Notes under the pieces: model-generated
The model's database searches: none
Told to the model about the DNA's origin: nothing
The model's input: only the letters and a program-made list of their open reading frames with translations
NCBI RefSeq assembly: GCF_036711975.1
Contig: NC_091967.1
Location: forward strand, 24,924,001 to 24,988,000
DNA: 64,000 nt
DNA from: Onthophagus taurus
Lineage: Eukaryota; Arthropoda; Insecta; Coleoptera; Scarabaeidae
Reading direction: 5' to 3'
Position numbers and translations under genes: made by a program
Part shown: positions 1 to 64,000 of the stretch, in pieces
How the letters are laid out: each line of letters opens with the position of its first letter
Position numbering within the stretch: the first letter of the stretch is position 1

Positions 1-242
1 AGTGAAGCAGGTCTAGTGTAAATCCTTTCTAGTTTTTCGAGTCTTTTCTCAATCATGTTAAATTTATCTAATAAATCTTTAAGTAAATGTTTGGTTATTC
101 TTTCCGTTATATTAGGAGTGTGATGTGCTGTGAAATCATTTGATAATAATAAAATAAACGTTATCTTAAAAAGTAGAGTCAATTCAACAAAAATATTATT
201 ATTTTCGTATTCATGAGACCAAACTTGACCAATAAACCTCAT
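1..242 (-). CDS. Edge-truncated ORF, unknown
   Basis: On the minus strand an ORF opens with ATG at 242-240 and stays open to the window edge (about 80 codons). Its second half reads as an amphipathic, coiled-coil-like helix rich in Lys, Leu and Glu (for example TERITKHLLKDLLDKF). A hydrophobic stretch (FKITFILLLSN) comes before it. An alternative reading places an intron acceptor (TTTCACAG) around position 147, so that only the helical part is an exon of a gene lying mostly outside the window. It lies opposite the PLAA intron. I do not recognise the family, and chance openness in AT-rich DNA is possible. Confidence 0.3.
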   Translation of the reverse strand, partial: MRFIGQVWSHEYENNNIFVELTLLFKITFILLLSNDFTAHHTPNITERITKHLLKDLLDKFNMIEKRLEKLERIYTRPAS

Positions 243-289
243 GCTGCAGAATCAGTGTTGCCCTGTGTTATTGTTAAATTATTATTTAG

Positions 290-1331
290 GAGCTAGTAGT
301 TATTCAACTGGAACGGGAACAGCAACTTCATCCACAAAGAAGCCATCAACAGCAACTTATGGTGCAAATACAGATCCTTTTACAGGAAGTGCAAGTTACA
401 CCTCAGTCACAAATCAGTTATCGAAATTTTTTCCATTAATGGATTATCGCACATTCGATATGGGCGACCCTGAGGTGATTTTAAAGAAATTAAAAGAGTT
501 TAACCAAAAAGTCGGCGATAGTAACAATCAGATGGAAGAAGCTGATTTAGAAGATGTGGTGAAATTATGCAAACAACATCGATCGGATTTAAAATGTTAT
601 GATAATTTATTTAGGTTGTTAAATTGGCCAGAAGGTAAGAGGAATTTCATTATAAAGGTATGAAATAATTCTCGAATTTTTTTAGACATAGTATTTCCTG
701 TAATTGATATAATTAGATTGGCGATGAAATTAGAGGAAAATAATAAAATTATCTCCGAACGAAACGATGGGGAAATAATCGAAAAATTAAAACCTTTCAT
801 TGGAAATGATTGTAAGGTTCAAAATAACGTCGTGGTATCTTTAAGAACTTTAAGCAACTTCTTTTGTTATAAATCCGGTGAAGAGCTTATGTTTAAAAAT
901 AGGGTTGAAATAATCGAAGATATAGTTGGATTATGTTCGTCAAATAAAAATATTGAGGTAATTAATCAACAAAAATCTTGAACTTTGATTGAAATGAAAT
1001 CTTTTAGGTTGGAATAGCAACATTATTATTAAATTCGACAATACTGAGCCATAAAAAACAAGACGAAATAGGACTTTATTTATTAGCAAATATTTTACCA
1101 GAAATGGTTGCGTCAGTGAATGATCCAGAAGCGCAATTTCGTATATTAGTTGCGTTAGGAACGCTGATTTCTTACGGACCTTTGGCTCATAGACAGCAAG
1201 TAAAGTCAAACGTATTGGAGAATGAAAAATTTAAAGAAAAGATTAAAATTTTAAGTCAAACCGGGTTAACTGATGTTGAAGTGAAGCGAAAAAATTGCGC
1301 TTTACAAGTTCAAAACGAGTTGTCTTTTTAA
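290..1331 (+). CDS. PLAA: PLAA, 3' exons (PUL domain)
   Basis: Phospholipase A2-activating protein (yeast Doa1/Ufd3) is a ubiquitin-binding cofactor of the p97/VCP ATPase in ubiquitin homeostasis and membrane-protein turnover. Only the last three exons are present: 290-634, 686-957 and 1008-1331, giving 312 codons before TAA. A Ser/Thr-rich linker with a DPFTG motif leads into the C-terminal PUL domain (FFPLMDYRTFD, then WPE joined across the first intron to DIVFPVIDIIRLA, then GLYLLANILPE). PUL is an armadillo-like p97-binding module. The N-terminal WD40 propeller and PFU domain must lie upstream of the window. I chose the donor GAAG|GTAAGA at 635 because it joins the reading frame cleanly. 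The gene is convergent with NDUFB7, and its last exon has been partly duplicated downstream. Confidence 0.9.
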
Positions 1332-1438
1332 TTAATTATAAAATTTCAAATACTTTTTGATAATTTATTTAAATATATACAATTACTAAACAAGTTCTAG
1401 TGATTATTTGTATCCAAATAAACCACTTTATTATGTAT

Positions 1439-1511
1439 TTATCCTAAACTTTGCTTTTCTCTGATCATTAACCGACGCTCACGTTCAAATTTTTTCATTC
1501 TAAGGATAAAA
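1439..1511 (-). pseudogene. Spare copy of NDUFB7 last exon
   Basis: This is a 73-nt duplicate of the NDUFB7 terminal exon (3178-3250). It keeps the TTTCAG acceptor, the reading frame and the stop codon. The encoded tail differs by a few substitutions (RMKKFERERRL, ending KQSLG rather than KQRSG). It is the tandem-duplication copy lying next to intact PLAA. It could be spliced as an alternative last exon about 1.7 kb further from exon 2, but the nearer copy is the likelier one in use. Confidence 0.8.
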
Positions 1512-1671
1512 CTGAAATAAAAATATATTAAAAATCCGATTCTAAAATATCGAGGTAATTAATCAACAAACTCTTGAAAATCTCTTTTTATGATTGAAAT
1601 GAAATCTATTAGCCATAAAAAACAAGACGAATTAGGACTTTATTTGTTAGCAAACATTTTACTAGAAATAG

Positions 1672-2844
1672 GTTCCAGGTTTCAGAAAAAGGATCCTTGT
1701 GGAAATATCACCAATTATTAATTAAAGTATCCTCTTTTTAATGCAAAAAGCCGTTTTGAAAAATCACATCCAGTTCTTGAGAAATAAGCTTTTGAAACGA
1801 TCGACAATTTTTTCGAATTTAGCAATTTTCGTCGATTAAGTTTTAAAAATTCGTATAAAATTCATTTCTTGGAATATGAGTTTGAAAACTTCCCAAAGTG
1901 TTAATAAAAGTGTCCTCTTTCCAATGAACCAACCCGTTTTGCAAAATAACATTTAGTTTTTGAGATAACAATATTTGAAGTTTTGATAAAATTCGATGTT
2001 GCAATTTTCATCGATAATTTTCAAAATTAAATAAAACAATACGATGTATGATTAAACTTCTTTCTTGCTATATTTTTATTAAATTCCTTTGTGCCGGTTT
2101 CAACCTAATTTATAAGGTCATCATCAGCCGAATCTACATGACCAAGAAATCACAATTACAAAAATTCTTTAAACAAATTAATCGACAAAATCGAAAAGAT
2201 AAAAATTATACTTATATTTTACTTAGGTAACTAAACAAAGGTGTAAATTTAATATCCAACTGGTCATTGAGAAGGGTTGTTTTTAGTATATTTGTTAATT
2301 TCCAGAGCTTCCAAAAGATCTAATTTAAAACCTTTGTTACATCTATGCAACAATTTTACATTTTCAAAATCGATCTCGTGTCCTGTTTCAATTTTATGTT
2401 TAAAAACATTAGAATTGGTTTTATTTTATGTTCCATTATTCTATTTTACAATTTTCGGCCAGTTTGCCCTATTAATGTTATAATTATTAAAGTGATAATT
2501 AGATAGTACCCTTATTAAGGTTGTATTATTAGAAAAGGCAAGATTAATGTTATATTTCTGAAAAATTCTTTTACTAGATGCTGTTATAGAGTTAAAAGGA
2601 ATGGGGTTTATAGTTTTTAGGTTCATTATTTTAAAAAAGCATCAAAGGAGTTCATTTTGTATCTGACATACATATCTTATCAGCTTTCTTATTAATTTCA
2701 TTTTTATTCAAATTTCTCAATAATGTGGTAATTTAGGGTATCACTTCAGAAATTATAACCATAATGGCTATATAACCAGATATTCAATTGAAGGTGATGC
2801 CGAATATTCGGCTTTTCGCAAAATCACTATCTGTTCCATCACTA
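1672..2844 (-). mobile_element. hAT element copy, 5'-truncated
   Basis: This is an inverted relative of the TSD-defined hAT element at 53772-55496. Its right edge is the same terminal inverted repeat (GTTCCATCACTA), preceded by the subterminal GCCGAATATTCGGC block. Interior sequence repeats the 'cctctttttaatgcaaaa' tandem module of that element. The left terminus is missing, so no TSD can be read. A Penelope-like fragment is inserted inside it. Confidence 0.7.
2046..2640 (-). mobile_element. Penelope-like element 3' fragment
   Basis: The minus strand encodes the characteristic C-terminal tail of Penelope-like elements between 2395 and 2270 (ETGHEIDFENVKLLH, then FKLDLLEALEINKYTK). It is followed by a short non-coding end containing a CCGGTTTCAACCT-type segment (+ strand 2095-2107). 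It lacks reverse transcriptase. It is nested in the hAT copy, which is itself nested in the duplicated PLAA exon. Confidence 0.75.
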
Positions 2845-3177
2845 GTTGTGTCAGTGAATGATCCAGAAGCGCAATTTTGTATATTAGTAGCTTTAGGAAC
2901 GCTGATTTCTTATGGACCTTTAGCTCATAGACAACAAGTAAAGTCAAACTTATTAGAGAATGAAAAATTTAAAGAAAAGATAAAAATTTTAAGTCAAACT
3001 GGGTTAACTGACGTTGAAGTGAAGCAAAAAATATTGCGCTTTACAAGTTCAAAACGAGTTGTCTTTTTAATTAATTATAAATTTTCAAATACTTTTTGAT
3101 AATTTATTTAAATATATACAATTACTAAACAACTTCTAGTGATTATTTGTATCCAAATAAACCACTTTATTATGTAT

Positions 3178-3664
3178 TTATCCTGAACGTTGCTTTTCTC
3201 TGACCATTAATCGTCGCTCACGTTCAAATTCTTTCATTCTAAGGACAAAACTGAAATAAAAATATATTAAAAATCCGATTCTTATCAATAAATTACACCT
3301 ACTCTTCATGTTGGCAATGTAAATATTCATGTTTTTCGTGTTCGCAAGCAACAACCCATGGAAAATTATCCTTACGACAAGTTTGAAATTTCAATAAATA
3401 ATCCACACAGTAATCTCTGTTTTGAGGGGGAATTTTAGCTGAAAGCATGTCCTCTTTCGTTGCATTTACGGCTAATAAAAAATGTACTAGTTTAGTAAAT
3501 CAACGTAACCTCAAATATTACATAAACGTACATCTCCGTTTGCGGGTGCCTTGGAAGCCTTCCTGTGGATCAAATCGCGATTCTTTCAGCGGATGAGGTG
3601 TTACGTCGGGATGATACTTTAAGTTATAAGCATTGTCTATCGTATAACCCATTGCGTTACCCAT
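3178..3664 (-). CDS. NDUFB7: NDUFB7, complex I subunit B18
   Basis: This is an accessory subunit of mitochondrial NADH:ubiquinone oxidoreductase on the intermembrane-space side. Three exons on the minus strand (3664-3532, 3471-3303, 3250-3178) total 375 nt, giving 124 residues. The start is MGNAMGY, whose initial MG suggests N-myristoylation as reported for the family. The middle exon carries the twin CX9C pair (CVDYLLKFQTC and CEHEKHEYLHC) that marks Mia40-imported proteins. The last exon encodes the basic tail RMKEFERERRL. Donors are GTACGT and GTAGGT, acceptors TTATTAG and TTTCAG. It is divergent from NUP160 (373 bp between start codons) and convergent with PLAA. A second copy of the terminal exon lies at 1439-1511. 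Confidence 0.93.
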
Positions 3665-4037
3665 TTTTATTTAGTAAAAATTTCCGCAGGTAAATGACAG
3701 TACACTGAAATGTGACAGTTGACAAGTGACAAGAAATTTTTATATTCTATTAAATGCTAATCTATCAAATGATTAATTATAAAATAAGAATTATTAATGC
3801 TTATGTTATTTAAGTTTATTAAGTTAAATTAAAATCTTTATTACTTATGAATTTATAATTAAATTAAATTTAAATTTTTAAAAATGATTAAGAATATGTA
3901 AAATTTTAATTACTTATACGATCTCATAGATGGCGCAAGTTTATGTTAACCAAGCTGATACAAGTGTTTTAAAATACATCGTTTTCTTTTAAATTTTGCC
4001 GGTTTTCTTTGTGTTATTGTTCAGTTCGGCGGCAAGA
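3665..4037. promoter_or_regulatory. Divergent NDUFB7/NUP160 promoter interval
   Basis: These 373 bp separate two start codons pointing away from each other and must hold both promoters and both 5' UTRs. The middle is very AT-rich; the NUP160 side is less so (GATGGCGCAAG near 3930, GTTCGGCGGCAAG before the ATG). No TATA box in a convincing position was seen. Confidence 0.6.
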
Positions 4038-7000
4038 ATGAGTGATTATCATTTTAGTTACACGGAAGTAATCCCAGATCAAACGATAGTAGAAAAGTGG
4101 AGAGAAATAACTCTTAATACGGGTAGCGTAGTAAACATAACCTCACATAATCACAAATTTTGAATCGAATTACAACAGTTTTAGTTGTATAAGATTATTT
4201 TATAACAAATATTCATTACATTAAGCAAAAATTTAATCGTTTACTTTAATTTAGGTGGGCGACAAAGTACATTGCAAGATATAAAGGTAGCGGAGAGATC
4301 AAATGGTTATTGTTATGCTGATTCAACGAAATCTTGCACAAGAAACCGTTTTATTTATTGGTAAGTTTTCAGTAAACCTCAATTACTTCATCTACAAAAT
4401 ACTTTATTGTGTTTCTAAGAATATACAATTCTCTTGCACTCGTCTGTCATTACAAAAAATAAAAGGAAGAAAAGAAAAACAAAAATAAATAACATTATAC
4501 ACTTAACATCTTTCCTACACTTATTTGTACCTTAACATAGACAATTAAATAACACATTCTACATTTAAAAAGTCCTGAACGCTGTAGAATGCATTGCAAA
4601 TCAAAAAAGGCTTAAGGCGTTTTTTAAGGCTTTTGATAAACATTGGGTGTTAAGAGGCAATTGATTGAACAACTGTTGGGATGTAAATTCCGGTCCCAGT
4701 TGTGACATATTCAAATGGCAGCAGTTTGGCCTGACGTTGTGCCTACCCCTAGTCCTGTATCCATAGATCTCAGGTTGAACTTGGTATGCTGACTTGTTTC
4801 TGTTCACATAAAGTATAGACTCAAGTATAAACTCACAAGGAATCATAAGAATCCTGAGTTTTTAATTAAAGTAATAGAAATTTGCAGTCATCCCTGTAAC
4901 CCACATTGCCCATGACATGAACAGCATGTTGCACATAAGGTCATATTATCAATTAACCACAAAAATGTAAACTATGATTTTATTTGATATTTTGATCAAA
5001 AATGCTTATGTGGAGCTTATTTCCTAATTATCTTTCAGAAAAATACCTAATTAGAGTTCATTGGTATCAGGTGCTTATACACTGCTCAAAAAAATTAGGA
5101 GAACACTTTTTTTTCGAAACCTGTAACTTTTTAAAAAATAGTTCTAGGCAAATCAAATTTGGTTTACTTCAATGGCATATATTTAACTAAAGAAAATTAC
5201 AAAAACAATGTTACAACTCTTAGTTACTTCTAAGTTACACTTAAAAATGTAAATTAATAACGCAAAACTAAGTGGAATAATACATAGTATCAATGAAAGT
5301 CGAGTTTTCTGTGGATTGATGAGGTTTAATACCGTGTATGCCCTCCATCAGCACGAATTACTTCCTCACACCTGCGTGGCATGCTTCGCACTGGTCTGCA
5401 AAGAGATTCTTCAGGTATGCCTTCCCATTCCTTAATCAGGGCTTGTGTCAGTTCCTGTATGGTTAGTGGTGGATTAGGGCGCTTGCGAACACGTCGATCA
5501 AGCTAATCCCATACGTGTTCAATAAGATTCAGTTCAGAACTTAACGTCGGCCATTCCATGACCTGAATTCTACGTTCTTACAAAAAGTTTCTGGTGATGC
5601 TGGCGGTATGTGGCTTTGTATTGTCCTACATTAGGATGAAATTTTAACCGACACCATATGTAGCAGGTACCATTTAGTCCTCCAAGATGTTTTCGATGTA
5701 ATTCATAGCAGTTAGTCTACCAGGAACAACAACAAAATCAGTTCTGTTGTCTATACTGATTCTAGCCCAAACCATAACAGATTCCCGACCAAATCTACTC
5801 ACTTCCTGTACAGTAGCGGCTGCGTAGCGTTCACCAGTGACGAAGTTGCCAATCTCTGTGATCCAGAACAAACCTCATTCGTGCTGCTTTGTGTAGCTGC
5901 GTAATAAGGGTGCGTTTACGTTGGAGCTGCGATAAACGATACCAGCAAAACAACGACATTGTTGTCATAATTTTATATGCAGGTGTTTATATTGGAGCGA
6001 CGCGTTGTTACACACTTGACAGCCGACTAACGATAAGAGTGAGGCTAATTGTATTCCCTGTTTTCTTTGCTATTATAGATCTCCCTTGCGGGACCAAAAA
6101 GATGAAAATCACCACAACAGATTTTTTCTGACAAATCATTTTCAATTCATTTTGCGCTGCTCTCATTACAGCTCTTATCGTTTATCGCAGCTCTCGTTCC
6201 AATATAAACACCTGCATATAAAACTATGACAACAATTTCGTTATTTTGCTAGTATCGTTTATCGCAGCTCCAACAAAGTCTCCAGATTGAGTTAGCCATA
6301 CTGAGAGACGTGCGGCTAAACCCAAATGTTTCTAGGCGGTCGGCAACATCTCGAATTTTCCTAGTGTAAATTTTGCTTAAAACTGACCAATAGCAATCCC
6401 TCTTTGGCGCTTCAATTTGAAAACACTCTCCAAATTAAAAAATAGAGTATAGTATTATATTAGTATGTGACAGCCGGCTCAATATTTTTTTAAAATTATT
6501 ATTCTATATTATTTTACTCTGCAGGATGTCATTTGCTCCACCTAAAACAATCAGGAAGTCATGCAGTGTGAAATCCTTTGTTAACTTATCAGCATCCCTT
6601 AAGATATCACACACATTAGGTTTAAAAATAGACAACATATCATATTTTTTATCAAAAAGAGCACTCAGCCCGTTAGACATGGTTCTTCCTTGGCTATCAC
6701 CAAGCAGGAGAATCCTGGGACGGCTTGAAATCCGCTCCTTGACTGTTGCATGCTCTTTAGTTGTCACTTCGGGGTTCACACTGGAGACATGCACACATGA
6801 CGTCGAAGGTATACATTAATCATTTATATTATTTTGTAGGAGAATAAGTCATGATGTCTTGGAATTAACGGAACAAAGCTTAGACACAAACCTTTCCGAC
6901 AATTCAATACGTTACAAATTTGTTGATACACCGATTTTGGATGGAATAACAATCCACGAAACTCACACGAACGTAATAATTTTAGTTCCAACGGTTTGTA

Positions 7001-10000
7001 GCGTTCATCGTATAATATTTCCTCATCCAACAAAATCGCGTCAGGGTGATTATTATGGGTTCCATCCAGATTTTGTTTTGCCATCAATTTTCGCTGATGC
7101 ATCGGCTGCGCAGGCGAAAAATCCTGCTTCATTTCACATTATAACCAATCCAAGTGGGGCTGGTATAAAAATTATATTTAATTATTTTTATTTTAAATAA
7201 TACTTAAAATTTGTAGGTTCTCATTTACCACATTGCTCAACATCTTGGTATTCGGCTGCCAAAAATGAAGCCTACTTCCTTTTTGCTTATCCAACCGGAG
7301 AAGTTCTTTTGATTAAATACAACGAATTTGGTGGTTGTGAATGTATTGAGTTAAAATCTGAGTCGATTGTTCCGAGGTTTTTGTATGGTTTGGCAGAAAA
7401 ATTTAGGTAATTAATACTAATATTAATAATAAATGTTTTTTCGAAATTATTTTTTGTTTTTAATTTTTAGATCTCGCAGTAGTGATGGAAATGTTGTTGT
7501 TAGTATGGTTTTGCATACAATCGGTCTTGAAACGTACGCTTTTACATTATCTAAAAGTGGTCATCTCCGAGTGTGGTCTTGTAGCAAGGGACAATGTATT
7601 TCCGTTAGCGATATTTTATCTGAAACTGTATCAGGACAAAATCTTTCACATGGAAGTAAATAAATTAATAAATATTAAATATAAGATTTATAAAAAAATA
7701 TTTTTATTAACAGGTCAAAATCATATTTTAAGAAAAGCTGTTGGTGGTAATGAATTAGAATTTATTTTAGCTGTTGTACTTAATTTCTCTCCAGAGTGTC
7801 AATTCCACATTATGCAGCCAGATATTAGCGGAAATCAATTTAAACTTATAAAAATTAGTACATTATTTTCTCCAGGTGTAAGTTATAATCTTATATTCTC
7901 AATAAAATCATAATTTTTATTTTATTTTATTACAATTTTTTTTTAGGTTGACTTGGTAGATTTTTCATTAACATCATCTAGAATTTGGTCTGTTTGGCGT
8001 GGAGAAGACGGCGATTGCAGCGTTTACAGTGCTACACTTGCCACAAATTCAGATAAAGGTTCTCACTGGGTACCAATTCCTCTAGAACCAATCCCTGATC
8101 CAAGTGAACTCAAAGCTGATTCAAATTTAGACCCAAAAGAAACTTACATGCAATATATTTTCCATCCGGGAAGGTTCTCATTAAATATTATTTCTAAAGC
8201 ACTTAGTGTAAGTAATTTTTTTAATGATATTAACTTTTTTAATCGGATTTTCTTTTTAAGATTTACACAAAATCATCAGTTATAAGCGACATCAGTTTAT
8301 CGGCTAATATTTTAAAGCAACAAGTTAATATTGCAGTTGAGAATGATATTCAACAAGAATTACAACAATCTGAAGTAACAGATGATGATTATTTAGATTG
8401 TACCCAATGGTATAGTATTATTATGTTTTAATATTATTCAAAACCTTTAATGCACTAATTTTTGATATACATACCATCAAACATATTGATTTAACATTAA
8501 TATGCATATAATAATATGTATTTCTATTATTTGGTTGCAATTTTTGTTTATTGAGGGGCCAATAGTGCGTCATAAAATTAATACCATATCAAGTAGCACC
8601 AACTTTAACTGATAATTGATTCATATCGAACTTTTTTTATTATACAGGATGTTAGATAAAAACGTCCCAACTGTAACTGTTATTTATATTCCGATTTTCT
8701 TGAACTAAGTATCAAATGAGATGGTATCATGACTACTATGTTTTAGGCTACAAATAAAATTTTTCCAGGGCCATTTATGATATCTTGCGATAATCAAGTA
8801 TATTTGTTTTTCACGTCGTTGGATAGAGTATTTTTTTCTGATTCCAACGATGCGATTTATTGCGAAAAAAATTAAAATATTCTAAATATTTTCTTAAAAT
8901 GTCTTTCCTGGCAATGAGTAGCTTGCCATGATAAAACAAAACACATAGTTGTCATTAATAGTAATTAGTAATTACACTAATTACTGAGTTTCATGTGATT
9001 TCCACAAATCATGAATTGTAATGAACTTACTGATATATTATAATTGTATTTTGAATGCTGAAAAAACTCTAGTGAGGCATTGCGCCCCTACAGAGAACTT
9101 TTTCCGAACAGAAATATTTCAAATCGACGTAAGTTTAGCTATCTACAGAAAAATCTAAGAGAATTTAGATGTTACAAAAAACATGAAAAAGTAAACTGAT
9201 AATTTTATCGAAGTCGTTGAATTAAATGTTTTCAAGAGATACAGTGTGGGCAGTGCTTAAAAACCCCAAATTTAGCAGTAGGAAAAAATGACCCAATCAG
9301 AAGGAGCGAATTATTTGGACAGACGAATGTACCATTTTTTTATTGATGTTATCTTCATCAAGTAGTTAAAATACCACCAGTTGTTAAATGAAAATTTAGA
9401 AAGGTTATTAAAGGATTTGCCGTTTGCTGAGCTGCGAAATTTATACTTCCAGCAAGACGGTGCTACTCCTCATAACGCAAGAATAAACGTTAATTGGTTG
9501 AATCAAAATTTTAATAGACGATGGATCGGTACGTATGGACCTATTTGTTGGCCTGCGCGTTCATCTGACATTCCTTTGGATTTTTGGGTTTGGGGATACA
9601 TAAAAGATCGTGTTTATTTACAAGTGCCAGAAAATACAGACATTCTGAAGGAACGAATAATGATGAATTTTGAACGTTTATAAGTTTATTGTTTTGTTTT
9701 GTTTGAGTTATAATGATTTATTGTTCTTTATGACATACTAGTTTTTTACGAAAAAAAAACTAAGGGATGTGTTAATAAATACTGTTAGTCAAAAAACATT
9801 TTGATTCTTTTTCTACTTTTGCTGACAGATGCGCGTTTTTGTTTTATCATGGCAGGCTACTCAGTAAAAACAGAGTACATTGTTAAGGGAATATTAAAAG
9901 TACTTTAATTTTTTTGTTGCAAGAAGTACTTAATAAATGTTGATGTGTTGCACATCGTTGGATTCAGGAAAAAAAATGGATTGGTTTGACATAGAAGTGG

Positions 10001-13000
10001 ATGCAAGAGGTCCACTTCGGTGTCGCCTTCAACATATACAAAGTGGTTCTAAGTTGAATTCCGTAGCACGCTTATCACAGCATGATAATATTGATAATAA
10101 AAATAACATTTTAACGAAGTAAACATATTTATTTGTGCCTCATGCTGGCAGCCTGGCCTGATTTCGTTTTTTTTTGTGCGTTCAATTCCCTGCGAAAACA
10201 AGTCTGCAGGTTATCCAACGTTTTTGAACCTCGTTATCTGAACTTATAAAGCCACAGTGTAGTTGATAATATAGATATTAGATACCTATATTCTTTTATA
10301 GATATTTGACAATTGGATCTAGTTTTCAAACTTTGTCATTCCAATATCTTATTGAATCATCAACAATACGAAATATTGTAAAATTCAGAAACAACTACGT
10401 CCGAGTATTCCTTCATACTTTTTTTATATAACACTGACCTCTTCTCCACTTCTTCAATAACGTTTTTGAACAATTCTTCCGAAATCAGCTACATTGTAGG
10501 ATGAGAAAGACAGGTCGCAATACAAATCTAAGACAGTTACTGACTGAAAAGTCACCGGATGGGGGCCTGCACATGGAAAGTAGTGTTGTTTATGCGATCG
10601 GCCGATAGTTGGCAAACTACGAAGTTGAAAGGGAATCGGGTTCCCCATTAAACTTAATTGTTGGCCGATCTTCCGCATCAGAGCATTACACGTTTGTAGG
10701 ATACATTATTCTGAAGCGATCTTTCTAAACAAAATTTTTCCGAAATGTTTATAATCACCGCACAGGAACTGTTTAAAGTTCGTCTAATAGCGATTAAACA
10801 AAAGCTTAGGGAAATGCTTCAAAGATCGTAAATCACACTCAGGCAATAGGTTTCACCCCCAGCTGATCTACCGCGCCGTTCTAGACTAGTTTCGCACGTG
10901 TACTCACCAATAGATTCGACACGGAAAGAGAAATAAACTTTTTCCGTGAATTTGTGAATCTGCTATTGGACGACTTTAAACAGTTTCCGTGCGGTTATTA
11001 TAAACATTTCGACAAAATTTTATTAAAAAAATCGCTTCAGAATAATGTATCCTTCAACCGTATAATGCTTTGATCCAGAAGATACGGGACACCTGTATAT
11101 GCAAAAGATATGCACATACCACAAGAAATGTGGCTACAGCATTAATTCTGTGTATGCTATGATATTTCATCTAAAAAAATGCATTAGAAAATAAAATTCT
11201 TGATAAAATTGTATCAAGAATGTTATTAGCTCAACTCATTATTATACAGGATGTGTCAATTGTCTGGAATATAGCCAATAACTTCGCCATTTGTGATTTT
11301 AAAGAAAAATGTTTCAAATAAAAAATTCTTTATTAATTGTGGTGCATTTTTTGGCGATATTTGCTTGTTTATATTGTTTTTGTTTCGTTGCTATGGCAAC
11401 CAACATCGTTATTTTAAATGGGATGCATATGTTTTTTTTCTGCATATTTTGATAGAGGATATATCCCTCTACGCGATGAAAACACATCAAATCATATGGT
11501 TGTATAAGAAAAAAAATCGATAAAAAACGCGTTTTCTGAAAATACGTGACTTTTGGGCCACCTGTATTAGTCAGCAAATTACAATTAAAGTAGGCGCCGA
11601 AATGATGCCGTTGACAGCTTTAAAAATAAAAAAATTGACAGTTTAAACAAATATGGCACAACTAAGCGAACGACAAAGGATCCAAATATTAATGGTGGTG
11701 ATAGAAAACGCACTCAAAGTGATGTTTGTACACTGTTCAATAATATTTACCCGGATACACAAATTACACAATCCACAGTAAAAAAATTCTTTAACACCGA
11801 AGTTTTAAAAACCTTCCAAGAAATGGACGGCCGAAGACAGCTTCCAATGACGAAACTACATTAAATCTGTATCACCGTATCCATACATCATTAATTTTTC
11901 ATATTTATTGAATATGTCATTTTTTTGACATTTAAAGCTGTAAATTGCTGACTTAATATTTTCAGAAAACACATTTTTTCTTATACAACCATATGATTTG
12001 ATATGTTTATCACATAGAGAGATTTATCCTCTATCAAAGTACGCAAAAAAACATATGCATCCTATTTAAAATGACAACTTTGGTTGCCATAACAATGAAA
12101 CAAAAAACAATACAAACAAGCAAATATCGCCAAAAAATGCGCCACGCTTAATAAAGAAACTTGTGTTTGAAACATTGTTCTTTAAAACTACAAATGGCGA
12201 AGTTATTGGCTATATTCCAGACATTTGACACACCCTGTATGTATAGGTATAATGTTACATGTATAAGTCAAGATCGTAATCTGAGGTTGATGAAAATCTG
12301 GCAAAACAAAAATATTACTATTAAACTAGTTTATTAATTACAGTCTTCTGAATAAACACATACTGAAAAAATGTGTGTCGTTTTGGTGATTATTCTATGA
12401 CCAGCAAAAGACAGACTTAAATTTAAAAAAACAAGCTAAGAAGCTGGTTGTGATAGATCTTTTGAAATACATTTCTAGAGTAAATAGTAACTTTTTTCTT
12501 TGAACAACACTTGAATGTGACCATATGCTAGTGTAAGTCATTTGTTTTGTTAATAAAAAAGTTGTATGTTGAATTTGGATGAACGTTATAATTCTATAAC
12601 AATATTTTTCTGTCTGAATTTATTACAGAATTCGTGACTAACACTACTTTACATTTAACCGTCTAGATATGTTGGAGAGAATATTAAAGAAATAATAGGC
12701 CTAATATTTGGTGTTATTGCTAAAAGATAACACAGCTGTTGTTTCAGAGATTTTAAATATTTGTATTTGTGTAAAAAGGAGATGTTAGACTATTCCTGAA
12801 ACCCGTAAATGTATCTAATATAGTTGCAATAAGCGAATTAGATTTAATTTTTAATTTCTATTAGTATTCTCACTACCTTTTCCTAATTTTATTCAACATC
12901 TAAGTGCGTTAAAGGGTTATATAAAGACCTTTTGATTTTAAATTTATTTCATTTTAGGTGTTGGGCTCGATTTTATTCTTGTTGCATTCAATATCACGTC

Positions 13001-16000
13001 ACTGGATTACGCCCATTAGGAATTTTATTACTTCCCTCTGTATCCGGAGCGATTTTACTTAAAAAATCAACTTATTCCTTTTTAAGACCTTTGGACACCT
13101 TAGAACATTTATATTTGTGTAACGATTACATAACAAGAAATGAACTTGTGTTACATCCACAATTAGGAATTTGTATGTAATTAATTCTTTTTAATTCAAT
13201 TTAAGAAAAATTTTATTTTTAGCTTATGAAGAAACCGATGATTTAATCGAATTGATTGGAGTTTTAATTTATTTAGATCAACAATTAAATGAGTCATTTA
13301 AACAAACATTTGAGAACGAATTGGGACAGTTAAGAGCACCGGATGTTGTAATGGATGATTTGATTACTAATGTTGTGGTTGATTGTGAAGAAGAGGTATT
13401 AATAACTAATCATTTCGAGTTAATTATTTACTTAGGTCGGTTTTAGTTTACTTATTTGATAATTCAAAAACTTCAAAGTTGTCGTGATATATACAACTCA
13501 ATGCATAAACTTTTGGAATTACTCACTGTTCAACAATTAGTTAATGATAACGATGATAAATCTTCCCCAAAACCTACTTCTATTGATCATTTATTTGCGT
13601 CTCAACTTGGAATTAGTTTTGTTACTCAATGTTTAAAACAACAAGCACATGTTCGGTAAACAAAATTAATTATTTTTATACACATTATTATTATTTTATT
13701 CTTACTTTTTTAAAGGTATTCAATTTGTCGCAATTTATTGGCTTTGCAGCATATAATTCTTCACCATAACGATGAAAACTTTACTTTCTTTGAAGGCGTC
13801 AGGTCGATTTGTATCCCTGATACAGTTCTTTTAACAAGGATTTATTTTAATATTGTGTGGTTAACGGGTTTACCAATACAAACAAATGTTGCTCTGTAAG
13901 TATGAATAATTAAGTTAATTTTCGAAAATCAACAATTTTGATGTTTAATCGGTTTAGAGCTTATAAATAAAAAATGGTAATAATTGGGTTCAATCTTTTT
14001 ATGGATCTAGTCTTTATGGTCCATTACTAAGGTTTTATGTATAAAAAATATTTCTCGATCGCTTTTATTTTATGAGTTATGATTGAGTTAATTTTCGAAA
14101 ATCAACAATTTTGATGTTTAATCGATTTAGAGCTTATAAATAAAAAATGGTAATAATTGGGTTTAATCTTTTTATGGATCTAGTCTTTATGGCCCATTAC
14201 GAAGGTTTTATGTATAAAAAGTATTTCTCCATCGCTTTTATTTTATGAGTTATGATTGAGTTAATTTTCGAAAATCAACAATTTTGATGTTTAATCGATT
14301 TAGAGCTTATAACTAAGAAATGGTAATAATTAGGTTCAATCTTTTTATGGATCTAGTCTTTATCGCCCATTACTAAGGTTTTATGTATAAAAAGTATTTC
14401 CCCATCGCTTTTATTTTATGAGTTATGATTGAGTTAATTTTCGAAAATCAACAATTTTTATGTTTAATCGATTTTGAGCTTATAAATAAAAAATGGTAAT
14501 AATTAGGTTCAATCTTTTTATGGATCTAGTCTTTATGGTCCATTACTAAGGTTTTATGTATAAAAAATATTTCCCCATTGCTTTTATTTTATGAGTTATG
14601 ATTGAGTTAATTTTCGAAAATCGACAATTTTGATTTTTAATCGATTTAGAGCTTATAAATAAAAAATGGTAATAATTAGGTTCAATCTTTTTATGGATCT
14701 AGTCTTTATCGCCCATTACTAAGGTTTTATGTATAAAAAGTATTTCCCCATCGCTTTTAGTTTTTGAGTTATAATTGAGTTAATTTTCGAAAATCAACAA
14801 TTTTGATGTGTAATCGATTTAGAGCTTATAAATAAAAAATGGTAATAATTGGGTTCAATCTTGTTATGGATTTAGTCTTTATGGCCCATTACTAAGGTTT
14901 TATGCATAAAAAGTATTTCTCCATCGCTTTTAATTTTTGAGTTATAATTGAGTTAATTTTCGAAAATCAACAATTTTGATGTTTAATCGATTTAGAGCAG
15001 TGGTGTCCACTAATTTTTGATCAAAATCGACTTTTTATATAAATGTGTTGCCAAGATCGACCGAAGGGTTTAATTTAAGTAACCTTCCTTTTTTTTTGTT
15101 CTGAGGCCCAGATATAGATATCTCAGATTCATGATTTTCTTGGCGATCGACTCAAAACTGCTTTGCGATCGACGTTATGGACACCACTGTTATATATCAT
15201 TTTAATTTTGTTTCAGTGAGCAAAGCTTACAAAAACTTGTAACTTTAAAACTCCCTCCCGTTTTCAATTTAAAATTAAACGTAAATAAGTTGCTTATGGA
15301 CTTATTTGTTGGTTCAACTGGAGGTTTTAACGCCCACAAACTTATGTCCCAAAGAGATGTCGACGAAGAAACATTACCTTTTTGGAACTGTTCCCTTTTA
15401 TGTTATTTAAATCACTTATTCCTCATTTTGTACGTATTTATTTAATGTTTAATTAATTTTATCTTATAATTAAAATTTTTTTATATAGGTGGCCATTAAA
15501 TGGTAATCCAACATTTTCTGAGTGGTTACTCTCAAGTGGGCAACACGTATGGTTGCAACAATACGTAAGATATTTAAACAATTGGTGTGACGCAAAATCA
15601 TCACGTAAATTAATATTGCATTATTTTTTTTACAATTTTTCCAATAATAATTAATTTTTAGGTAATTTTTTGTTGGCAGCATCGTTTTTAACATCAAGCG
15701 AACACCACAAATCGTTCGATTTATTCGTAGAAGCCGTAAAAGGCATCGATTCGGAACAATTCCTTCAAAGACATATCGCGAACGTCGCCAGAAACAACAA
15801 CAACACCGCTATTCGATACTTCTTAAAAGTAATCCAATTATTTGAAGCTTACGGTGCGAGAAATTTCGCTATTGAATTAGCAAATGTTGCTTTGTCAATG
15901 GCAGAAACAAAAAATCCTTTACGCGCAACTTTGTACTCGATTCAGTTTAAACATCATTTGGCTTTAAATCATTATGAGGACGCCTACAAAGCTTTACAAT

Positions 16001-19000
16001 CGAATCCAGACGATGATCGAAAAAAGGATAACTTAAGAGATTTGGTTAAAACGTTATTGGATAAGAAAGAGTTAGATGTTTTGATGTCGTTTACATATTG
16101 CAATTTGGAAAAATTGTTTTGTAGTATTTTATTTATGAGAGCTAGAGCTGCTGATGGCGTAAATAATATTTATTATGACTTTTTGTATTCGTATCAAATG
16201 AAAAGGGGGATACCTTATTTAAGATTAGGTTATTATTTGAACTAACTCGATTCTATTTTGGAAAAACATAAATATATTCCTTTATTTTTTAGCTGGTGCT
16301 GTAATGTATGAACAAGCATTTAGATTAAATCAATGGAATTCAATTGAGGCTCTAGAAAAACAAGTAAAGTGCTACTTAGCAGCTGTAAATGCCTTAAGTT
16401 TATGCGAATCTAAACACGCGTGGGTTTTAACCCCTATTGAACCAGAATTACAAGAACAAACGGTGTTAATCCCATCATTAGCAGGATCTAATACGCCGTA
16501 TAAAGAATTAAAATTAGTAAACCAACTTGAAGTGGTTAGTTTGTCTACAATTAAAAAAGAATTAGCTTTGGCGCTTGCCCGTTTAAGATTAGGACGAATT
16601 GATAAAGATTCAGTCGCAAATTATACAAGTAAGAATTTGAAAAAACTCAAAAAATTTTTTTTAATGTATAATATTTATTTTAGCTCCTCAAGAACTTGTT
16701 GTTATGTTGGCGACTGTTGGAATATTTAAATGCGCGCTGGAATTGTGTCAAACTTACAATTTGTCTTCTAAACCGGTTTTTGAAATGTTAACCCATCAAT
16801 GTATTAATTTGATGGAAACTGAGGATCAAGAATCATGGAATTGGTTGACTGAAAATGATTTGCATGGTAATTAATATTTAAAAAACATTTTAAATTTTAG
16901 TTTCTTTTTTTTTTTTTAAATGTTAGCGAGACTTTTTTTGGCACAATTTTCACTTTTTAATATGCACCTTGACGTAAATGAGAATTTTGGTGTGTCATCA
17001 ACTGTTGTTAAAAGAGATTCTAGACTGAGCTTAGGGCCGTCTTTTTAATATTTGGGGCTCTAGGCTTACATATTTATATGGTCAGCTACTAAGGAAATAA
17101 ACTACATGTGCTAGCTTCTCCTTCTTCCTTTGGTTGTACGATTCTATACAGGTACATAGTCTGTAAATCCTCTTCTGCTTCCATCTCCCATGTCCTTCGT
17201 GACATCCCTTCTTTTCTCTGTCGGTTTTAATTTAATCATTACTCTCGCTAGTCTGCCATGCTCCATCTTGTGTAGATACCTTTATTCTGATTCTCCAGCT
17301 ACTGTCTTCTGAAAAAGCGTTATTTTACAACATGATAGTGAAACTACACTGGGCAAAACGCATTTTTAAATTGGGGTGAAAGTTATTGCCTCACCTACTG
17401 TACTCGATGTTGCGCGAATTTCAATTTACTATTCTGGTCGCTACAACATTTTCAAAAATGGCAAAAACTTTCAAATTTGGATGATGTCAAAAATGTGCTC
17501 TCCAGATATATTGCTCAAAAATCAATTGACTTTGAAAATTTGCACACTGATGGTAAAAAATCTTGATAACGACTAGAAATATAAAGTTAAAAAAAAATTA
17601 TGTTTGTATTTGATGTAAAAAACAACAGTGCTTTCTGATCCCTCTAATACAAAATTTCATGGCCTTTTTATAAAAAACTAAACGGTCTCCGGGATTCCGT
17701 CCATGTTTTGATAAATTTACCAATATGAGGGAAACTACAATAAATAGATATAGGAATGTTTATAGCTCTTCCTTAGCTTCTTATACAATTTCTCCCTATT
17801 TACTGTTTCAAATGTTGCTCTTAGATCTATGAATAGAGCATACAATTTGCACCATTTTTTATTTAGTTCCTTGTTCACGACATGCCTCAATATGAATACA
17901 TTGTTTGCAGTTTCTCTTCTAATTATGAAATCTGACTGAAAAATGATTCCATCTGGTAGAATCATTTTTCTTCCATCTCCTTTTTTAGCCTCTCATCCAG
18001 TATATCTGCATATATTTTATATACAGTAAATAACAGGTTTATTCCTCTATAAATTTGTCCGACTCGTCACTGCCAAGGGAATTTCTGGACCATCTAAATC
18101 TTATTCAAAGCTTTCAGAAATTTCTCTATATCCTGTGTTGCCTGCAGCCACGCCTCATTCTGTAACCTATCCTCTCCAACTTTATGGTATCGATTTCTGC
18201 ATCTTCCCTTTGCTTTCTTCCTTCTTTCTTTACTCTACATACGTGTTTTTATTTCCTACTTGTTCCTCTGTATTGAGCCTCCAATGCTGTACCTTTCGTC
18301 CACCACCCCTTGTTTGCTCTCCCTCCGAGTCTACGTCTACCCTTATATTCTCTCTTCCCATTGCTTCTTTCATTACCTCGATATCTTCCATATTCTTCAT
18401 TCGCTCTATCTTCCAATAGTACCAATTATGAGTGAAGTTAAATTCCGTGTCAATAATATTATCAGAGAAAAGTTTATCAAGTCTTGCTAAACCTACTTGC
18501 AATTACATTCTTATTCCATTAGGATTTGTTTATCTTTGGCTAAAAAATATTGCGGAAAAATATACCGCGTTTGCTTCTTCAGCCTCATCTGGCATATCCT
18601 CATCACTTTCTTGTTCTTCCGACTCTGACTTCTGCTCTCGATCCTTTTGCATGATGGCGTCGGATAAACCTTTTTCCTATTCTTCCATCCACCTCGTCCA
18701 CTCCCTCCGGTTTCTGGCTAATTCCCTTATACCTGCCAACTATTTTCTGTGAAAACTTTATTTCCATTGCTGTGATCTTTCCTTCCTGTTTATCTTGGAG
18801 CGTCTATGACTCACTGGCATATGTTAATATTGGGACTACCACTGAGTTGTACACTTTCAATTTTATCTTCTTATTTATCTAGCTCTTCCCAAAAATTGTT
18901 CTGTTTAGAGTATGATATACATCGTTTGTTTTCCTAATTCTTGCATTTATGTCTAAATCCATCCTTCCATCTTGTGATATTATACTGCCCAAGTACTCAT

Positions 19001-22000
19001 ATGATGATACTTCTTCTATCTTATGTTCTCTAGTTTTTGTGGTAGCATTAGCTGTTGTAGACACTTCCATATAATACTATGGTTAACCATGTCAAAACCT
19101 GTTTTTAAGTCCAAGAATAATAGTTCTCTTCGTATTAGCTCCCATGCGGTTTTATGTATACTTAGAAGCCACTCGTTCCCTTTTATTCCCAAATATTTTA
19201 TCAACTCTAGATTTATCTTGTCTTTAGAGGTCCGGAGGCTTTTTAACCGGGCCAAGACATTAGGTGAATGAGAGCAATATAAACAAGCTCTAACGAATTA
19301 CACCAAAAACATACATAAGGCAAAAAGAGAGTCTTGGAGGAGGTTCTGTGAAGGAGTAAAAGGCACACCCAACAGTGCAAAAATGTACAAGATTTTCGCT
19401 AGAGATCCGGCACTACCCCTGGACTTATGTAAGCGGCCTGACGGTAGTTTTACGGACTCTAGCAGAGCCTCGTTAGAGCTTCTCGTACATACTGACTTCC
19501 CAGGAAGCTTGATCATGAGGGCTGATAATGCCACAGTGGGCTATTCCTGCAAGGCAAAGCGCCCCTCAAATACGGATTGGAGTGTGACTAGAAATGTCGT
19601 CACTTGCACATCCGTGGACCAGGCGATTCAAACGTTTAAGCCATTCAAATCGCCTGGAGAAGACAATGTCTTTCCTGCTTTGTTACAGCAAGGAAGGTCA
19701 CTGTTGTTGCCAATTTTAGTAAAAATTTTCAGAGCGAGTGTCGCCTGGAAATATGTACCAGCAGAATGGACCAAGGTAAGGGTATCTTATATACCCAAAG
19801 CGGGTCGTTCGGTCCCTACTCCTAATGCCTTTCGACCCATCAGCCTAACATCATTTCTGTTGAAAACCCTTGAAAAAGTTCTGGAACATGGTATATCCGT
19901 ACGGTGCCATCAGTATGCTTATCAAGCGGGAAAATCAGCAGAATGGGCTCTACACAACTTAGTTGGTAGAGTATCCAGGACGCTGCAGGATAAAGAAACC
20001 TTGATCTGTGCGTTTCTGGATATAAAAGGAGCGTTCAACAACGTAATATCACAATCTCTTCACTCTCACGTTTCAGGCCGTGAGGTGGCTACCCGCAGGG
20101 TCTTTGGTCCCTCCTGGTTGACGATCTGATTGCGATAGTCGAAGCCGTTGGTGTAGAAATACAAGCTTATGCTGATGACATTGTCGTTATGGTCAAAGGA
20201 ACCTGTTGGTCGACGATATCTAAAGTCCTCCAAGTGACTCTAGATACCATTTGCGCTTGGTGTAAGGGAGAGAACCTCTCGATAAACCCGCAAATGACAA
20301 TCCGCCCAACTATCTAAGGTGAAGAAATTCCTTTCTCAAAGGAAGTCAAATATCTAGGAGTAATCTTAGACAAAATCTTGGCATGGAATGGACATTTGCA
20401 GGGAATTTTGCACAAAGCTAGACTATCCTTGTGGACTTGTTGCAGTCTTTGTGGAAAAAATTGGGGTCTTACCCTTGAAAGACTGTACTGGCTCTATGTG
20501 ACTGTGGTTAGACCTATGATCACATACGGAGCAGCAGCCTGGTATAGGAAAGTCCGACAGACTTCAGTTATCAGTAAACTTTCACGAATTCAACGGGTAG
20601 CTGGATTGGCAATCTCTGGTACGATAAGCACAACGCCATCTCTAGCAGTGGAGGTTCTGCTTGGCCTATCTCCTCTGCATTTGCATATAGAGAAAGTGGC
20701 TGGAACAAACATTTACAGATTTAAGCAATATGCTCAAAACTGTTTCCACATGCAGAGGCGGCGCCTTTTTAATGTTTTCTCCATCAATATCTTATCTTTC
20801 TTTTGCAATATTTAGACCTGTTAGTAGTATCTAATCTTCAGAAAGCAGTATTTAGTCTCCACAAAGCAATTTTAATCTTTAGAAAGCAGTATTTAGTGTT
20901 CCAGACGCTGTATTTAGACCTGTCGGAAGTATCTAGTCTTCAGAAAGCAGTATTTAGTCTTCTAGAAGCAGCATCTAGTCTTCTGCCAAAGTTATGTATG
21001 TTTTCTCCAAAATATTTTATCTTTCTTTTGCAATATTTAGACCTGTTAGCAGCATCTAGTCTTCAGAAAGCAGTATTTAGTCTCCACAAAGCAATTTTAG
21101 TCTTTAGAAAGCAGTATTTTGTGTTCCAGACGCTGTATTTAGACCTGTCGGAAGTATCTAGTCTTCAGAAAGCAGTATTTAGTCTTCTAGAAGCAGCATC
21201 TAGTCTTCTGCCAAAGTTATGTATGTTTTCTCCAAAATATTTTATCTTTCTTTTGCAATATTTAGACCTGTTAGCAGTATCTAGTCTTCAGAAAGCAGTA
21301 TTTAGTCTCCACAAAGCAATTTTAGTCTTTAGAAAGCAGTATTTTGTGTTCCAGACGCTGTATTTCGACCTGTCGGCAGTATCTAGTCTTCAGAAAGCAG
21401 TATTTAATTTTCTAGAGCAGTATCTAGTCTTCAGAAAGCAGTATTTAGTTTTTTAGAAGCAGTATCCAGTCTTGTGCCAACGTTATGTATGTTTTGTTCT
21501 TGATACTGACAGCAACTACTTTCTGGGTGTCTATCGTCATCATTTTTGGAGCCTCTTATTATCTATACGGATCTTGTACCACGCGGTACCTCATTTCTGC
21601 AGCTGTTACTTTGCTTTTGTGCTTATCCTGCCTTGGCAAAGTTTCCGTATTGGTGATTTCCTGTCCTGTGCAATAACAAGACAAGTCCATTGGTTTCTTG
21701 TTCATATTCTTCGCATTCTTTTATTGAACACATAAGTATTGCCATGAATGAAAAATGTTTGGTTTATAATCAATTTTTTGTTTTCTCTGAACAGAAATTT
21801 CAGACTTCATGTGGACTTTGAACAATGTAGGTAATTCCTGTTTTTTTTGCTGAAGTTTAGTTTATAACTATTGCAATTTCAGACTTTTTCTTGCAAATTA
21901 ACCTTCTGACCAGAGTATTCTCGACTATTCCCTTAAGTTTGGTTTTTACCAGTATAATTCTTAAATTTTCCAGTCTTTTTTAAGTTTATTTATATTTCTT

Positions 22001-25000
22001 TGATTATATATTTTTTTTTAATTAAAATGCGTTTTTTAATTTTTTTAAATTAAAATGAATTTTTAATTTTTCCGCCGCAATTTTTTGTTTGCTGCATAAA
22101 ACTTTATAAAATGCCGTTTATTTTTCCTAACCAAGGGTTAGCGGTTATTCATTCTGTTTATGGGTTTTCAAACTGAAATTTAGCAGAAGTAGCCCTAGAG
22201 TATAGGAGAAGATATCCACATAGAAGACATCCTTCTGTGTTTGTGAAAGTGCATAGATAAATAGTTGAACAAGGGCTAAATAATGACGGGTTGATCGTAA
22301 TAATGACAATGTTAGGCTGCAAAGAAACTTTAGAAGAAGAATTTTGCGTGAGTTCGACAGAGACCCCACTACGAGTGTTAGAAGAGTTTCGAATGCCTTA
22401 CGATTTTCTAGGGCGCGTATATATCGCCATTTAAAACATGATCATAAACATGTTTATCATTTACAACCCTTGCAAGGATTCAAACCAGGCGATGAAGAAC
22501 GGCGTGTAACGTTTTGTCGGTGGATTGCTAAAGCATCAACCAACAATCGAGATTTTTTAAATAATGTAATATGGAACGATGAATCGTGTTTCACAAGACA
22601 TGGGATTGTAAACTTTCAGAATTTATATGTTTTGATATCCCTACGCAATTCGGCCACGAAACTTCCAACATGAATTTAGTGTCAAAGTCTGGGTAGGCGT
22701 TTATAATAATTATCTTTTTGGGCCATACTTTATGCCACCACAACTAACCGCTGCGGCGTTCTTGTAATTTTTGGTAGCTGAACATGCCAATATGTGGGAT
22801 GACATTGATTTAGCATTAAGAAGAAAGGCCTGGTTTCAACTTGATGATTGTGCAGCTTATCATGGTAAGATGGTAAGAAATTGGCTAGATAACCATTTTC
22901 CTGCAAGATGGATTGGTTGTGATGGACCAGTCGCATATCCCCACGATCTGCAGATCTTAATGCTTTAGACTTTTTTGTGTGCAGATATTTGAAAGGAAAA
23001 TTGTTGTAATGGTTGTAATCACATAAGGCCGTTGTTAAATACCATTACTCGATAAGTATTTAATTCGTCGGTCAGAATTATGCAAGCAAAATTTTTTACA
23101 TTTTCAACAACTTCTTTAATTTTTTTCTTTTATTATTTAGATTAAAAAACATTAATAAACTAAAACATTAGTTGATTTACCTACTTTGTTTCCATGGCAC
23201 ACATTATTTATCAAAAACACTGGAAGGGGTAGGAGTATACTGCCAGATACCTCGAATTAAGCAAGCCTACAGCCTGAGTACGTACTGTACTGTATTCCAG
23301 GCGGAAGTATTTGCTATTGACATGTATGACTTATGACAGTATGATATTCTCAGACAGTCAAGCCGTTCTCCAGGCGCTGCAAGCCGTGAAAACGGTGTCG
23401 GCTCTGGTTAATGATTGTAAGAGAACATTAAACACACTGAGTTGTGATAACAGAGTTTCTCTGATCTGGGTCCCGGGTCACTCTGGGATTGCTGGCAATG
23501 AAGCGGCAGATGAGCTAGCACGAGAGGGCAGCGCTAAAGCGTTTGTGAGACTGGAACCAGCAGTTGGTGTATCATTTGCTATGGGCAAATATAGGATTGG
23601 ACTGTGGACTGAAGAAAGACTTAGCCTACTGTGGACCAGTTCTCCTGGAATGAAACATGCTAAGGTGTTTATTAACGTCGCCACTGTCAAACCAGGGAAC
23701 TTTTTAGGACTAGCTCGTAGTAGCATAAAAGTTCTAATGGGTGTATCAGATTCTCGATTTTTGGGTTGCAGTTTATCTACTCAAAGGATCTGAATGACCT
23801 TTCACCAAGCAAGGTATTAATGTTAGTTAAGAGCATTGAAATTTGGTGACGATATCTATCGGTAGGGTCGCGGTGCAAGGTTGGTTGGTCCGCCAACCCA
23901 TATGTAATCTATTTAATGTAATGTAATCTTGTCTTTGCCGCATACTCTCAGCTGCATCTCTGTTTGTTCTGTAGTTTGCTCTATCCTCTTCCGAATTCGT
24001 TCTTATGTATTTGTTCCATGACTCTTTCTTCTTCTTGATTGCCGCACCAGTGTGTTTTCTTTGTCTGATTATTATGTTTTCTCATTGCACACACATCGAT
24101 AGCTTTATTTCGCATTATCGCTTTAAAAATTCTCCACCTTTTCTGCAGTGTTAAATTCTCTATTTGTTCTAGTTTATGAAATCCTTTGTTTGTTTTCTCT
24201 TAGTATTTTATTCTTTCTTCCTCCTGCCTTAGTTTAAGAACGTTTATTTTCGTGTAGGTTGTCATCTCTTCTGTTTCGATTTCTATGTTATTAATAGTTT
24301 CCATGACTAGTCTGTAGTTTTTTTCCCATTTCTGCTTCTGCTTCAGTCTTTATCTCGTCGACTATGCTTTGGTGATTCCCCAGGTGTATGTAATCAATAA
24401 TACTCTTAGCATTTCTTTCTTCTGCCACAAACGTATATTTATCTTGCCTCTTCTGACTCCACATCGTGTTTCCAATCAATAAATCGTTTATCTGACAAAA
24501 TGCCACCAGCATTCTTTACCCATTTCTATTCATCACTTATATTCTCTATTACTTTGTCTTTTGATATGTCTAGTCTCCGACTTCGTCTCCAGATTCCTCA
24601 TCTAGCATGATTTAGGTCTAGAGTAATACGTAAAATAATTCAGCTAAACAACACGCTGTTACAGCTTTTGTGGCGACTGATAGCACCACAACTACAAGGA
24701 AAAGTTCTTGGATGTGGCCAGGGGAGGTTAAGCAATTAAACAAAATTGCAGCTATTTTTGTCGAAACCTTTTTTTGCATTGGTGCGTGTAATTAAAGGTT
24801 AATATGAAATCTAGTTTAATTTCGTTTGTGCTAACGGAGTGGCTGTCCAGCAGTCGAAAATAGTAGATTTGTTTTCAACTACCTACATTGCTTATGATTT
24901 TTTCTAACTTCCTATAGTAAAATAATCGACTTTTATAGATTTACCCATCATTGGAAACACACCATCAGATGTAGCCTGGCAACTACTAAAAACATTCCTC

Positions 25001-25554
25001 CACCAATATGAAGAAGACCACATGACCACTATCCATAGATTCATTTGTGAAAAAATTCTTATTTTAGGATGTTTTGTACCAAATTGGCTGGAAATTTCGT
25101 ATAAGGTAATTTTTGAATTATTTTTTTAATTAATTACTTATTAATTTATATTTTGTGCATTTGTAGTTAAGAAACCCAGCGGAATTAATAAAATTGTATT
25201 TCTTACGTGGATATTTAATAGAAGCAACAAATCTCACTTGTGAATACATTTTAGCTGTTTTAGACCGGGGATATGAGTACTTTGGTCTAGAAATGGGCTT
25301 AGTTCCAGGTGCAAGGCCATTTTGTTTTCCAGTAAGAATCATTGAACGTTTATTACATAGATTGGATAAAGAAAATAAGATTGATGTAACAAAACCTTTA
25401 CAAAAAGTGAGATATTTTTAATTGTTAGTTTTAAATGATATTTTATTATTTTTTTTAGGAACATAATAGACTCCAACAATTGTATTTTAAATATTTAGAA
25501 GTGTCTTCTCGTATTTCAAACGAAACCACCAGGCTACAATCTTTAAATATTTGA
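4038..25554 (+). CDS. NUP160: NUP160, nuclear pore Y-complex scaffold
   Basis: Nup160 is the large arm subunit of the Nup107-160 (Y) complex that scaffolds nuclear pores and supports mRNA export. Twenty exons: 4038-4122, 4255-4360, 6840-7162, 7217-7406, 7471-7655, 7714-7877, 7947-8207, 8261-8409, 12958-13172, 13223-13395, 13447-13655, 13716-13895, 15217-15429, 15489-15604, 15662-16228, 16293-16628, 16684-16866, 24939-25105, 25167-25406, 25459-25554. They sum to 4158 nt, i.e. 1385 residues (vertebrate proteins are about 1430). Exons 1-8 encode the beta-propeller (RNRFIYW, LTEQSLDTNLSDNSIRYKF, VHRIIFPHP, DFSLTSSRIWSVW); the rest is the helical domain (YLCNDYI, RARAADGVNNIYYDFLYSYQ, CEYILAVLDRGYEYFGLE). 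The exon 15 end (16228) is my least certain junction. Introns 2, 8, 12 and 17 hold almost all the inserted elements; the others are mostly 50-65 bp. Confidence 0.93.
4361..5079. other. Intron 2 start, no gene seen
   Basis: This AT-rich intronic stretch of NUP160 shows no supported gene. A short minus-strand ORF at 4601-4846 has no recognisable domain and is probably decayed repeat or chance. Confidence 0.5.
5080..5900 (-). mobile_element. Tc1-like transposon, degenerate
   Basis: The left terminus CACTGCTCAAAAAAATTAGG (from 5080, preceded by TA) is typical of Tc1-like elements. The minus strand encodes the C-terminal DDE region of a Tc1-type transposase. About 5640-5330 reads as the NPIEHVWD-like catalytic block (here NLIEHVWD) followed by a tail ending RADGGHTRY. 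Positions 5871-5674 carry the upstream portion (ESVMVWARIS). Stops and indels break the frame. The right end is lost near 5900. Confidence 0.8.
5921..6273. repeat. Foldback MITE, ~80-bp arms
   Basis: Inverted arms run 5921-6000 and 6195-6273. The left begins TTGGAGCTGCGATAAACGAT and the right ends with its complement ATCGTTTATCGCAGCTCCAA. A further internal copy of the ATCGTTTATCGCAGCTC motif lies near 6176. It is non-coding and carries no clear target duplication. Confidence 0.7.
6320..6352. repeat. Single hairpin/CTAG-family unit
   Basis: GAGACGTGCGGCTAAACCCA followed by AATGTTTCTAG is one half-unit of the dispersed hairpin repeat that forms an array at 37.5-38.7 kb. Confidence 0.6.
6504..6794 (-). 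mobile_element. SGNH/esterase-like ORF fragment (retroelement?)
   Basis: The minus strand encodes about 96 residues with an SGNH-hydrolase-like block (RILLLGDSQGRTMSNGLSAL) and a later LIVLGGANDIL block. This combination occurs in esterase-type domains of some insect retroelement ORF1 or gag-region proteins. No neighbouring reverse transcriptase was found. It ends about 45 bp upstream of NUP160 exon 3, in antisense. The retroelement origin is an inference; a captured host esterase fragment is possible. Confidence 0.45.
8644..9830 (+). mobile_element. Mariner-like element, decayed
   Basis: A plus-strand ORF at 9381-9683 encodes the C-terminal catalytic part of a Tc1/mariner-superfamily transposase. 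It contains FQQDGATPHNA (second catalytic Asp), WIGTYGPICWPARSSDIPLDF and WGYIKDRVY. The first part of the protein is not readable. A possible left end is the ACAGGATGTTAGATAAAAAC motif at 8646. The right end is unresolved. Confidence 0.7.
9831..10698. other. NUP160 intron 8, no gene seen
   Basis: No supported gene. Short ORFs on both strands lack any recognisable domain. The sequence looks like decayed repeat. Confidence 0.4.
10699..11052. repeat. Foldback MITE, ~95-bp arms
   Basis: The left arm starts GGATACATTATTCTGAAGCG and the right arm ends with the complement CGCTTCAGAATAATGTATCC. Homology continues inwards through TGTTTATAATCACCGCAC and its partner. It is non-coding. No clear target duplication was found. 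Confidence 0.75.
11247..12237 (+). mobile_element. Mariner-like element with ~290-bp TIRs
   Basis: Both ends are flanked by TA (11245-46, 12238-39). The termini are CAGGATGTGTCAATTGTCTG and the near-complement of it at 12237. Inverted arms extend about 290 bp, past a shared CATATGCATCC motif. Between them (11653-11870) is the decayed start of a helix-turn-helix transposase (MAQLSERQRIQILMVV, later a QSTVKKFFNTE block in another frame). It lacks the catalytic domain and is therefore non-autonomous. Confidence 0.75.
12240..12957. other. NUP160 intron 8 end, no gene seen
   Basis: AT-rich intronic sequence with no recognisable coding or repeat structure, ending in the ATTTTAG acceptor of exon 9. 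Confidence 0.4.
13915..14997. repeat. 173-bp satellite array in NUP160 intron 12
   Basis: About 6.3 tandem copies. The landmark TTAATTTTCGAAAATC starts at 13915, 14088, 14261, 14434, 14607, 14780 and 14953, so the period is exactly 173 bp each time. Units differ by a few substitutions and almost no indels. The last unit is cut by a MITE at 14998. Confidence 0.95.
14998..15189. mobile_element. hAT-like MITE
   Basis: Terminal inverted repeats CAGTGGTGTCCA and TGGACACCACTG bound a 192-bp non-coding element placed in the last satellite unit. The CAGTGGTG-type end is hAT-like. An 8-bp TSD could not be read, so the family call is tentative. Confidence 0.6.
16990..17334 (-). mobile_element. LINE C-terminal fragment
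   Basis: The minus strand reads as a degraded endonuclease-type LINE tail (EHGRLARVMIKLKPTEKRR region) with frameshifts. It probably belongs with the reverse-transcriptase pieces just downstream. Confidence 0.4.
17335..17734. other. NUP160 intron 17, unassigned
   Basis: An ORF at 17376-17576 (+) has no recognisable domain. There is no clear repeat boundary. Confidence 0.3.
17735..19225 (-). mobile_element. LINE reverse-transcriptase fragments
   Basis: Minus-strand RT pieces: 17965-17735 carries the palm start (LYALFIDLRATFETVNREKL). 19225-19080 carries a finger/palm segment with an internal deletion (LDLKTGFDMVNH). 19070-18879 carries the thumb signature (YEYLGSIISQDGRMDLDINA). The intervening 18752-18230 holds an acidic, charged ORF not assigned to a domain. 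The order suggests two overlapping old LINE copies. The upper one continues at 23937-24620 across the inserted R1-like LINE. Confidence 0.7.
20775..21460 (+). repeat. 225-bp minisatellite (open frame)
   Basis: Three tandem copies with period 225 bp (CAATATTTAG at 20806, 21031 and 21256), themselves built of short AGAAAGCAGTATTTAG-like subrepeats. One frame stays open for 217 codons, but only because the period is divisible by three and the unit lacks stops. I do not call it a gene. It interrupts the R1-like LINE between RT and RNase H. Confidence 0.9.
22330..22975 (+). mobile_element. Mariner-like transposase remnant
   Basis: Plus-strand pieces 22344-22673 and 22771-22968 encode a Tc1/mariner-superfamily transposase of the long helix-turn-helix type. 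They contain a DERRVTFCRWIA-like block (EERRVTFCRWIAKAS), NDESCFTRHGIVNF (first catalytic Asp) and FQLDDCAAYH...RWIGCDGPVAYP (second). Frameshifts separate the parts and the C terminus is gone. It lies inside the interrupted R1-like LINE. Confidence 0.75.
23937..24620 (-). mobile_element. LINE endonuclease fragment
   Basis: Minus-strand 24512-24291 encodes an AP-endonuclease-like segment of a non-LTR element (LVAFCQINDLLIGNTMW, later SIIDYIHLGNH). It is the right-hand part of the LINE whose left part is at 17735-19225. Confidence 0.65.
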
Positions 25555-25638
25555 TTATTTAATTAAAATAAAACATATTTCTAAATGTTAATTATTTTAA
25601 TATGAATACTTTTACATACAATAAACTCTTAAGATAAT
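25555..25638. terminator. Shared convergent 3' ends NUP160/COPG
   Basis: Only 84 bp separate the stop codons of the two convergent genes. A plus-strand AATAAA is at 25567-25572. On the minus strand ATTAAA is at 25601-25596. Poly(A) sites 15-30 nt beyond these would make the two 3' UTRs overlap in antisense. Confidence 0.6.
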
Positions 25639-28600
25639 TTATTCTATAGAACATACAATTAATTCGGCGACATTTTCATCTGTAGCTTTTACAATAAGTT
25701 CCATTGTAACTGTATCAGCCAAAGCAAGTTTAGCTTGTGCTAAAATATCGATACCACCACGGAAAACACCCGCTAAAAGTAACGAATGAACACTCTTTCC
25801 TTCTGGAACTTTATCAGAATGTTCAGCAGGTTGAAGCCCTAAATATTGAATAATATTTTTGATAGCTTCCTCTAAAGTGTTAACAGAACTTAAAGAAAAC
25901 ACAATATTTGTAACATAATAATTTGTAGCTTCACTTGCTTCATCCCAAGCGGCTGACCAATTTACTTTACTAACTTTTAAAATTTGATCAGATGGCGTTA
26001 CTTCTAAATCTTCAAGGATGTATTCATCATTGAAACCTTCATCAGAATCCGGAATTCCTGTGCTTGGATCGCAATCTTTCGAAACAAATTTTAAAACGGC
26101 TCCAAATGTTCCTACAGAAGCATTTAATTCATTTGGAAATTGTAAAATAACATAAGAAGTTCCAGTTTCGTTGTATGGAATTTTAGCACACAGAATTTCT
26201 TTAACGATTATGTAATCTTCACTTGGTTCAATTTGAACTCGAACCTTCTCCAACAATAAATCGCTCAAAGTATTGGTGCAATTAAATTGTAACACCAAAT
26301 GCTTACTATAACAATGTTTTATACAACGAACAACAAATTCAGTTTCAGATTCTGTAAGTTCAACAATTTCAGAACTTTTAAATAGAGGCCCAAGTTGTTG
26401 CAACTCAGGAATTGTAGCCATTTCTTTCAAATATGTTTCTTCTCTTGTAGCTTGAACCGGTTTTGTTGTTGGTCCGGTTGAAATTAACATTCCTTCGGTT
26501 TTTTGGGCGGCAGCATGAATCTCTTCTGGAGCTGTTGGAGTTACAACTGGAATTGATTTTATATCGAATGGTTGATCTGTAGGCCCTTGAACGTATTCTT
26601 TTAAAGATCGCTCTAAAGCCGGAATTGAAACCTTCATTGGCTCAACTATGTAATTGCTGAAAAGGCTTTTATCACCTTCCCTTAAAATATTGCTGTAGTA
26701 AGTAGCTCGATCTCTAACTTCATCATCAGGATCCATTTGACACCGCGTTAATAAAACTTGAATGTTATCAAGAAGATCAGGACATGTTGCTCCAAATTGT
26801 GCCATTGCTGATACTGCGCCAGCACGAAATCTTGGGTCTTCAAGTAATACTCGATTATAAATGAATCGAATATATCTAAAACAAATTCAATTATTAATTA
26901 TAATTTATCAACATTAAAAATTTATTTTGAACAGTGTTTCCAAAACTTTCTACATCTATACATCCATTTTAAAATTTTCTTAACGCCAAGTACTCGTCGT
27001 AAAAGAACTATCTATATTAGACAAGTAATATATGAAAAAAGAAACCTAAGAAGAAGACTATCCCTCCATTAAGAACTGAAAATGGGCAAGGAACAGTTAA
27101 CAGAAAGTTGATTTATTTGTAAATCACCTTGAAAAAAACCATCAGGTTAATGAAGAAGAGAAAGACAAAATAATAATGGAATACTTCATTCAGAATGATG
27201 AAGAGTATATACAATCTACTTCTAAGGGAGTTAAAGAGAGCCAAAACAATTAAAGAGAACATCTCTATTTGTTGAATAGGTTCATACATCTTTTGTCAAA
27301 CAAGTAAGAACATTTCAAAAAGAGAACAATCAAATGGAAGACGCTGTTATGAATCGACAATGCTCCCTGTTACGCTTCAGAGGCACAGTTGAAAAGCAAT
27401 GATGGTCAAATTGTAACCATGTTTCTGCCGCCTTAGTGCATCCCGCTACTTCAACTAATAACTCCGCCTGTGTTGGACGACAACAGGTATCATAGCTGAT
27501 CTCAAGCCCGGATAAAGGAGGAGGGTTCACAGATCAGACCTGGAGGAAAAATTCAATACAGCTCACAGAACCTCAAGCCAACCTCGGAATTTGATTGATG
27601 GAAAGATGATGACAACGCACATACGGGTATTTGAACGATCTAAGCGGCCAAAAGTCAAATTGTCAAAAGTCAAAGTCAACCATCCCAGTCAAAAGTCTAG
27701 GGTGCTTGACAGGTTAAATCACAATACCCAACCCCTCCCGCCTTCCCACCGTGCATGTCGCGCTTCCATGGGCTTTCGGAATTTAATAGTGTCACATGGT
27801 GTATGTGTTTGTTCTCGGGGCGTTCGTTTGCAACACGGAGTTAATAGTGAATATTTGTTATTTTGCGTTTATTTTGGAAGAAAAAAGTTATGGATCCTGA
27901 TAAAGCAGGTAAGTATCTACTAATTTAAATATAATTTGTATAATTTTTGTAATGGGAAAGTTTCGTTTTAGTATATTGAAATTCACGCGTAATATGGAAT
28001 ATTTTTTAGCTATAATTTGTGTTTAAAAAGGAATATGTTATACTACCAAGTTAGATCCTGTCATAATTCTTGATATAATCGAAAGTTTAAAGCTTTGAGT
28101 AATGACTAATCCAAAATTTTGCCGCTGAAAGTCGCGGATAAGTACCTAATTATTGTTTTGAAGAAAACGTATAAAAGTCTTTATTTATGTTAAGTGAATT
28201 TTTAAGCTGTCTTTTTTGTTTTAGGTTCCCAAAGAATCTCGGGAACAAGAACTGTGACCCGTAAATACTTGTTCGGCCGCATGCAGAGCTTTAATTTGCC
28301 TAATTTGGAAGAAAAACTGACTTTCTTGAATGAGGAACTTCTGTCATGCGGAGTGTACTCAGAAGAACAAATTAAGACCTTTAAATCCACCTTTTCTCAC
28401 TTTAAAAGCCAATTAAGACAAAGGTGGTCAAAGGCTCATAAGAAGGAAGACGTGTTTTGCAAATACAATGATTCATGGCTTGAAGGAACTGTTGAGATAT
28501 AAAATCGGCCAGGCCGCCCACGTAAGTTATTTGGAGATTCAAGTGAAAGAACAAAAAGGAGGAAAACTGAGAAAATTCGGTCTAATGTAGAAGAAGATGT

Positions 28601-31600
28601 GATCGTTCAAGCTGCTCAGATTCAGTTGCGGAAAAGTGGAAAACGAAATGCTTGCGATATATTAAAAGAAATCACCAATACTAGTCCGACACGTGCAACA
28701 AAATATACGAGGGCATTTTCTGAAACAAGAAAAGAACAAACTGGCCCTCTTACACCATTGCAAGCATTGGCAATGTTTGTAGAAGCTGATTTAAGTCGTC
28801 GACAGTACGAAATAATTAGAAATACCAACAAAAAGTTCTTCCCTTGTTACAGCCTTTTACAAAAGATAAAACAAGAATGTTACCCACCGCCAGAGGCATG
28901 CAAAGTAACAAGTACCTGCGCTGAAAGCGACTTACAATCTTTGGTTGATCTAACCGTAAGGCGCCTGTCAATCTCCCTAGAAGAAGTCCTGATGACATTA
29001 AACGAGAAAGAACGAGATAGCCTAAAGATAATATGTAAATGGGGTTGTGACGGACCTCAGCAATCTAAGTACAAACAAAAATTTGAAAATGATGCTGACT
29101 CAGATGCTAATATATTTCAGAGCTGTTTCGTCCCTCTACGATTGGTTTGTGGCCAAGATGAAAAAAAGATTGTGTGGGAAAACCCAACACCCTCTTCACC
29201 ACGATATTGCCGGCCAATCAGGTTTCGTTTCGTAAAAGAGAGTACCGACATAACGGAAGAAGAAATTAATTATGTCAAAAACTCTACTATTCACTAACGG
29301 CAACAGAGATTTAAATGGGGAAAAATTTTTAGTGAAACAATCATTCATCATGACAATGGTAGACGGTAAAGTCTGCAATGCTGCCACAGGTACGAAATCC
29401 ACAAACCGGTGCTACATATGCGGTGCAACTTCTAAGGATTTCAACCGATTAGATGTTAAAAAAGAGATAAATCCTGAACCACTTGGCGTATAAATTGCCT
29501 GTAAAAAAATAAGAGAGGAAAACTGAAGCCGAAAAAAAAATCGAAAATGATAAGAAACTGGAAATTCAAGCTAGATTTCGAAAAGAAACTGGTTCGATGC
29601 TGTAAAATACGATAAATATGCACTAGATACTGCTCGCTTATATGTCTATCTATATCCTTGGCATCCTATGACACCAACAATGCACAAAATCCTTATCCAT
29701 GGTGCAGTTATAATAAAAAATGCATTGTTACCCATTGAGCAGCTCCCCGAAGAGGCCGCGGAAGCGCGTAATAAGCATTTCAGGTCATACCGCCAAGACT
29801 TCGCTCGAAAATTTTCTAGAGACAACTGCAACAGAGACATTTTTAACCGGCTTCTTTTGACTTCGGACCCTCTGTTAAGTAGCATGAGTAGGGTAAAAAG
29901 TAGAAAACTTAATTCTTTCTTGCCAGAAGCAATTGCTCTACTTATGTCCGCGAATCCGAATGAACTTGGTCATTCTGCAGAAAGCGAAGATGAACATTTG
30001 TCTGAAAAATTACAGATTTTTTGATGTTTTCTTTTTGTTTTGAATAAATACGTCTCGATTTAATATTAAAACCTTTGTTTCATTTACTAATATCGTTTAG
30101 AACCAATATCAAACATAAAATCATTTTGGACGCGTAGATCGTTCAAATACCCGTATGTGCAACGGCGAGAAAATGGACCAAGATTTGGAAACAACATAAA
30201 CTTAGAGTTGCCACCTGGAATATCATACCCTGGAACGCAAAGGAAATCATAGAAGACCGAGAACTTGAAACATTCGGATTTAGTCCCACTACTCTCAAGA
30301 CGGCTAAACCCGAATAATTCTAGTCTTGTGTTAGTTCTAGTGATAATGCTAGTGTAAAACTAGAACTAACACTAGACTTAGAACAAAAAAGTTTCGGGTT
30401 TAGCCGTGCGTCTTCAGGCCCGAAACTTTCTAGTTCTAGTGTTAGTTCTAGTTTTAGTGCAATAAAAATATGCAACATAATGAATCTTATGCTAACTAGC
30501 GTTACCTACCGCTGTTGTTTATAAAATGGATAAGATGAGAGATGTTAATCTATTTATAGAGTCTCTGAAGATGGCCAAGGGCCGAAACTAGTTAGACTTA
30601 AATTCTATATAAAATAAAAGATATAAACTTTTAATTTTATACTAACATCTAGAAAACGATACTGGTCAGAAATTGTAGGTTCCTCTATTTTTTCTATTGC
30701 AGAATTTCTTGGTGTATCTAAGTCGGTTCTTAGACGTATGATGCAAATCGAATTTGAAGCGTTATCCTTTAAAACAAATAGTATTTTAGGTCTTTCGGTA
30801 TTCTGCATTCTATCTAGATAGGTTACATTTTTACCTACCAGACAGCATGAAAATCTCTAAAAACGATAAAATGTTGCTTAGTCAAGTGATGATTTTTTTG
30901 CGCTACTTGTATAGTTTTGACATTAGGAAAAAGAGAAGTTAACGATTCAACTCGAGACCATGCGTCTGCGATTATGTTATCAGATCCTTTAATAAATTGA
31001 ATATCAGATGTAAATTGAATAATATAATGTAGATAACGTATCTGACGAGGAGTTTTGTCAGCTTTAGAATAAAATGAAGTAATTAAAGGTTGGTAAAAAT
31101 CGTAAAATTATAGCCATACAGAAAATGTTTGAAAAATGTAATCGCTGAATATATTGCCAGAAGTTCTCTATCGTACGTGGAGTAATTGATCTGTGAAGAT
31201 GAAAGTTTTTTTTGAAAAGATTGCTACAATTGCTCTAGATGAAGCATCTGTTGTTATTGACAACTTGACTGTACGAGAAGGTTGCGCAAGAACAATTGAT
31301 TGACTTAAAAGAGTTTCTGCAGTATTAAATGAATGTTAATCTAACCAAACAGTGATGTGTTTTTTGTTATCATTTTTCAAAGAATTAGACAGATTATACA
31401 AAGAACTAAGAATCGCTGAAAAATTTGGGACGAAAGGATGATAGAAATTAATCATACCTAAAATATTTGCAATTCCTTAAGGGTTTTCGGTCTTGGAAAA
31501 TTATTAATGGCCTGAATCCTATTGGATGAAGGACGAAGTCCATTTGATGAGATGGTATGACTAAGAAAATCAATGGATTGCACGCCAAAAACACATTTTG

Positions 31601-32002
31601 AAGCTTTTATATTCATGCCAAAACTATTTAATCTTTCAAAAAGTTGATGTAAATGCGAAAGATGACCGTCCTCATTTTTACTCACTATAAGAATGTCATC
31701 TAAATACACGAATACAAAGTTTAAACCATTAGTGACTTCATTAATAGACCGCTTGAACGTCTGTGCTGCGTTTCTGAACCTGAAAGGCACTCTTGTAAAT
31801 TCGTAAATTGGTAAATGATATTGACATGATAAATAAAAATTTTTAAAGAAAGGATAGTTCGGCCATGAATGTGCTGCCACACCCAGCATTACTAACTGCT
31901 AAATCCAAACAATACGCAAAATTGGTCACCACTACATTCTTCCTCCAATGGACACTCTATAGGTAATAATAATAATAAGCTTTATTTCCATTTCCAAAAC
32001 AA

Positions 32003-32035
<33 letters not shown>

Positions 32036-35000
32036 AACAAACAGTAAAAAACTAAAACGATATACATAGAAATGAAAATTGGCGATGTTTCGTCTGACGC
32101 AAAATTGCGACAAGACGCTTTTCAAACATAACCTTTACATTACATTAAACACAAAAAAAAGAAGCACCATTGATCAAATGAACTCAAAAAATAAACTACA
32201 AATAACAAAAGAACAACGGTAAATTAAATTTTCCCTAACCTTAAAAAAGAGAAAAAACAAAAACTTAATATTATATGAAATGCAGACCCATCATCGAACG
32301 AAGCAGAAAAAACAGAGAAACAACAGTTCACTGGTACATTGAATAATTCACTGAAACAGCCACAGAGCTTGAAACTGCGACAGGCGTCAGGCACGAAAGC
32401 CAGAGAGAGCACAGAGGAATCGTTTGTACTTGATTTTAAATTGTTTCGACGCGCATTTTTTAAACTCATTTGGTAGCGAATTGTATTTCAAGACTATCTG
32501 ATATGAGAAGCATCGTTTAAAAAACTATAGTGTTAACATGAACTGTGACACACCGTCCGCGCCAGCAGAAGTGTTTTTCATTGTAAGAAAAACCCTCTCG
32601 ACCTCCGCCCGAGAGACCAATTTGAATTCAAAAATATTTACTCCATCTTTCGGATCATTTAAGTAGGAATTTATTAATTGTTGTGAAGTAGTGGCTGGCG
32701 GCAGGGCGGAAATGAAGTAATCATTTATATCATTGACATTTGATAAGGTTTCTGGTAGCGACAGCTTATTTTTCAAAATACCTATCTTTCGTAAACGTTT
32801 CCAGACATCTGAGGACGCATCCCCCGGTCTACACATACGAAAGTTGACATAAGCTCGCTTTTCGTCTTGAATAACACGAGCCGTAAAATTTCTTAATTCT
32901 TTATATTCGTTATGATCCGCAACAGCCCTGGTCCGTTTCCATCTACCCTTTGCTTTATCCCTCAAAGACATCAAAAATTTGGTATTGCTTGTTAACCATG
33001 GGCTAGCATTCGAACGGCGTGTAGTTGTTTTAACAGGTGCGTGAATATCAAAAAGATTTATTAAATTATTGGTAAGAAAAGATACTTTATCATTAACATC
33101 TACCTCATTTTACCTTTTTAAGCTAAAAATTAATTTTTAAATGACATTAGTCAAAATCAAATTGGCAATGTCAATTTCAAATTGGCATTAGTCAAAATCA
33201 AATTGACAATAATCAAAATTAAAATGGCATTAGTCAATATCAAATTGGCAATAAACAATATCATATTGATATTAATCAACAAATTTAGCACTAATCAAAA
33301 GCAAATTGGCATTAAACAAAATCAAAATGACATTAGTCCATATATCATATCATATTGGCACCAAACAATATCAAGATGGCATGAAAAATAAATGTATAAA
33401 TCGGTGTCAAACAATTGTTAACTTATCGGTTATTGTCAAGTTTATGGTAATTTATTGCGAGATTTCAACTATTATATTCACACGAGATGCCTTATTTAAA
33501 GAAAATGCTGCTGCAAATCTGAGGACACAGATTTGTGCTTTGTATAATGCCACTGGTGACTGGCGTAATCTTGCAAACGTACTACAGGTGCCAAAAAGAA
33601 CCGCGTATCGATGGGTTAACAACCAAGAACAACCGGAAAAGCAGCGAGGAGGTAAACGTAGAGCTAAAATAACTGATGAGCACCGTCAATTCATGGAACG
33701 TTCAGTCGAAGAAAATCCTAAAATTATTCTTAAAGGACAGTGAAAAAATGCGTGAAGATTTGCACTCAATGTCTCCAACGAATGCGTTCGACAGCATCTC
33801 AATGGATTGATGTTTACTTTGAAGACTGCTCGTAGAGAACCAGAGAACGCGAATAGTATTCAAACGAAAACAAGCAGGAGTATTTATGTAGAAAATTTAT
33901 TGGATCTTCAAGCACAAAATATACCTATCATATACATGGACGAGACAAACTTTAATTTGTTCATATCGCGGACTCAGGGTCGTTCAAAAAAAGGGACTCG
34001 CTGCACAACAGTGTCTGCAGGTTGCAGAGGGTCGAATATTCACCTAATAGGATGCATTGGAAACATGGGGCTAATTCATTCCGAACTACGTCGGGGCTCT
34101 TTCAAGAAGCCGGAAGCAAATGAATTTGTGAGGCAATGCCTAAGAAGAGCGCAAGGCCTTTACCAAACTGGAGTTGCATTAGTTATTGATAATGCTCCAT
34201 GCCACTCGACTATTGAAGAGGTTTTTGCAGAAAACGAATTTGAACACCACACACTTTTACGACTAAGTCCGTACAGCCCTATGTTTAATCCTATTGAACA
34301 AGCGTGGTCTGCATTAAAAGCAGGAGTAAAAGCAGATATGGCTGTACAGCTAAATAACATCTTGGCTGGTGCTGACCGGGATCATCTGACTCAAATAGAA
34401 TATCGAATGCAGAAATTAGATTACTGTTGCCAATTGCGCAATGTTTATTGCCCACATCCAACGATTTATCCCTTCTGCATTGAATATGCAAGATATAAAT
34501 TTTTAAGAGTGTTATTTAAAACATGACGTTACCTATTTTCTTAAGTAATATAATTGTTTATCTACTATGTTTGTAAGTCAATAAAATGTTTTTGCCCATT
34601 TCATTTAGCATTAAATAGCTGATATATAATTTTATTTCCATGTCAATTTAAAATTCATAAGTGCCAATATGATATGGACTAATGTCATTTCGATTTTGTT
34701 TAATGCCGATTTGCTTTTGATTAGTGCTAAATTTGTTGATTAATGCCAATATAATATTGTTTATTGCCAATTTGATATTGACTAATGCCATTTTAATTTT
34801 GATTATTGTCAATTTGATTTTGACTAATGCCAATTTGAAATTGACATTGCCAATATGATTTTGACTAATGTCATTTTGATTCTGATTAGTGCCAATTTGT
34901 GCTTGAAAAGGTATAGAATACGGTAAATATTGTTAAAGGGAAATGCTACGAAATCACTTAAGAATTTATTTTTATCAAAATTACCGAAATCACGATACCG

Positions 35001-38000
35001 TTTGAACGTAGGCTGTTCAGTAGATTTTATAAAAGTTAGCTTGCAATAGATTAATTCGTGATCAGAGATAGCGTCAGCGTTTAGTGTATCTACATGAGTA
35101 ATTAAATCTAGGTTCTATGTTAAAATGATATCAATGATCTTTGAGGTCTTTGGCGAAACTCGAGTTGGCTTATCCATTAATTGTTTAATATCAATCCCTT
35201 CTATCATGTCATTGAATCTCAAAGCATCATTATCATTTAAGTTTGACATATCAATATTTATGCCCCCCAAACAGAGGACCTCATCATGCGTTGGAAGTAA
35301 AGATAATATAGCTGTGATTCTAGTTCCTCCGTGAATGTGCGACAATTAACTTTAGTGTGTTGGCGGTAAACTACCCCTACTAGAAATTTAACCTTACCTA
35401 GCTCGACACTCATCGAAAGCTGCTCAAAGGTATAGGCTAACAGATTGGTCCATTTGGTCAACTCTGGTCGATGTGTATTTTGTCACTGTAAGTATTGCTG
35501 GAGATGTGAGTTGTGCACAAAAACACTGCTTTGAACGCAAGTGCTTTGCTCAATTTCATACTTAAACTGCCCATTATCCCTAGGTGAGGACACCCCTTTC
35601 CTCAAAAAATGTTGGTCAAAGTTTTTTTTAACTTCTTATTTGACCAAGAATGAATATTAATAAACGACAACAAAAAATTTTACAGGCAGTTTTGACTTGG
35701 ACGTTAACGGATCCTTAGTGTCGGTAATAGACCACGCTTCTATGCCGACCAAAACAACAACCTCTCAAAAATGTGCAACGAATGATTAGAACGAACTTCC
35801 ATATAATGTTTTTATCCAAAACAAAAGTTCCGAATAGAAAAGCAATGGTCATGGTGATGACCGTACTTATTATATTTTTCGGCAATGCTACACATATACA
35901 GTATGTATATTTGGTTGCCTATCCTTTAAAAATTGTTTTAATTTAATACCAATATTTAAATTTTATATCGTACACGTTTTAAGTGAAGATTCATTCGCGT
36001 TTTTCGTACTACTTACCTTGATGGTTGTTTGGTACGTGGCCCTTCTTTTCCTAATAAATGCAAAATCCTCACAGCTAAAGATGTATGTTCACAATCCTCA
36101 ATAAATTCACATAAATGCGCTAAACCAGTTTCTTTAGCATCGGGATTATCCTCAATGATGGTAATAATAGTATCAGCAATAGAAGCTTTATAATCAAACC
36201 CACCCTCTTCCCTTAACATAGCTGATAAGAAATTCATCAAAACGCTATGTTTACGCGGAAACTTCAAAGCTAAAGCTCGAATCGCTTGTACAACAACAAC
36301 TTTAAATTCGTCGCTTATTTCGGAGACAAACATTGATATTTGTTTCATTAATCTTTCAACAGAAGATTCTCCACCAGTTTTTAATAACGTTGTTATAGCC
36401 AAAGTTGCGATGGATCTATTAGAATCAGTAATTAAGTTCTCCAAGTCTAAATTGCAAGCTGTTACAGCAGCTGGATGGGAAATTGCGACTTGATTCAATG
36501 TGCGAACGGCGGCAAAACGCAATGTAGGTTTTGGAGAGCTACAAAATAATTGGAGAACACTTATAGCTGGAGCCAATTCGCGACTTGTAGTGCGTTTTAA
36601 GTTTACAATTGCATGTGCTGCCTCGTAAATAACCATTTCAGATTTATGTCTTAAGCAGGAATCAATAAATTCAAAGAGCTGATTTGAACCGCTTCCAGAA
36701 TCATCTTCTTCAAGTAATTTTGCAGCAATACGAATCAACATGCAAACTGCGTATGGCGATTTTAATGACATTCTTGTTAATTTTGCTACTAATTTTGTAA
36801 CAGCAAGTCTATCAGATTTTCTGATGTGATATAAAACGCCCAAAGCATGGTATTGAACCATAATATTATCGCTATTAACAGCTTCTTGTGCCTCATTAAC
36901 CCATCTTTTAACAACATCTCCTGCCATTTTAGTCATGTGCAAAGAACTAACCAAAGCGGCGCTGCTAACGGCACAATTACGATCAACAATCGCTTGTTTC
37001 ATGTATCTTTCGATAGCTTGTAACATGGTAGAATCAGTAATGCTGCATAAAGCTCTTATAGCAGCCGCCCTGTATAAATCTTCTTTACCAGTCATATCTT
37101 TGGTAAGACTAGAAGTTACAATTATTACATCATCAGCTAAAGAGCTTAATTCTTTAATTCCTAAATAAACCATCCTTCTTAAGATAACATCTTTTGATTG
37201 AAACAATTTCGTCATTGCAAAGAAAGCTTCTGTTGCTTCGGTGTTACCAAAAATTTCGCCCTATTTAAGTTGAAATAAAATTATAAACGAACTCGATGTT
37301 TAACGCGAAAATTCAAGAATCATTATGTTGCTTAAAAATCGATTCTTTTTAAATGAGCCAAAAAACACGTTAAAAATAAAAAGAAAGTGCAGAAAAGTGT
37401 AGAACATACCAAAAAATCATATTAATGTTTCGATGTGACGTCACAAGCAATGTTAACCACGCATTTTCCCATTAAACCGGTCAGTACCTAACCTACGAAT
37501 TATTGATAGACTGTGTGTCAATAGACTCTGTGTTAATACTAGAACTAACACTAGACCGAAAACTAGAAACATTCGGACTTAGTCGCACGTCTCTCAAGAC
37601 GACTAAACCCGAATGATTCTAGTTCTAGATCTTGTATTAGTTCTAGTGATAGTGTAAAACTAGAACTAACACTAGACCTAGAAATATTTGAGTTTAGCCA
37701 TACGTCTGAAGACAGTTTCTAGTTCTAGGTCTAGTGTTAGTTCTAGTTTTAATTCAACAAAAATATGCAACTTATTGATATCTAGTACTAAGTAGCTGTA
37801 TCTAGCACTGTCACTAGAAGTAACATTAGACCTAGAACTAGAAACATTCGGATTTAGCCGCACGTCTCTCAAGACGGCTAAACCCAAATGATTCTAGTTC
37901 TAGTCTTGTGTTAGTTCTAGTGATAGTGCAAAACTAGAACTAACGCTAGACTGAGAACTCGTAACATTCGGATTTAGCCGCACGTCTCTCAGTATGGCTA

Positions 38001-41000
38001 AACCCGAATGATTCTAGTTCTAGGTCTTGTGTTAATTCTAGTGATAGTGTAAAACTAGAACTAACACTAGAGCTAGAACTAGAAATATTCGGATTTAGCC
38101 GTGCGTCTGAAGACACTTTCTAGAAAGTTTCTAGGTCTAGTATTAATTCTAGTTTTAATTCAATAAAAATATGCAACTTACTGATATCTAGTGCTAAGTA
38201 GCGATATCTAGCATTGCCACTAGAAGTAACATTAGACCTAAAACTAGAAACATTCGGATTTAGCCGCACGTCTCTTAAGACGGCTAAACCCGAACGATTC
38301 TAGCTCTATGTCTAGTGTTAGCTCTAGTTTTAATTCGACAAAAATATGCAACTTACTGATATCTAGTGCTAAGTAGCGATATCTAGCACTGTCACTAGAA
38401 GTAACATTAGAACTAGAACTAGAAACATTCGGATTCAGCCACACGTCTCTCAAGACGGCTAAACCGGAATGATTCTAGTTCTAGGTTTAGTGTTAGTTCC
38501 AGTTTTAATACAACAAAAATATGCAACTTACTGATATCTAGTGCTAAGTAGCGCTATCTAGCACTGTCACTAGAACTAACGCTAGACCGAGAACTAGAAA
38601 CATTCGGATTTAGCCGCACGTCTTTCAAGACGGCTAAACCCGAATGATCCTAGTTTCACTTTTCAACCCTTCCAATGAACTCTTTTACGACCTTACAAAG
38701 ATTCCTCCTATAAACTCCCGTCTACAATCCTTATCCCTTAAAGCAATTATGAACTTCCCCAAAAACGCCCTAAAAAATTTCATCATCACTCCCCTCTCCA
38801 TTACCCACTGTCCCATAACACGGCTCACACTGCTTAAAAAAATAAGGCCCAACTGAGAAGACTTAAGTACAACCAAACCGAATTCCAAGTCACGGGCAGG
38901 AAGACTAAGGTCTATAGCCCTTTTGGACTCTTTTTTATGTTTGTTTTATATATGTATTTCTTTTCGTATTTGTTATTATTTTTATATAAGTCCAAATAAA
39001 AATTATTTTCTTCTTCTTCCTAAGATAAGTGTTCCAACAAAATCGCTAACGTGTTGTTGAACGTCCAAAATCGCTAACGGACTAAATTCTGTATCTCAAA
39101 GGACAGTAAGTGCAGAAACAATTCGAAATGTTCTCCACAAAAGTGGATACCATGGATATATCACAATATCACAAAAGAACCGTATAAAACGGCTGGAATT
39201 TGCAAAAAAAATACGTCTAAATACGATGAATTTTGGAAATCAATAATTTTAGTGATGAAACAAAAATTAACATATTCCATTATGATTCGCGCTTTAAGAT
39301 TTGGCGAAAACGTGAAAAAGCATTCAAACGAGAAAATTTGTACCCAACAGTAAAATATAGAGTGCTAGTGTTATGTTGTGGGAGTGTATGTCAGCTGCTG
39401 GTGCAGGCAAAATGACATTTACAAATGGTATCATGGATAAACGATATTACCTTGATATTTTAAAAAATAATTTATTAGAAAGTGCTAGAAACTTTGGGAT
39501 AGCGAGATCATTTACTTTTATTTTACTAAACTAGGTGAGATTACAACGTACATTTACGGATGAAACACCCTTGTTTTTCTTAGGCTTTCGATGCATAACG
39601 ACTGACTACCAGTCGTTAGATAGACTTTGTGTCAATAGACTTTATGTTAATACTAGAACTAACACTAGACCGAAACTAGAAACTTTCGGATTTAGTCGCA
39701 CGTCTCTCAAGACGGCTAAATCGGAATGATTCTAGTTCTAGGTCTTGTGTTAGTTTTAGTGTTAGTGCAAAACGACAACTAACACTAGACCGGGAACTAG
39801 AATCATTCGGGTTTAGTCGTCTTCAGAGACGTGCGGCTAAACCCGAATGATTCTAGTTCTAGGTTTTCTGTTAGTTCTAGTGATAGTGTAAAACTAGAAC
39901 TAACACTACACCTAGAACTAGAAAATATCGGGTTTAGCCGTGCGTCTGAAGACATTTTCAGACGCAGTTCAGTAATTTTTAGTGATGAAACAAAAATTAA
40001 TTTATTCCATTGTGATTTGAGCCTTAAGATTTGGCGAAAACGTAACGAAGCATTTAAACCAAAAAATTTGTGCCCAACAGTAAAATATGGAGGTGGTAGT
40101 GCTATGTTGTGAGTAAAATGACATTTATAAATGGTATCATGGATAAACGATATTACCTAGATATCTTACAAAATAATTTATTAGAAAGTGCTGTAAATTT
40201 TGGGATTGCAAGATCATTTACTTTTCAACAAGATAATGATCCCAAGCACATGGCAGAAGTTGTGCGCCTGTGGTTGCTGTATAATGTTCCTTATCAATTA
40301 CATACCCCTCCACAATCCCCAGATCTCAATCCCATAGAACATCTATGGAATGAGATGAAGCGCAAAACACGGCAACATCCCATAACAAATTTAAACGAAT
40401 TAAAAGAGAGAATAAAGGAGGAAAGAGGCAAAATAAATGCTGCTGTTACCCAAAAGTTGGTGGCTTCAATGTCGAGAAGATTAGAAGCAGTTATCAAGAG
40501 TAATGGCTATCCCACTTATTATTAAGTGTTCTTTTTTGAGGTTGTATGGAGACTTGAGTGTAGAATTTACGCTTTTTCTTGCATTTTTTTTTATAAATCC
40601 CAAACCAATTGTTCAATTTGGATATAAATAGTATAGCTCAAGTTCCTTACATTTCTTTATCAACTCTAACTAGTTTTTCATTACCTTGGAGGTGTAACCT
40701 TTAATTTTTTTGTAAAAGATGATGTCGCAAGAAGATGAAAGCTATTACAGTACTCTTGGGTCATTAATTTTTCTAGGTATCAATGTGACAATTTTTGTCT
40801 ATGGATGTTTAAACATGTTCTTGACATCGAATACAAGATCCACAATATTTTGGGAGGTGCACATGAAACATTTTTTTCAGGTGAATACATTTTGTTTTGA
40901 CAATTTCTAATTGTCAATTCAAATTTCTATTTAAGTATACGCGAATTACAAATAATAGCATAAGAAACACGTTTCATAAGAATTAAAGCACTCATTCATT

Positions 41001-41309
41001 AAAAAACTGATGGCAAATAAAAAAATTGTCGATTTTTAAGCAACATGATGATTCTTGAATTATACCGTTTAAAGTTATGCATACCTGATTTAATAAATAT
41101 AGTATTTTTGTTAATATATGTGTACATTTTCGCGGATTAACCGGAGTTTCGTTGAAAGTTCGTGCTTCTTGTAAAACGGTGGTCTTTTCAATGTTTTGAA
41201 ACGGATTGCCTCCACCTAAAATTATTTAAACGTTTATTCATTACTGCGATTAATTAATAATTTATTTACCATCCTCCTCTTCTTTCTTTTCGCGTTTAAA
41301 CGAGCTCAT
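25639..41309 (-). CDS. COPG: Coatomer subunit gamma (COPG)
   Basis: Gamma-COP belongs to the adaptor-like subcomplex of the COPI coat that drives retrograde Golgi-to-ER vesicle budding. Four exons on the minus strand: 41309-41270, 41215-41085, 37260-36017 and 26875-25639. They sum to 2652 nt, i.e. 883 residues (human COPG1 874). The N terminus [20 protein letters not shown] is followed by [17 protein letters not shown] and the adaptin-type alpha-solenoid (RPTLRR-like region, [32 protein letters not shown]). Exon 4 encodes the rest of the trunk (RYIRFIYNR), a linker with GLGPLF-like [15 protein letters not shown], and the appendage ([14 protein letters not shown]). All junctions are canonical GT-AG. 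Introns 2 (3.8 kb) and 3 (9.1 kb) are packed with mobile DNA. It is divergent from the nudix gene. Confidence 0.95.
26980..27260 (+). mobile_element. Possible jockey-type LINE fragment
   Basis: In shifting plus-strand frames this reads [11 protein letters not shown], then a NHLEKT-like motif and [18 protein letters not shown]. It resembles the linker between endonuclease and RT of jockey-like LINEs. Weak. Confidence 0.3.
27340..30280 (+). mobile_element. LINE 5' region split by Transib
   Basis: Sequence at 27340-27617 continues at 30165-30280 once the Transib and one copy of its target site are removed. The right-hand part reads [13 protein letters not shown] followed by [10 protein letters not shown], the start of a LINE AP-endonuclease domain. 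The left-hand part has the [11 protein letters not shown]-type leader seen before such domains. The element is 3'-truncated, ending in hairpin/CTAG repeat near 30290. Confidence 0.5.
27618..30159 (+). mobile_element. Transib transposon (RAG1-related), defective
   Basis: The element is bounded by terminal repeats CACATACGGGTATTTGAACG and its complement, with an exact 5-bp target duplication CAACG (27613-27617, 30160-30164), the size known for Transib. The CACA start recalls the RSS heptamer. The transposase starts at ATG 27890 (MDPDKAG), is spliced 27908/28225, and continues [10 protein letters not shown]. Visible blocks: an NRPGRPRK basic patch; [18 protein letters not shown] (first catalytic Asp); [31 protein letters not shown]; and [20 protein letters not shown] with EEAAEARNK (catalytic Glu region). 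Breaks: an in-frame TAA at 28500, a frameshift near 29280, and a deletion around 29490-29600 that removes the segment expected to hold the second Asp. Dead transposase with intact-looking ends. Confidence 0.9.
30285..30480. repeat. Hairpin/CTAG repeat units
   Basis: CATTCGGATTTAGTC-type and TTTAGCCGTGCGTCTTCAGG half-hairpins are joined by CTAGAACTAACACTAG minisatellite, with the AATATGCAAC spacer at 30466. Same family as the 37.5-38.7 kb array. Confidence 0.75.
30605..31889 (-). mobile_element. Ty3/gypsy-type pol fragment
   Basis: Minus-strand 31889-31458 encodes an LTR-retrotransposon reverse transcriptase palm ([45 protein letters not shown]). Downstream, 31450-30880 reads in broken frames as the connection and RNase H region ([10 protein letters not shown]-like, then [20 protein letters not shown]). 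No LTRs, gag or integrase were seen. It is an internal fragment in COPG intron 3. Confidence 0.8.
32004..32033. repeat. (TA)n microsatellite
   Basis: About 15 TA dinucleotides next to the 3' end of the LINE. Confidence 0.95.
33113..34911 (+). mobile_element. Tc1/mariner-superfamily DD35E transposon, long TIRs
   Basis: A 1799-bp element flanked by TA (33111-12, 34912-13) with ends CCTTTTTAAGC and GCTTGAAAAGG. Arms of about 230-250 bp consist of degenerate repeats of a TTGGCATTAGTCAAAATCAA-type motif, and the two arms are nearly perfect complements. The transposase has a helix-turn-helix (33480-33740: [20 protein letters not shown]) and a DDE_3 domain (33807-34526: [30 protein letters not shown]). 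There are 35 residues between the second Asp and the Glu. At least one frameshift/stop near 33742 separates the two domains. It is inserted in the minus-strand LINE. Confidence 0.85.
35501..36016. other. COPG intron 3, unassigned
   Basis: No gene or repeat boundary recognised between the LINE 5' side and the COPG exon 3 donor (RC GTAAGT at 36016). Confidence 0.4.
37500..38660. repeat. Hairpin + CTAG minisatellite array
   Basis: Six full hairpins start at about 37570, 37845, 37965, 38251, 38425 and 38601. Each is CATTCGGATTTAGCCG, a short loop CACGTCTCTCAAGA, then CGGCTAAACCCGAATG (16-bp arms with one or two mismatches). Two half-hairpins (TAGCCGTGCGTCTGAAGAC type) lie near 37690 and 38095. 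Between them is CTAGAACTAACACTAGACC-type minisatellite and a conserved spacer containing AATATGCAACTTACTGATAT. The last three units have a period near 175 bp. Non-coding. Related single units occur at 6.3, 30.3, 39.6-39.96 and 52.45 kb. Confidence 0.9.
38661..39010 (+). mobile_element. Probable LINE 3' tail
   Basis: An open frame ([20 protein letters not shown], then [20 protein letters not shown]) is followed by a non-coding tail with AATAAAAATT and a TTCTTCTTC end. It looks like the extreme C terminus and 3' UTR of a non-LTR element. No RT palm is present. Confidence 0.4.
39030..40525 (+). mobile_element. Tc1-like element split by CTAG repeats
   Basis: Plus-strand Tc1-type transposase in two overlapping pieces. 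39030-39530 covers the helix-turn-helix end and first catalytic Asp ([31 protein letters not shown]). 39975-40525 starts again at [19 protein letters not shown] and runs to the natural C terminus ([36 protein letters not shown]). The DD34E spacing is intact in the second piece. Between the halves, 39541-39960 is hairpin/CTAG repeat. The stretch FSDET to RSFTF is present in both copies (about 70-75% identical by eye), so this is two different copies placed side by side, not one simple insertion. Confidence 0.8.
40719..40910 (+). CDS. Small ORF, unknown (weak elongase resemblance)
   Basis: A 63-codon ORF begins [20 protein letters not shown] after a TTTTTTGTAAAAG acceptor-like tract. It has one hydrophobic segment ([19 protein letters not shown]) and reaches FFQ followed by a CAG|GTGAAT donor-like site. 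The pattern (hydrophobic helix, YGCL, FW..HMKHFFQ) loosely recalls an internal exon of very-long-chain fatty-acid elongases. It lies antisense in COPG intron 2. No adjoining exons were identified; it could be chance. Confidence 0.2.
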   Translation: MMSQEDESYYSTLGSLIFLGINVTIFVYGCLNMFLTSNTRSTIFWEVHMKHFFQVNTFCFDNF

Positions 41310-41659
41310 TTCTAATAATTATTACGAAAATATCGGCAACGTCAACAAAACCGTGGAAGGCGAACTGTTTTTGACAGTATTTTGACACGTCAATATTATT
41401 GGTTCTGCCAACGTTGCGAAATTGAAAAGCTCTAAATGACAACGCCGTTTGAAAAATTATAAGTCATTTCATAAATTATTTTTATTAACAGAAAATAATT
41501 GAATTTGGGTTGATTTTGAAAATTGATTATCAGTTTCGATGATAATAGAAAGATGGTTTTCGTTTAAGAGGCGTTGATAGGAAAATTTTGTGACAACATA
41601 GAAAAATTAAAAGTAACTGTCGTCGGATCAGTGTGTTAAAATTCAACTCGTCGTTCAGA
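41310..41659. promoter_or_regulatory. Divergent COPG/nudix promoter interval
   Basis: These 350 bp lie between two outward-facing start codons. The COPG side contains a GC-richer patch (AACCGTGGAAGGCGAACTGT, about 41349) and the nudix side a CGTCGGATCAGTGTG stretch at 41620. No TATA box was seen, as is usual for housekeeping promoters. Confidence 0.55.
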
Positions 41660-44600
41660 ATGTCAGTGAGCGAAGAAAAGTCGAGCATGTCAAGATTACT
41701 TAAATTGGCACATAAATTTAATTGTTTTTACTTGTCAGGCAAGTGGAAGTCGTATAGATAATCTACGTAAAGTCGTTGACGGTCGTTTCATTTAGAAATC
41801 AGTGAAATTATCGTCATGGATGTCGAATTATGGGCTTATATTGATCATATGCACTAACCCGCCCATAAGGCGACACTCTATTGGTATAATTTTATTTCTT
41901 TTAATTTGAACTAATTTTTTTTTAGGATTAACCACTGGAGACTGCAAACCTTTTATTGTTGAGGGCTTCCAGGTGGGACTAATTAGACATGATGTCATGC
42001 AGGAATTATTATCCTATCCTGAGGTAAGTCCAAAATAAGAACATTTATGGTTAGGAAATGTGGAATTAGTTAAGTTGTTTTGATGTGAAAGATGTAAATA
42101 TCAATAACTTTCATTTTCTCGAGGGAATTATAAACATCGATAAGTAAATTACATAAGAATATTATCAAATTAAGATATTTTTATTCTTTATACCACCAAT
42201 TTTTGTGTAATGTGTAAGTTGAAAAATGATTTTTATGTAGATTTAAAACATAGTTTATATTGTTTTATTCCAAGTAGATTTATCAACTTTTTCTATGAAA
42301 AATATCAATTGCTGCTTTGATTAAGCATGAGATATTGATGTTTTTAAATAAGTATAGATTATGTGTTATTGTGTAGACTATTTTGTAGATGAATTAGCGT
42401 GATAAGAACTATCATTAGTATTTGATTTATCGTTAGATTCATTGGACTTTAAGTTAGACAATGTCTGTTTAAACTTCAAATTTCCCCATTTATAAATAGA
42501 TATCAGAGTTTATTTTAATGCTAAATCAGATGTTTTGCCAAATTCATTTATTTTTATTTAATAATTATACATTAATCAATAATTAACATATACTATAATT
42601 TATGTTTTGTAGTCAATCTTTGTATTTAGGTTAAAACATAATAAAACTATGTGTATTTTTTATTAGATGGATGGTTATTTATTTTTGGCTCTACTGGTTT
42701 CAAATACATAAAAAAAAAAATACATAAGTTTGTGAGGGAAAAACCAACAACACAAAGACCTTTGAAGAAAAGAAATATCTTTTTAAAAATATACAATCCT
42801 GACGTGGCATGCTCCTGAAGATGAATGTAAAAAAAATTCGAAGCGGGTAGAGCCAAAAATAAATAACCATCCATCTAACAAAAAATACACTATTTTTTTA
42901 ATTCGTATGAGTAAAATGAAAAGTCACGTTTACACACTGTAATTTTTCAAAGTTATTTTTTGGCGGGAGTTTTAACGCGTGTGAAGTTGGCCATAGATTT
43001 CAGCCATAGATTTTAAACTGAAAAAAGAAAATTTTCCTAACCATTTCTTATTTTCCGGGAAAATCGATTTTCTTCAAACTTTCGCAAAATTCGGCTCGTT
43101 CGGGGTTTTTAATCGATCTAATTTCAACGGCATCGTATTCCTGGTGGCCTCTTGCTTCAGATTCGAAATAAAAATTTTCCTAACCATTTCTTAATTTTCG
43201 GGAAAATCGATTTTCTTCAAACTTTCGCAAAATTCGGCCCGTTCGGGGTTTTTAATCGATCTAATTTCAACGGCATCGTATTCCTGGTGGCCTCTTGCTT
43301 CAGATTCGAAAAGAAAATTTTCCTAACCATTTCTTAATTTTCGGGAAAATCGATTTTCGTCAAACTCGCAAAATTCGGCTCGTTCGGGGTTTTTAATCGA
43401 TCTAATTTCAACGGCATCGTATTCCTGGTCGCCTCTTGCTTTAAATTGGAACAGAAAATGTTCCTAATCATTTCCTATTTTCCGGAAAAACCGATTTTCT
43501 TCAAACATTTGCAAATTTCGGCTTGTGCGGGGTTTCTAATTGATCTAATTTCAACGGCATCGTATTGCTGGTGCCTTTTTACTTCAGATTCAAAAAGAAA
43601 ATTTTCCTAACCATTTCTTATATTCCTAGAAAATCGTTTTTCTTCAAACAATTGCAAATTTTGGCCTGTTCGGGGTTTCTAATCGATCTAATTTCAACGG
43701 TATCGTATTCCTGGTGGCCTTTTGCTTCAGATGCAAAAAGAAAATGTTCCTAACCATTTCCTATTTTCCGGAAAAACCGATTTTCTTCAAACATTCGCAA
43801 ATTTCGGCTTGTTCGGGGTTTCTAATCGATTTCATTTCAACGGCATCGTATTCCTGGTCGCCTCTTGCTTCAGATTCGAAAATAAAATTTTTCTAACCAT
43901 TTCCTATATTCCGGGACTTTTATTCGTTGTCTAAGAAGCCTACCTTTGTCGGGAACTAAGTCTCGCAGCTTCTTAACTTGCGCCCCGCAGAATCTCCATA
44001 ACCGAAGTACACTTAGGCATGTTTACCTATTTTGACGAATCCCAACTATGGCACGAAAACCTCGGGACGTTTACCTACCTGTCGCGCTGATATATTACTG
44101 CACCGATTCGAAAGACAGATTAATACCATTTGATTTCAAAGGCAAGAATGTTTACTTTAGGTATGTAATATTATGCAACAATGAAACATACGATTGAAAT
44201 TTATATATACATAATATTTATTTACATTCACACAATTCACATATATTTATGTATTTATCATTATTTACGCAAACGTTACAACAATATTTATGGCATAATT
44301 GACAATAAATATCATTTGCTGCTTCGCCACAGTATAATCAAAGCTTCGAAATATTGTCAGAATTTTGTGATATATAATTTTTTATTTGTAGCCTATATTT
44401 ATCTGGATTAATTTCTTCCCATTCTAACTCGTTTATTAAAACGTCGCAATAATGACATAAACACCACAATTCGAAGTTTGAAGAAAAACTATTTTCCCGA
44501 AATATAGGAAATGGTTAGGAAAATTTTCTTTTTGAATCTGAAGTAAAAGGGCACCAGGAAAACGATGCCGTTGAAATTAGATCGATTAGAAACCCCGAAC

Positions 44601-47600
44601 AGGCCAAAATTTGCAATTGTTTGAAGAAAAACGATTTTCCCGGAATATAAGAAATGGTTAGGAAAATTTTCTTTTTGAATCTGAAGTAAAAGGGCACCAA
44701 GAATACGATGCCGTTGAAATTAGATCGATTAGACACCCCGAATAGGCCGAAATTTGCGATTGTTTGAAGAAAAACGATTTTCCCGGAATATAAGAAATGG
44801 TTAGGAAAATTTTCTTTTCGAATCTGAAGCAAGAGGCCACCAAGAATACGATGCCGTTGAAATTAGATCGATTAAAAACCCCGAACAAGCCGAATTTTGC
44901 GAAAGTTTGAAGAAAATCGATTTTCCCGGAAAATAATAAATGGTTAGGAAAATTTTCTTTTCGAATCTGAAACAAGAGGCGACCATGAATACGATGCCGC
45001 TGAAATTACACTGTTGGACATAATTCACGAGCACACCTTATATAATCTGAACGCGTGAAGATAAATCCATGATATTTGCGGAGCACAAAGGTTTACTGTA
45101 GACGAGTTTATTCATCGAGTTTCGAGTTGTTCCGTCGCGGCATTGTTGACTGAGCCGCTCTTCCAAGTGGAACATTCCGTCGCTATGGAGACCGAAGTGG
45201 ATGGAAAATACCGGTCGTTTTTAGTGTGGTGTGAGGAACCACATTGTTATCCTACTCTGTGCGCAATGGATGGGCGATTGCGTTACTTAAGCGAGTTTGA
45301 GCGAGGAATGTTTGAGGGTATGCACATTGCGGTGTATCGTTCTGTGAAATTGCGCGTTGTCTCGAGCGGTCGTTATCGGCAGTGCAACGGGCATGGCGAG
45401 AATGGTCTGAGGTAGGACATAGGCAAGGTTTAAATATTAAAGGTTGTCTAAGTTCCTATGCTGCAATACTTTGATTTTAGTTTGTGGGCGAGGGGCAAGA
45501 GCAGGAGTGTTTCGTGACGTAAGCGATCACGGATTGCGCACGCAACCTCATGGCCATGTGGTGCTCCATGCATTTATTTAATTTGAATTGCTTAGCGGTA
45601 TTATTTTCCACATGTGACGTAATGCGCAGTATGGTTGCGTACGAACCTAGACAACCTTTTATATATAAACCTTGGGACATAGGTACCTACAGCCGCGGGC
45701 GGGACGGCCCTGCGCGACCCCAGCACACGAGGATCGCACTCTTGTGCTCAGCGCTTTAGCGTCGTGTGCGGCCTCCTCAAGGCAACTTGGAGCTGTTTGG
45801 CCACCGGTAGGAGAAGGCGCACTCACTAAGCGAACTGTATGGCGGCGTTTGGTAGATAGTGGACTGCGCGCGCGTCGTGCGATACAGCGGATTCCAGTAA
45901 CACCCGAGCACCGTAGCATACGTCACGAGTGGGTCGACGCTAGGCATTAGTAGGTTGCCGAGTAGAGGGACATTTTGTTTTCCGACGAATCAAGATTCGA
46001 ATTGAGCACCTATGATGCGCGAATTTTAGTTCGTCGGAGACGTGGTGATCGTCTACTCGAGCAGTGCGTGCAAGAATGCCCTATTCACCGACAACCGAGC
46101 ATTATGGTATGGGGTGCTATTGCACATGGTGGACGTACACGTCTGCTACGTGTATAGCAGACCATGACGGGTCAACGATACGTAGATGAGGTGCTACGGT
46201 CCGTTGTGCTTCCCTACGTTCGGCGGCGCCCAGGTCTGCTATACATGCACGACAACGTCCGAACGCACATCGGGCGTATTGTACAGACCTTTGTGGAAGA
46301 GCACCGTATACGAATGCTTCGTAGGCCAGCTCGTTTTTCGGATCTGAATCCAATCGAACATGTTTGGGACAAGACTGGTCGGAGACTTCTACGTTATCCG
46401 GCTTCCTCGGCTAACGTTGAGGAGCTATGGAGGCGAGTTGAGGTGGCATGGTTGGCCATCCCTCTTGCTACAATACAGCGACTTATAGAATCCATGCCGC
46501 GTCGTGTAGCGATGGTACGCGAAGCTCACGGGGGATACTCTCGCTATTGATGTTTCATCTCCCAGCAGAGTTGTGCCGTTCTCCATGTGAGAATAAGTTA
46601 CACTACTTTAGTACTACTTCCATACCAAATTTTATTGCGCTAGACACACGCGTTCAGATTATACAGGGTGTGCTCGTGAATTATTTCCAACAGTGTAGAT
46701 CGATTGAATACCCCGATCACGCATTTTTTTCAGTTTAAAATCTATGGCCAACTTCACACGCGTGGAGTTTTAAGAAAGGATTTTAAGTAAACTGTAGTTA
46801 CGAATTTAATTACTTATTTGTTTAAACATAATAAAAACCAGTAGACGGAGAGCTGGCTACATAGGGGTACGGGTGACTTGGTGCAGTGTGAATTTTAGCA
46901 TTTACAGGTTCGGTTATTACAGACGTAGCGTGAGACGGGCCGCCAGAAGAATAACGCGAGGGTAGAGGCTTAAATATACATTTTTTTTTCGTTAACTAAG
47001 TCATAAGGTGCAGTGCTGAAAATTTGCAGAATAATCGGAGGTTACACAAATAAGTAGAGAAAAAATTGCCAAAAGACTACTATCCGTGCAAGAAGTCAAG
47101 GCCCCTCACTTTAGAGATCGATATCTTCGTAACCGCTCGATGGAAAAAATTGCGGTAAAGTTTATTGAAATCAATCAAAAATTTCAAATTTGAGCTGGTG
47201 GTAAACCGATGTGTTCTTAATGTGGGGCATATTTTATTTTTTCGATATTCCATATAGTTTCGCGGAAAATCGCAGTTTAGTAAGACGCCGTTATGTCGAA
47301 AACGGCTGGGTGGATTTCCTCGAGGATTTTACCAAATAATGTCGATTGTCGGATTCCGTTATCTAAATGACTTTGGTGTCCAAAAAGGGGACGAAATGGT
47401 CTTCATTTTCAACCTCTATTGTGAATTGTATGTGTTTATTACAATTATTGAAGGTTGTCAACACGTGGTCAACTGCAGTTTTGGGAATTGACAGTATGAT
47501 ATCATCTACATATTTTTTAATGAAAGGAACTTGAAAATTTAGTTTTGGAATGATTTTGTCTAACGTGTAGTCCATAACAATTTGTGATAGAATGGGTGAA

Positions 47601-50600
47601 CCCATTGGAGTACCAAAAATTTGTTTTTGTAGAAACAAGCCCTGAGGAAGATTAAAAATTTAATCGAAATATTGGCATGTTAAAATAGTTGTTTTAATTG
47701 TCCTGGATCCTACTCCTGAAATTTATTGTTTTTTTCTTAGTGCTTACGGGATCAAACAACACAGATTTCCTACTTAAGGGCATTTTAAAGGGAAATTTCC
47801 TTGTTTCATTGTGATTAGAAGAAATTAATTGTTACATAATATAAATTAAAACCTCATTAAAAGCAATTATAAATGTTTTTTATTATATTAGGTATCTATA
47901 TTAAATATTTTTATAAAGTTAACAGCATATTCTAAATTAAAAATTAAATTAAAATTGCTTTGTTTACTTTTTACGTTGCCATTCATTTCAGTAGAGTTGA
48001 TTCGTTAAAATTATTTAACAATATTTCGATAATTTAATTAAATAATTATATAGTGTTATTCCCATATAATTAGCGCCTTGGAGATTACTGAACGTGATGC
48101 CGACATGATACTCACACGATACTGATATGATGTTTGGATGTGACACCCGACGTGACATTAAACGTGGTAACGACGTGCTACTCTCAAGATGCTACTGTGA
48201 GAAAAAAAAAAACTTAAGACCGTTCCCGGTGATTATTTACATTGCCTGTAATATTCAACACGAAAATAGTGATAACTCTAGACCTTCCATTTATTCGGCA
48301 CTCAAATTTTCGATATAAGATCTTCAATTTAAAACGATAATTTTCTAACCGATTAAACTTCATAAATTTTTTTTAAATTAATATTTGTAATAAAATTGTA
48401 ATAATGAAAACTGGACTTTAGAATATTATTATACTTACAATAGAATATATTTATACAGTCAGATTAAGCTCCTAATTTGCAATTTTCACATTGTCTTTCT
48501 ACTATCCATCAAAAAACTAATGATATTTATTTGGTTTGAAAGAAAAAAATAAGTGACGGTTCAACATACACATGTAATGCAAGTTGAAGTTGCATTGTTT
48601 AGAAGATTTAAAACCAACTAACTTTACTAACGCTAAAGTAACAGGAAAAGCATCGACAGCATACATATTTTAATAATAACGATTTATGTGAGAGAAAATC
48701 TCACATAGCGACCAATGACAGGTCAAAAAAGGATCATGTTTTAAGAGCTGTGGGTATATCAATGGGTCAATACAACTTAAAATCGTTTCTTATTGGTTAT
48801 TACCTAAAGTTTAATCTGCAACTCTATCGCGTAACGGTTTCATGTTTAATATTTAATCAAACTTATACCAGGTTGTCCGTTTATCAGGATCAGCTGATTA
48901 CTCTAATTGAAGCCGCCTTCATTGTTTCATCATTTGGAAAATTGTACCCAAAAACATAACATCCGATATGTTTTGAATCTGCAATGGAAAAAAATAGAAA
49001 GAAACTGCTTCCTATCATTTCAACAATAATATTTGTGGAGCTACGATCTCACTCTTCACGGAAAGAAAACACAATTAAGAAATGTTGTGGATTTATTAAA
49101 ATTTAGAGATGTTGATTTTTGTTCCGGTAATATACAGTATACTTTAGTTTATTCGGTGATCTCACTAGTATTTGAGGTCAGGTGCAGAAATATCATTGTT
49201 TCCTTATTGGGATCACGAAACGTGTGATATATCAGAAGATGAGTAAATACGAATTCTTAGGATTTCAACGATTAATGTTTGATGTTGAAACGATAAGCAT
49301 CACGGTCGTAAACACACTATTTTATTAAGTCTTCGGTTGGTTAAACATATAGGTCTTTGATTTGATGGCTATATTTAAAGTTGAAGTAAAGTATCTGAAA
49401 GTATTGCGTTAAGCAATGTAAGTGGATAGCAATCGCATATTATTTTTTTACTTGGCAGATGATGAAATGTCTACTATTAAATGTGTTAATTAGTGCTTAA
49501 CACTGTTGGTGTGTTGATTTTTCTAGTGCTGTACGAAGAATTTAATTTTTTATTACTTATCAAGGAAGACACCATTTGTTACCTTTTGCAGAACAAACAG
49601 ACATATTGTTAATTTGTGGCGAGGTACATAAAAATGGAGCTGCTATTGTTCGAAGGTACCGTGAAAAATTTCCCGCTAGAAGGATACCAAATCGTAAAAC
49701 GTTTGAAGCCATTGAAACACGTCTTTGGGAAACTGGCACGCTAAAACTTAACCGGCCCATACACTATGATGCAAAACTGTAAAATTTGCACGCGAACAAA
49801 TGTGGTCATCTATGCTCCAAAACTGATGGCGCTGTCAGGTCTAGGCATGACACTATGAGATCTGGCTGAACTTGATTTTGCACAGCCCGACGTGCGCAAT
49901 CTTGTACGTGTGGAGACAGTTCATGCCATTCTTCTAAGTTTTAAAAAGGATGATGGTTACCAGCTGCTAGTGGAAGTTTTTAAGGAAATATCAAATATCA
50001 GCCATTCTACAATTTTCAAACTTTCGATTCTCAACTCAACTCAACGCCATTATCAACCGGGCAATAGTATTCACAATTTTTAAGTGAATAGTGTATACTA
50101 TTATTTTTAAATAAAGAACTGGATCTACTTTATCTATTTTATTTATTCGTACAGTAGGATTAAGATACATAAGGACACTATGCATGATAACGAAATAGTG
50201 TTATGTAAGTACGTTTTCAAAACATTTCCACTATTCTTGATATGTAACACGATCGTGTTGCCAAGGCACACGCCCATCAGCAATAAGGTTAATTAAATAA
50301 GGCAATAAAGTACCTTACAAAACGTTTTCGGACATTTTTGTATTCAGCCAATTTTTTTACCTATTTTGATCTCTTCCTTTCTTCTTCTTCACTACTATTG
50401 CGATAGTAGTAGCAATTAAATATAAATCATGTTGCCGTATTACATTCATTATACCGGGTGTCCGCCGGGAAGGTGTACTACTTTGTTTTGCCGCCATTTT
50501 GGTAAACATTTGTCTTGACAGTTCATATTTGGCAGTCGTGAAGTAGAGACGTGGCAAATTTATTATGGAAAAATTTTCGGTAAACCAACGTGTTTTAATC

Positions 50601-53600
50601 GTTAAAACATTTTATCAAAATCAATCATCGATTACTATGACGATGAGAAAGTTACGTGAAATTTTTGGGAGAAACAACGTGCCAACAAGACGCACTATTA
50701 TTCGTGTAGTGATAGATTTCGAAGAAAGAGGGACTGTAACTGATAGGCCCAAGCATGGACCACAACGTACTGCAAGATCGGCTGAAAACATTACTGCTGC
50801 TCAAGAAAGTGTTCAAAACAATCCATCAACCTCAATTCGACGCCGTGCTCAGGAGCTTGGTCTTCAAAGAACAACTTTGGCCACAATTTTGCATAAGGAT
50901 TTGCATTTGTTTCCATTTAAGATTCAGTTGACACAAGAGCTTCTTCCAGAAGACCATTTACGCCGCCGTACATATGCCAATAGGATGTTACAGCTCGCCC
51001 ATGACAACCCCGATTTTCATGAAAAATCATAATGAGTGACACATTTTCATTTGAATGGATATGTGAATAAACAGAATAGTCGGTTCTGGGCAATGGAAAA
51101 CCCTCAAATTATTCATCAGTCACCTTTGCATCCATTAAAAGTGACAGTCTGGTGTGCAATTTGGTCAGGAGGAATCATTAGACCTTACTTCTTTGAAACT
51201 GAAAACGGCGTAACAGTAACTGTCAATGGGGAGCGATATCGTGATATGATTGAAAACTTTTTAACGCCACAACTGCATGCTTTGGGCTTGATTAACATGT
51301 GGTATCAACAAGACGGTGCCACATCGCATACAGCCAGGATTACAATGGAATTACTGCGAGACCTCTTTCCACAACAAGTTATTTCAAGAAATGGTGATGT
51401 TGGTTGGCCTCCACGGTCGCCTGATTTGACTGCTCCGGACTTCTTTTTGTGGGGATATCTGAAAAGCAAGGTTTATGCAAACAAACCAGAAACGCTGGAG
51501 CAACTCAAACAAAATATTCGTGATGAAATTAATGAAATACCGCGGGAAATGTGTGAGAATGTAATGAAAAATGTGCTCAAAAGGGCTCGCATTTGTGAGG
51601 CTAACAGAGGCGGACATTTATCTGATATTGTATTCCATACATAATTGCCGACATTAAATAAAACATTTATCAATATAAGATCCATTCTCTTTCATTTAAT
51701 CAAAAATTATAAACAAACAAAGTAGTATACCTTCCCGGCGGACACCTGTAGTTAACAAGTCGCACCTTTCTTAGTTGCAACTCACTGCGAAATTGATACT
51801 AAAACTGACAAGTAAATTTGAACCGTGTGTTCCATCATTTTCGTTTCACATTTGCTCGCATGCAAACTAGCTTTAGTTTTGCATCACCGTGTATGGCCCC
51901 TTTACGAATTGATACTCGATGCTGTTCAGTTATCTCCTAGTACTAGCACCAGAAGATTGTCACTTCGTTTCGATGTTTCGAGTACAAGCGTAAGGCGAAC
52001 ATTGCGTGAGCAACAGTTGTATCCATATCACGATGTGCAAGATGTATTAGCAGAAGACTATAACAAGCGCAGAAATTTCTGCCAGTGGTTAATTCAGAAA
52101 AGTACACGAAACACTAACTTCCTGAGCTGCCTTCTAGTTACTGACGAATGTTGTTTTACCAGAAACGGGATTATTAATTTTTGAACTCACGAAGAAAACC
52201 CTCATACGACTACTCATTACCAACATACTTTTTCCTTCAACGTCTGGGTGGTCTTCTTGGTGACAATTTCATCGGCCCTCTTATTTTACCACCCAGACTT
52301 TCCGGAATATCTTATTTGAATTTTTTGTAAAATAACTTGTATTAGTTCCTAGAAGACATTCCGATTGCCAATACGCAGGAAATGTGGTTCAATCGGAATG
52401 CTGCCTTCATGGCATGCGAAACGTCAAACACTTTTTGAAAAGACGCACGGCTCAACTTGAGAGGTCTAGTGTTAGTTCTAGTGATACAGCTAGTGTTAGT
52501 TTATTAGTTTTGCCGTGTAGTTTTGTTCTATATCTGTTTACACGATTTAACCCAATGGTATTAATAGTGTATTATTCATTTAGCCGGCAAATGAGAATGT
52601 TTCAGGAAATGACTTTTTAATAGTATACTTATAGTAAACTGGGTAGGGGTAAATTTATTTGGAATAAAATGTTAAAAAGAGTTCAAAATTTAAAGCAGAT
52701 ACAATTTCAAAAATAATTGTATAGAATATCTTGGGTTTAATAACGTAAGCTTAAATAATGATTTTCCCAAATAGAGATTTTTTTGGTTATTCTTATGACC
52801 TCGTATACAACTAAAATTGTTCCAAGTTTATTTTAAGATCAATTAAAAACTTTTGGCATGGTTTATCTTTTTTAATTATCTTAATAATTTAAATATCATC
52901 TCTATTCATGTTTTTTTTTTATCTTATTTCAAATTATTAAAAAACAAAGTATTAATATTTCTTTTGGTATTCTGTTGTCAATTCGTTCTTTGTTACCAAA
53001 TAGTTTAGGTTTTCAGAGTCACGTCGGGTTTCGTCGAGTTAAACCCGGCGTTCCGAGACTACGAGGAGCGCAGCACCCGAATAAACGAAGTCCTCAAGAA
53101 ATTACGAGAGGAAAATAAGTTTTCCACGCTACGCGGCTGGCGAGATGAGGTTTTTAACCATCATTTTATTACGAATTTTTTTTTTTAATTAATCTTTTCT
53201 AAATACAGGAATACGAAGTTAAAACTGAATTTCATAAGCAGAGTTTATTAAAAATGGACCGATCGGCTACGTGTCTATTTGGAATTAGGAATTACGGCGT
53301 TGATATTAACGGTTATGTTAGACATCCGAAATTGGGGTTGTGTATATGGTTACAACAAAGATCAGCGACAAAACAACGATGGCCCGGTAGGGTAATTGTT
53401 TAAAATTAAAAATATAGAATGTGTTAATATTGTTGATTTAAGGCAAATGGGATAATATGGTTGGAGGTGGATTATCTGTGGGTTATGGAATTTTAGAAAC
53501 TGCTTTTAAGGAGGCTGAAGAAGAAGCTTCTTTGCCTAGAGAACTTAGAGATAAAATTGTTAGCGCGGGAACAATTTCGTAAGTATTAAAACGGACTCGT

Positions 53601-55963
53601 TATATTTTTATTTTTGCTACACACAAATAATAGTGCAAAAAAAGTGACCTTCAGCTAATCCTGTTTCGCCGTTATTTATTTGATTCTTGGTTTTAATGTC
53701 AAGATAAAGTTTATCGCGTTACAAAAATGTTTGCGGTTCTTTATTTAGAAAAACAATTGATATGTAAAAACTAGTGATGGAACGGATAGTGATTTTGCGA
53801 CAAGCCGGATATTCGGCATCCCCTTCGGCCGGATATCCTCTATTGCCACATTATTGCGATATTTGAATAAAAATGAAATTAATAAGAAAGCTGATAAGAT
53901 ATGTCAACTTATTTGGATTTCTCAAAAACTGAAAGCGATTTTTCAAAATGGCTTGTTGCATTAAAAAGAGAATACTTTAATTAATAATTGGTACTATTTA
54001 CACAAGGATCCTTGCAGAAATTAATTTTATAGCGAATTTTGAAAATTGTCGATGAAAATTGCAACATCGTAAATTTGATCAAAACTTCAAATATTGTTTT
54101 CTCCGGTGTTGGTTTTGAAAAAGTTATTTTTCAAAACCTGTTGGTTTATTGGAAAGAGGACACTCTTATTAACACTTTGGGAAATTTTCATACTCATATC
54201 GCAAGAAATAGATCATATACGAATTTTTAAAGCTTAATCGGCGAAAATTGCAAAATTCGAAAAAATTGTCGATCATTTCAAAAATTTATTTCTCAAGAAC
54301 TAAAAGTGATTTTTCAAAATGGCTTGTTGCATTAAAAAGAGGATACTTTTATTAATAATTGGTAATATTTCCACAAGGATCCTTCCAGAAATTAATTTTA
54401 TAGTGAATTTTGAAAATTATCGATGAAAATTGCAACACCGTAAATTTTATCAAAACTTCAAATATTGTTTTCTCAAAAACTAAAAGCTAGTTTTCAAAGC
54501 GGGTTCGTTCATTGGAAAGAAGACACTTTTATTAACACTTTGGGAAATTTTCATACTCATATTCCAAGAACTGGATTTTATACGAATTTTTAAAACTTAA
54601 TCGATGCAAATTGCAAAATTCGAAAAAATTGTCGATCATTTCAAAAATTTTTTTTTCAAGAACTGAAAGTGATTTTTTAAAACGGCTTCTTGCATTAAAA
54701 AGAGGATACTTTAATTAATAATCGAAAGTGATAACAGCGACAGTTCTGTTAGTAATGAATGTGATGATGAATTACAAGCGAAGAGAAGAAGATTTTATAT
54801 ATCGTATTGGGATTGTTACAATGAGGTTGCTAATGACAAACCTGATATAAATAAAGTTGTATTCAATGAAAAAAGTCCTATGGGTTTGAACTTGATTATT
54901 ATCTGTAGTGATGGGAATACCGCTCATAATCGTGTCGCGCTCCAGGAACGGTCGCTACACAAAAATACCGTTCCAAAATACCGTGACCTTGAGCAAAAAC
55001 ATAGCTGGTTTCGTAGCAAGTTAGAAAAAATTATATATTCCCATATATTATCATAATTTAACCCTAGGATCTTAACTAAAAAAATAACTAAAGTAACTAT
55101 AATCTCGCCGGGCCTGAGAGGCCCGGTTTATGCATCCTAGGGTTAAAAAAATTACACGCTATCCGAAAATTGAAAAAAAAATATATATTAAGGGAACCTT
55201 AAACAAATATCAATATAACGGCGTTTAACCTGACTGTCTTATATGTATAACGTTATAATATAAAGTTTGGAATCGGGTATTTTAAAAATCGCGCCGAAAT
55301 ATCGCTCCTCAAATACTGAACCATCACTAATTATCTGCAGAGTCCAAGACCTAAAAGAGATACTAATTCCTGTGAATGGTGAAGTACTAAGTAATAGGTT
55401 TTTAATATCCGGCCACAGCCGGATATTTGGTGACTATACGGTCGGTTTTAACAAATGGCCGGATAGGCTGGATACCGGATATCCGTTCCACCACTAGTAA
55501 AAACTATATTATTATGAAATGTTGTGATTCTTTATTTATTACTGTATTATTGTTTTTTTAATTTCTATATTAGGTTTTACTTCGAATCAGAACAAGGATT
55601 ATTTCCAAACACGGAATTTGTGTTTGATGTAGAACTGCCGGTGGATTTTGTCCCAAAAAATGCTGACGGCGAAGTGCAAAAATTCGAACTCTTGCCTGCG
55701 AAAAAATGTTTAGAAAGGTTATTTAGTTCAGATTTTAAAACAACTAGTATACCGGTCGCGTTAGATTTTTTGTTACGTCACGGAGTAATATCGCCCGAAA
55801 ACGGTAGGTTTACTCATACAATTTAAAACTAATTAATTAAAAATTGCGATTTTTAGAAACACATTATACAAGGATAGTAGAATTACTTCACGTTCCATTA
55901 CAAAAAATATACAATAATCATCACATTTGTAAAGAAAACGGTGGCAACGAAGACCATGTATAA
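41660..55963 (+). CDS. DUF4743/Nudix hydrolase (thiamin-damage type)
   Basis: Seven exons: 41660-41738, 41926-42023, 53009-53149, 53209-53386, 53443-53578, 55574-55803 and 55857-55963. They sum to 969 nt, i.e. 322 residues. The N-terminal DUF4743 half reads MSRLLKLAHKFNCFYLSG, CKPFIVEGFQVGLIRHDV and FRVTSGFVELNP. The Nudix half begins ATCLFGIRNYGVDINGYV and has the Nudix-box-like GGGLSVGYGILETAFKEAEE. Proteins of this architecture in yeast (YJR142W) and Arabidopsis (NUDT20/24) are known to hydrolyse damaged thiamin-diphosphate analogues; the same role here is inferred. Intron 1 appears to start with GC (TCAG|GCAAGT). Intron 2 is 11 kb and intron 5 about 2 kb, both filled by transposons. Confidence 0.88.
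42024..42650. other. Nudix intron 2 start, no gene seen
   Basis: Very AT-rich sequence without recognisable coding or repeats. Confidence 0.4.
42651..42890. repeat. Hairpin MITE, 44-bp arms
   Basis: The left arm starts GTGTATTTTTTATTAGATGG and the right arm ends CCATCTAACAAAAAATACAC. The arms meet inwards at TTTTGGCTCTAC and GTAGAGCCAAAA. The spacer includes GCTCCTGAAGATGAATG, a motif also seen at ends of Penelope-like elements. Confidence 0.75.
43031..43915. repeat. 143-bp tandem repeats, left Foldback arm
   Basis: ATTTTCCTAACC begins units at 43031, 43174 and 43317, period 143 bp, with later units slightly diverged. Each unit contains CGGGGTTT, ATCGATCTAATTTCAACGG and TTGCTTCAGATTCGAAAAG. 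The short ORFs here are produced by the repeats and are not genes. Confidence 0.92.
44048..44197 (+). CDS. Foldback loop ORF 1, unknown
   Basis: A 49-codon ORF from ATG at 44048: MARKPRDVYLPVALIYYCTD, then a LIPFDFKGKNVYFR block directly before GGTATGT, which looks like a splice donor. If spliced there, the frame would be open-ended. It is unrelated to the flanking repeats and tail-to-tail with the Cys-rich ORF. Function unknown. Confidence 0.3.
   Translation: MARKPRDVYLPVALIYYCTDSKDRLIPFDFKGKNVYFRYVILCNNETYD
44218..44514 (-). pseudogene. Foldback loop ORF 2, Cys-rich
   Basis: One minus-strand frame is open from 44514 to 44218 apart from a single TGA at 44340-44338. Its upstream part starts in the repeat arm, then reads WCLCHYCDVLINELEWEEIN. 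After the stop it is dense in cysteine with zinc-finger-like pairs (YCGEAANDIYCQLC, CCNVC, ICELCEC) and ends at TAA. Four C-x2-C pairs in about 37 residues suggest a zinc-binding module. I do not recognise the family. A link to the MULE/NOF protein is only a hypothesis. Confidence 0.4.
44497..45006. repeat. 143-bp tandem repeats, right Foldback arm
   Basis: Inverted copies of the left-arm unit. Equivalent points recur at 44515, 44658 and 44801 (143 bp apart). The array is cut at 45007 by the Tc1-like insertion and a remnant resumes at 46698. Confidence 0.92.
45009..46695 (+). mobile_element. Tc1-like DD34E transposon
   Basis: A 1687-bp element flanked by TA (45007-08, 46696-97) with terminal repeats CACTGTTGGACATAATTCAC and GTGAATTATTTCCAACAGTG. 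Transposase pieces: 45672-45950 (a TKRTVWRRLVDSGL helix-turn-helix, then RRAIQRIPVTPEH), 45975-46157 (FSDESRFELSTYDARILV, IMVWGAIAHGG) and 46164-46550 (YMHDNVRTHIGRIVQTFVEE, DLNPIEHVWD, GYSRY end). Spacing is DD34E. Stop codons at 45948 and 46156 break an otherwise continuous frame. Base composition is clearly GC-richer than the surroundings. Confidence 0.88.
46773..47362. other. Nudix intron 2, unassigned
   Basis: No gene or repeat recognised between the Foldback element and the Penelope-like fragment. Confidence 0.35.
47363..47700 (-). mobile_element. Penelope-like RT fragment
   Basis: Minus-strand 47638-47363 encodes the RT palm of a Penelope-like element (KQIFGTPMGSPILSQIVMDY, KKYVDDIILSIP, FVPFLDTKVI). 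The adjoining plus-strand CCTGAGGAAGAT...AATCGAAATATTGG segment is the kind of end sequence seen beside such elements. 5'-truncated. Confidence 0.8.
47701..49560. other. Nudix intron 2, unassigned 1.9 kb
   Basis: An AT-rich stretch. Short ORFs (for example 48750-48959, MGISMGQYNLKSFLIGYYLK) have no recognised domain. A small hairpin ATGTGAGAGAAAATCTCACAT lies near 48687. No repeat boundaries found. Confidence 0.35.
49561..49790 (+). mobile_element. Transposase helix-turn-helix fragment (DUF4817 type)
   Basis: ORF 49576-49782 reads AIVRRYREKFPARRIPNRKT then FEAIETRLWETGTL. This is the N-terminal DNA-binding domain common to the mariner-like transposases elsewhere in the window. No catalytic domain follows. 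Confidence 0.65.
50454..51748 (+). mobile_element. Mariner-like element, nearly complete
   Basis: A 1295-bp element flanked by TA (50452-53, 51749-50). The terminal repeats share GGTGTCCGCCGGGAAGGT and CTACTTTGTTT. The transposase starts at 50565 (MEKFSVNQRVLIVKTFYQNQ) with helix-turn-helix REIFGRNNVPTRRTI and runs to 51644. In the middle the frame meets TAATGA at 51030-51035 just where the first catalytic Asp block (MSD.) would fall in another frame, and THFHLNGYVNKQNSRFW follows. Later motifs: WYQQDGATSHTA and WPPRSPDLTAPDFFLWGYLK. A small indel therefore inactivates an otherwise intact gene. Confidence 0.88.
51825..52440 (+). mobile_element. Second mariner-like transposase remnant
   Basis: 51825-52184 encodes RRLSLRFDVSSTSVRRTLRE, KRRNFCQWLIQ and VTDECCFTRNGIINF (first catalytic Asp). 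Broken frames continue to 52440 with FSFNVW-like, LILPPRLSG and MWFQ-like (MWFNRNAAF) segments. Ends and C terminus are lost. Confidence 0.7.
52441..52510. repeat. Hairpin/CTAG repeat fragment
   Basis: AAGACGCACGGCTCAACTTG followed by GGTCTAGTGTTAGTTCTAGT is a short member of the 37.5-kb family. Confidence 0.6.
54906..55329. mobile_element. hAT-type MITE nested in hAT
   Basis: 424 bp with ends TAGTGATGG and CCATCACTA, flanked by an exact 8-bp duplication ATTATCTG (54898-54905, 55330-55337). Removing it and one duplication restores the host element's frame. It is itself host to a piggyBac-like MITE. Confidence 0.85.
55062..55142. mobile_element. piggyBac-like MITE, 81 bp
   Basis: Ends CCCTAGGAT and ATCCTAGGG sit between exact TTAA duplications (55058-55061, 55143-55146), the piggyBac target. 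CCCTAG is also the classical piggyBac terminus. The centre holds a short palindrome (CGGGCCTGAGAGGCCCG). Confidence 0.75.
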
Positions 55964-56600
55964 TAATAAATTGGAAGCCGATAATAACTTTTTTACAGTT
56001 TTTAGGTAATAATAGCGTAAAATATGATTAAAAAAAATAGCGAAAAGCCTTAATTCATTTTTTAAAAACATTTTTCAAAATCTGTATATTTTTTAGTAAA
56101 ATCGTTTTTTAATATACATATTTAGATATGAGCTTCACATTTTTGTACTTGTAATGTGCTTTTTAAAAGAAAGAAAACAGGTAATAATAATATGGATAAC
56201 TTCCATAAAACATAAATTTTAGGATTCGATAATAATCGATACTTGAAAATTGTAAAAAAAATTTGATATTTTTCTTTTGAAATTAAATCGTCCTGTAACA
56301 TTTTTTTCCGTTCTTTTTTGTTGATGTAAATAACGTTTTTGCGTTTTAACCATTGGGTTACTGACGTTTGTGATAATTCTTCTCCCGGATTATTGATTTA
56401 TTTTTAGACCTACTACTATTTATTGCTTTATTTATTAATTGTACAATTTAGAAAAACTTTATTTTTATTAATTATTATACTTTAATCAAATTATTGTTTT
56501 CTTCTTAAAAATATAATTGTGCATCTTGTGGTATATTTCTTTTCTTTTTAATCTTCACATTTAGTCAAATGTATGGCTACCACTCATAGTTAAAGTCTCT
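55964..56600. other. Nudix 3' flank, no gene seen
   Basis: 3' UTR and AT-rich intergenic DNA. No other gene recognised. Confidence 0.4.
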
Positions 56601-57860
56601 GATAGCGATATCTATCGGATAGCTTAAAAATTGGTTACTACCATTGTATTTATCTTATAGATACCGCTATCCAAGGGATAACTTTTGAAATATCTGTAAC
56701 CCGTTGATTGGGTGCCGGATAAGTTGCTATCTCAGGGATAACTGCGAATACCTAACCTCAAATAGGGTTTATACTGACTTATAAAATTCGAGCGTTTTAC
56801 TATTTCAGTTAAAATAAGAAAAGTAATATAAACTTGAATAAAAAACTATTAATAATTAACATTAGATAAAATCATCATGGATAATTTCTTCGACATTGAT
56901 GATGAAGAACAAATTTTTGAAGAAATCAATGAATTATTTCCTATAAGAAGCGAAAGGATAATAAGGAGTAGAGTTGAGATTTCGTGTCTCGAAAAAAAGT
57001 TTTCATCACCTTTTGAATCAAATAGAAGATGTAATAAAACCTCCATCCATGACGTAAGTAAGTAAGTAAAGTTGATTCTTATTATTTAATGAAAAATTCA
57101 TCAAAATTTTAGTAATAATGCTGTACAGTCGTGTTCACGGGAAATGCGCACTCAAGGTCAAGCGCTGTTGTGAGATCCGATATGCCGCTAGCTAACCTGG
57201 ACCGCCACAAGTCCCTTGTCCACGAGCTTCGTGTGTGCTTGGCTCAGCCCGTTTATGCAGCGGCATGTCGGATCTCACAACAGCGCTTGACCTTGAGTGC
57301 GCATTTCGAGTGAACACGACTGTACCTCCTTCAAACCGTTTGTTGCTGACTCTTCGGTTTTATGCAATAAGCATGCAGGAATGAGTGTACAATTGGCATC
57401 TTCAGTGAGTTGTGCCATTATTGTTTACCATCACATTTTAACATACAATAATACGAGATACACATACTTGTTGCTTTCCTTGCCATGTAACTGCATCACT
57501 TTTTTTGTTTTCTATTACGTTTTTATACTAGATAACAAATTCAAGAAGATGTTCGCATTCTTCTTTGGTGAAATTGGTGGTTCGTCGCCTTTTCTCAGTC
57601 TCCATTTCCAAATTTTAATTTTAAGGTTAGAACAGGTTCGAATATTGTCGAAATACCTAATAGTAGGCCTTTTAACCACATAGAGCTATCAATTTAACAT
57701 AATAGACCAAAAAATTCCTAGATTCCTTGGTTATCTCAAGGATTTCTTAACTATGAGATAAATGGAGGTGGTAGTACGCACGACCCTATTATCTACGAGA
57801 TTAATTGTATCTTATAGATAGCTTAACTAACAGATAGCATTGGTTTGGTAGTAACGGGCC
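56600..57860 (+). mobile_element. PIF/Harbinger-like remnant (approximate ends)
   Basis: The plus strand from 56877 reads MDNFFDIDDEEQIFEEINEL then a RSRVEISCLEKKF-type segment. After the MITE at 57126-57322, 57330-57400 reads LLLTLRFYAISMQE. A short acidic N terminus followed by a LLxTLRFYAxGxMQ motif is characteristic of HARBI1-like nucleases. Outer ends near GTTACTACCA (56633) and TGGTAGTAAC (57850) look like inverted termini, but a 3-bp target duplication could not be confirmed. Confidence 0.5.
57126..57322. mobile_element. Palindromic Tc1/mariner MITE
   Basis: 197 bp flanked by TA (57124-25, 57323-24). The arms are about 65 bp, starting CAGTCGTGTTCAC and including GGTCAAGCGCTGTTGTGAGA and its complement, with only one or two differences. 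GC-rich and non-coding. Confidence 0.85.
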
Positions 57861-58194
57861 TAAGTCGTATGCAATGGTCACAGCCCTAACAGATATGTAA
57901 TAAATAACACTGTTATTAATAAAAATAAATATTTTTACTTAGCTTCCTACTTTACAGTAGGAAGTTTTGCACCAGTTTTGGACTGAGGTCGAATTGTGAT
58001 TTAGGTTGGACTTACTACGCCTGTGTACGGATAATATGCTCGACAACAAAATCGCTAAAACGTTTCTTGGAGTTTATATGGAGTTAACCCATTAGTGCAT
58101 AAAGTTAAAAAAATTTTTTTTGTATTTTTCTTTAATTTTATGATCTATTATACAGGTGTCTCACGTAACTAGTTCATTAGAACTTCCACATTCT

Positions 58195-58625
58195 AAACTT
58201 TCAATCTAAAATATTTTCAAGATGCCATCAGCTAAAATATATGGATGATAAATTGGCCCTGGAACATATTTTGGTAAACTTTCCGGAACGAGTTTCTGGT
58301 GAAGACCATGCACGCCATCTTTGTGCATCTTTGACTGTAATTTTGGTAAATTGGTTTCCACATCGCAACTTATCACGATATCCTGAGAGTCTAACTTCAT
58401 ACTTTTGATTGACTCCATAAAATGCGTAAAATCTCTGATATATGATTTTGTTTTACTTGTGTTGAATCATTTCAAGAAACTTCGCCAACTAGTACGTTGG
58501 AGAATTTATGGCACTGTCAATATCTGGTTTATGGAGTTTAGGTAATCCATAAATTCTTTGTTGTACTTGGACCTGTACAAACAAATTTTTTTATTGTTCT
58601 ACTAGAATTTCTCTAGATTAGATCT
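58195..58625 (-). mobile_element. Penelope-like RT N-terminal fragment
   Basis: Minus-strand frames read VQQRIYGLPKLHKPDIDSAI then LAKFLEM with stops. The IYGLPKLHKP block is characteristic of the RT start of Penelope-like elements. Truncated at both ends. Confidence 0.7.
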
Positions 58626-58869
58626 TGTCCTCGTATTCTTTCATGTTCACGACCACGCTGTCATTATCCTTTTTTGCTAGTAGAATGATATCTGTTTTTT
58701 CTGATCGTCCATGAATGTATTATAATTATAATTTATTCACCTGTATACAGTGTCCTTCAGCTCAGCTCCCGTCTTCTATAGCTCAGTTATTAATTAATTT
58801 AGGAGTTTAATATTTTGCAGGCTTATACTGTATCTCAGGCCGCATTTCAGGAAATTATTATTGATTATA

Positions 58870-61556
58870 CAGTGTCCCAAAAAGTGTGACGCCATGATGA
58901 TATATTTTTTTAAATATAAATAAAATTCGTTTTAGTAGTATTTCCTGAAGATGTTGTAAATATATAGCGAAACCGGTTGAGAGAAAATTTAAATAAAAAT
59001 CCATTTAAGTGCAAAAACGAATTTTATTTATTAGACATAAAATGGAAAGAAAATCATCAAACAATATTAATAAGATTGGTACGACCCATTTCTACGAATA
59101 CAAAAGATACAACCTTAGATTATTACCACAACTACAACATATTCATTTTCTTAAAACATGTATAGAAGAAAAATTGAACCCAAATTTCTTAAAACATAAA
59201 TATCCGAAAATTTTAACAGAAAACACAATCGAAAAAATAAAATTAAAAGAAATTAGAAGAGAAATTAAAGAACACTACAGAAAAATAAATGAATTCACTA
59301 CTAAATTACATCACCTAGAAATAGAAGAAATACTAATAAAAATTAAAGAAACACTAGATTCTACATTAGCACGAGAATGGGAAAGAAAAGAGAGAAAATT
59401 AAACCAACTTCGTAAAGAAAAAGAAAAGAAGAAAAAGAGAAAAGAAAACAACACCAATCTACATAAATTTCATGACCGAGTCACTAATCCCGCGAACACT
59501 AAATTTAACACCGAAGAAATGAAACTTCTTAACAAAGGTACTAAATATTCCATAGTAGACACACCAAACCTAAGAAGAGTAGCACTGGAAATGGAAGCCA
59601 TAACAAGAGGAATGAGAGAAGAGGAAGAAATAAGGAAGAATCTACAACAACTTCTAATCCGAGAAGTCACAAAGAAGAGGAACAAGAACAATGAAGAGAA
59701 GATTAAGGAGAAACGAAGAAAAGAGGTAAAACTAATAGAGTCAATAAAGGATAAAATCAAAGAAAACCACCTAATATTTACTAAAGCAGACAAGAATGCA
59801 AGTTTGGTAATTTTAAACAAAACTGAGTATGTTAATAAAACAGAAAAATTCCTTAGAGGAAATAATTATAAGAAGATTTTGAAGAATCCTAATAATAATT
59901 TTCACTCAAATGTTAAAAAAAACCATCAATGAGGTTAAAGATATTCTTAAAAAATATAATGTTAACACAAGGAATATAATTCCAATGAACCCAAAAACAC
60001 CTAGGTTATACTCCCTCATTAAGTTACATAAAATAGACCATCCAATAAGACCCATAATAGCCTCTACTGACGCCAGTACATACATAATCTCAAAATTTCT
60101 AGTACAGTTTTTTAAAAATAACATAGACTTTAAACCCAAATATACAATTAATGATAGAAGGCAGATGATACAAAAACTTACAGACATCAACCTACCAATT
60201 AACAACACCATATTATCCTTTGACGTAGTAAACTTATATACCAACAGTCCTACCAAACAAACGTTAAAAATTGTCGAAAACATTCTAAATTCACAACTAG
60301 AAAACAAGAATGATAGCAAAAACATACTTAACCTATTCCAAATCTGCTTACAACAGAACTTCTGTAACTTTCAAAATGAAACATATACATATCAAGAGGG
60401 ACTCCCCATGGGCTCTCCTTTAAGCGGATTATTAGCTGACATCTTTATGAATGAGTTGGAAACCAATCTCATAATGAGTGAAAAAACCCTTATCTCAAAA
60501 ATATATTAATATGGCAACGCTATGTTGATGACATTTTGGTCATTATTAACACCGAAAAGAAAGAAACTGTTGACGGTTTACACCAATACATTAACACACT
60601 ACACACAGACATCCAATTTACAATAGAACTCGAAAACAACAATAAATTAAATTTTCTTGATATCACAATAGACAAAACCAAACATGACATATAATTCAAA
60701 TTTGAATACAGAAAAATGTAACAAAGAAATTAAGATAATAAAAGATATTGCCATAAATAATTCTTTTCCAGAAGAAGTAATAGATAGAGTGATCCATAAA
60801 TATCAAAATAGACAGAACTTAAATAACACTACACAACTACAAAATTAACAGACACAAAAAATCAAAAACTACAGATCCATCACACACCAAGGAAACATTA
60901 ATAACAGAATAAAACAAACTATGAAACAATATGACATTATAATTACAGATAAACCAGGTAAAACCATAGGCCATCTGCTCATAAACAATAAAGACAAAAT
61001 AAACAAATTAGATGATAATGGAGTGTACGAACTTCAATGTGATACCTGTCATGCAACCTACATCGGAGAGACAGGCAGAGCTCTTAAACTACGAATTATT
61101 AGGGAATGAATGAATGAATAGGTTTAAATGTCAGGAATTGAGATGGGGTTGTTATCACAAAATATTTTTGTTTTTTAATTCTGCATCGATTTACATAAAA
61201 ATATGTAGGGGGTCCAATTTAAAATAAGAAAGATAAAATGCTTTAAAGTTTGAAAGTTTTGACACTAGATTTTGGCCAGCCTGTATAATTTTGAATCAAT
61301 GGAACTTAGTTAACGAATCAATGGAACTTTATTAATGAGGCGCTGTTTGTAATTATGATTAATTTTGAAAACCAGCGACGCAAATACGATTTTTTTTCGC
61401 TTTTATTTTTTTGTGCTGCTGTCATTCAGCCAATTTCAATAAAATTTTGGAACTATGTAGGCACCCATAAAAGACACCCAAAAATGTGAGAAAAGATATA
61501 TCGTGCCATATAAAAAAATATATTATCATGGCGGTACACTTTTTTGGGACATCCTG
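58870..61556. mobile_element. Inner TIR element carrying Penelope insert
   Basis: Ends CAGTGTCCCAAAAAGTGT and ACACTTTTTTGGGACATCCTG are complementary, extend about 45 bp and are flanked by TA (58868-69, 61557-58), as in mariner-type MITEs. The interior right part (61110-61500) is AT-rich and non-coding. The left interior is occupied by the Penelope-like element. Confidence 0.75.
58930..61110 (+). mobile_element. Penelope-like element (RT + GIY-YIG)
   Basis: A plus-strand retroelement. The leader contains TTCCTGAAGATG and GCGAAACCGG end-type motifs. ORF 59009-59932 is a highly charged N-terminal region (Lys/Glu-rich coiled coil; SIVDTPNLRRVALEMEAITR). 59910-60509 is the RT (RLYSLIKLHKIDHPIRPIIA, SFDVVNLYTNSP, YTYQEGLPMGSPLSGLLADI). 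About 60512-60545 gives RYVDDILVIINT. 60921-61109 ends in the GIY-YIG endonuclease start (CDTCHATYIGETGRALKLRI), cut off before completion. Frameshifts at 59930, 60505 and 60690-60850 inactivate it. This is the most complete Penelope copy of the four in the window. Confidence 0.88.
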
Positions 61557-61858
61557 TATAATCAATAATAATTTCCTGAAATGTGGCCTGAGATACAGTA
61601 TAAGCCTGCAAAATATTAAACTCCTAACTTAATTAATAACTGAGCTACAGAAGACGGGAGCTGAGCTGAAGGATCCTGTATAATAAGAAAAGCTTGGTGA
61701 TGAAAAGTGGCCCATACTTGATTACATAACACTTAAAAAAAGCATTAGTATTATTGTATTAATTCAAGAAAAGGATTGGTGTTTAGTATTTTATTTATAG
61801 GATAAAAAATATATCATCAACACTTATTACTTGATACACCATTTATTTATTTTTTTAT

Positions 61859-64000
61859 TTATATAATTATTTTAATTTCAGATTCATCCAAAGAATTTTG
61901 ATTTTCATCACCATTTTCAATCTCAATTGAAATTCCTAACGGGTTATAATCATTTTGCATTTCAGTTTCTTCAATAATATAGGAGTATTCCTTTTTATTG
62001 TCAGTTCCGTTTTTACGATCAACCGTATTCTCATTTTCTTCTATGATAACTCCATTTTCTAACAATTATGAATATTATGATTAATTATTTTATTACAACC
62101 TTAATTTATTATTATAAATCGCTTTACCCATTTGATTCATATCATCGTATTCGGGTGAAATATCACGGTACCGAAAATCTTTAGGATTTAACGAAGTTAC
62201 AAGCCCCGGTTTCGTCGTCTTTCTTGTCTTTTTCCTAAGCAATAACGGTCTGGAACTTCGATACAGTGATTGATCGGGATTTGGAGCTTTTTGTAAATTA
62301 TTTTCTGAAATAATCGCGTTGTTATTTGTTGAGTCTCTTTTGAAAACTCGTTTAATATCGGGATTTTGTTTCGATTTTTGAGGTTGATTGCGTTTAAACC
62401 ATTTTTGAATTGGAATTAATTTATTTCCTGTTAAAAAAGAAATTAAAAAGAAACAAAATAATTACATTTATTTACTTACCCAACTCTTTATTATGATGTT
62501 TCACTAATAACGTATCTTCGTAAGTTAATTCAAAATGTTCATTTTCATCTTCATCTAAATCAGCATGATATGGTTCTACTTTAACGTCAGGAGTAAATTT
62601 ATCGGGTTTATTTTGAGATAATTCTTGATTTGTTCTTTTTAATTTCTTTTCATAACTAAAATCATTCCGCGGAGGTGTATTTTTGATTTTATTTTGGGGT
62701 TGTACAAAATCATTTTTATCTTTTTCTTCATTAATATCATCAAAATCTTTTATGTTATTCCGCTTCTTTGTAACAACGTGCAAAACATCTTCATAAATCA
62801 ACTCAATTTTTGCTTTATTATGCGCATTCTTTATTTTTTTAGCATCGATATTTTCTTTTGAGGAAGGATTCGGTTTATGAATCATTTCTTTAATCGTTTT
62901 ATAATCACCGTACATTTCATTATCGTACTCATCATATTCATCTATCGAGTTAATTGGGCGTTTTCGTGTTATTACGGAGTCTTCGTAAATGAGTTCAACG
63001 CCATTTTTAGATCCACCTTTCTGAATTTGTTTTGAATCTAGTTTCTGTTTTCGAACTTGTATTTGAGACTTGGGTTTTTCTGGTTTTAATGGTAACGTGT
63101 TATTTGCTATTATTGTTGTTTGTACGGAGTCTTCGTAAGTTATTCCGAAATTTGTTTCTTCTCGATTCGATTTTTTTATATCACGCGTTTTATTATTCCC
63201 TGGAATTGCTAAAAGAATATTATTTATATCATCGTTATCATCGATTATTGATTTTTCTTGTATTGATACTTCATCAATTTCAGATTCAGGGGTATTAGTT
63301 TCTTGTGATTCTTCACCACTGCTTATTTCATTATCCGATTCGTTCATTTCTCCTAAATCATCTCCACTTGCTTCAGCATTATTTTCAGATTCTTCCGGAT
63401 TTTCAGTTGGTAATTCCACGGAAACATCATCAGTTTGAGACTCTATACTATCTTCTAATTCAGAATCATTAATTTCATTTTCTTCAGTAATATTTTCAGG
63501 AGTATCCTCGACTAAAATATCTTCTTCATCAATATCAATTTTAACTCCATTTTTAAATGTTTCACTTTCTTCCATTTCAGATTCATCATTTTGGTCATCA
63601 TCTGGTTGTGCTTCTTCAATATTTAACTCCCCACTTCCATCAATTAATTCTTCTTCGTTATCATCATCATCACTTGGTAGCAACTCATTATGTGATATCA
63701 CATCTTCTTCATCAATATCAATTTTAGTTTTATCTTTACTTATTTCAGACACAATTAACTCATCATCTTCATTACTTTCTGGTAATTCATACTCATTATT
63801 TTCTTCATTATCAGGAGCATTTTCTAATAAAATATCTTCTTCGTCAATATCAATTTTAACTCCATTTTTATACGGTTTGCTTTCTTCCAATAATGAATCA
63901 TCATTTGTATCATTTGTGGAAATTTCATTATCAATTTCAGACATATGAGGGGAATTTTCTAATAAAACATCTTCTTCGTCAATATCAATTTTAACCCCAT
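61859..64000 (-). CDS. Acidic repeat protein, 3' exons, unknown
   Basis: A minus-strand gene entering from beyond the window. Exons >64000-62480, 62427-62128 and 62058-61859, with canonical junctions and a TAA stop. Two kinds of internal repeat are visible. First, at least four copies of NGVKIDIDEEDIL (one reads TKIDIDEEDVI) are spaced 46-60 residues apart in a Glu/Asp/Asn-rich region. Second, four ELIYEDSV-type motifs (ITYEDSV, LIYEDSV, LIYEDVL, LTYEDTL) follow in a more basic, Lys-rich part. Exon 2 is basic (RPLLLRKKTRKTTKPGL). No membrane segment or catalytic motif is seen, and the protein is probably largely disordered. Repeated short motifs in acidic context suggest a binding scaffold; this is inference. 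Confidence 0.8.

What the first reader, a model, noticed from the sequence alone, without database searches (positions are those of the whole stretch)
42975..46763. Foldback/MULE-like element with 143-bp tandem arms and exact 9-bp TSD
Exact complementary ends, an exact 9-bp target duplication (GGAGTTTTA) and arms made of inverted 143-bp tandem arrays match the architecture of Drosophila FB/NOF elements. The repeat unit and loop ORFs are not ones I recognise, so this may be a new Foldback family. Unequal arms (about 6 versus 3.5 units) suggest copy-number change since insertion.
Basis: partly seen in the sequence, partly recalled or inferred. Interest (0 to 1): 0.8.

Follow-up and report, generated by a model that had tools for sequence, protein, structure and literature searches.

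The report
Decayed foldback DNA transposon copy
This stretch is one copy of a jumping DNA element whose two ends are mirrored stacks of a 143-base repeat; it has lost most of its own mobility gene and was hit by a second, unrelated jumping element, but other copies and an intact relative show what kind of element it is.

Summary
Window 42975-46763 is a 3,789-bp transposon copy with matching ends, inverted 143-bp arrays (6.3 and 3.7 units) and an exact 9-bp target duplication. Its terminus occurs 107 times in this 290.8-Mb genome. Of 30 copies with both ends in hand, 22 have an exact 9-bp duplication. Uninterrupted relatives of the insertion site carry one GGAGTTTTA-like 9-mer (6 of 6 fetched). 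The "loop ORFs" right of the arrays belong to a Tc1/mariner insertion at a TA (45009-46695). The true core (43917-44470) is 94% identical to part of a longer copy on contig C11, which bears broken pieces of a transposase-like protein with an Ulp1-type protease domain; the window keeps the gene's tail. A related family has a 13,034-bp element with 141-bp arrays, 9-bp duplication, similar ends and an intact 1,380-aa frame with DDE-type motifs, Ulp1 domain and PHD-like motif. Testable features point to Rehavkus rather than Drosophila FB/NOF, but no Rehavkus or NOF sequence could be compared. Verdict: new member of a known kind.

The parts
42966..42974 (.). left target-site duplication GGAGTTTTA
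   Evidence: single in 6 of 6 uninterrupted relatives fetched, 4 exact and 2 with one mismatch
42975..43022 (+). left terminal cap, long form
43023..43916 (+). left arm: 6.3 units of 143 bp
43917..44475 (.). core: remnant of the element's interior; 43917-44470 is 94% identical to C11:10257089-10257641
44296..44471 (-). decayed tail of the transposase gene: end of the Ulp1-type domain and start of a Cys-rich motif; 85% identical over 55 aa to the C11 copy, one in-frame stop, and the NCGVYVI motif in another frame
44476..45008 (-). right arm: 3.7 units of 143 bp, inverted
45009..46695 (+). nested Tc1/mariner-type element inserted at TA in the right arm (TA at 45007-45008 and 46696-46697)
   Evidence: frame 46158-46550 matches DDE_3 PF13358, E 1.7e-8; frame 45065-45415 has no Pfam match; inverted ends
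46696..46763 (-). rest of the outermost right unit and right terminal cap, short form
46764..46772 (.). right target-site duplication GGAGTTTTA

Best explanation
The feature is a non-autonomous, internally deleted copy of a foldback-type cut-and-paste DNA transposon. Shown: a family of many copies with shared ends, 9-bp duplications, uninterrupted target sites, variable inverted arrays, and a core derived from a longer copy that carries broken pieces of a gene with transposase-like and Ulp1-type parts. Inferred: a DDE transposase of the Rehavkus (MULE-related) kind, supplied in trans by longer copies, recognises the roughly 26-bp terminal cap, cuts the element out and inserts it with a 9-bp stagger. 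Inferred from unit comparison: each arm grows and shrinks on its own by local tandem duplication or unequal exchange, sometimes of blocks of several units, not by copying one arm onto the other. A Tc1/mariner element later landed in the right arm.
For: Terminus: 107 hits, control 0. 9-bp TSD: 22 of 30 exact, 4 of 30 with one mismatch, 4 of 30 without; mispaired control 1 of 870. Empty sites: 38 of 40 listed matches to the joined flanks run across the junction, the other 2 being the window's own flanks; 6 of 6 fetched have one GGAGTTTTA-like 9-mer. Arms: 25 of 30 copies have units in both orientations, 0.5 to 27.3 units each way; L047 has 30.9 units in one orientation only. Core: 94% identity to the C11 copy, gene tail retained. 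C11 gene: Peptidase_C48, 29.4 bits against a cut-off of 20.7; D, D and E motifs aligned with five related proteins, one of them partial. Related intact element: 13,034 bp, TSD TAACATTAC, 1,380-aa open frame; eight long copies counting itself, largest pieces 98-100% identical; its end matches this family's at 16 of 26 positions, which shuffles reach in 0.02% of trials. Units: mean identity 0.913 in the same arm, 0.870 between arms of one element, 0.870 between elements; in L047 a lag of three units scores highest.
Against: No intact transposase of this very family was found: the C11 copy alone matches its DDE piece closely (next best by score 44%, short pieces up to 55%), its gene lies in broken pieces, the CxxH motif falls in a break and was not seen, and its right end was not found in 8.4 kb at up to 7 mismatches. 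The DDE reading rests on motifs: Pfam found no transposase domain in these proteins, and a profile comparison with two MULE proteins gave E 0.14, no better than an unrelated mariner-type control at 0.11. The 143-bp unit is no more like the cap than shuffled sequence, so a binding role of the arrays is unsupported. Four of 30 copies lack a TSD. The window site lacks 5 bp, just after the duplication, that 6 of 6 uninterrupted relatives have.
Confidence: 0.86

Rival explanations
1. A true FB/NOF or Phantom-type (canonical MULE) foldback element whose transposase carries a MULE domain.
For: 9-bp TSD and arrays in inverted arms match the descriptions of FB-like Tm1 (PMC3169594 passages); order D, D, CxxH, E as in the two MULE proteins looked at (in MULE L089 two of the four motifs matched the pattern only loosely or not at all).
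Against: PF10551 matches none of the family's or relatives' proteins tested and no place of the family in the genome; Tm1/Phantom proteins are described with a FLYWCH finger and a MULE domain, not with Ulp1 and PHD-like parts.
Confidence: 0.12
2. Mobilised in trans by the young related 141-bp family rather than by its own transposase, since no intact own gene is seen.
For: Similar ends (16 of 26); young long copies of the other family present; own gene broken.
Against: Ends differ at 10 of 26 bases; the 141-bp and 143-bp units are no more alike than shuffles; many caps are still perfect (51 of the 100 listed hits), which past activity of its own explains as well.
Confidence: 0.25
3. A satellite array duplicated and inverted by chance or by assembly error.
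For: Tandem 143-bp units; very long arrays in some copies.
Against: Caps, TSDs, uninterrupted sites and many independent insertions.
Confidence: 0.01

Closest known systems
Rehavkus DNA transposons (Repbase; e.g. Rehavkus-1_TC of Tribolium)
   Same: [quoted passage not shown]
   Different: An Ulp1-type domain lies in the protein here; PMC6446971 does not hold the word Ulp1 (count 0). Repbase entries themselves were not available, so they may carry it.
Foldback (FB/NOF) of Drosophila; Tm1 of Meloidogyne
   Same: [quoted passage not shown] FB/NOF itself recalled).
   Different: Unit of 143 bp, in Tm1 mostly 14 bp; no MULE Pfam domain found here, whereas Tm1-A has FLYWCH and MULE domains.
Tetris of Drosophila virilis
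   Same: Foldback with ~220-bp units in the inverted ends, TSDs of 8-10 bp (PMC4079207 passages).
   Different: No coding copy of Tetris was found by its authors; here a gene-bearing copy and an intact related family lie in the same genome. Tetris units share 37 bp with the end domain; here no likeness beyond shuffles.
Galileo (P superfamily)
   Same: Foldback-like long, internally repetitive ends (abstracts listed).
   Different: P-type transposase with a THAP domain (abstract listed); the protein here shows other motifs.
KIU/Kaonashi Vandal MULEs of plants
   Same: Ulp1 domain carried by MULE-type elements (PMC13317346 passages; grapevine MULE and CACTA families too, PMC2528002 passages).
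   Different: Plant elements without terminal inverted repeats, Ulp1 in an accessory gene; here it is in the transposase frame.

Membership tests
Foldback-type architecture | long inverted arms built of tandem units, variable in number | tested here: met
Rehavkus | 9-bp target-site duplication | tested here: met
   22 of 30 exact; 9 bp in the intact relative
Rehavkus | minisatellite in or near the terminal inverted repeats | tested here: met
Rehavkus | PHD finger in the transposase | tested here: inconclusive
   C4HC3 pattern seen by eye in three relatives, L083, L086, L087; Pfam PHD aligned end to end in L083 but at 11 bits, under the cut-off of 24; only a partial motif in this family
Rehavkus | transposase sequence homologous to Rehavkus proteins | not testable with these tools
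   no Rehavkus protein at hand
MULE (PF10551) | MULE transposase domain by Pfam | tested here: not met
   profile comparison no better than control
FB/NOF | NOF-type transposase | not testable with these tools
   no NOF sequence at hand
Tc1/mariner (nested insert only) | TA target, inverted ends, DDE_3 domain | tested here: met

The most novel reading that the evidence does not exclude
A lineage of foldback transposons whose transposase is one protein with a zinc-binding N-terminus, a MULE-like DDE core, an Ulp1-type deSUMOylating protease and a PHD-type chromatin reader. Protease and reader may let the element strip SUMO from, or read, chromatin at silenced copies, and the two arms act as separately evolving nurseries of satellite DNA.
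Probability: 0.3. Interest if true: 0.65.

Novelty: new member of a known kind. Interest (0 to 1): 0.45.

Why it matters
Foldback elements are often found without the gene that moves them (Tetris is an example). Here one genome holds deletion derivatives, a decayed coding copy and, in a related family, near-identical long copies with an intact frame, so what the arrays do and how they change can be tested. The unit comparison shows arms changing independently of each other, a possible route from transposon ends to satellite DNA.

Tried and rejected
(1) MULE/FB membership by Pfam: no match to this family. (2) Profile comparison with two MULE proteins from the same genome: E 0.14, while an unrelated mariner-type control protein gave 0.11. 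(3) Cap-like motif in the 143-bp unit: no more than shuffles; likeness of 141-bp and 143-bp units: no more than shuffles. (4) Partner flanks for the four copies without TSD, to show exchange between elements: no exact partner among 78 distinct flanks; one-mismatch hits only (L063 right with L018; L067 right with L071/L013, the same end), too few to claim. (5) A LINE-type and a Transib-like gene (named from recall) inside the 8.2-kb copy L044 were considered as the transposase and rejected: the first has a reverse transcriptase domain, the second lies in a stretch with its own ends and 5-bp duplication (4236-7718). (6) NCBIfam: nothing at E up to 1 for L083 and L081. (7) Host by telomere repeat: TTAGG x5 at one internal place (three overlapping hits), with 11 hits in its control; TCAGG x5 none; undecided. 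(8) The automatic cap classes misfile L044 and L069 through a loose match; the figures given here (15 of 30 one long and one short cap, 9 of 30 two long, 6 of 30 not classed) are read from the printed ends. (9) The line 'extend to 10' printed was wrongly set up and is not used.

Dropped rows: 40 copies were examined (the 40 loci with L042 and L043 counted as one, plus the window). Ten (L068, L070-L078) showed only one end in the stretch fetched and are not in the TSD count.

Full report
The window lies at C2:24924001-24988000 of an unnamed 290.8-Mb, 33-contig genome. Its cellular genes include coatomer gamma (25642-26886 and 36016-37260, minus) and a Nup160-type gene (15655-16242), so the host is a eukaryote; that it is an arthropod is my inference, not a test.

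Observation. The element at 42975-46763 has two inverted 143-bp arrays, 6.3 and 3.7 units, matching ends and an exact GGAGTTTTA duplication. The terminal 26-mer is found 107 times with up to three mismatches (50 forward, 57 reverse; the pattern read backwards 0); 51 of the 100 listed hits are perfect. The first 426 bases gave 196 matches, a lower bound.

Copies. I fetched 40 loci. With the window, and with L042 and L043 as one, 30 of 40 copies show both ends. Of these 30, 22 have an exact 9-bp duplication, 4 have one mismatch, and 4 have none that convinces (L047, L053, L063 with 7-9 mismatches; L067 with 3). Mispaired flanks gave 1 exact match in 870. The 26 duplicated sites counted are 75% A+T without a clear motif. 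28 of 30 copies contain 143-bp units and 25 of 30 in both orientations; the two without, L045 and L046, are a related group with the end ACGGTTGTGAAGTTAGCC.

Empty sites. The window's joined flanks gave 40 listed matches (40 scored of 221 candidates); two are its own flanks and 38 run across the junction at 85-91% identity, so the element landed in a member of a dispersed repeat. Six were fetched: each has one copy of the 9-mer, 4 exact and 2 with one mismatch. All six also have five bases after it that the window lacks; whether that is an old difference of this repeat copy or a scar I cannot say.

The loop. The open frames right of the arrays lie in a Tc1/mariner-type insertion, 45009-46695, with TA on both sides; 46158-46550 matches DDE_3, 45065-45415 matches nothing in Pfam. 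The element's own core, 43917-44470, matches C11:10257089-10257641 at 94%, and 11 further shorter matches are listed.

The coding copy. The C11 copy (L076 with L079) has a long-form left cap and 143-bp units, then open pieces on the minus strand, among them 254, 186 and 470 aa. The 470-aa piece has a Peptidase_C48 match over the curated cut-off. The 186-aa piece has 52 matches in the genome, the next best by score at 44% identity. The window's core keeps the gene's tail at 44296-44471, 85% identical over 55 aa, with a stop and a frame change. So the window copy is an internal-deletion derivative of such an element. A 77-aa piece of the same gene has 13 matches, 11 of them at 55-100% and two to distant relatives at 34-39%. 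No right end of the C11 copy was found.

Relatives. L083 with its neighbours L084 and L085 is an element of a related family, C1:23370206-23383239: 13,034 bp, duplication TAACATTAC, end ATGTCGTTGAAGTTAGC, 141-bp units (8.8 in one arm, at least 30.8 in the other, 98-99% matches), and one open 1,380-aa frame. Eight long copies counting itself are seen, the largest pieces 98-100% identical; four of the eight show no stop inside the pieces listed, and two on C7 have the same figures and may be one duplicated copy. That degree of likeness suggests recent movement. Aligned with L081, L082, L086, L087 and the C11 pieces, the proteins share an N-terminal CxHxxC motif, a D in FDAT or its variants, a D in VTD or TVD, CxxH and a VExxF glutamate; L082 is partial and C11 has a break at CxxH. 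By eye, L083 and L086 then have an Ulp1-type region with His, Asp or Asn, Gln and Cys kept, followed by a C4HC3 motif; L087 has the C4HC3 motif directly after the DDE part, and its frame was fetched only in part. Pfam puts C48 in L083 barely over its cut-off (20.8 against 20.7) and PHD below it. No transposase family was matched, and the profile comparison with MULE proteins was no better than an unrelated control.

Arms. For 199 full units from 27 copies, mean identity is 0.913 within an arm, 0.870 between the two arms of one element and 0.870 between elements; a unit's nearest relative lies in its own element in 36% of cases against 5% for shuffled labels. In L047, with 30.9 units in one direction, a lag of three units scores best (0.90 against 0.85 for one). 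Arms therefore appear to change separately, by local and multi-unit duplication.

Ends. The cap comes with or without a 13-bp extra CAGCCATAGATTT. Fifteen of 30 copies have one of each, 9 of 30 two long ones, 6 of 30 could not be classed (read). Three of the four copies without a TSD have two long caps (L047, L053, L063). That would fit exchange between elements through their arms, but no partners were found.

Comparison with what is known. PMC6446971 (passages) lists Rehavkus with 9-bp TSD, PHD finger and minisatellite, in arthropods and annelids; [quoted passage not shown] The features testable here agree, the PHD only weakly. Rehavkus proteins could not be compared. The library holds 8 papers with the word Rehavkus. 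Searches for Ulp1 with MULE or insect-transposon terms showed no arthropod foldback with an Ulp1 domain among the 20 of 119 papers listed and the 6 of 6 (titles and abstract starts only); one of the latter is on Ginger transposons and holds Ulp1 21 times (not opened). Repbase and most subscription papers are not in that library. Plant MULEs with Ulp1 are known (passages).

Verdict. A real, mobile foldback family; the window copy is a decayed derivative; the kind is known; the family and its setting, with coding relatives in the same genome, are useful.

Noticed in passing
C1:23370206-23383239 (L084+L083+L085): 13,034-bp foldback element with 141-bp arrays, an open 1,380-aa frame and seven other long copies of high identity; looks recently active.
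   Followed up: partly
window 33139-34876: A second foldback-like element: 205-nt arms of a 21-bp tandem repeat, 97% complementary, on either side of a frame with a DDE_3 match (33756-34523), so probably a Tc1/mariner-type element with foldback ends.
   Followed up: partly
L044:4236-7718: Nested stretch with CACACTGGGGCAAA ends and 5-bp CGCCG duplication holding a protein that looks Transib-like (recalled; no Pfam match); a similar frame by eye at window 28503-30024.
   Followed up: partly
window 42663-42878: Short inverted repeat (TTAGATGGATGGTTATTTATTTTTGGCTCTAC and its complement), probably a MITE, just left of the insertion (by eye).
   Followed up: no
window 42885-42974 and 46773-46842: The target is a dispersed repeat with at least 38 other copies in the genome; the window copy lacks 5 bp present in 6 of 6 fetched relatives beside the insertion point.
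   Followed up: partly
window 13909-14998, 20772-21473, 37538-38653, 39657-39946, 53917-54722: Other tandem arrays (periods 173, 225 and shorter, 120-406, 121, 363 bp) that may mark further repeat-bearing elements.
   Followed up: no
window 59009-60509: Reverse-transcriptase frame (RVT_1 29.1 bits, just under the cut-off of 29.6) after a long basic frame; Penelope-like by recall.
   Followed up: no
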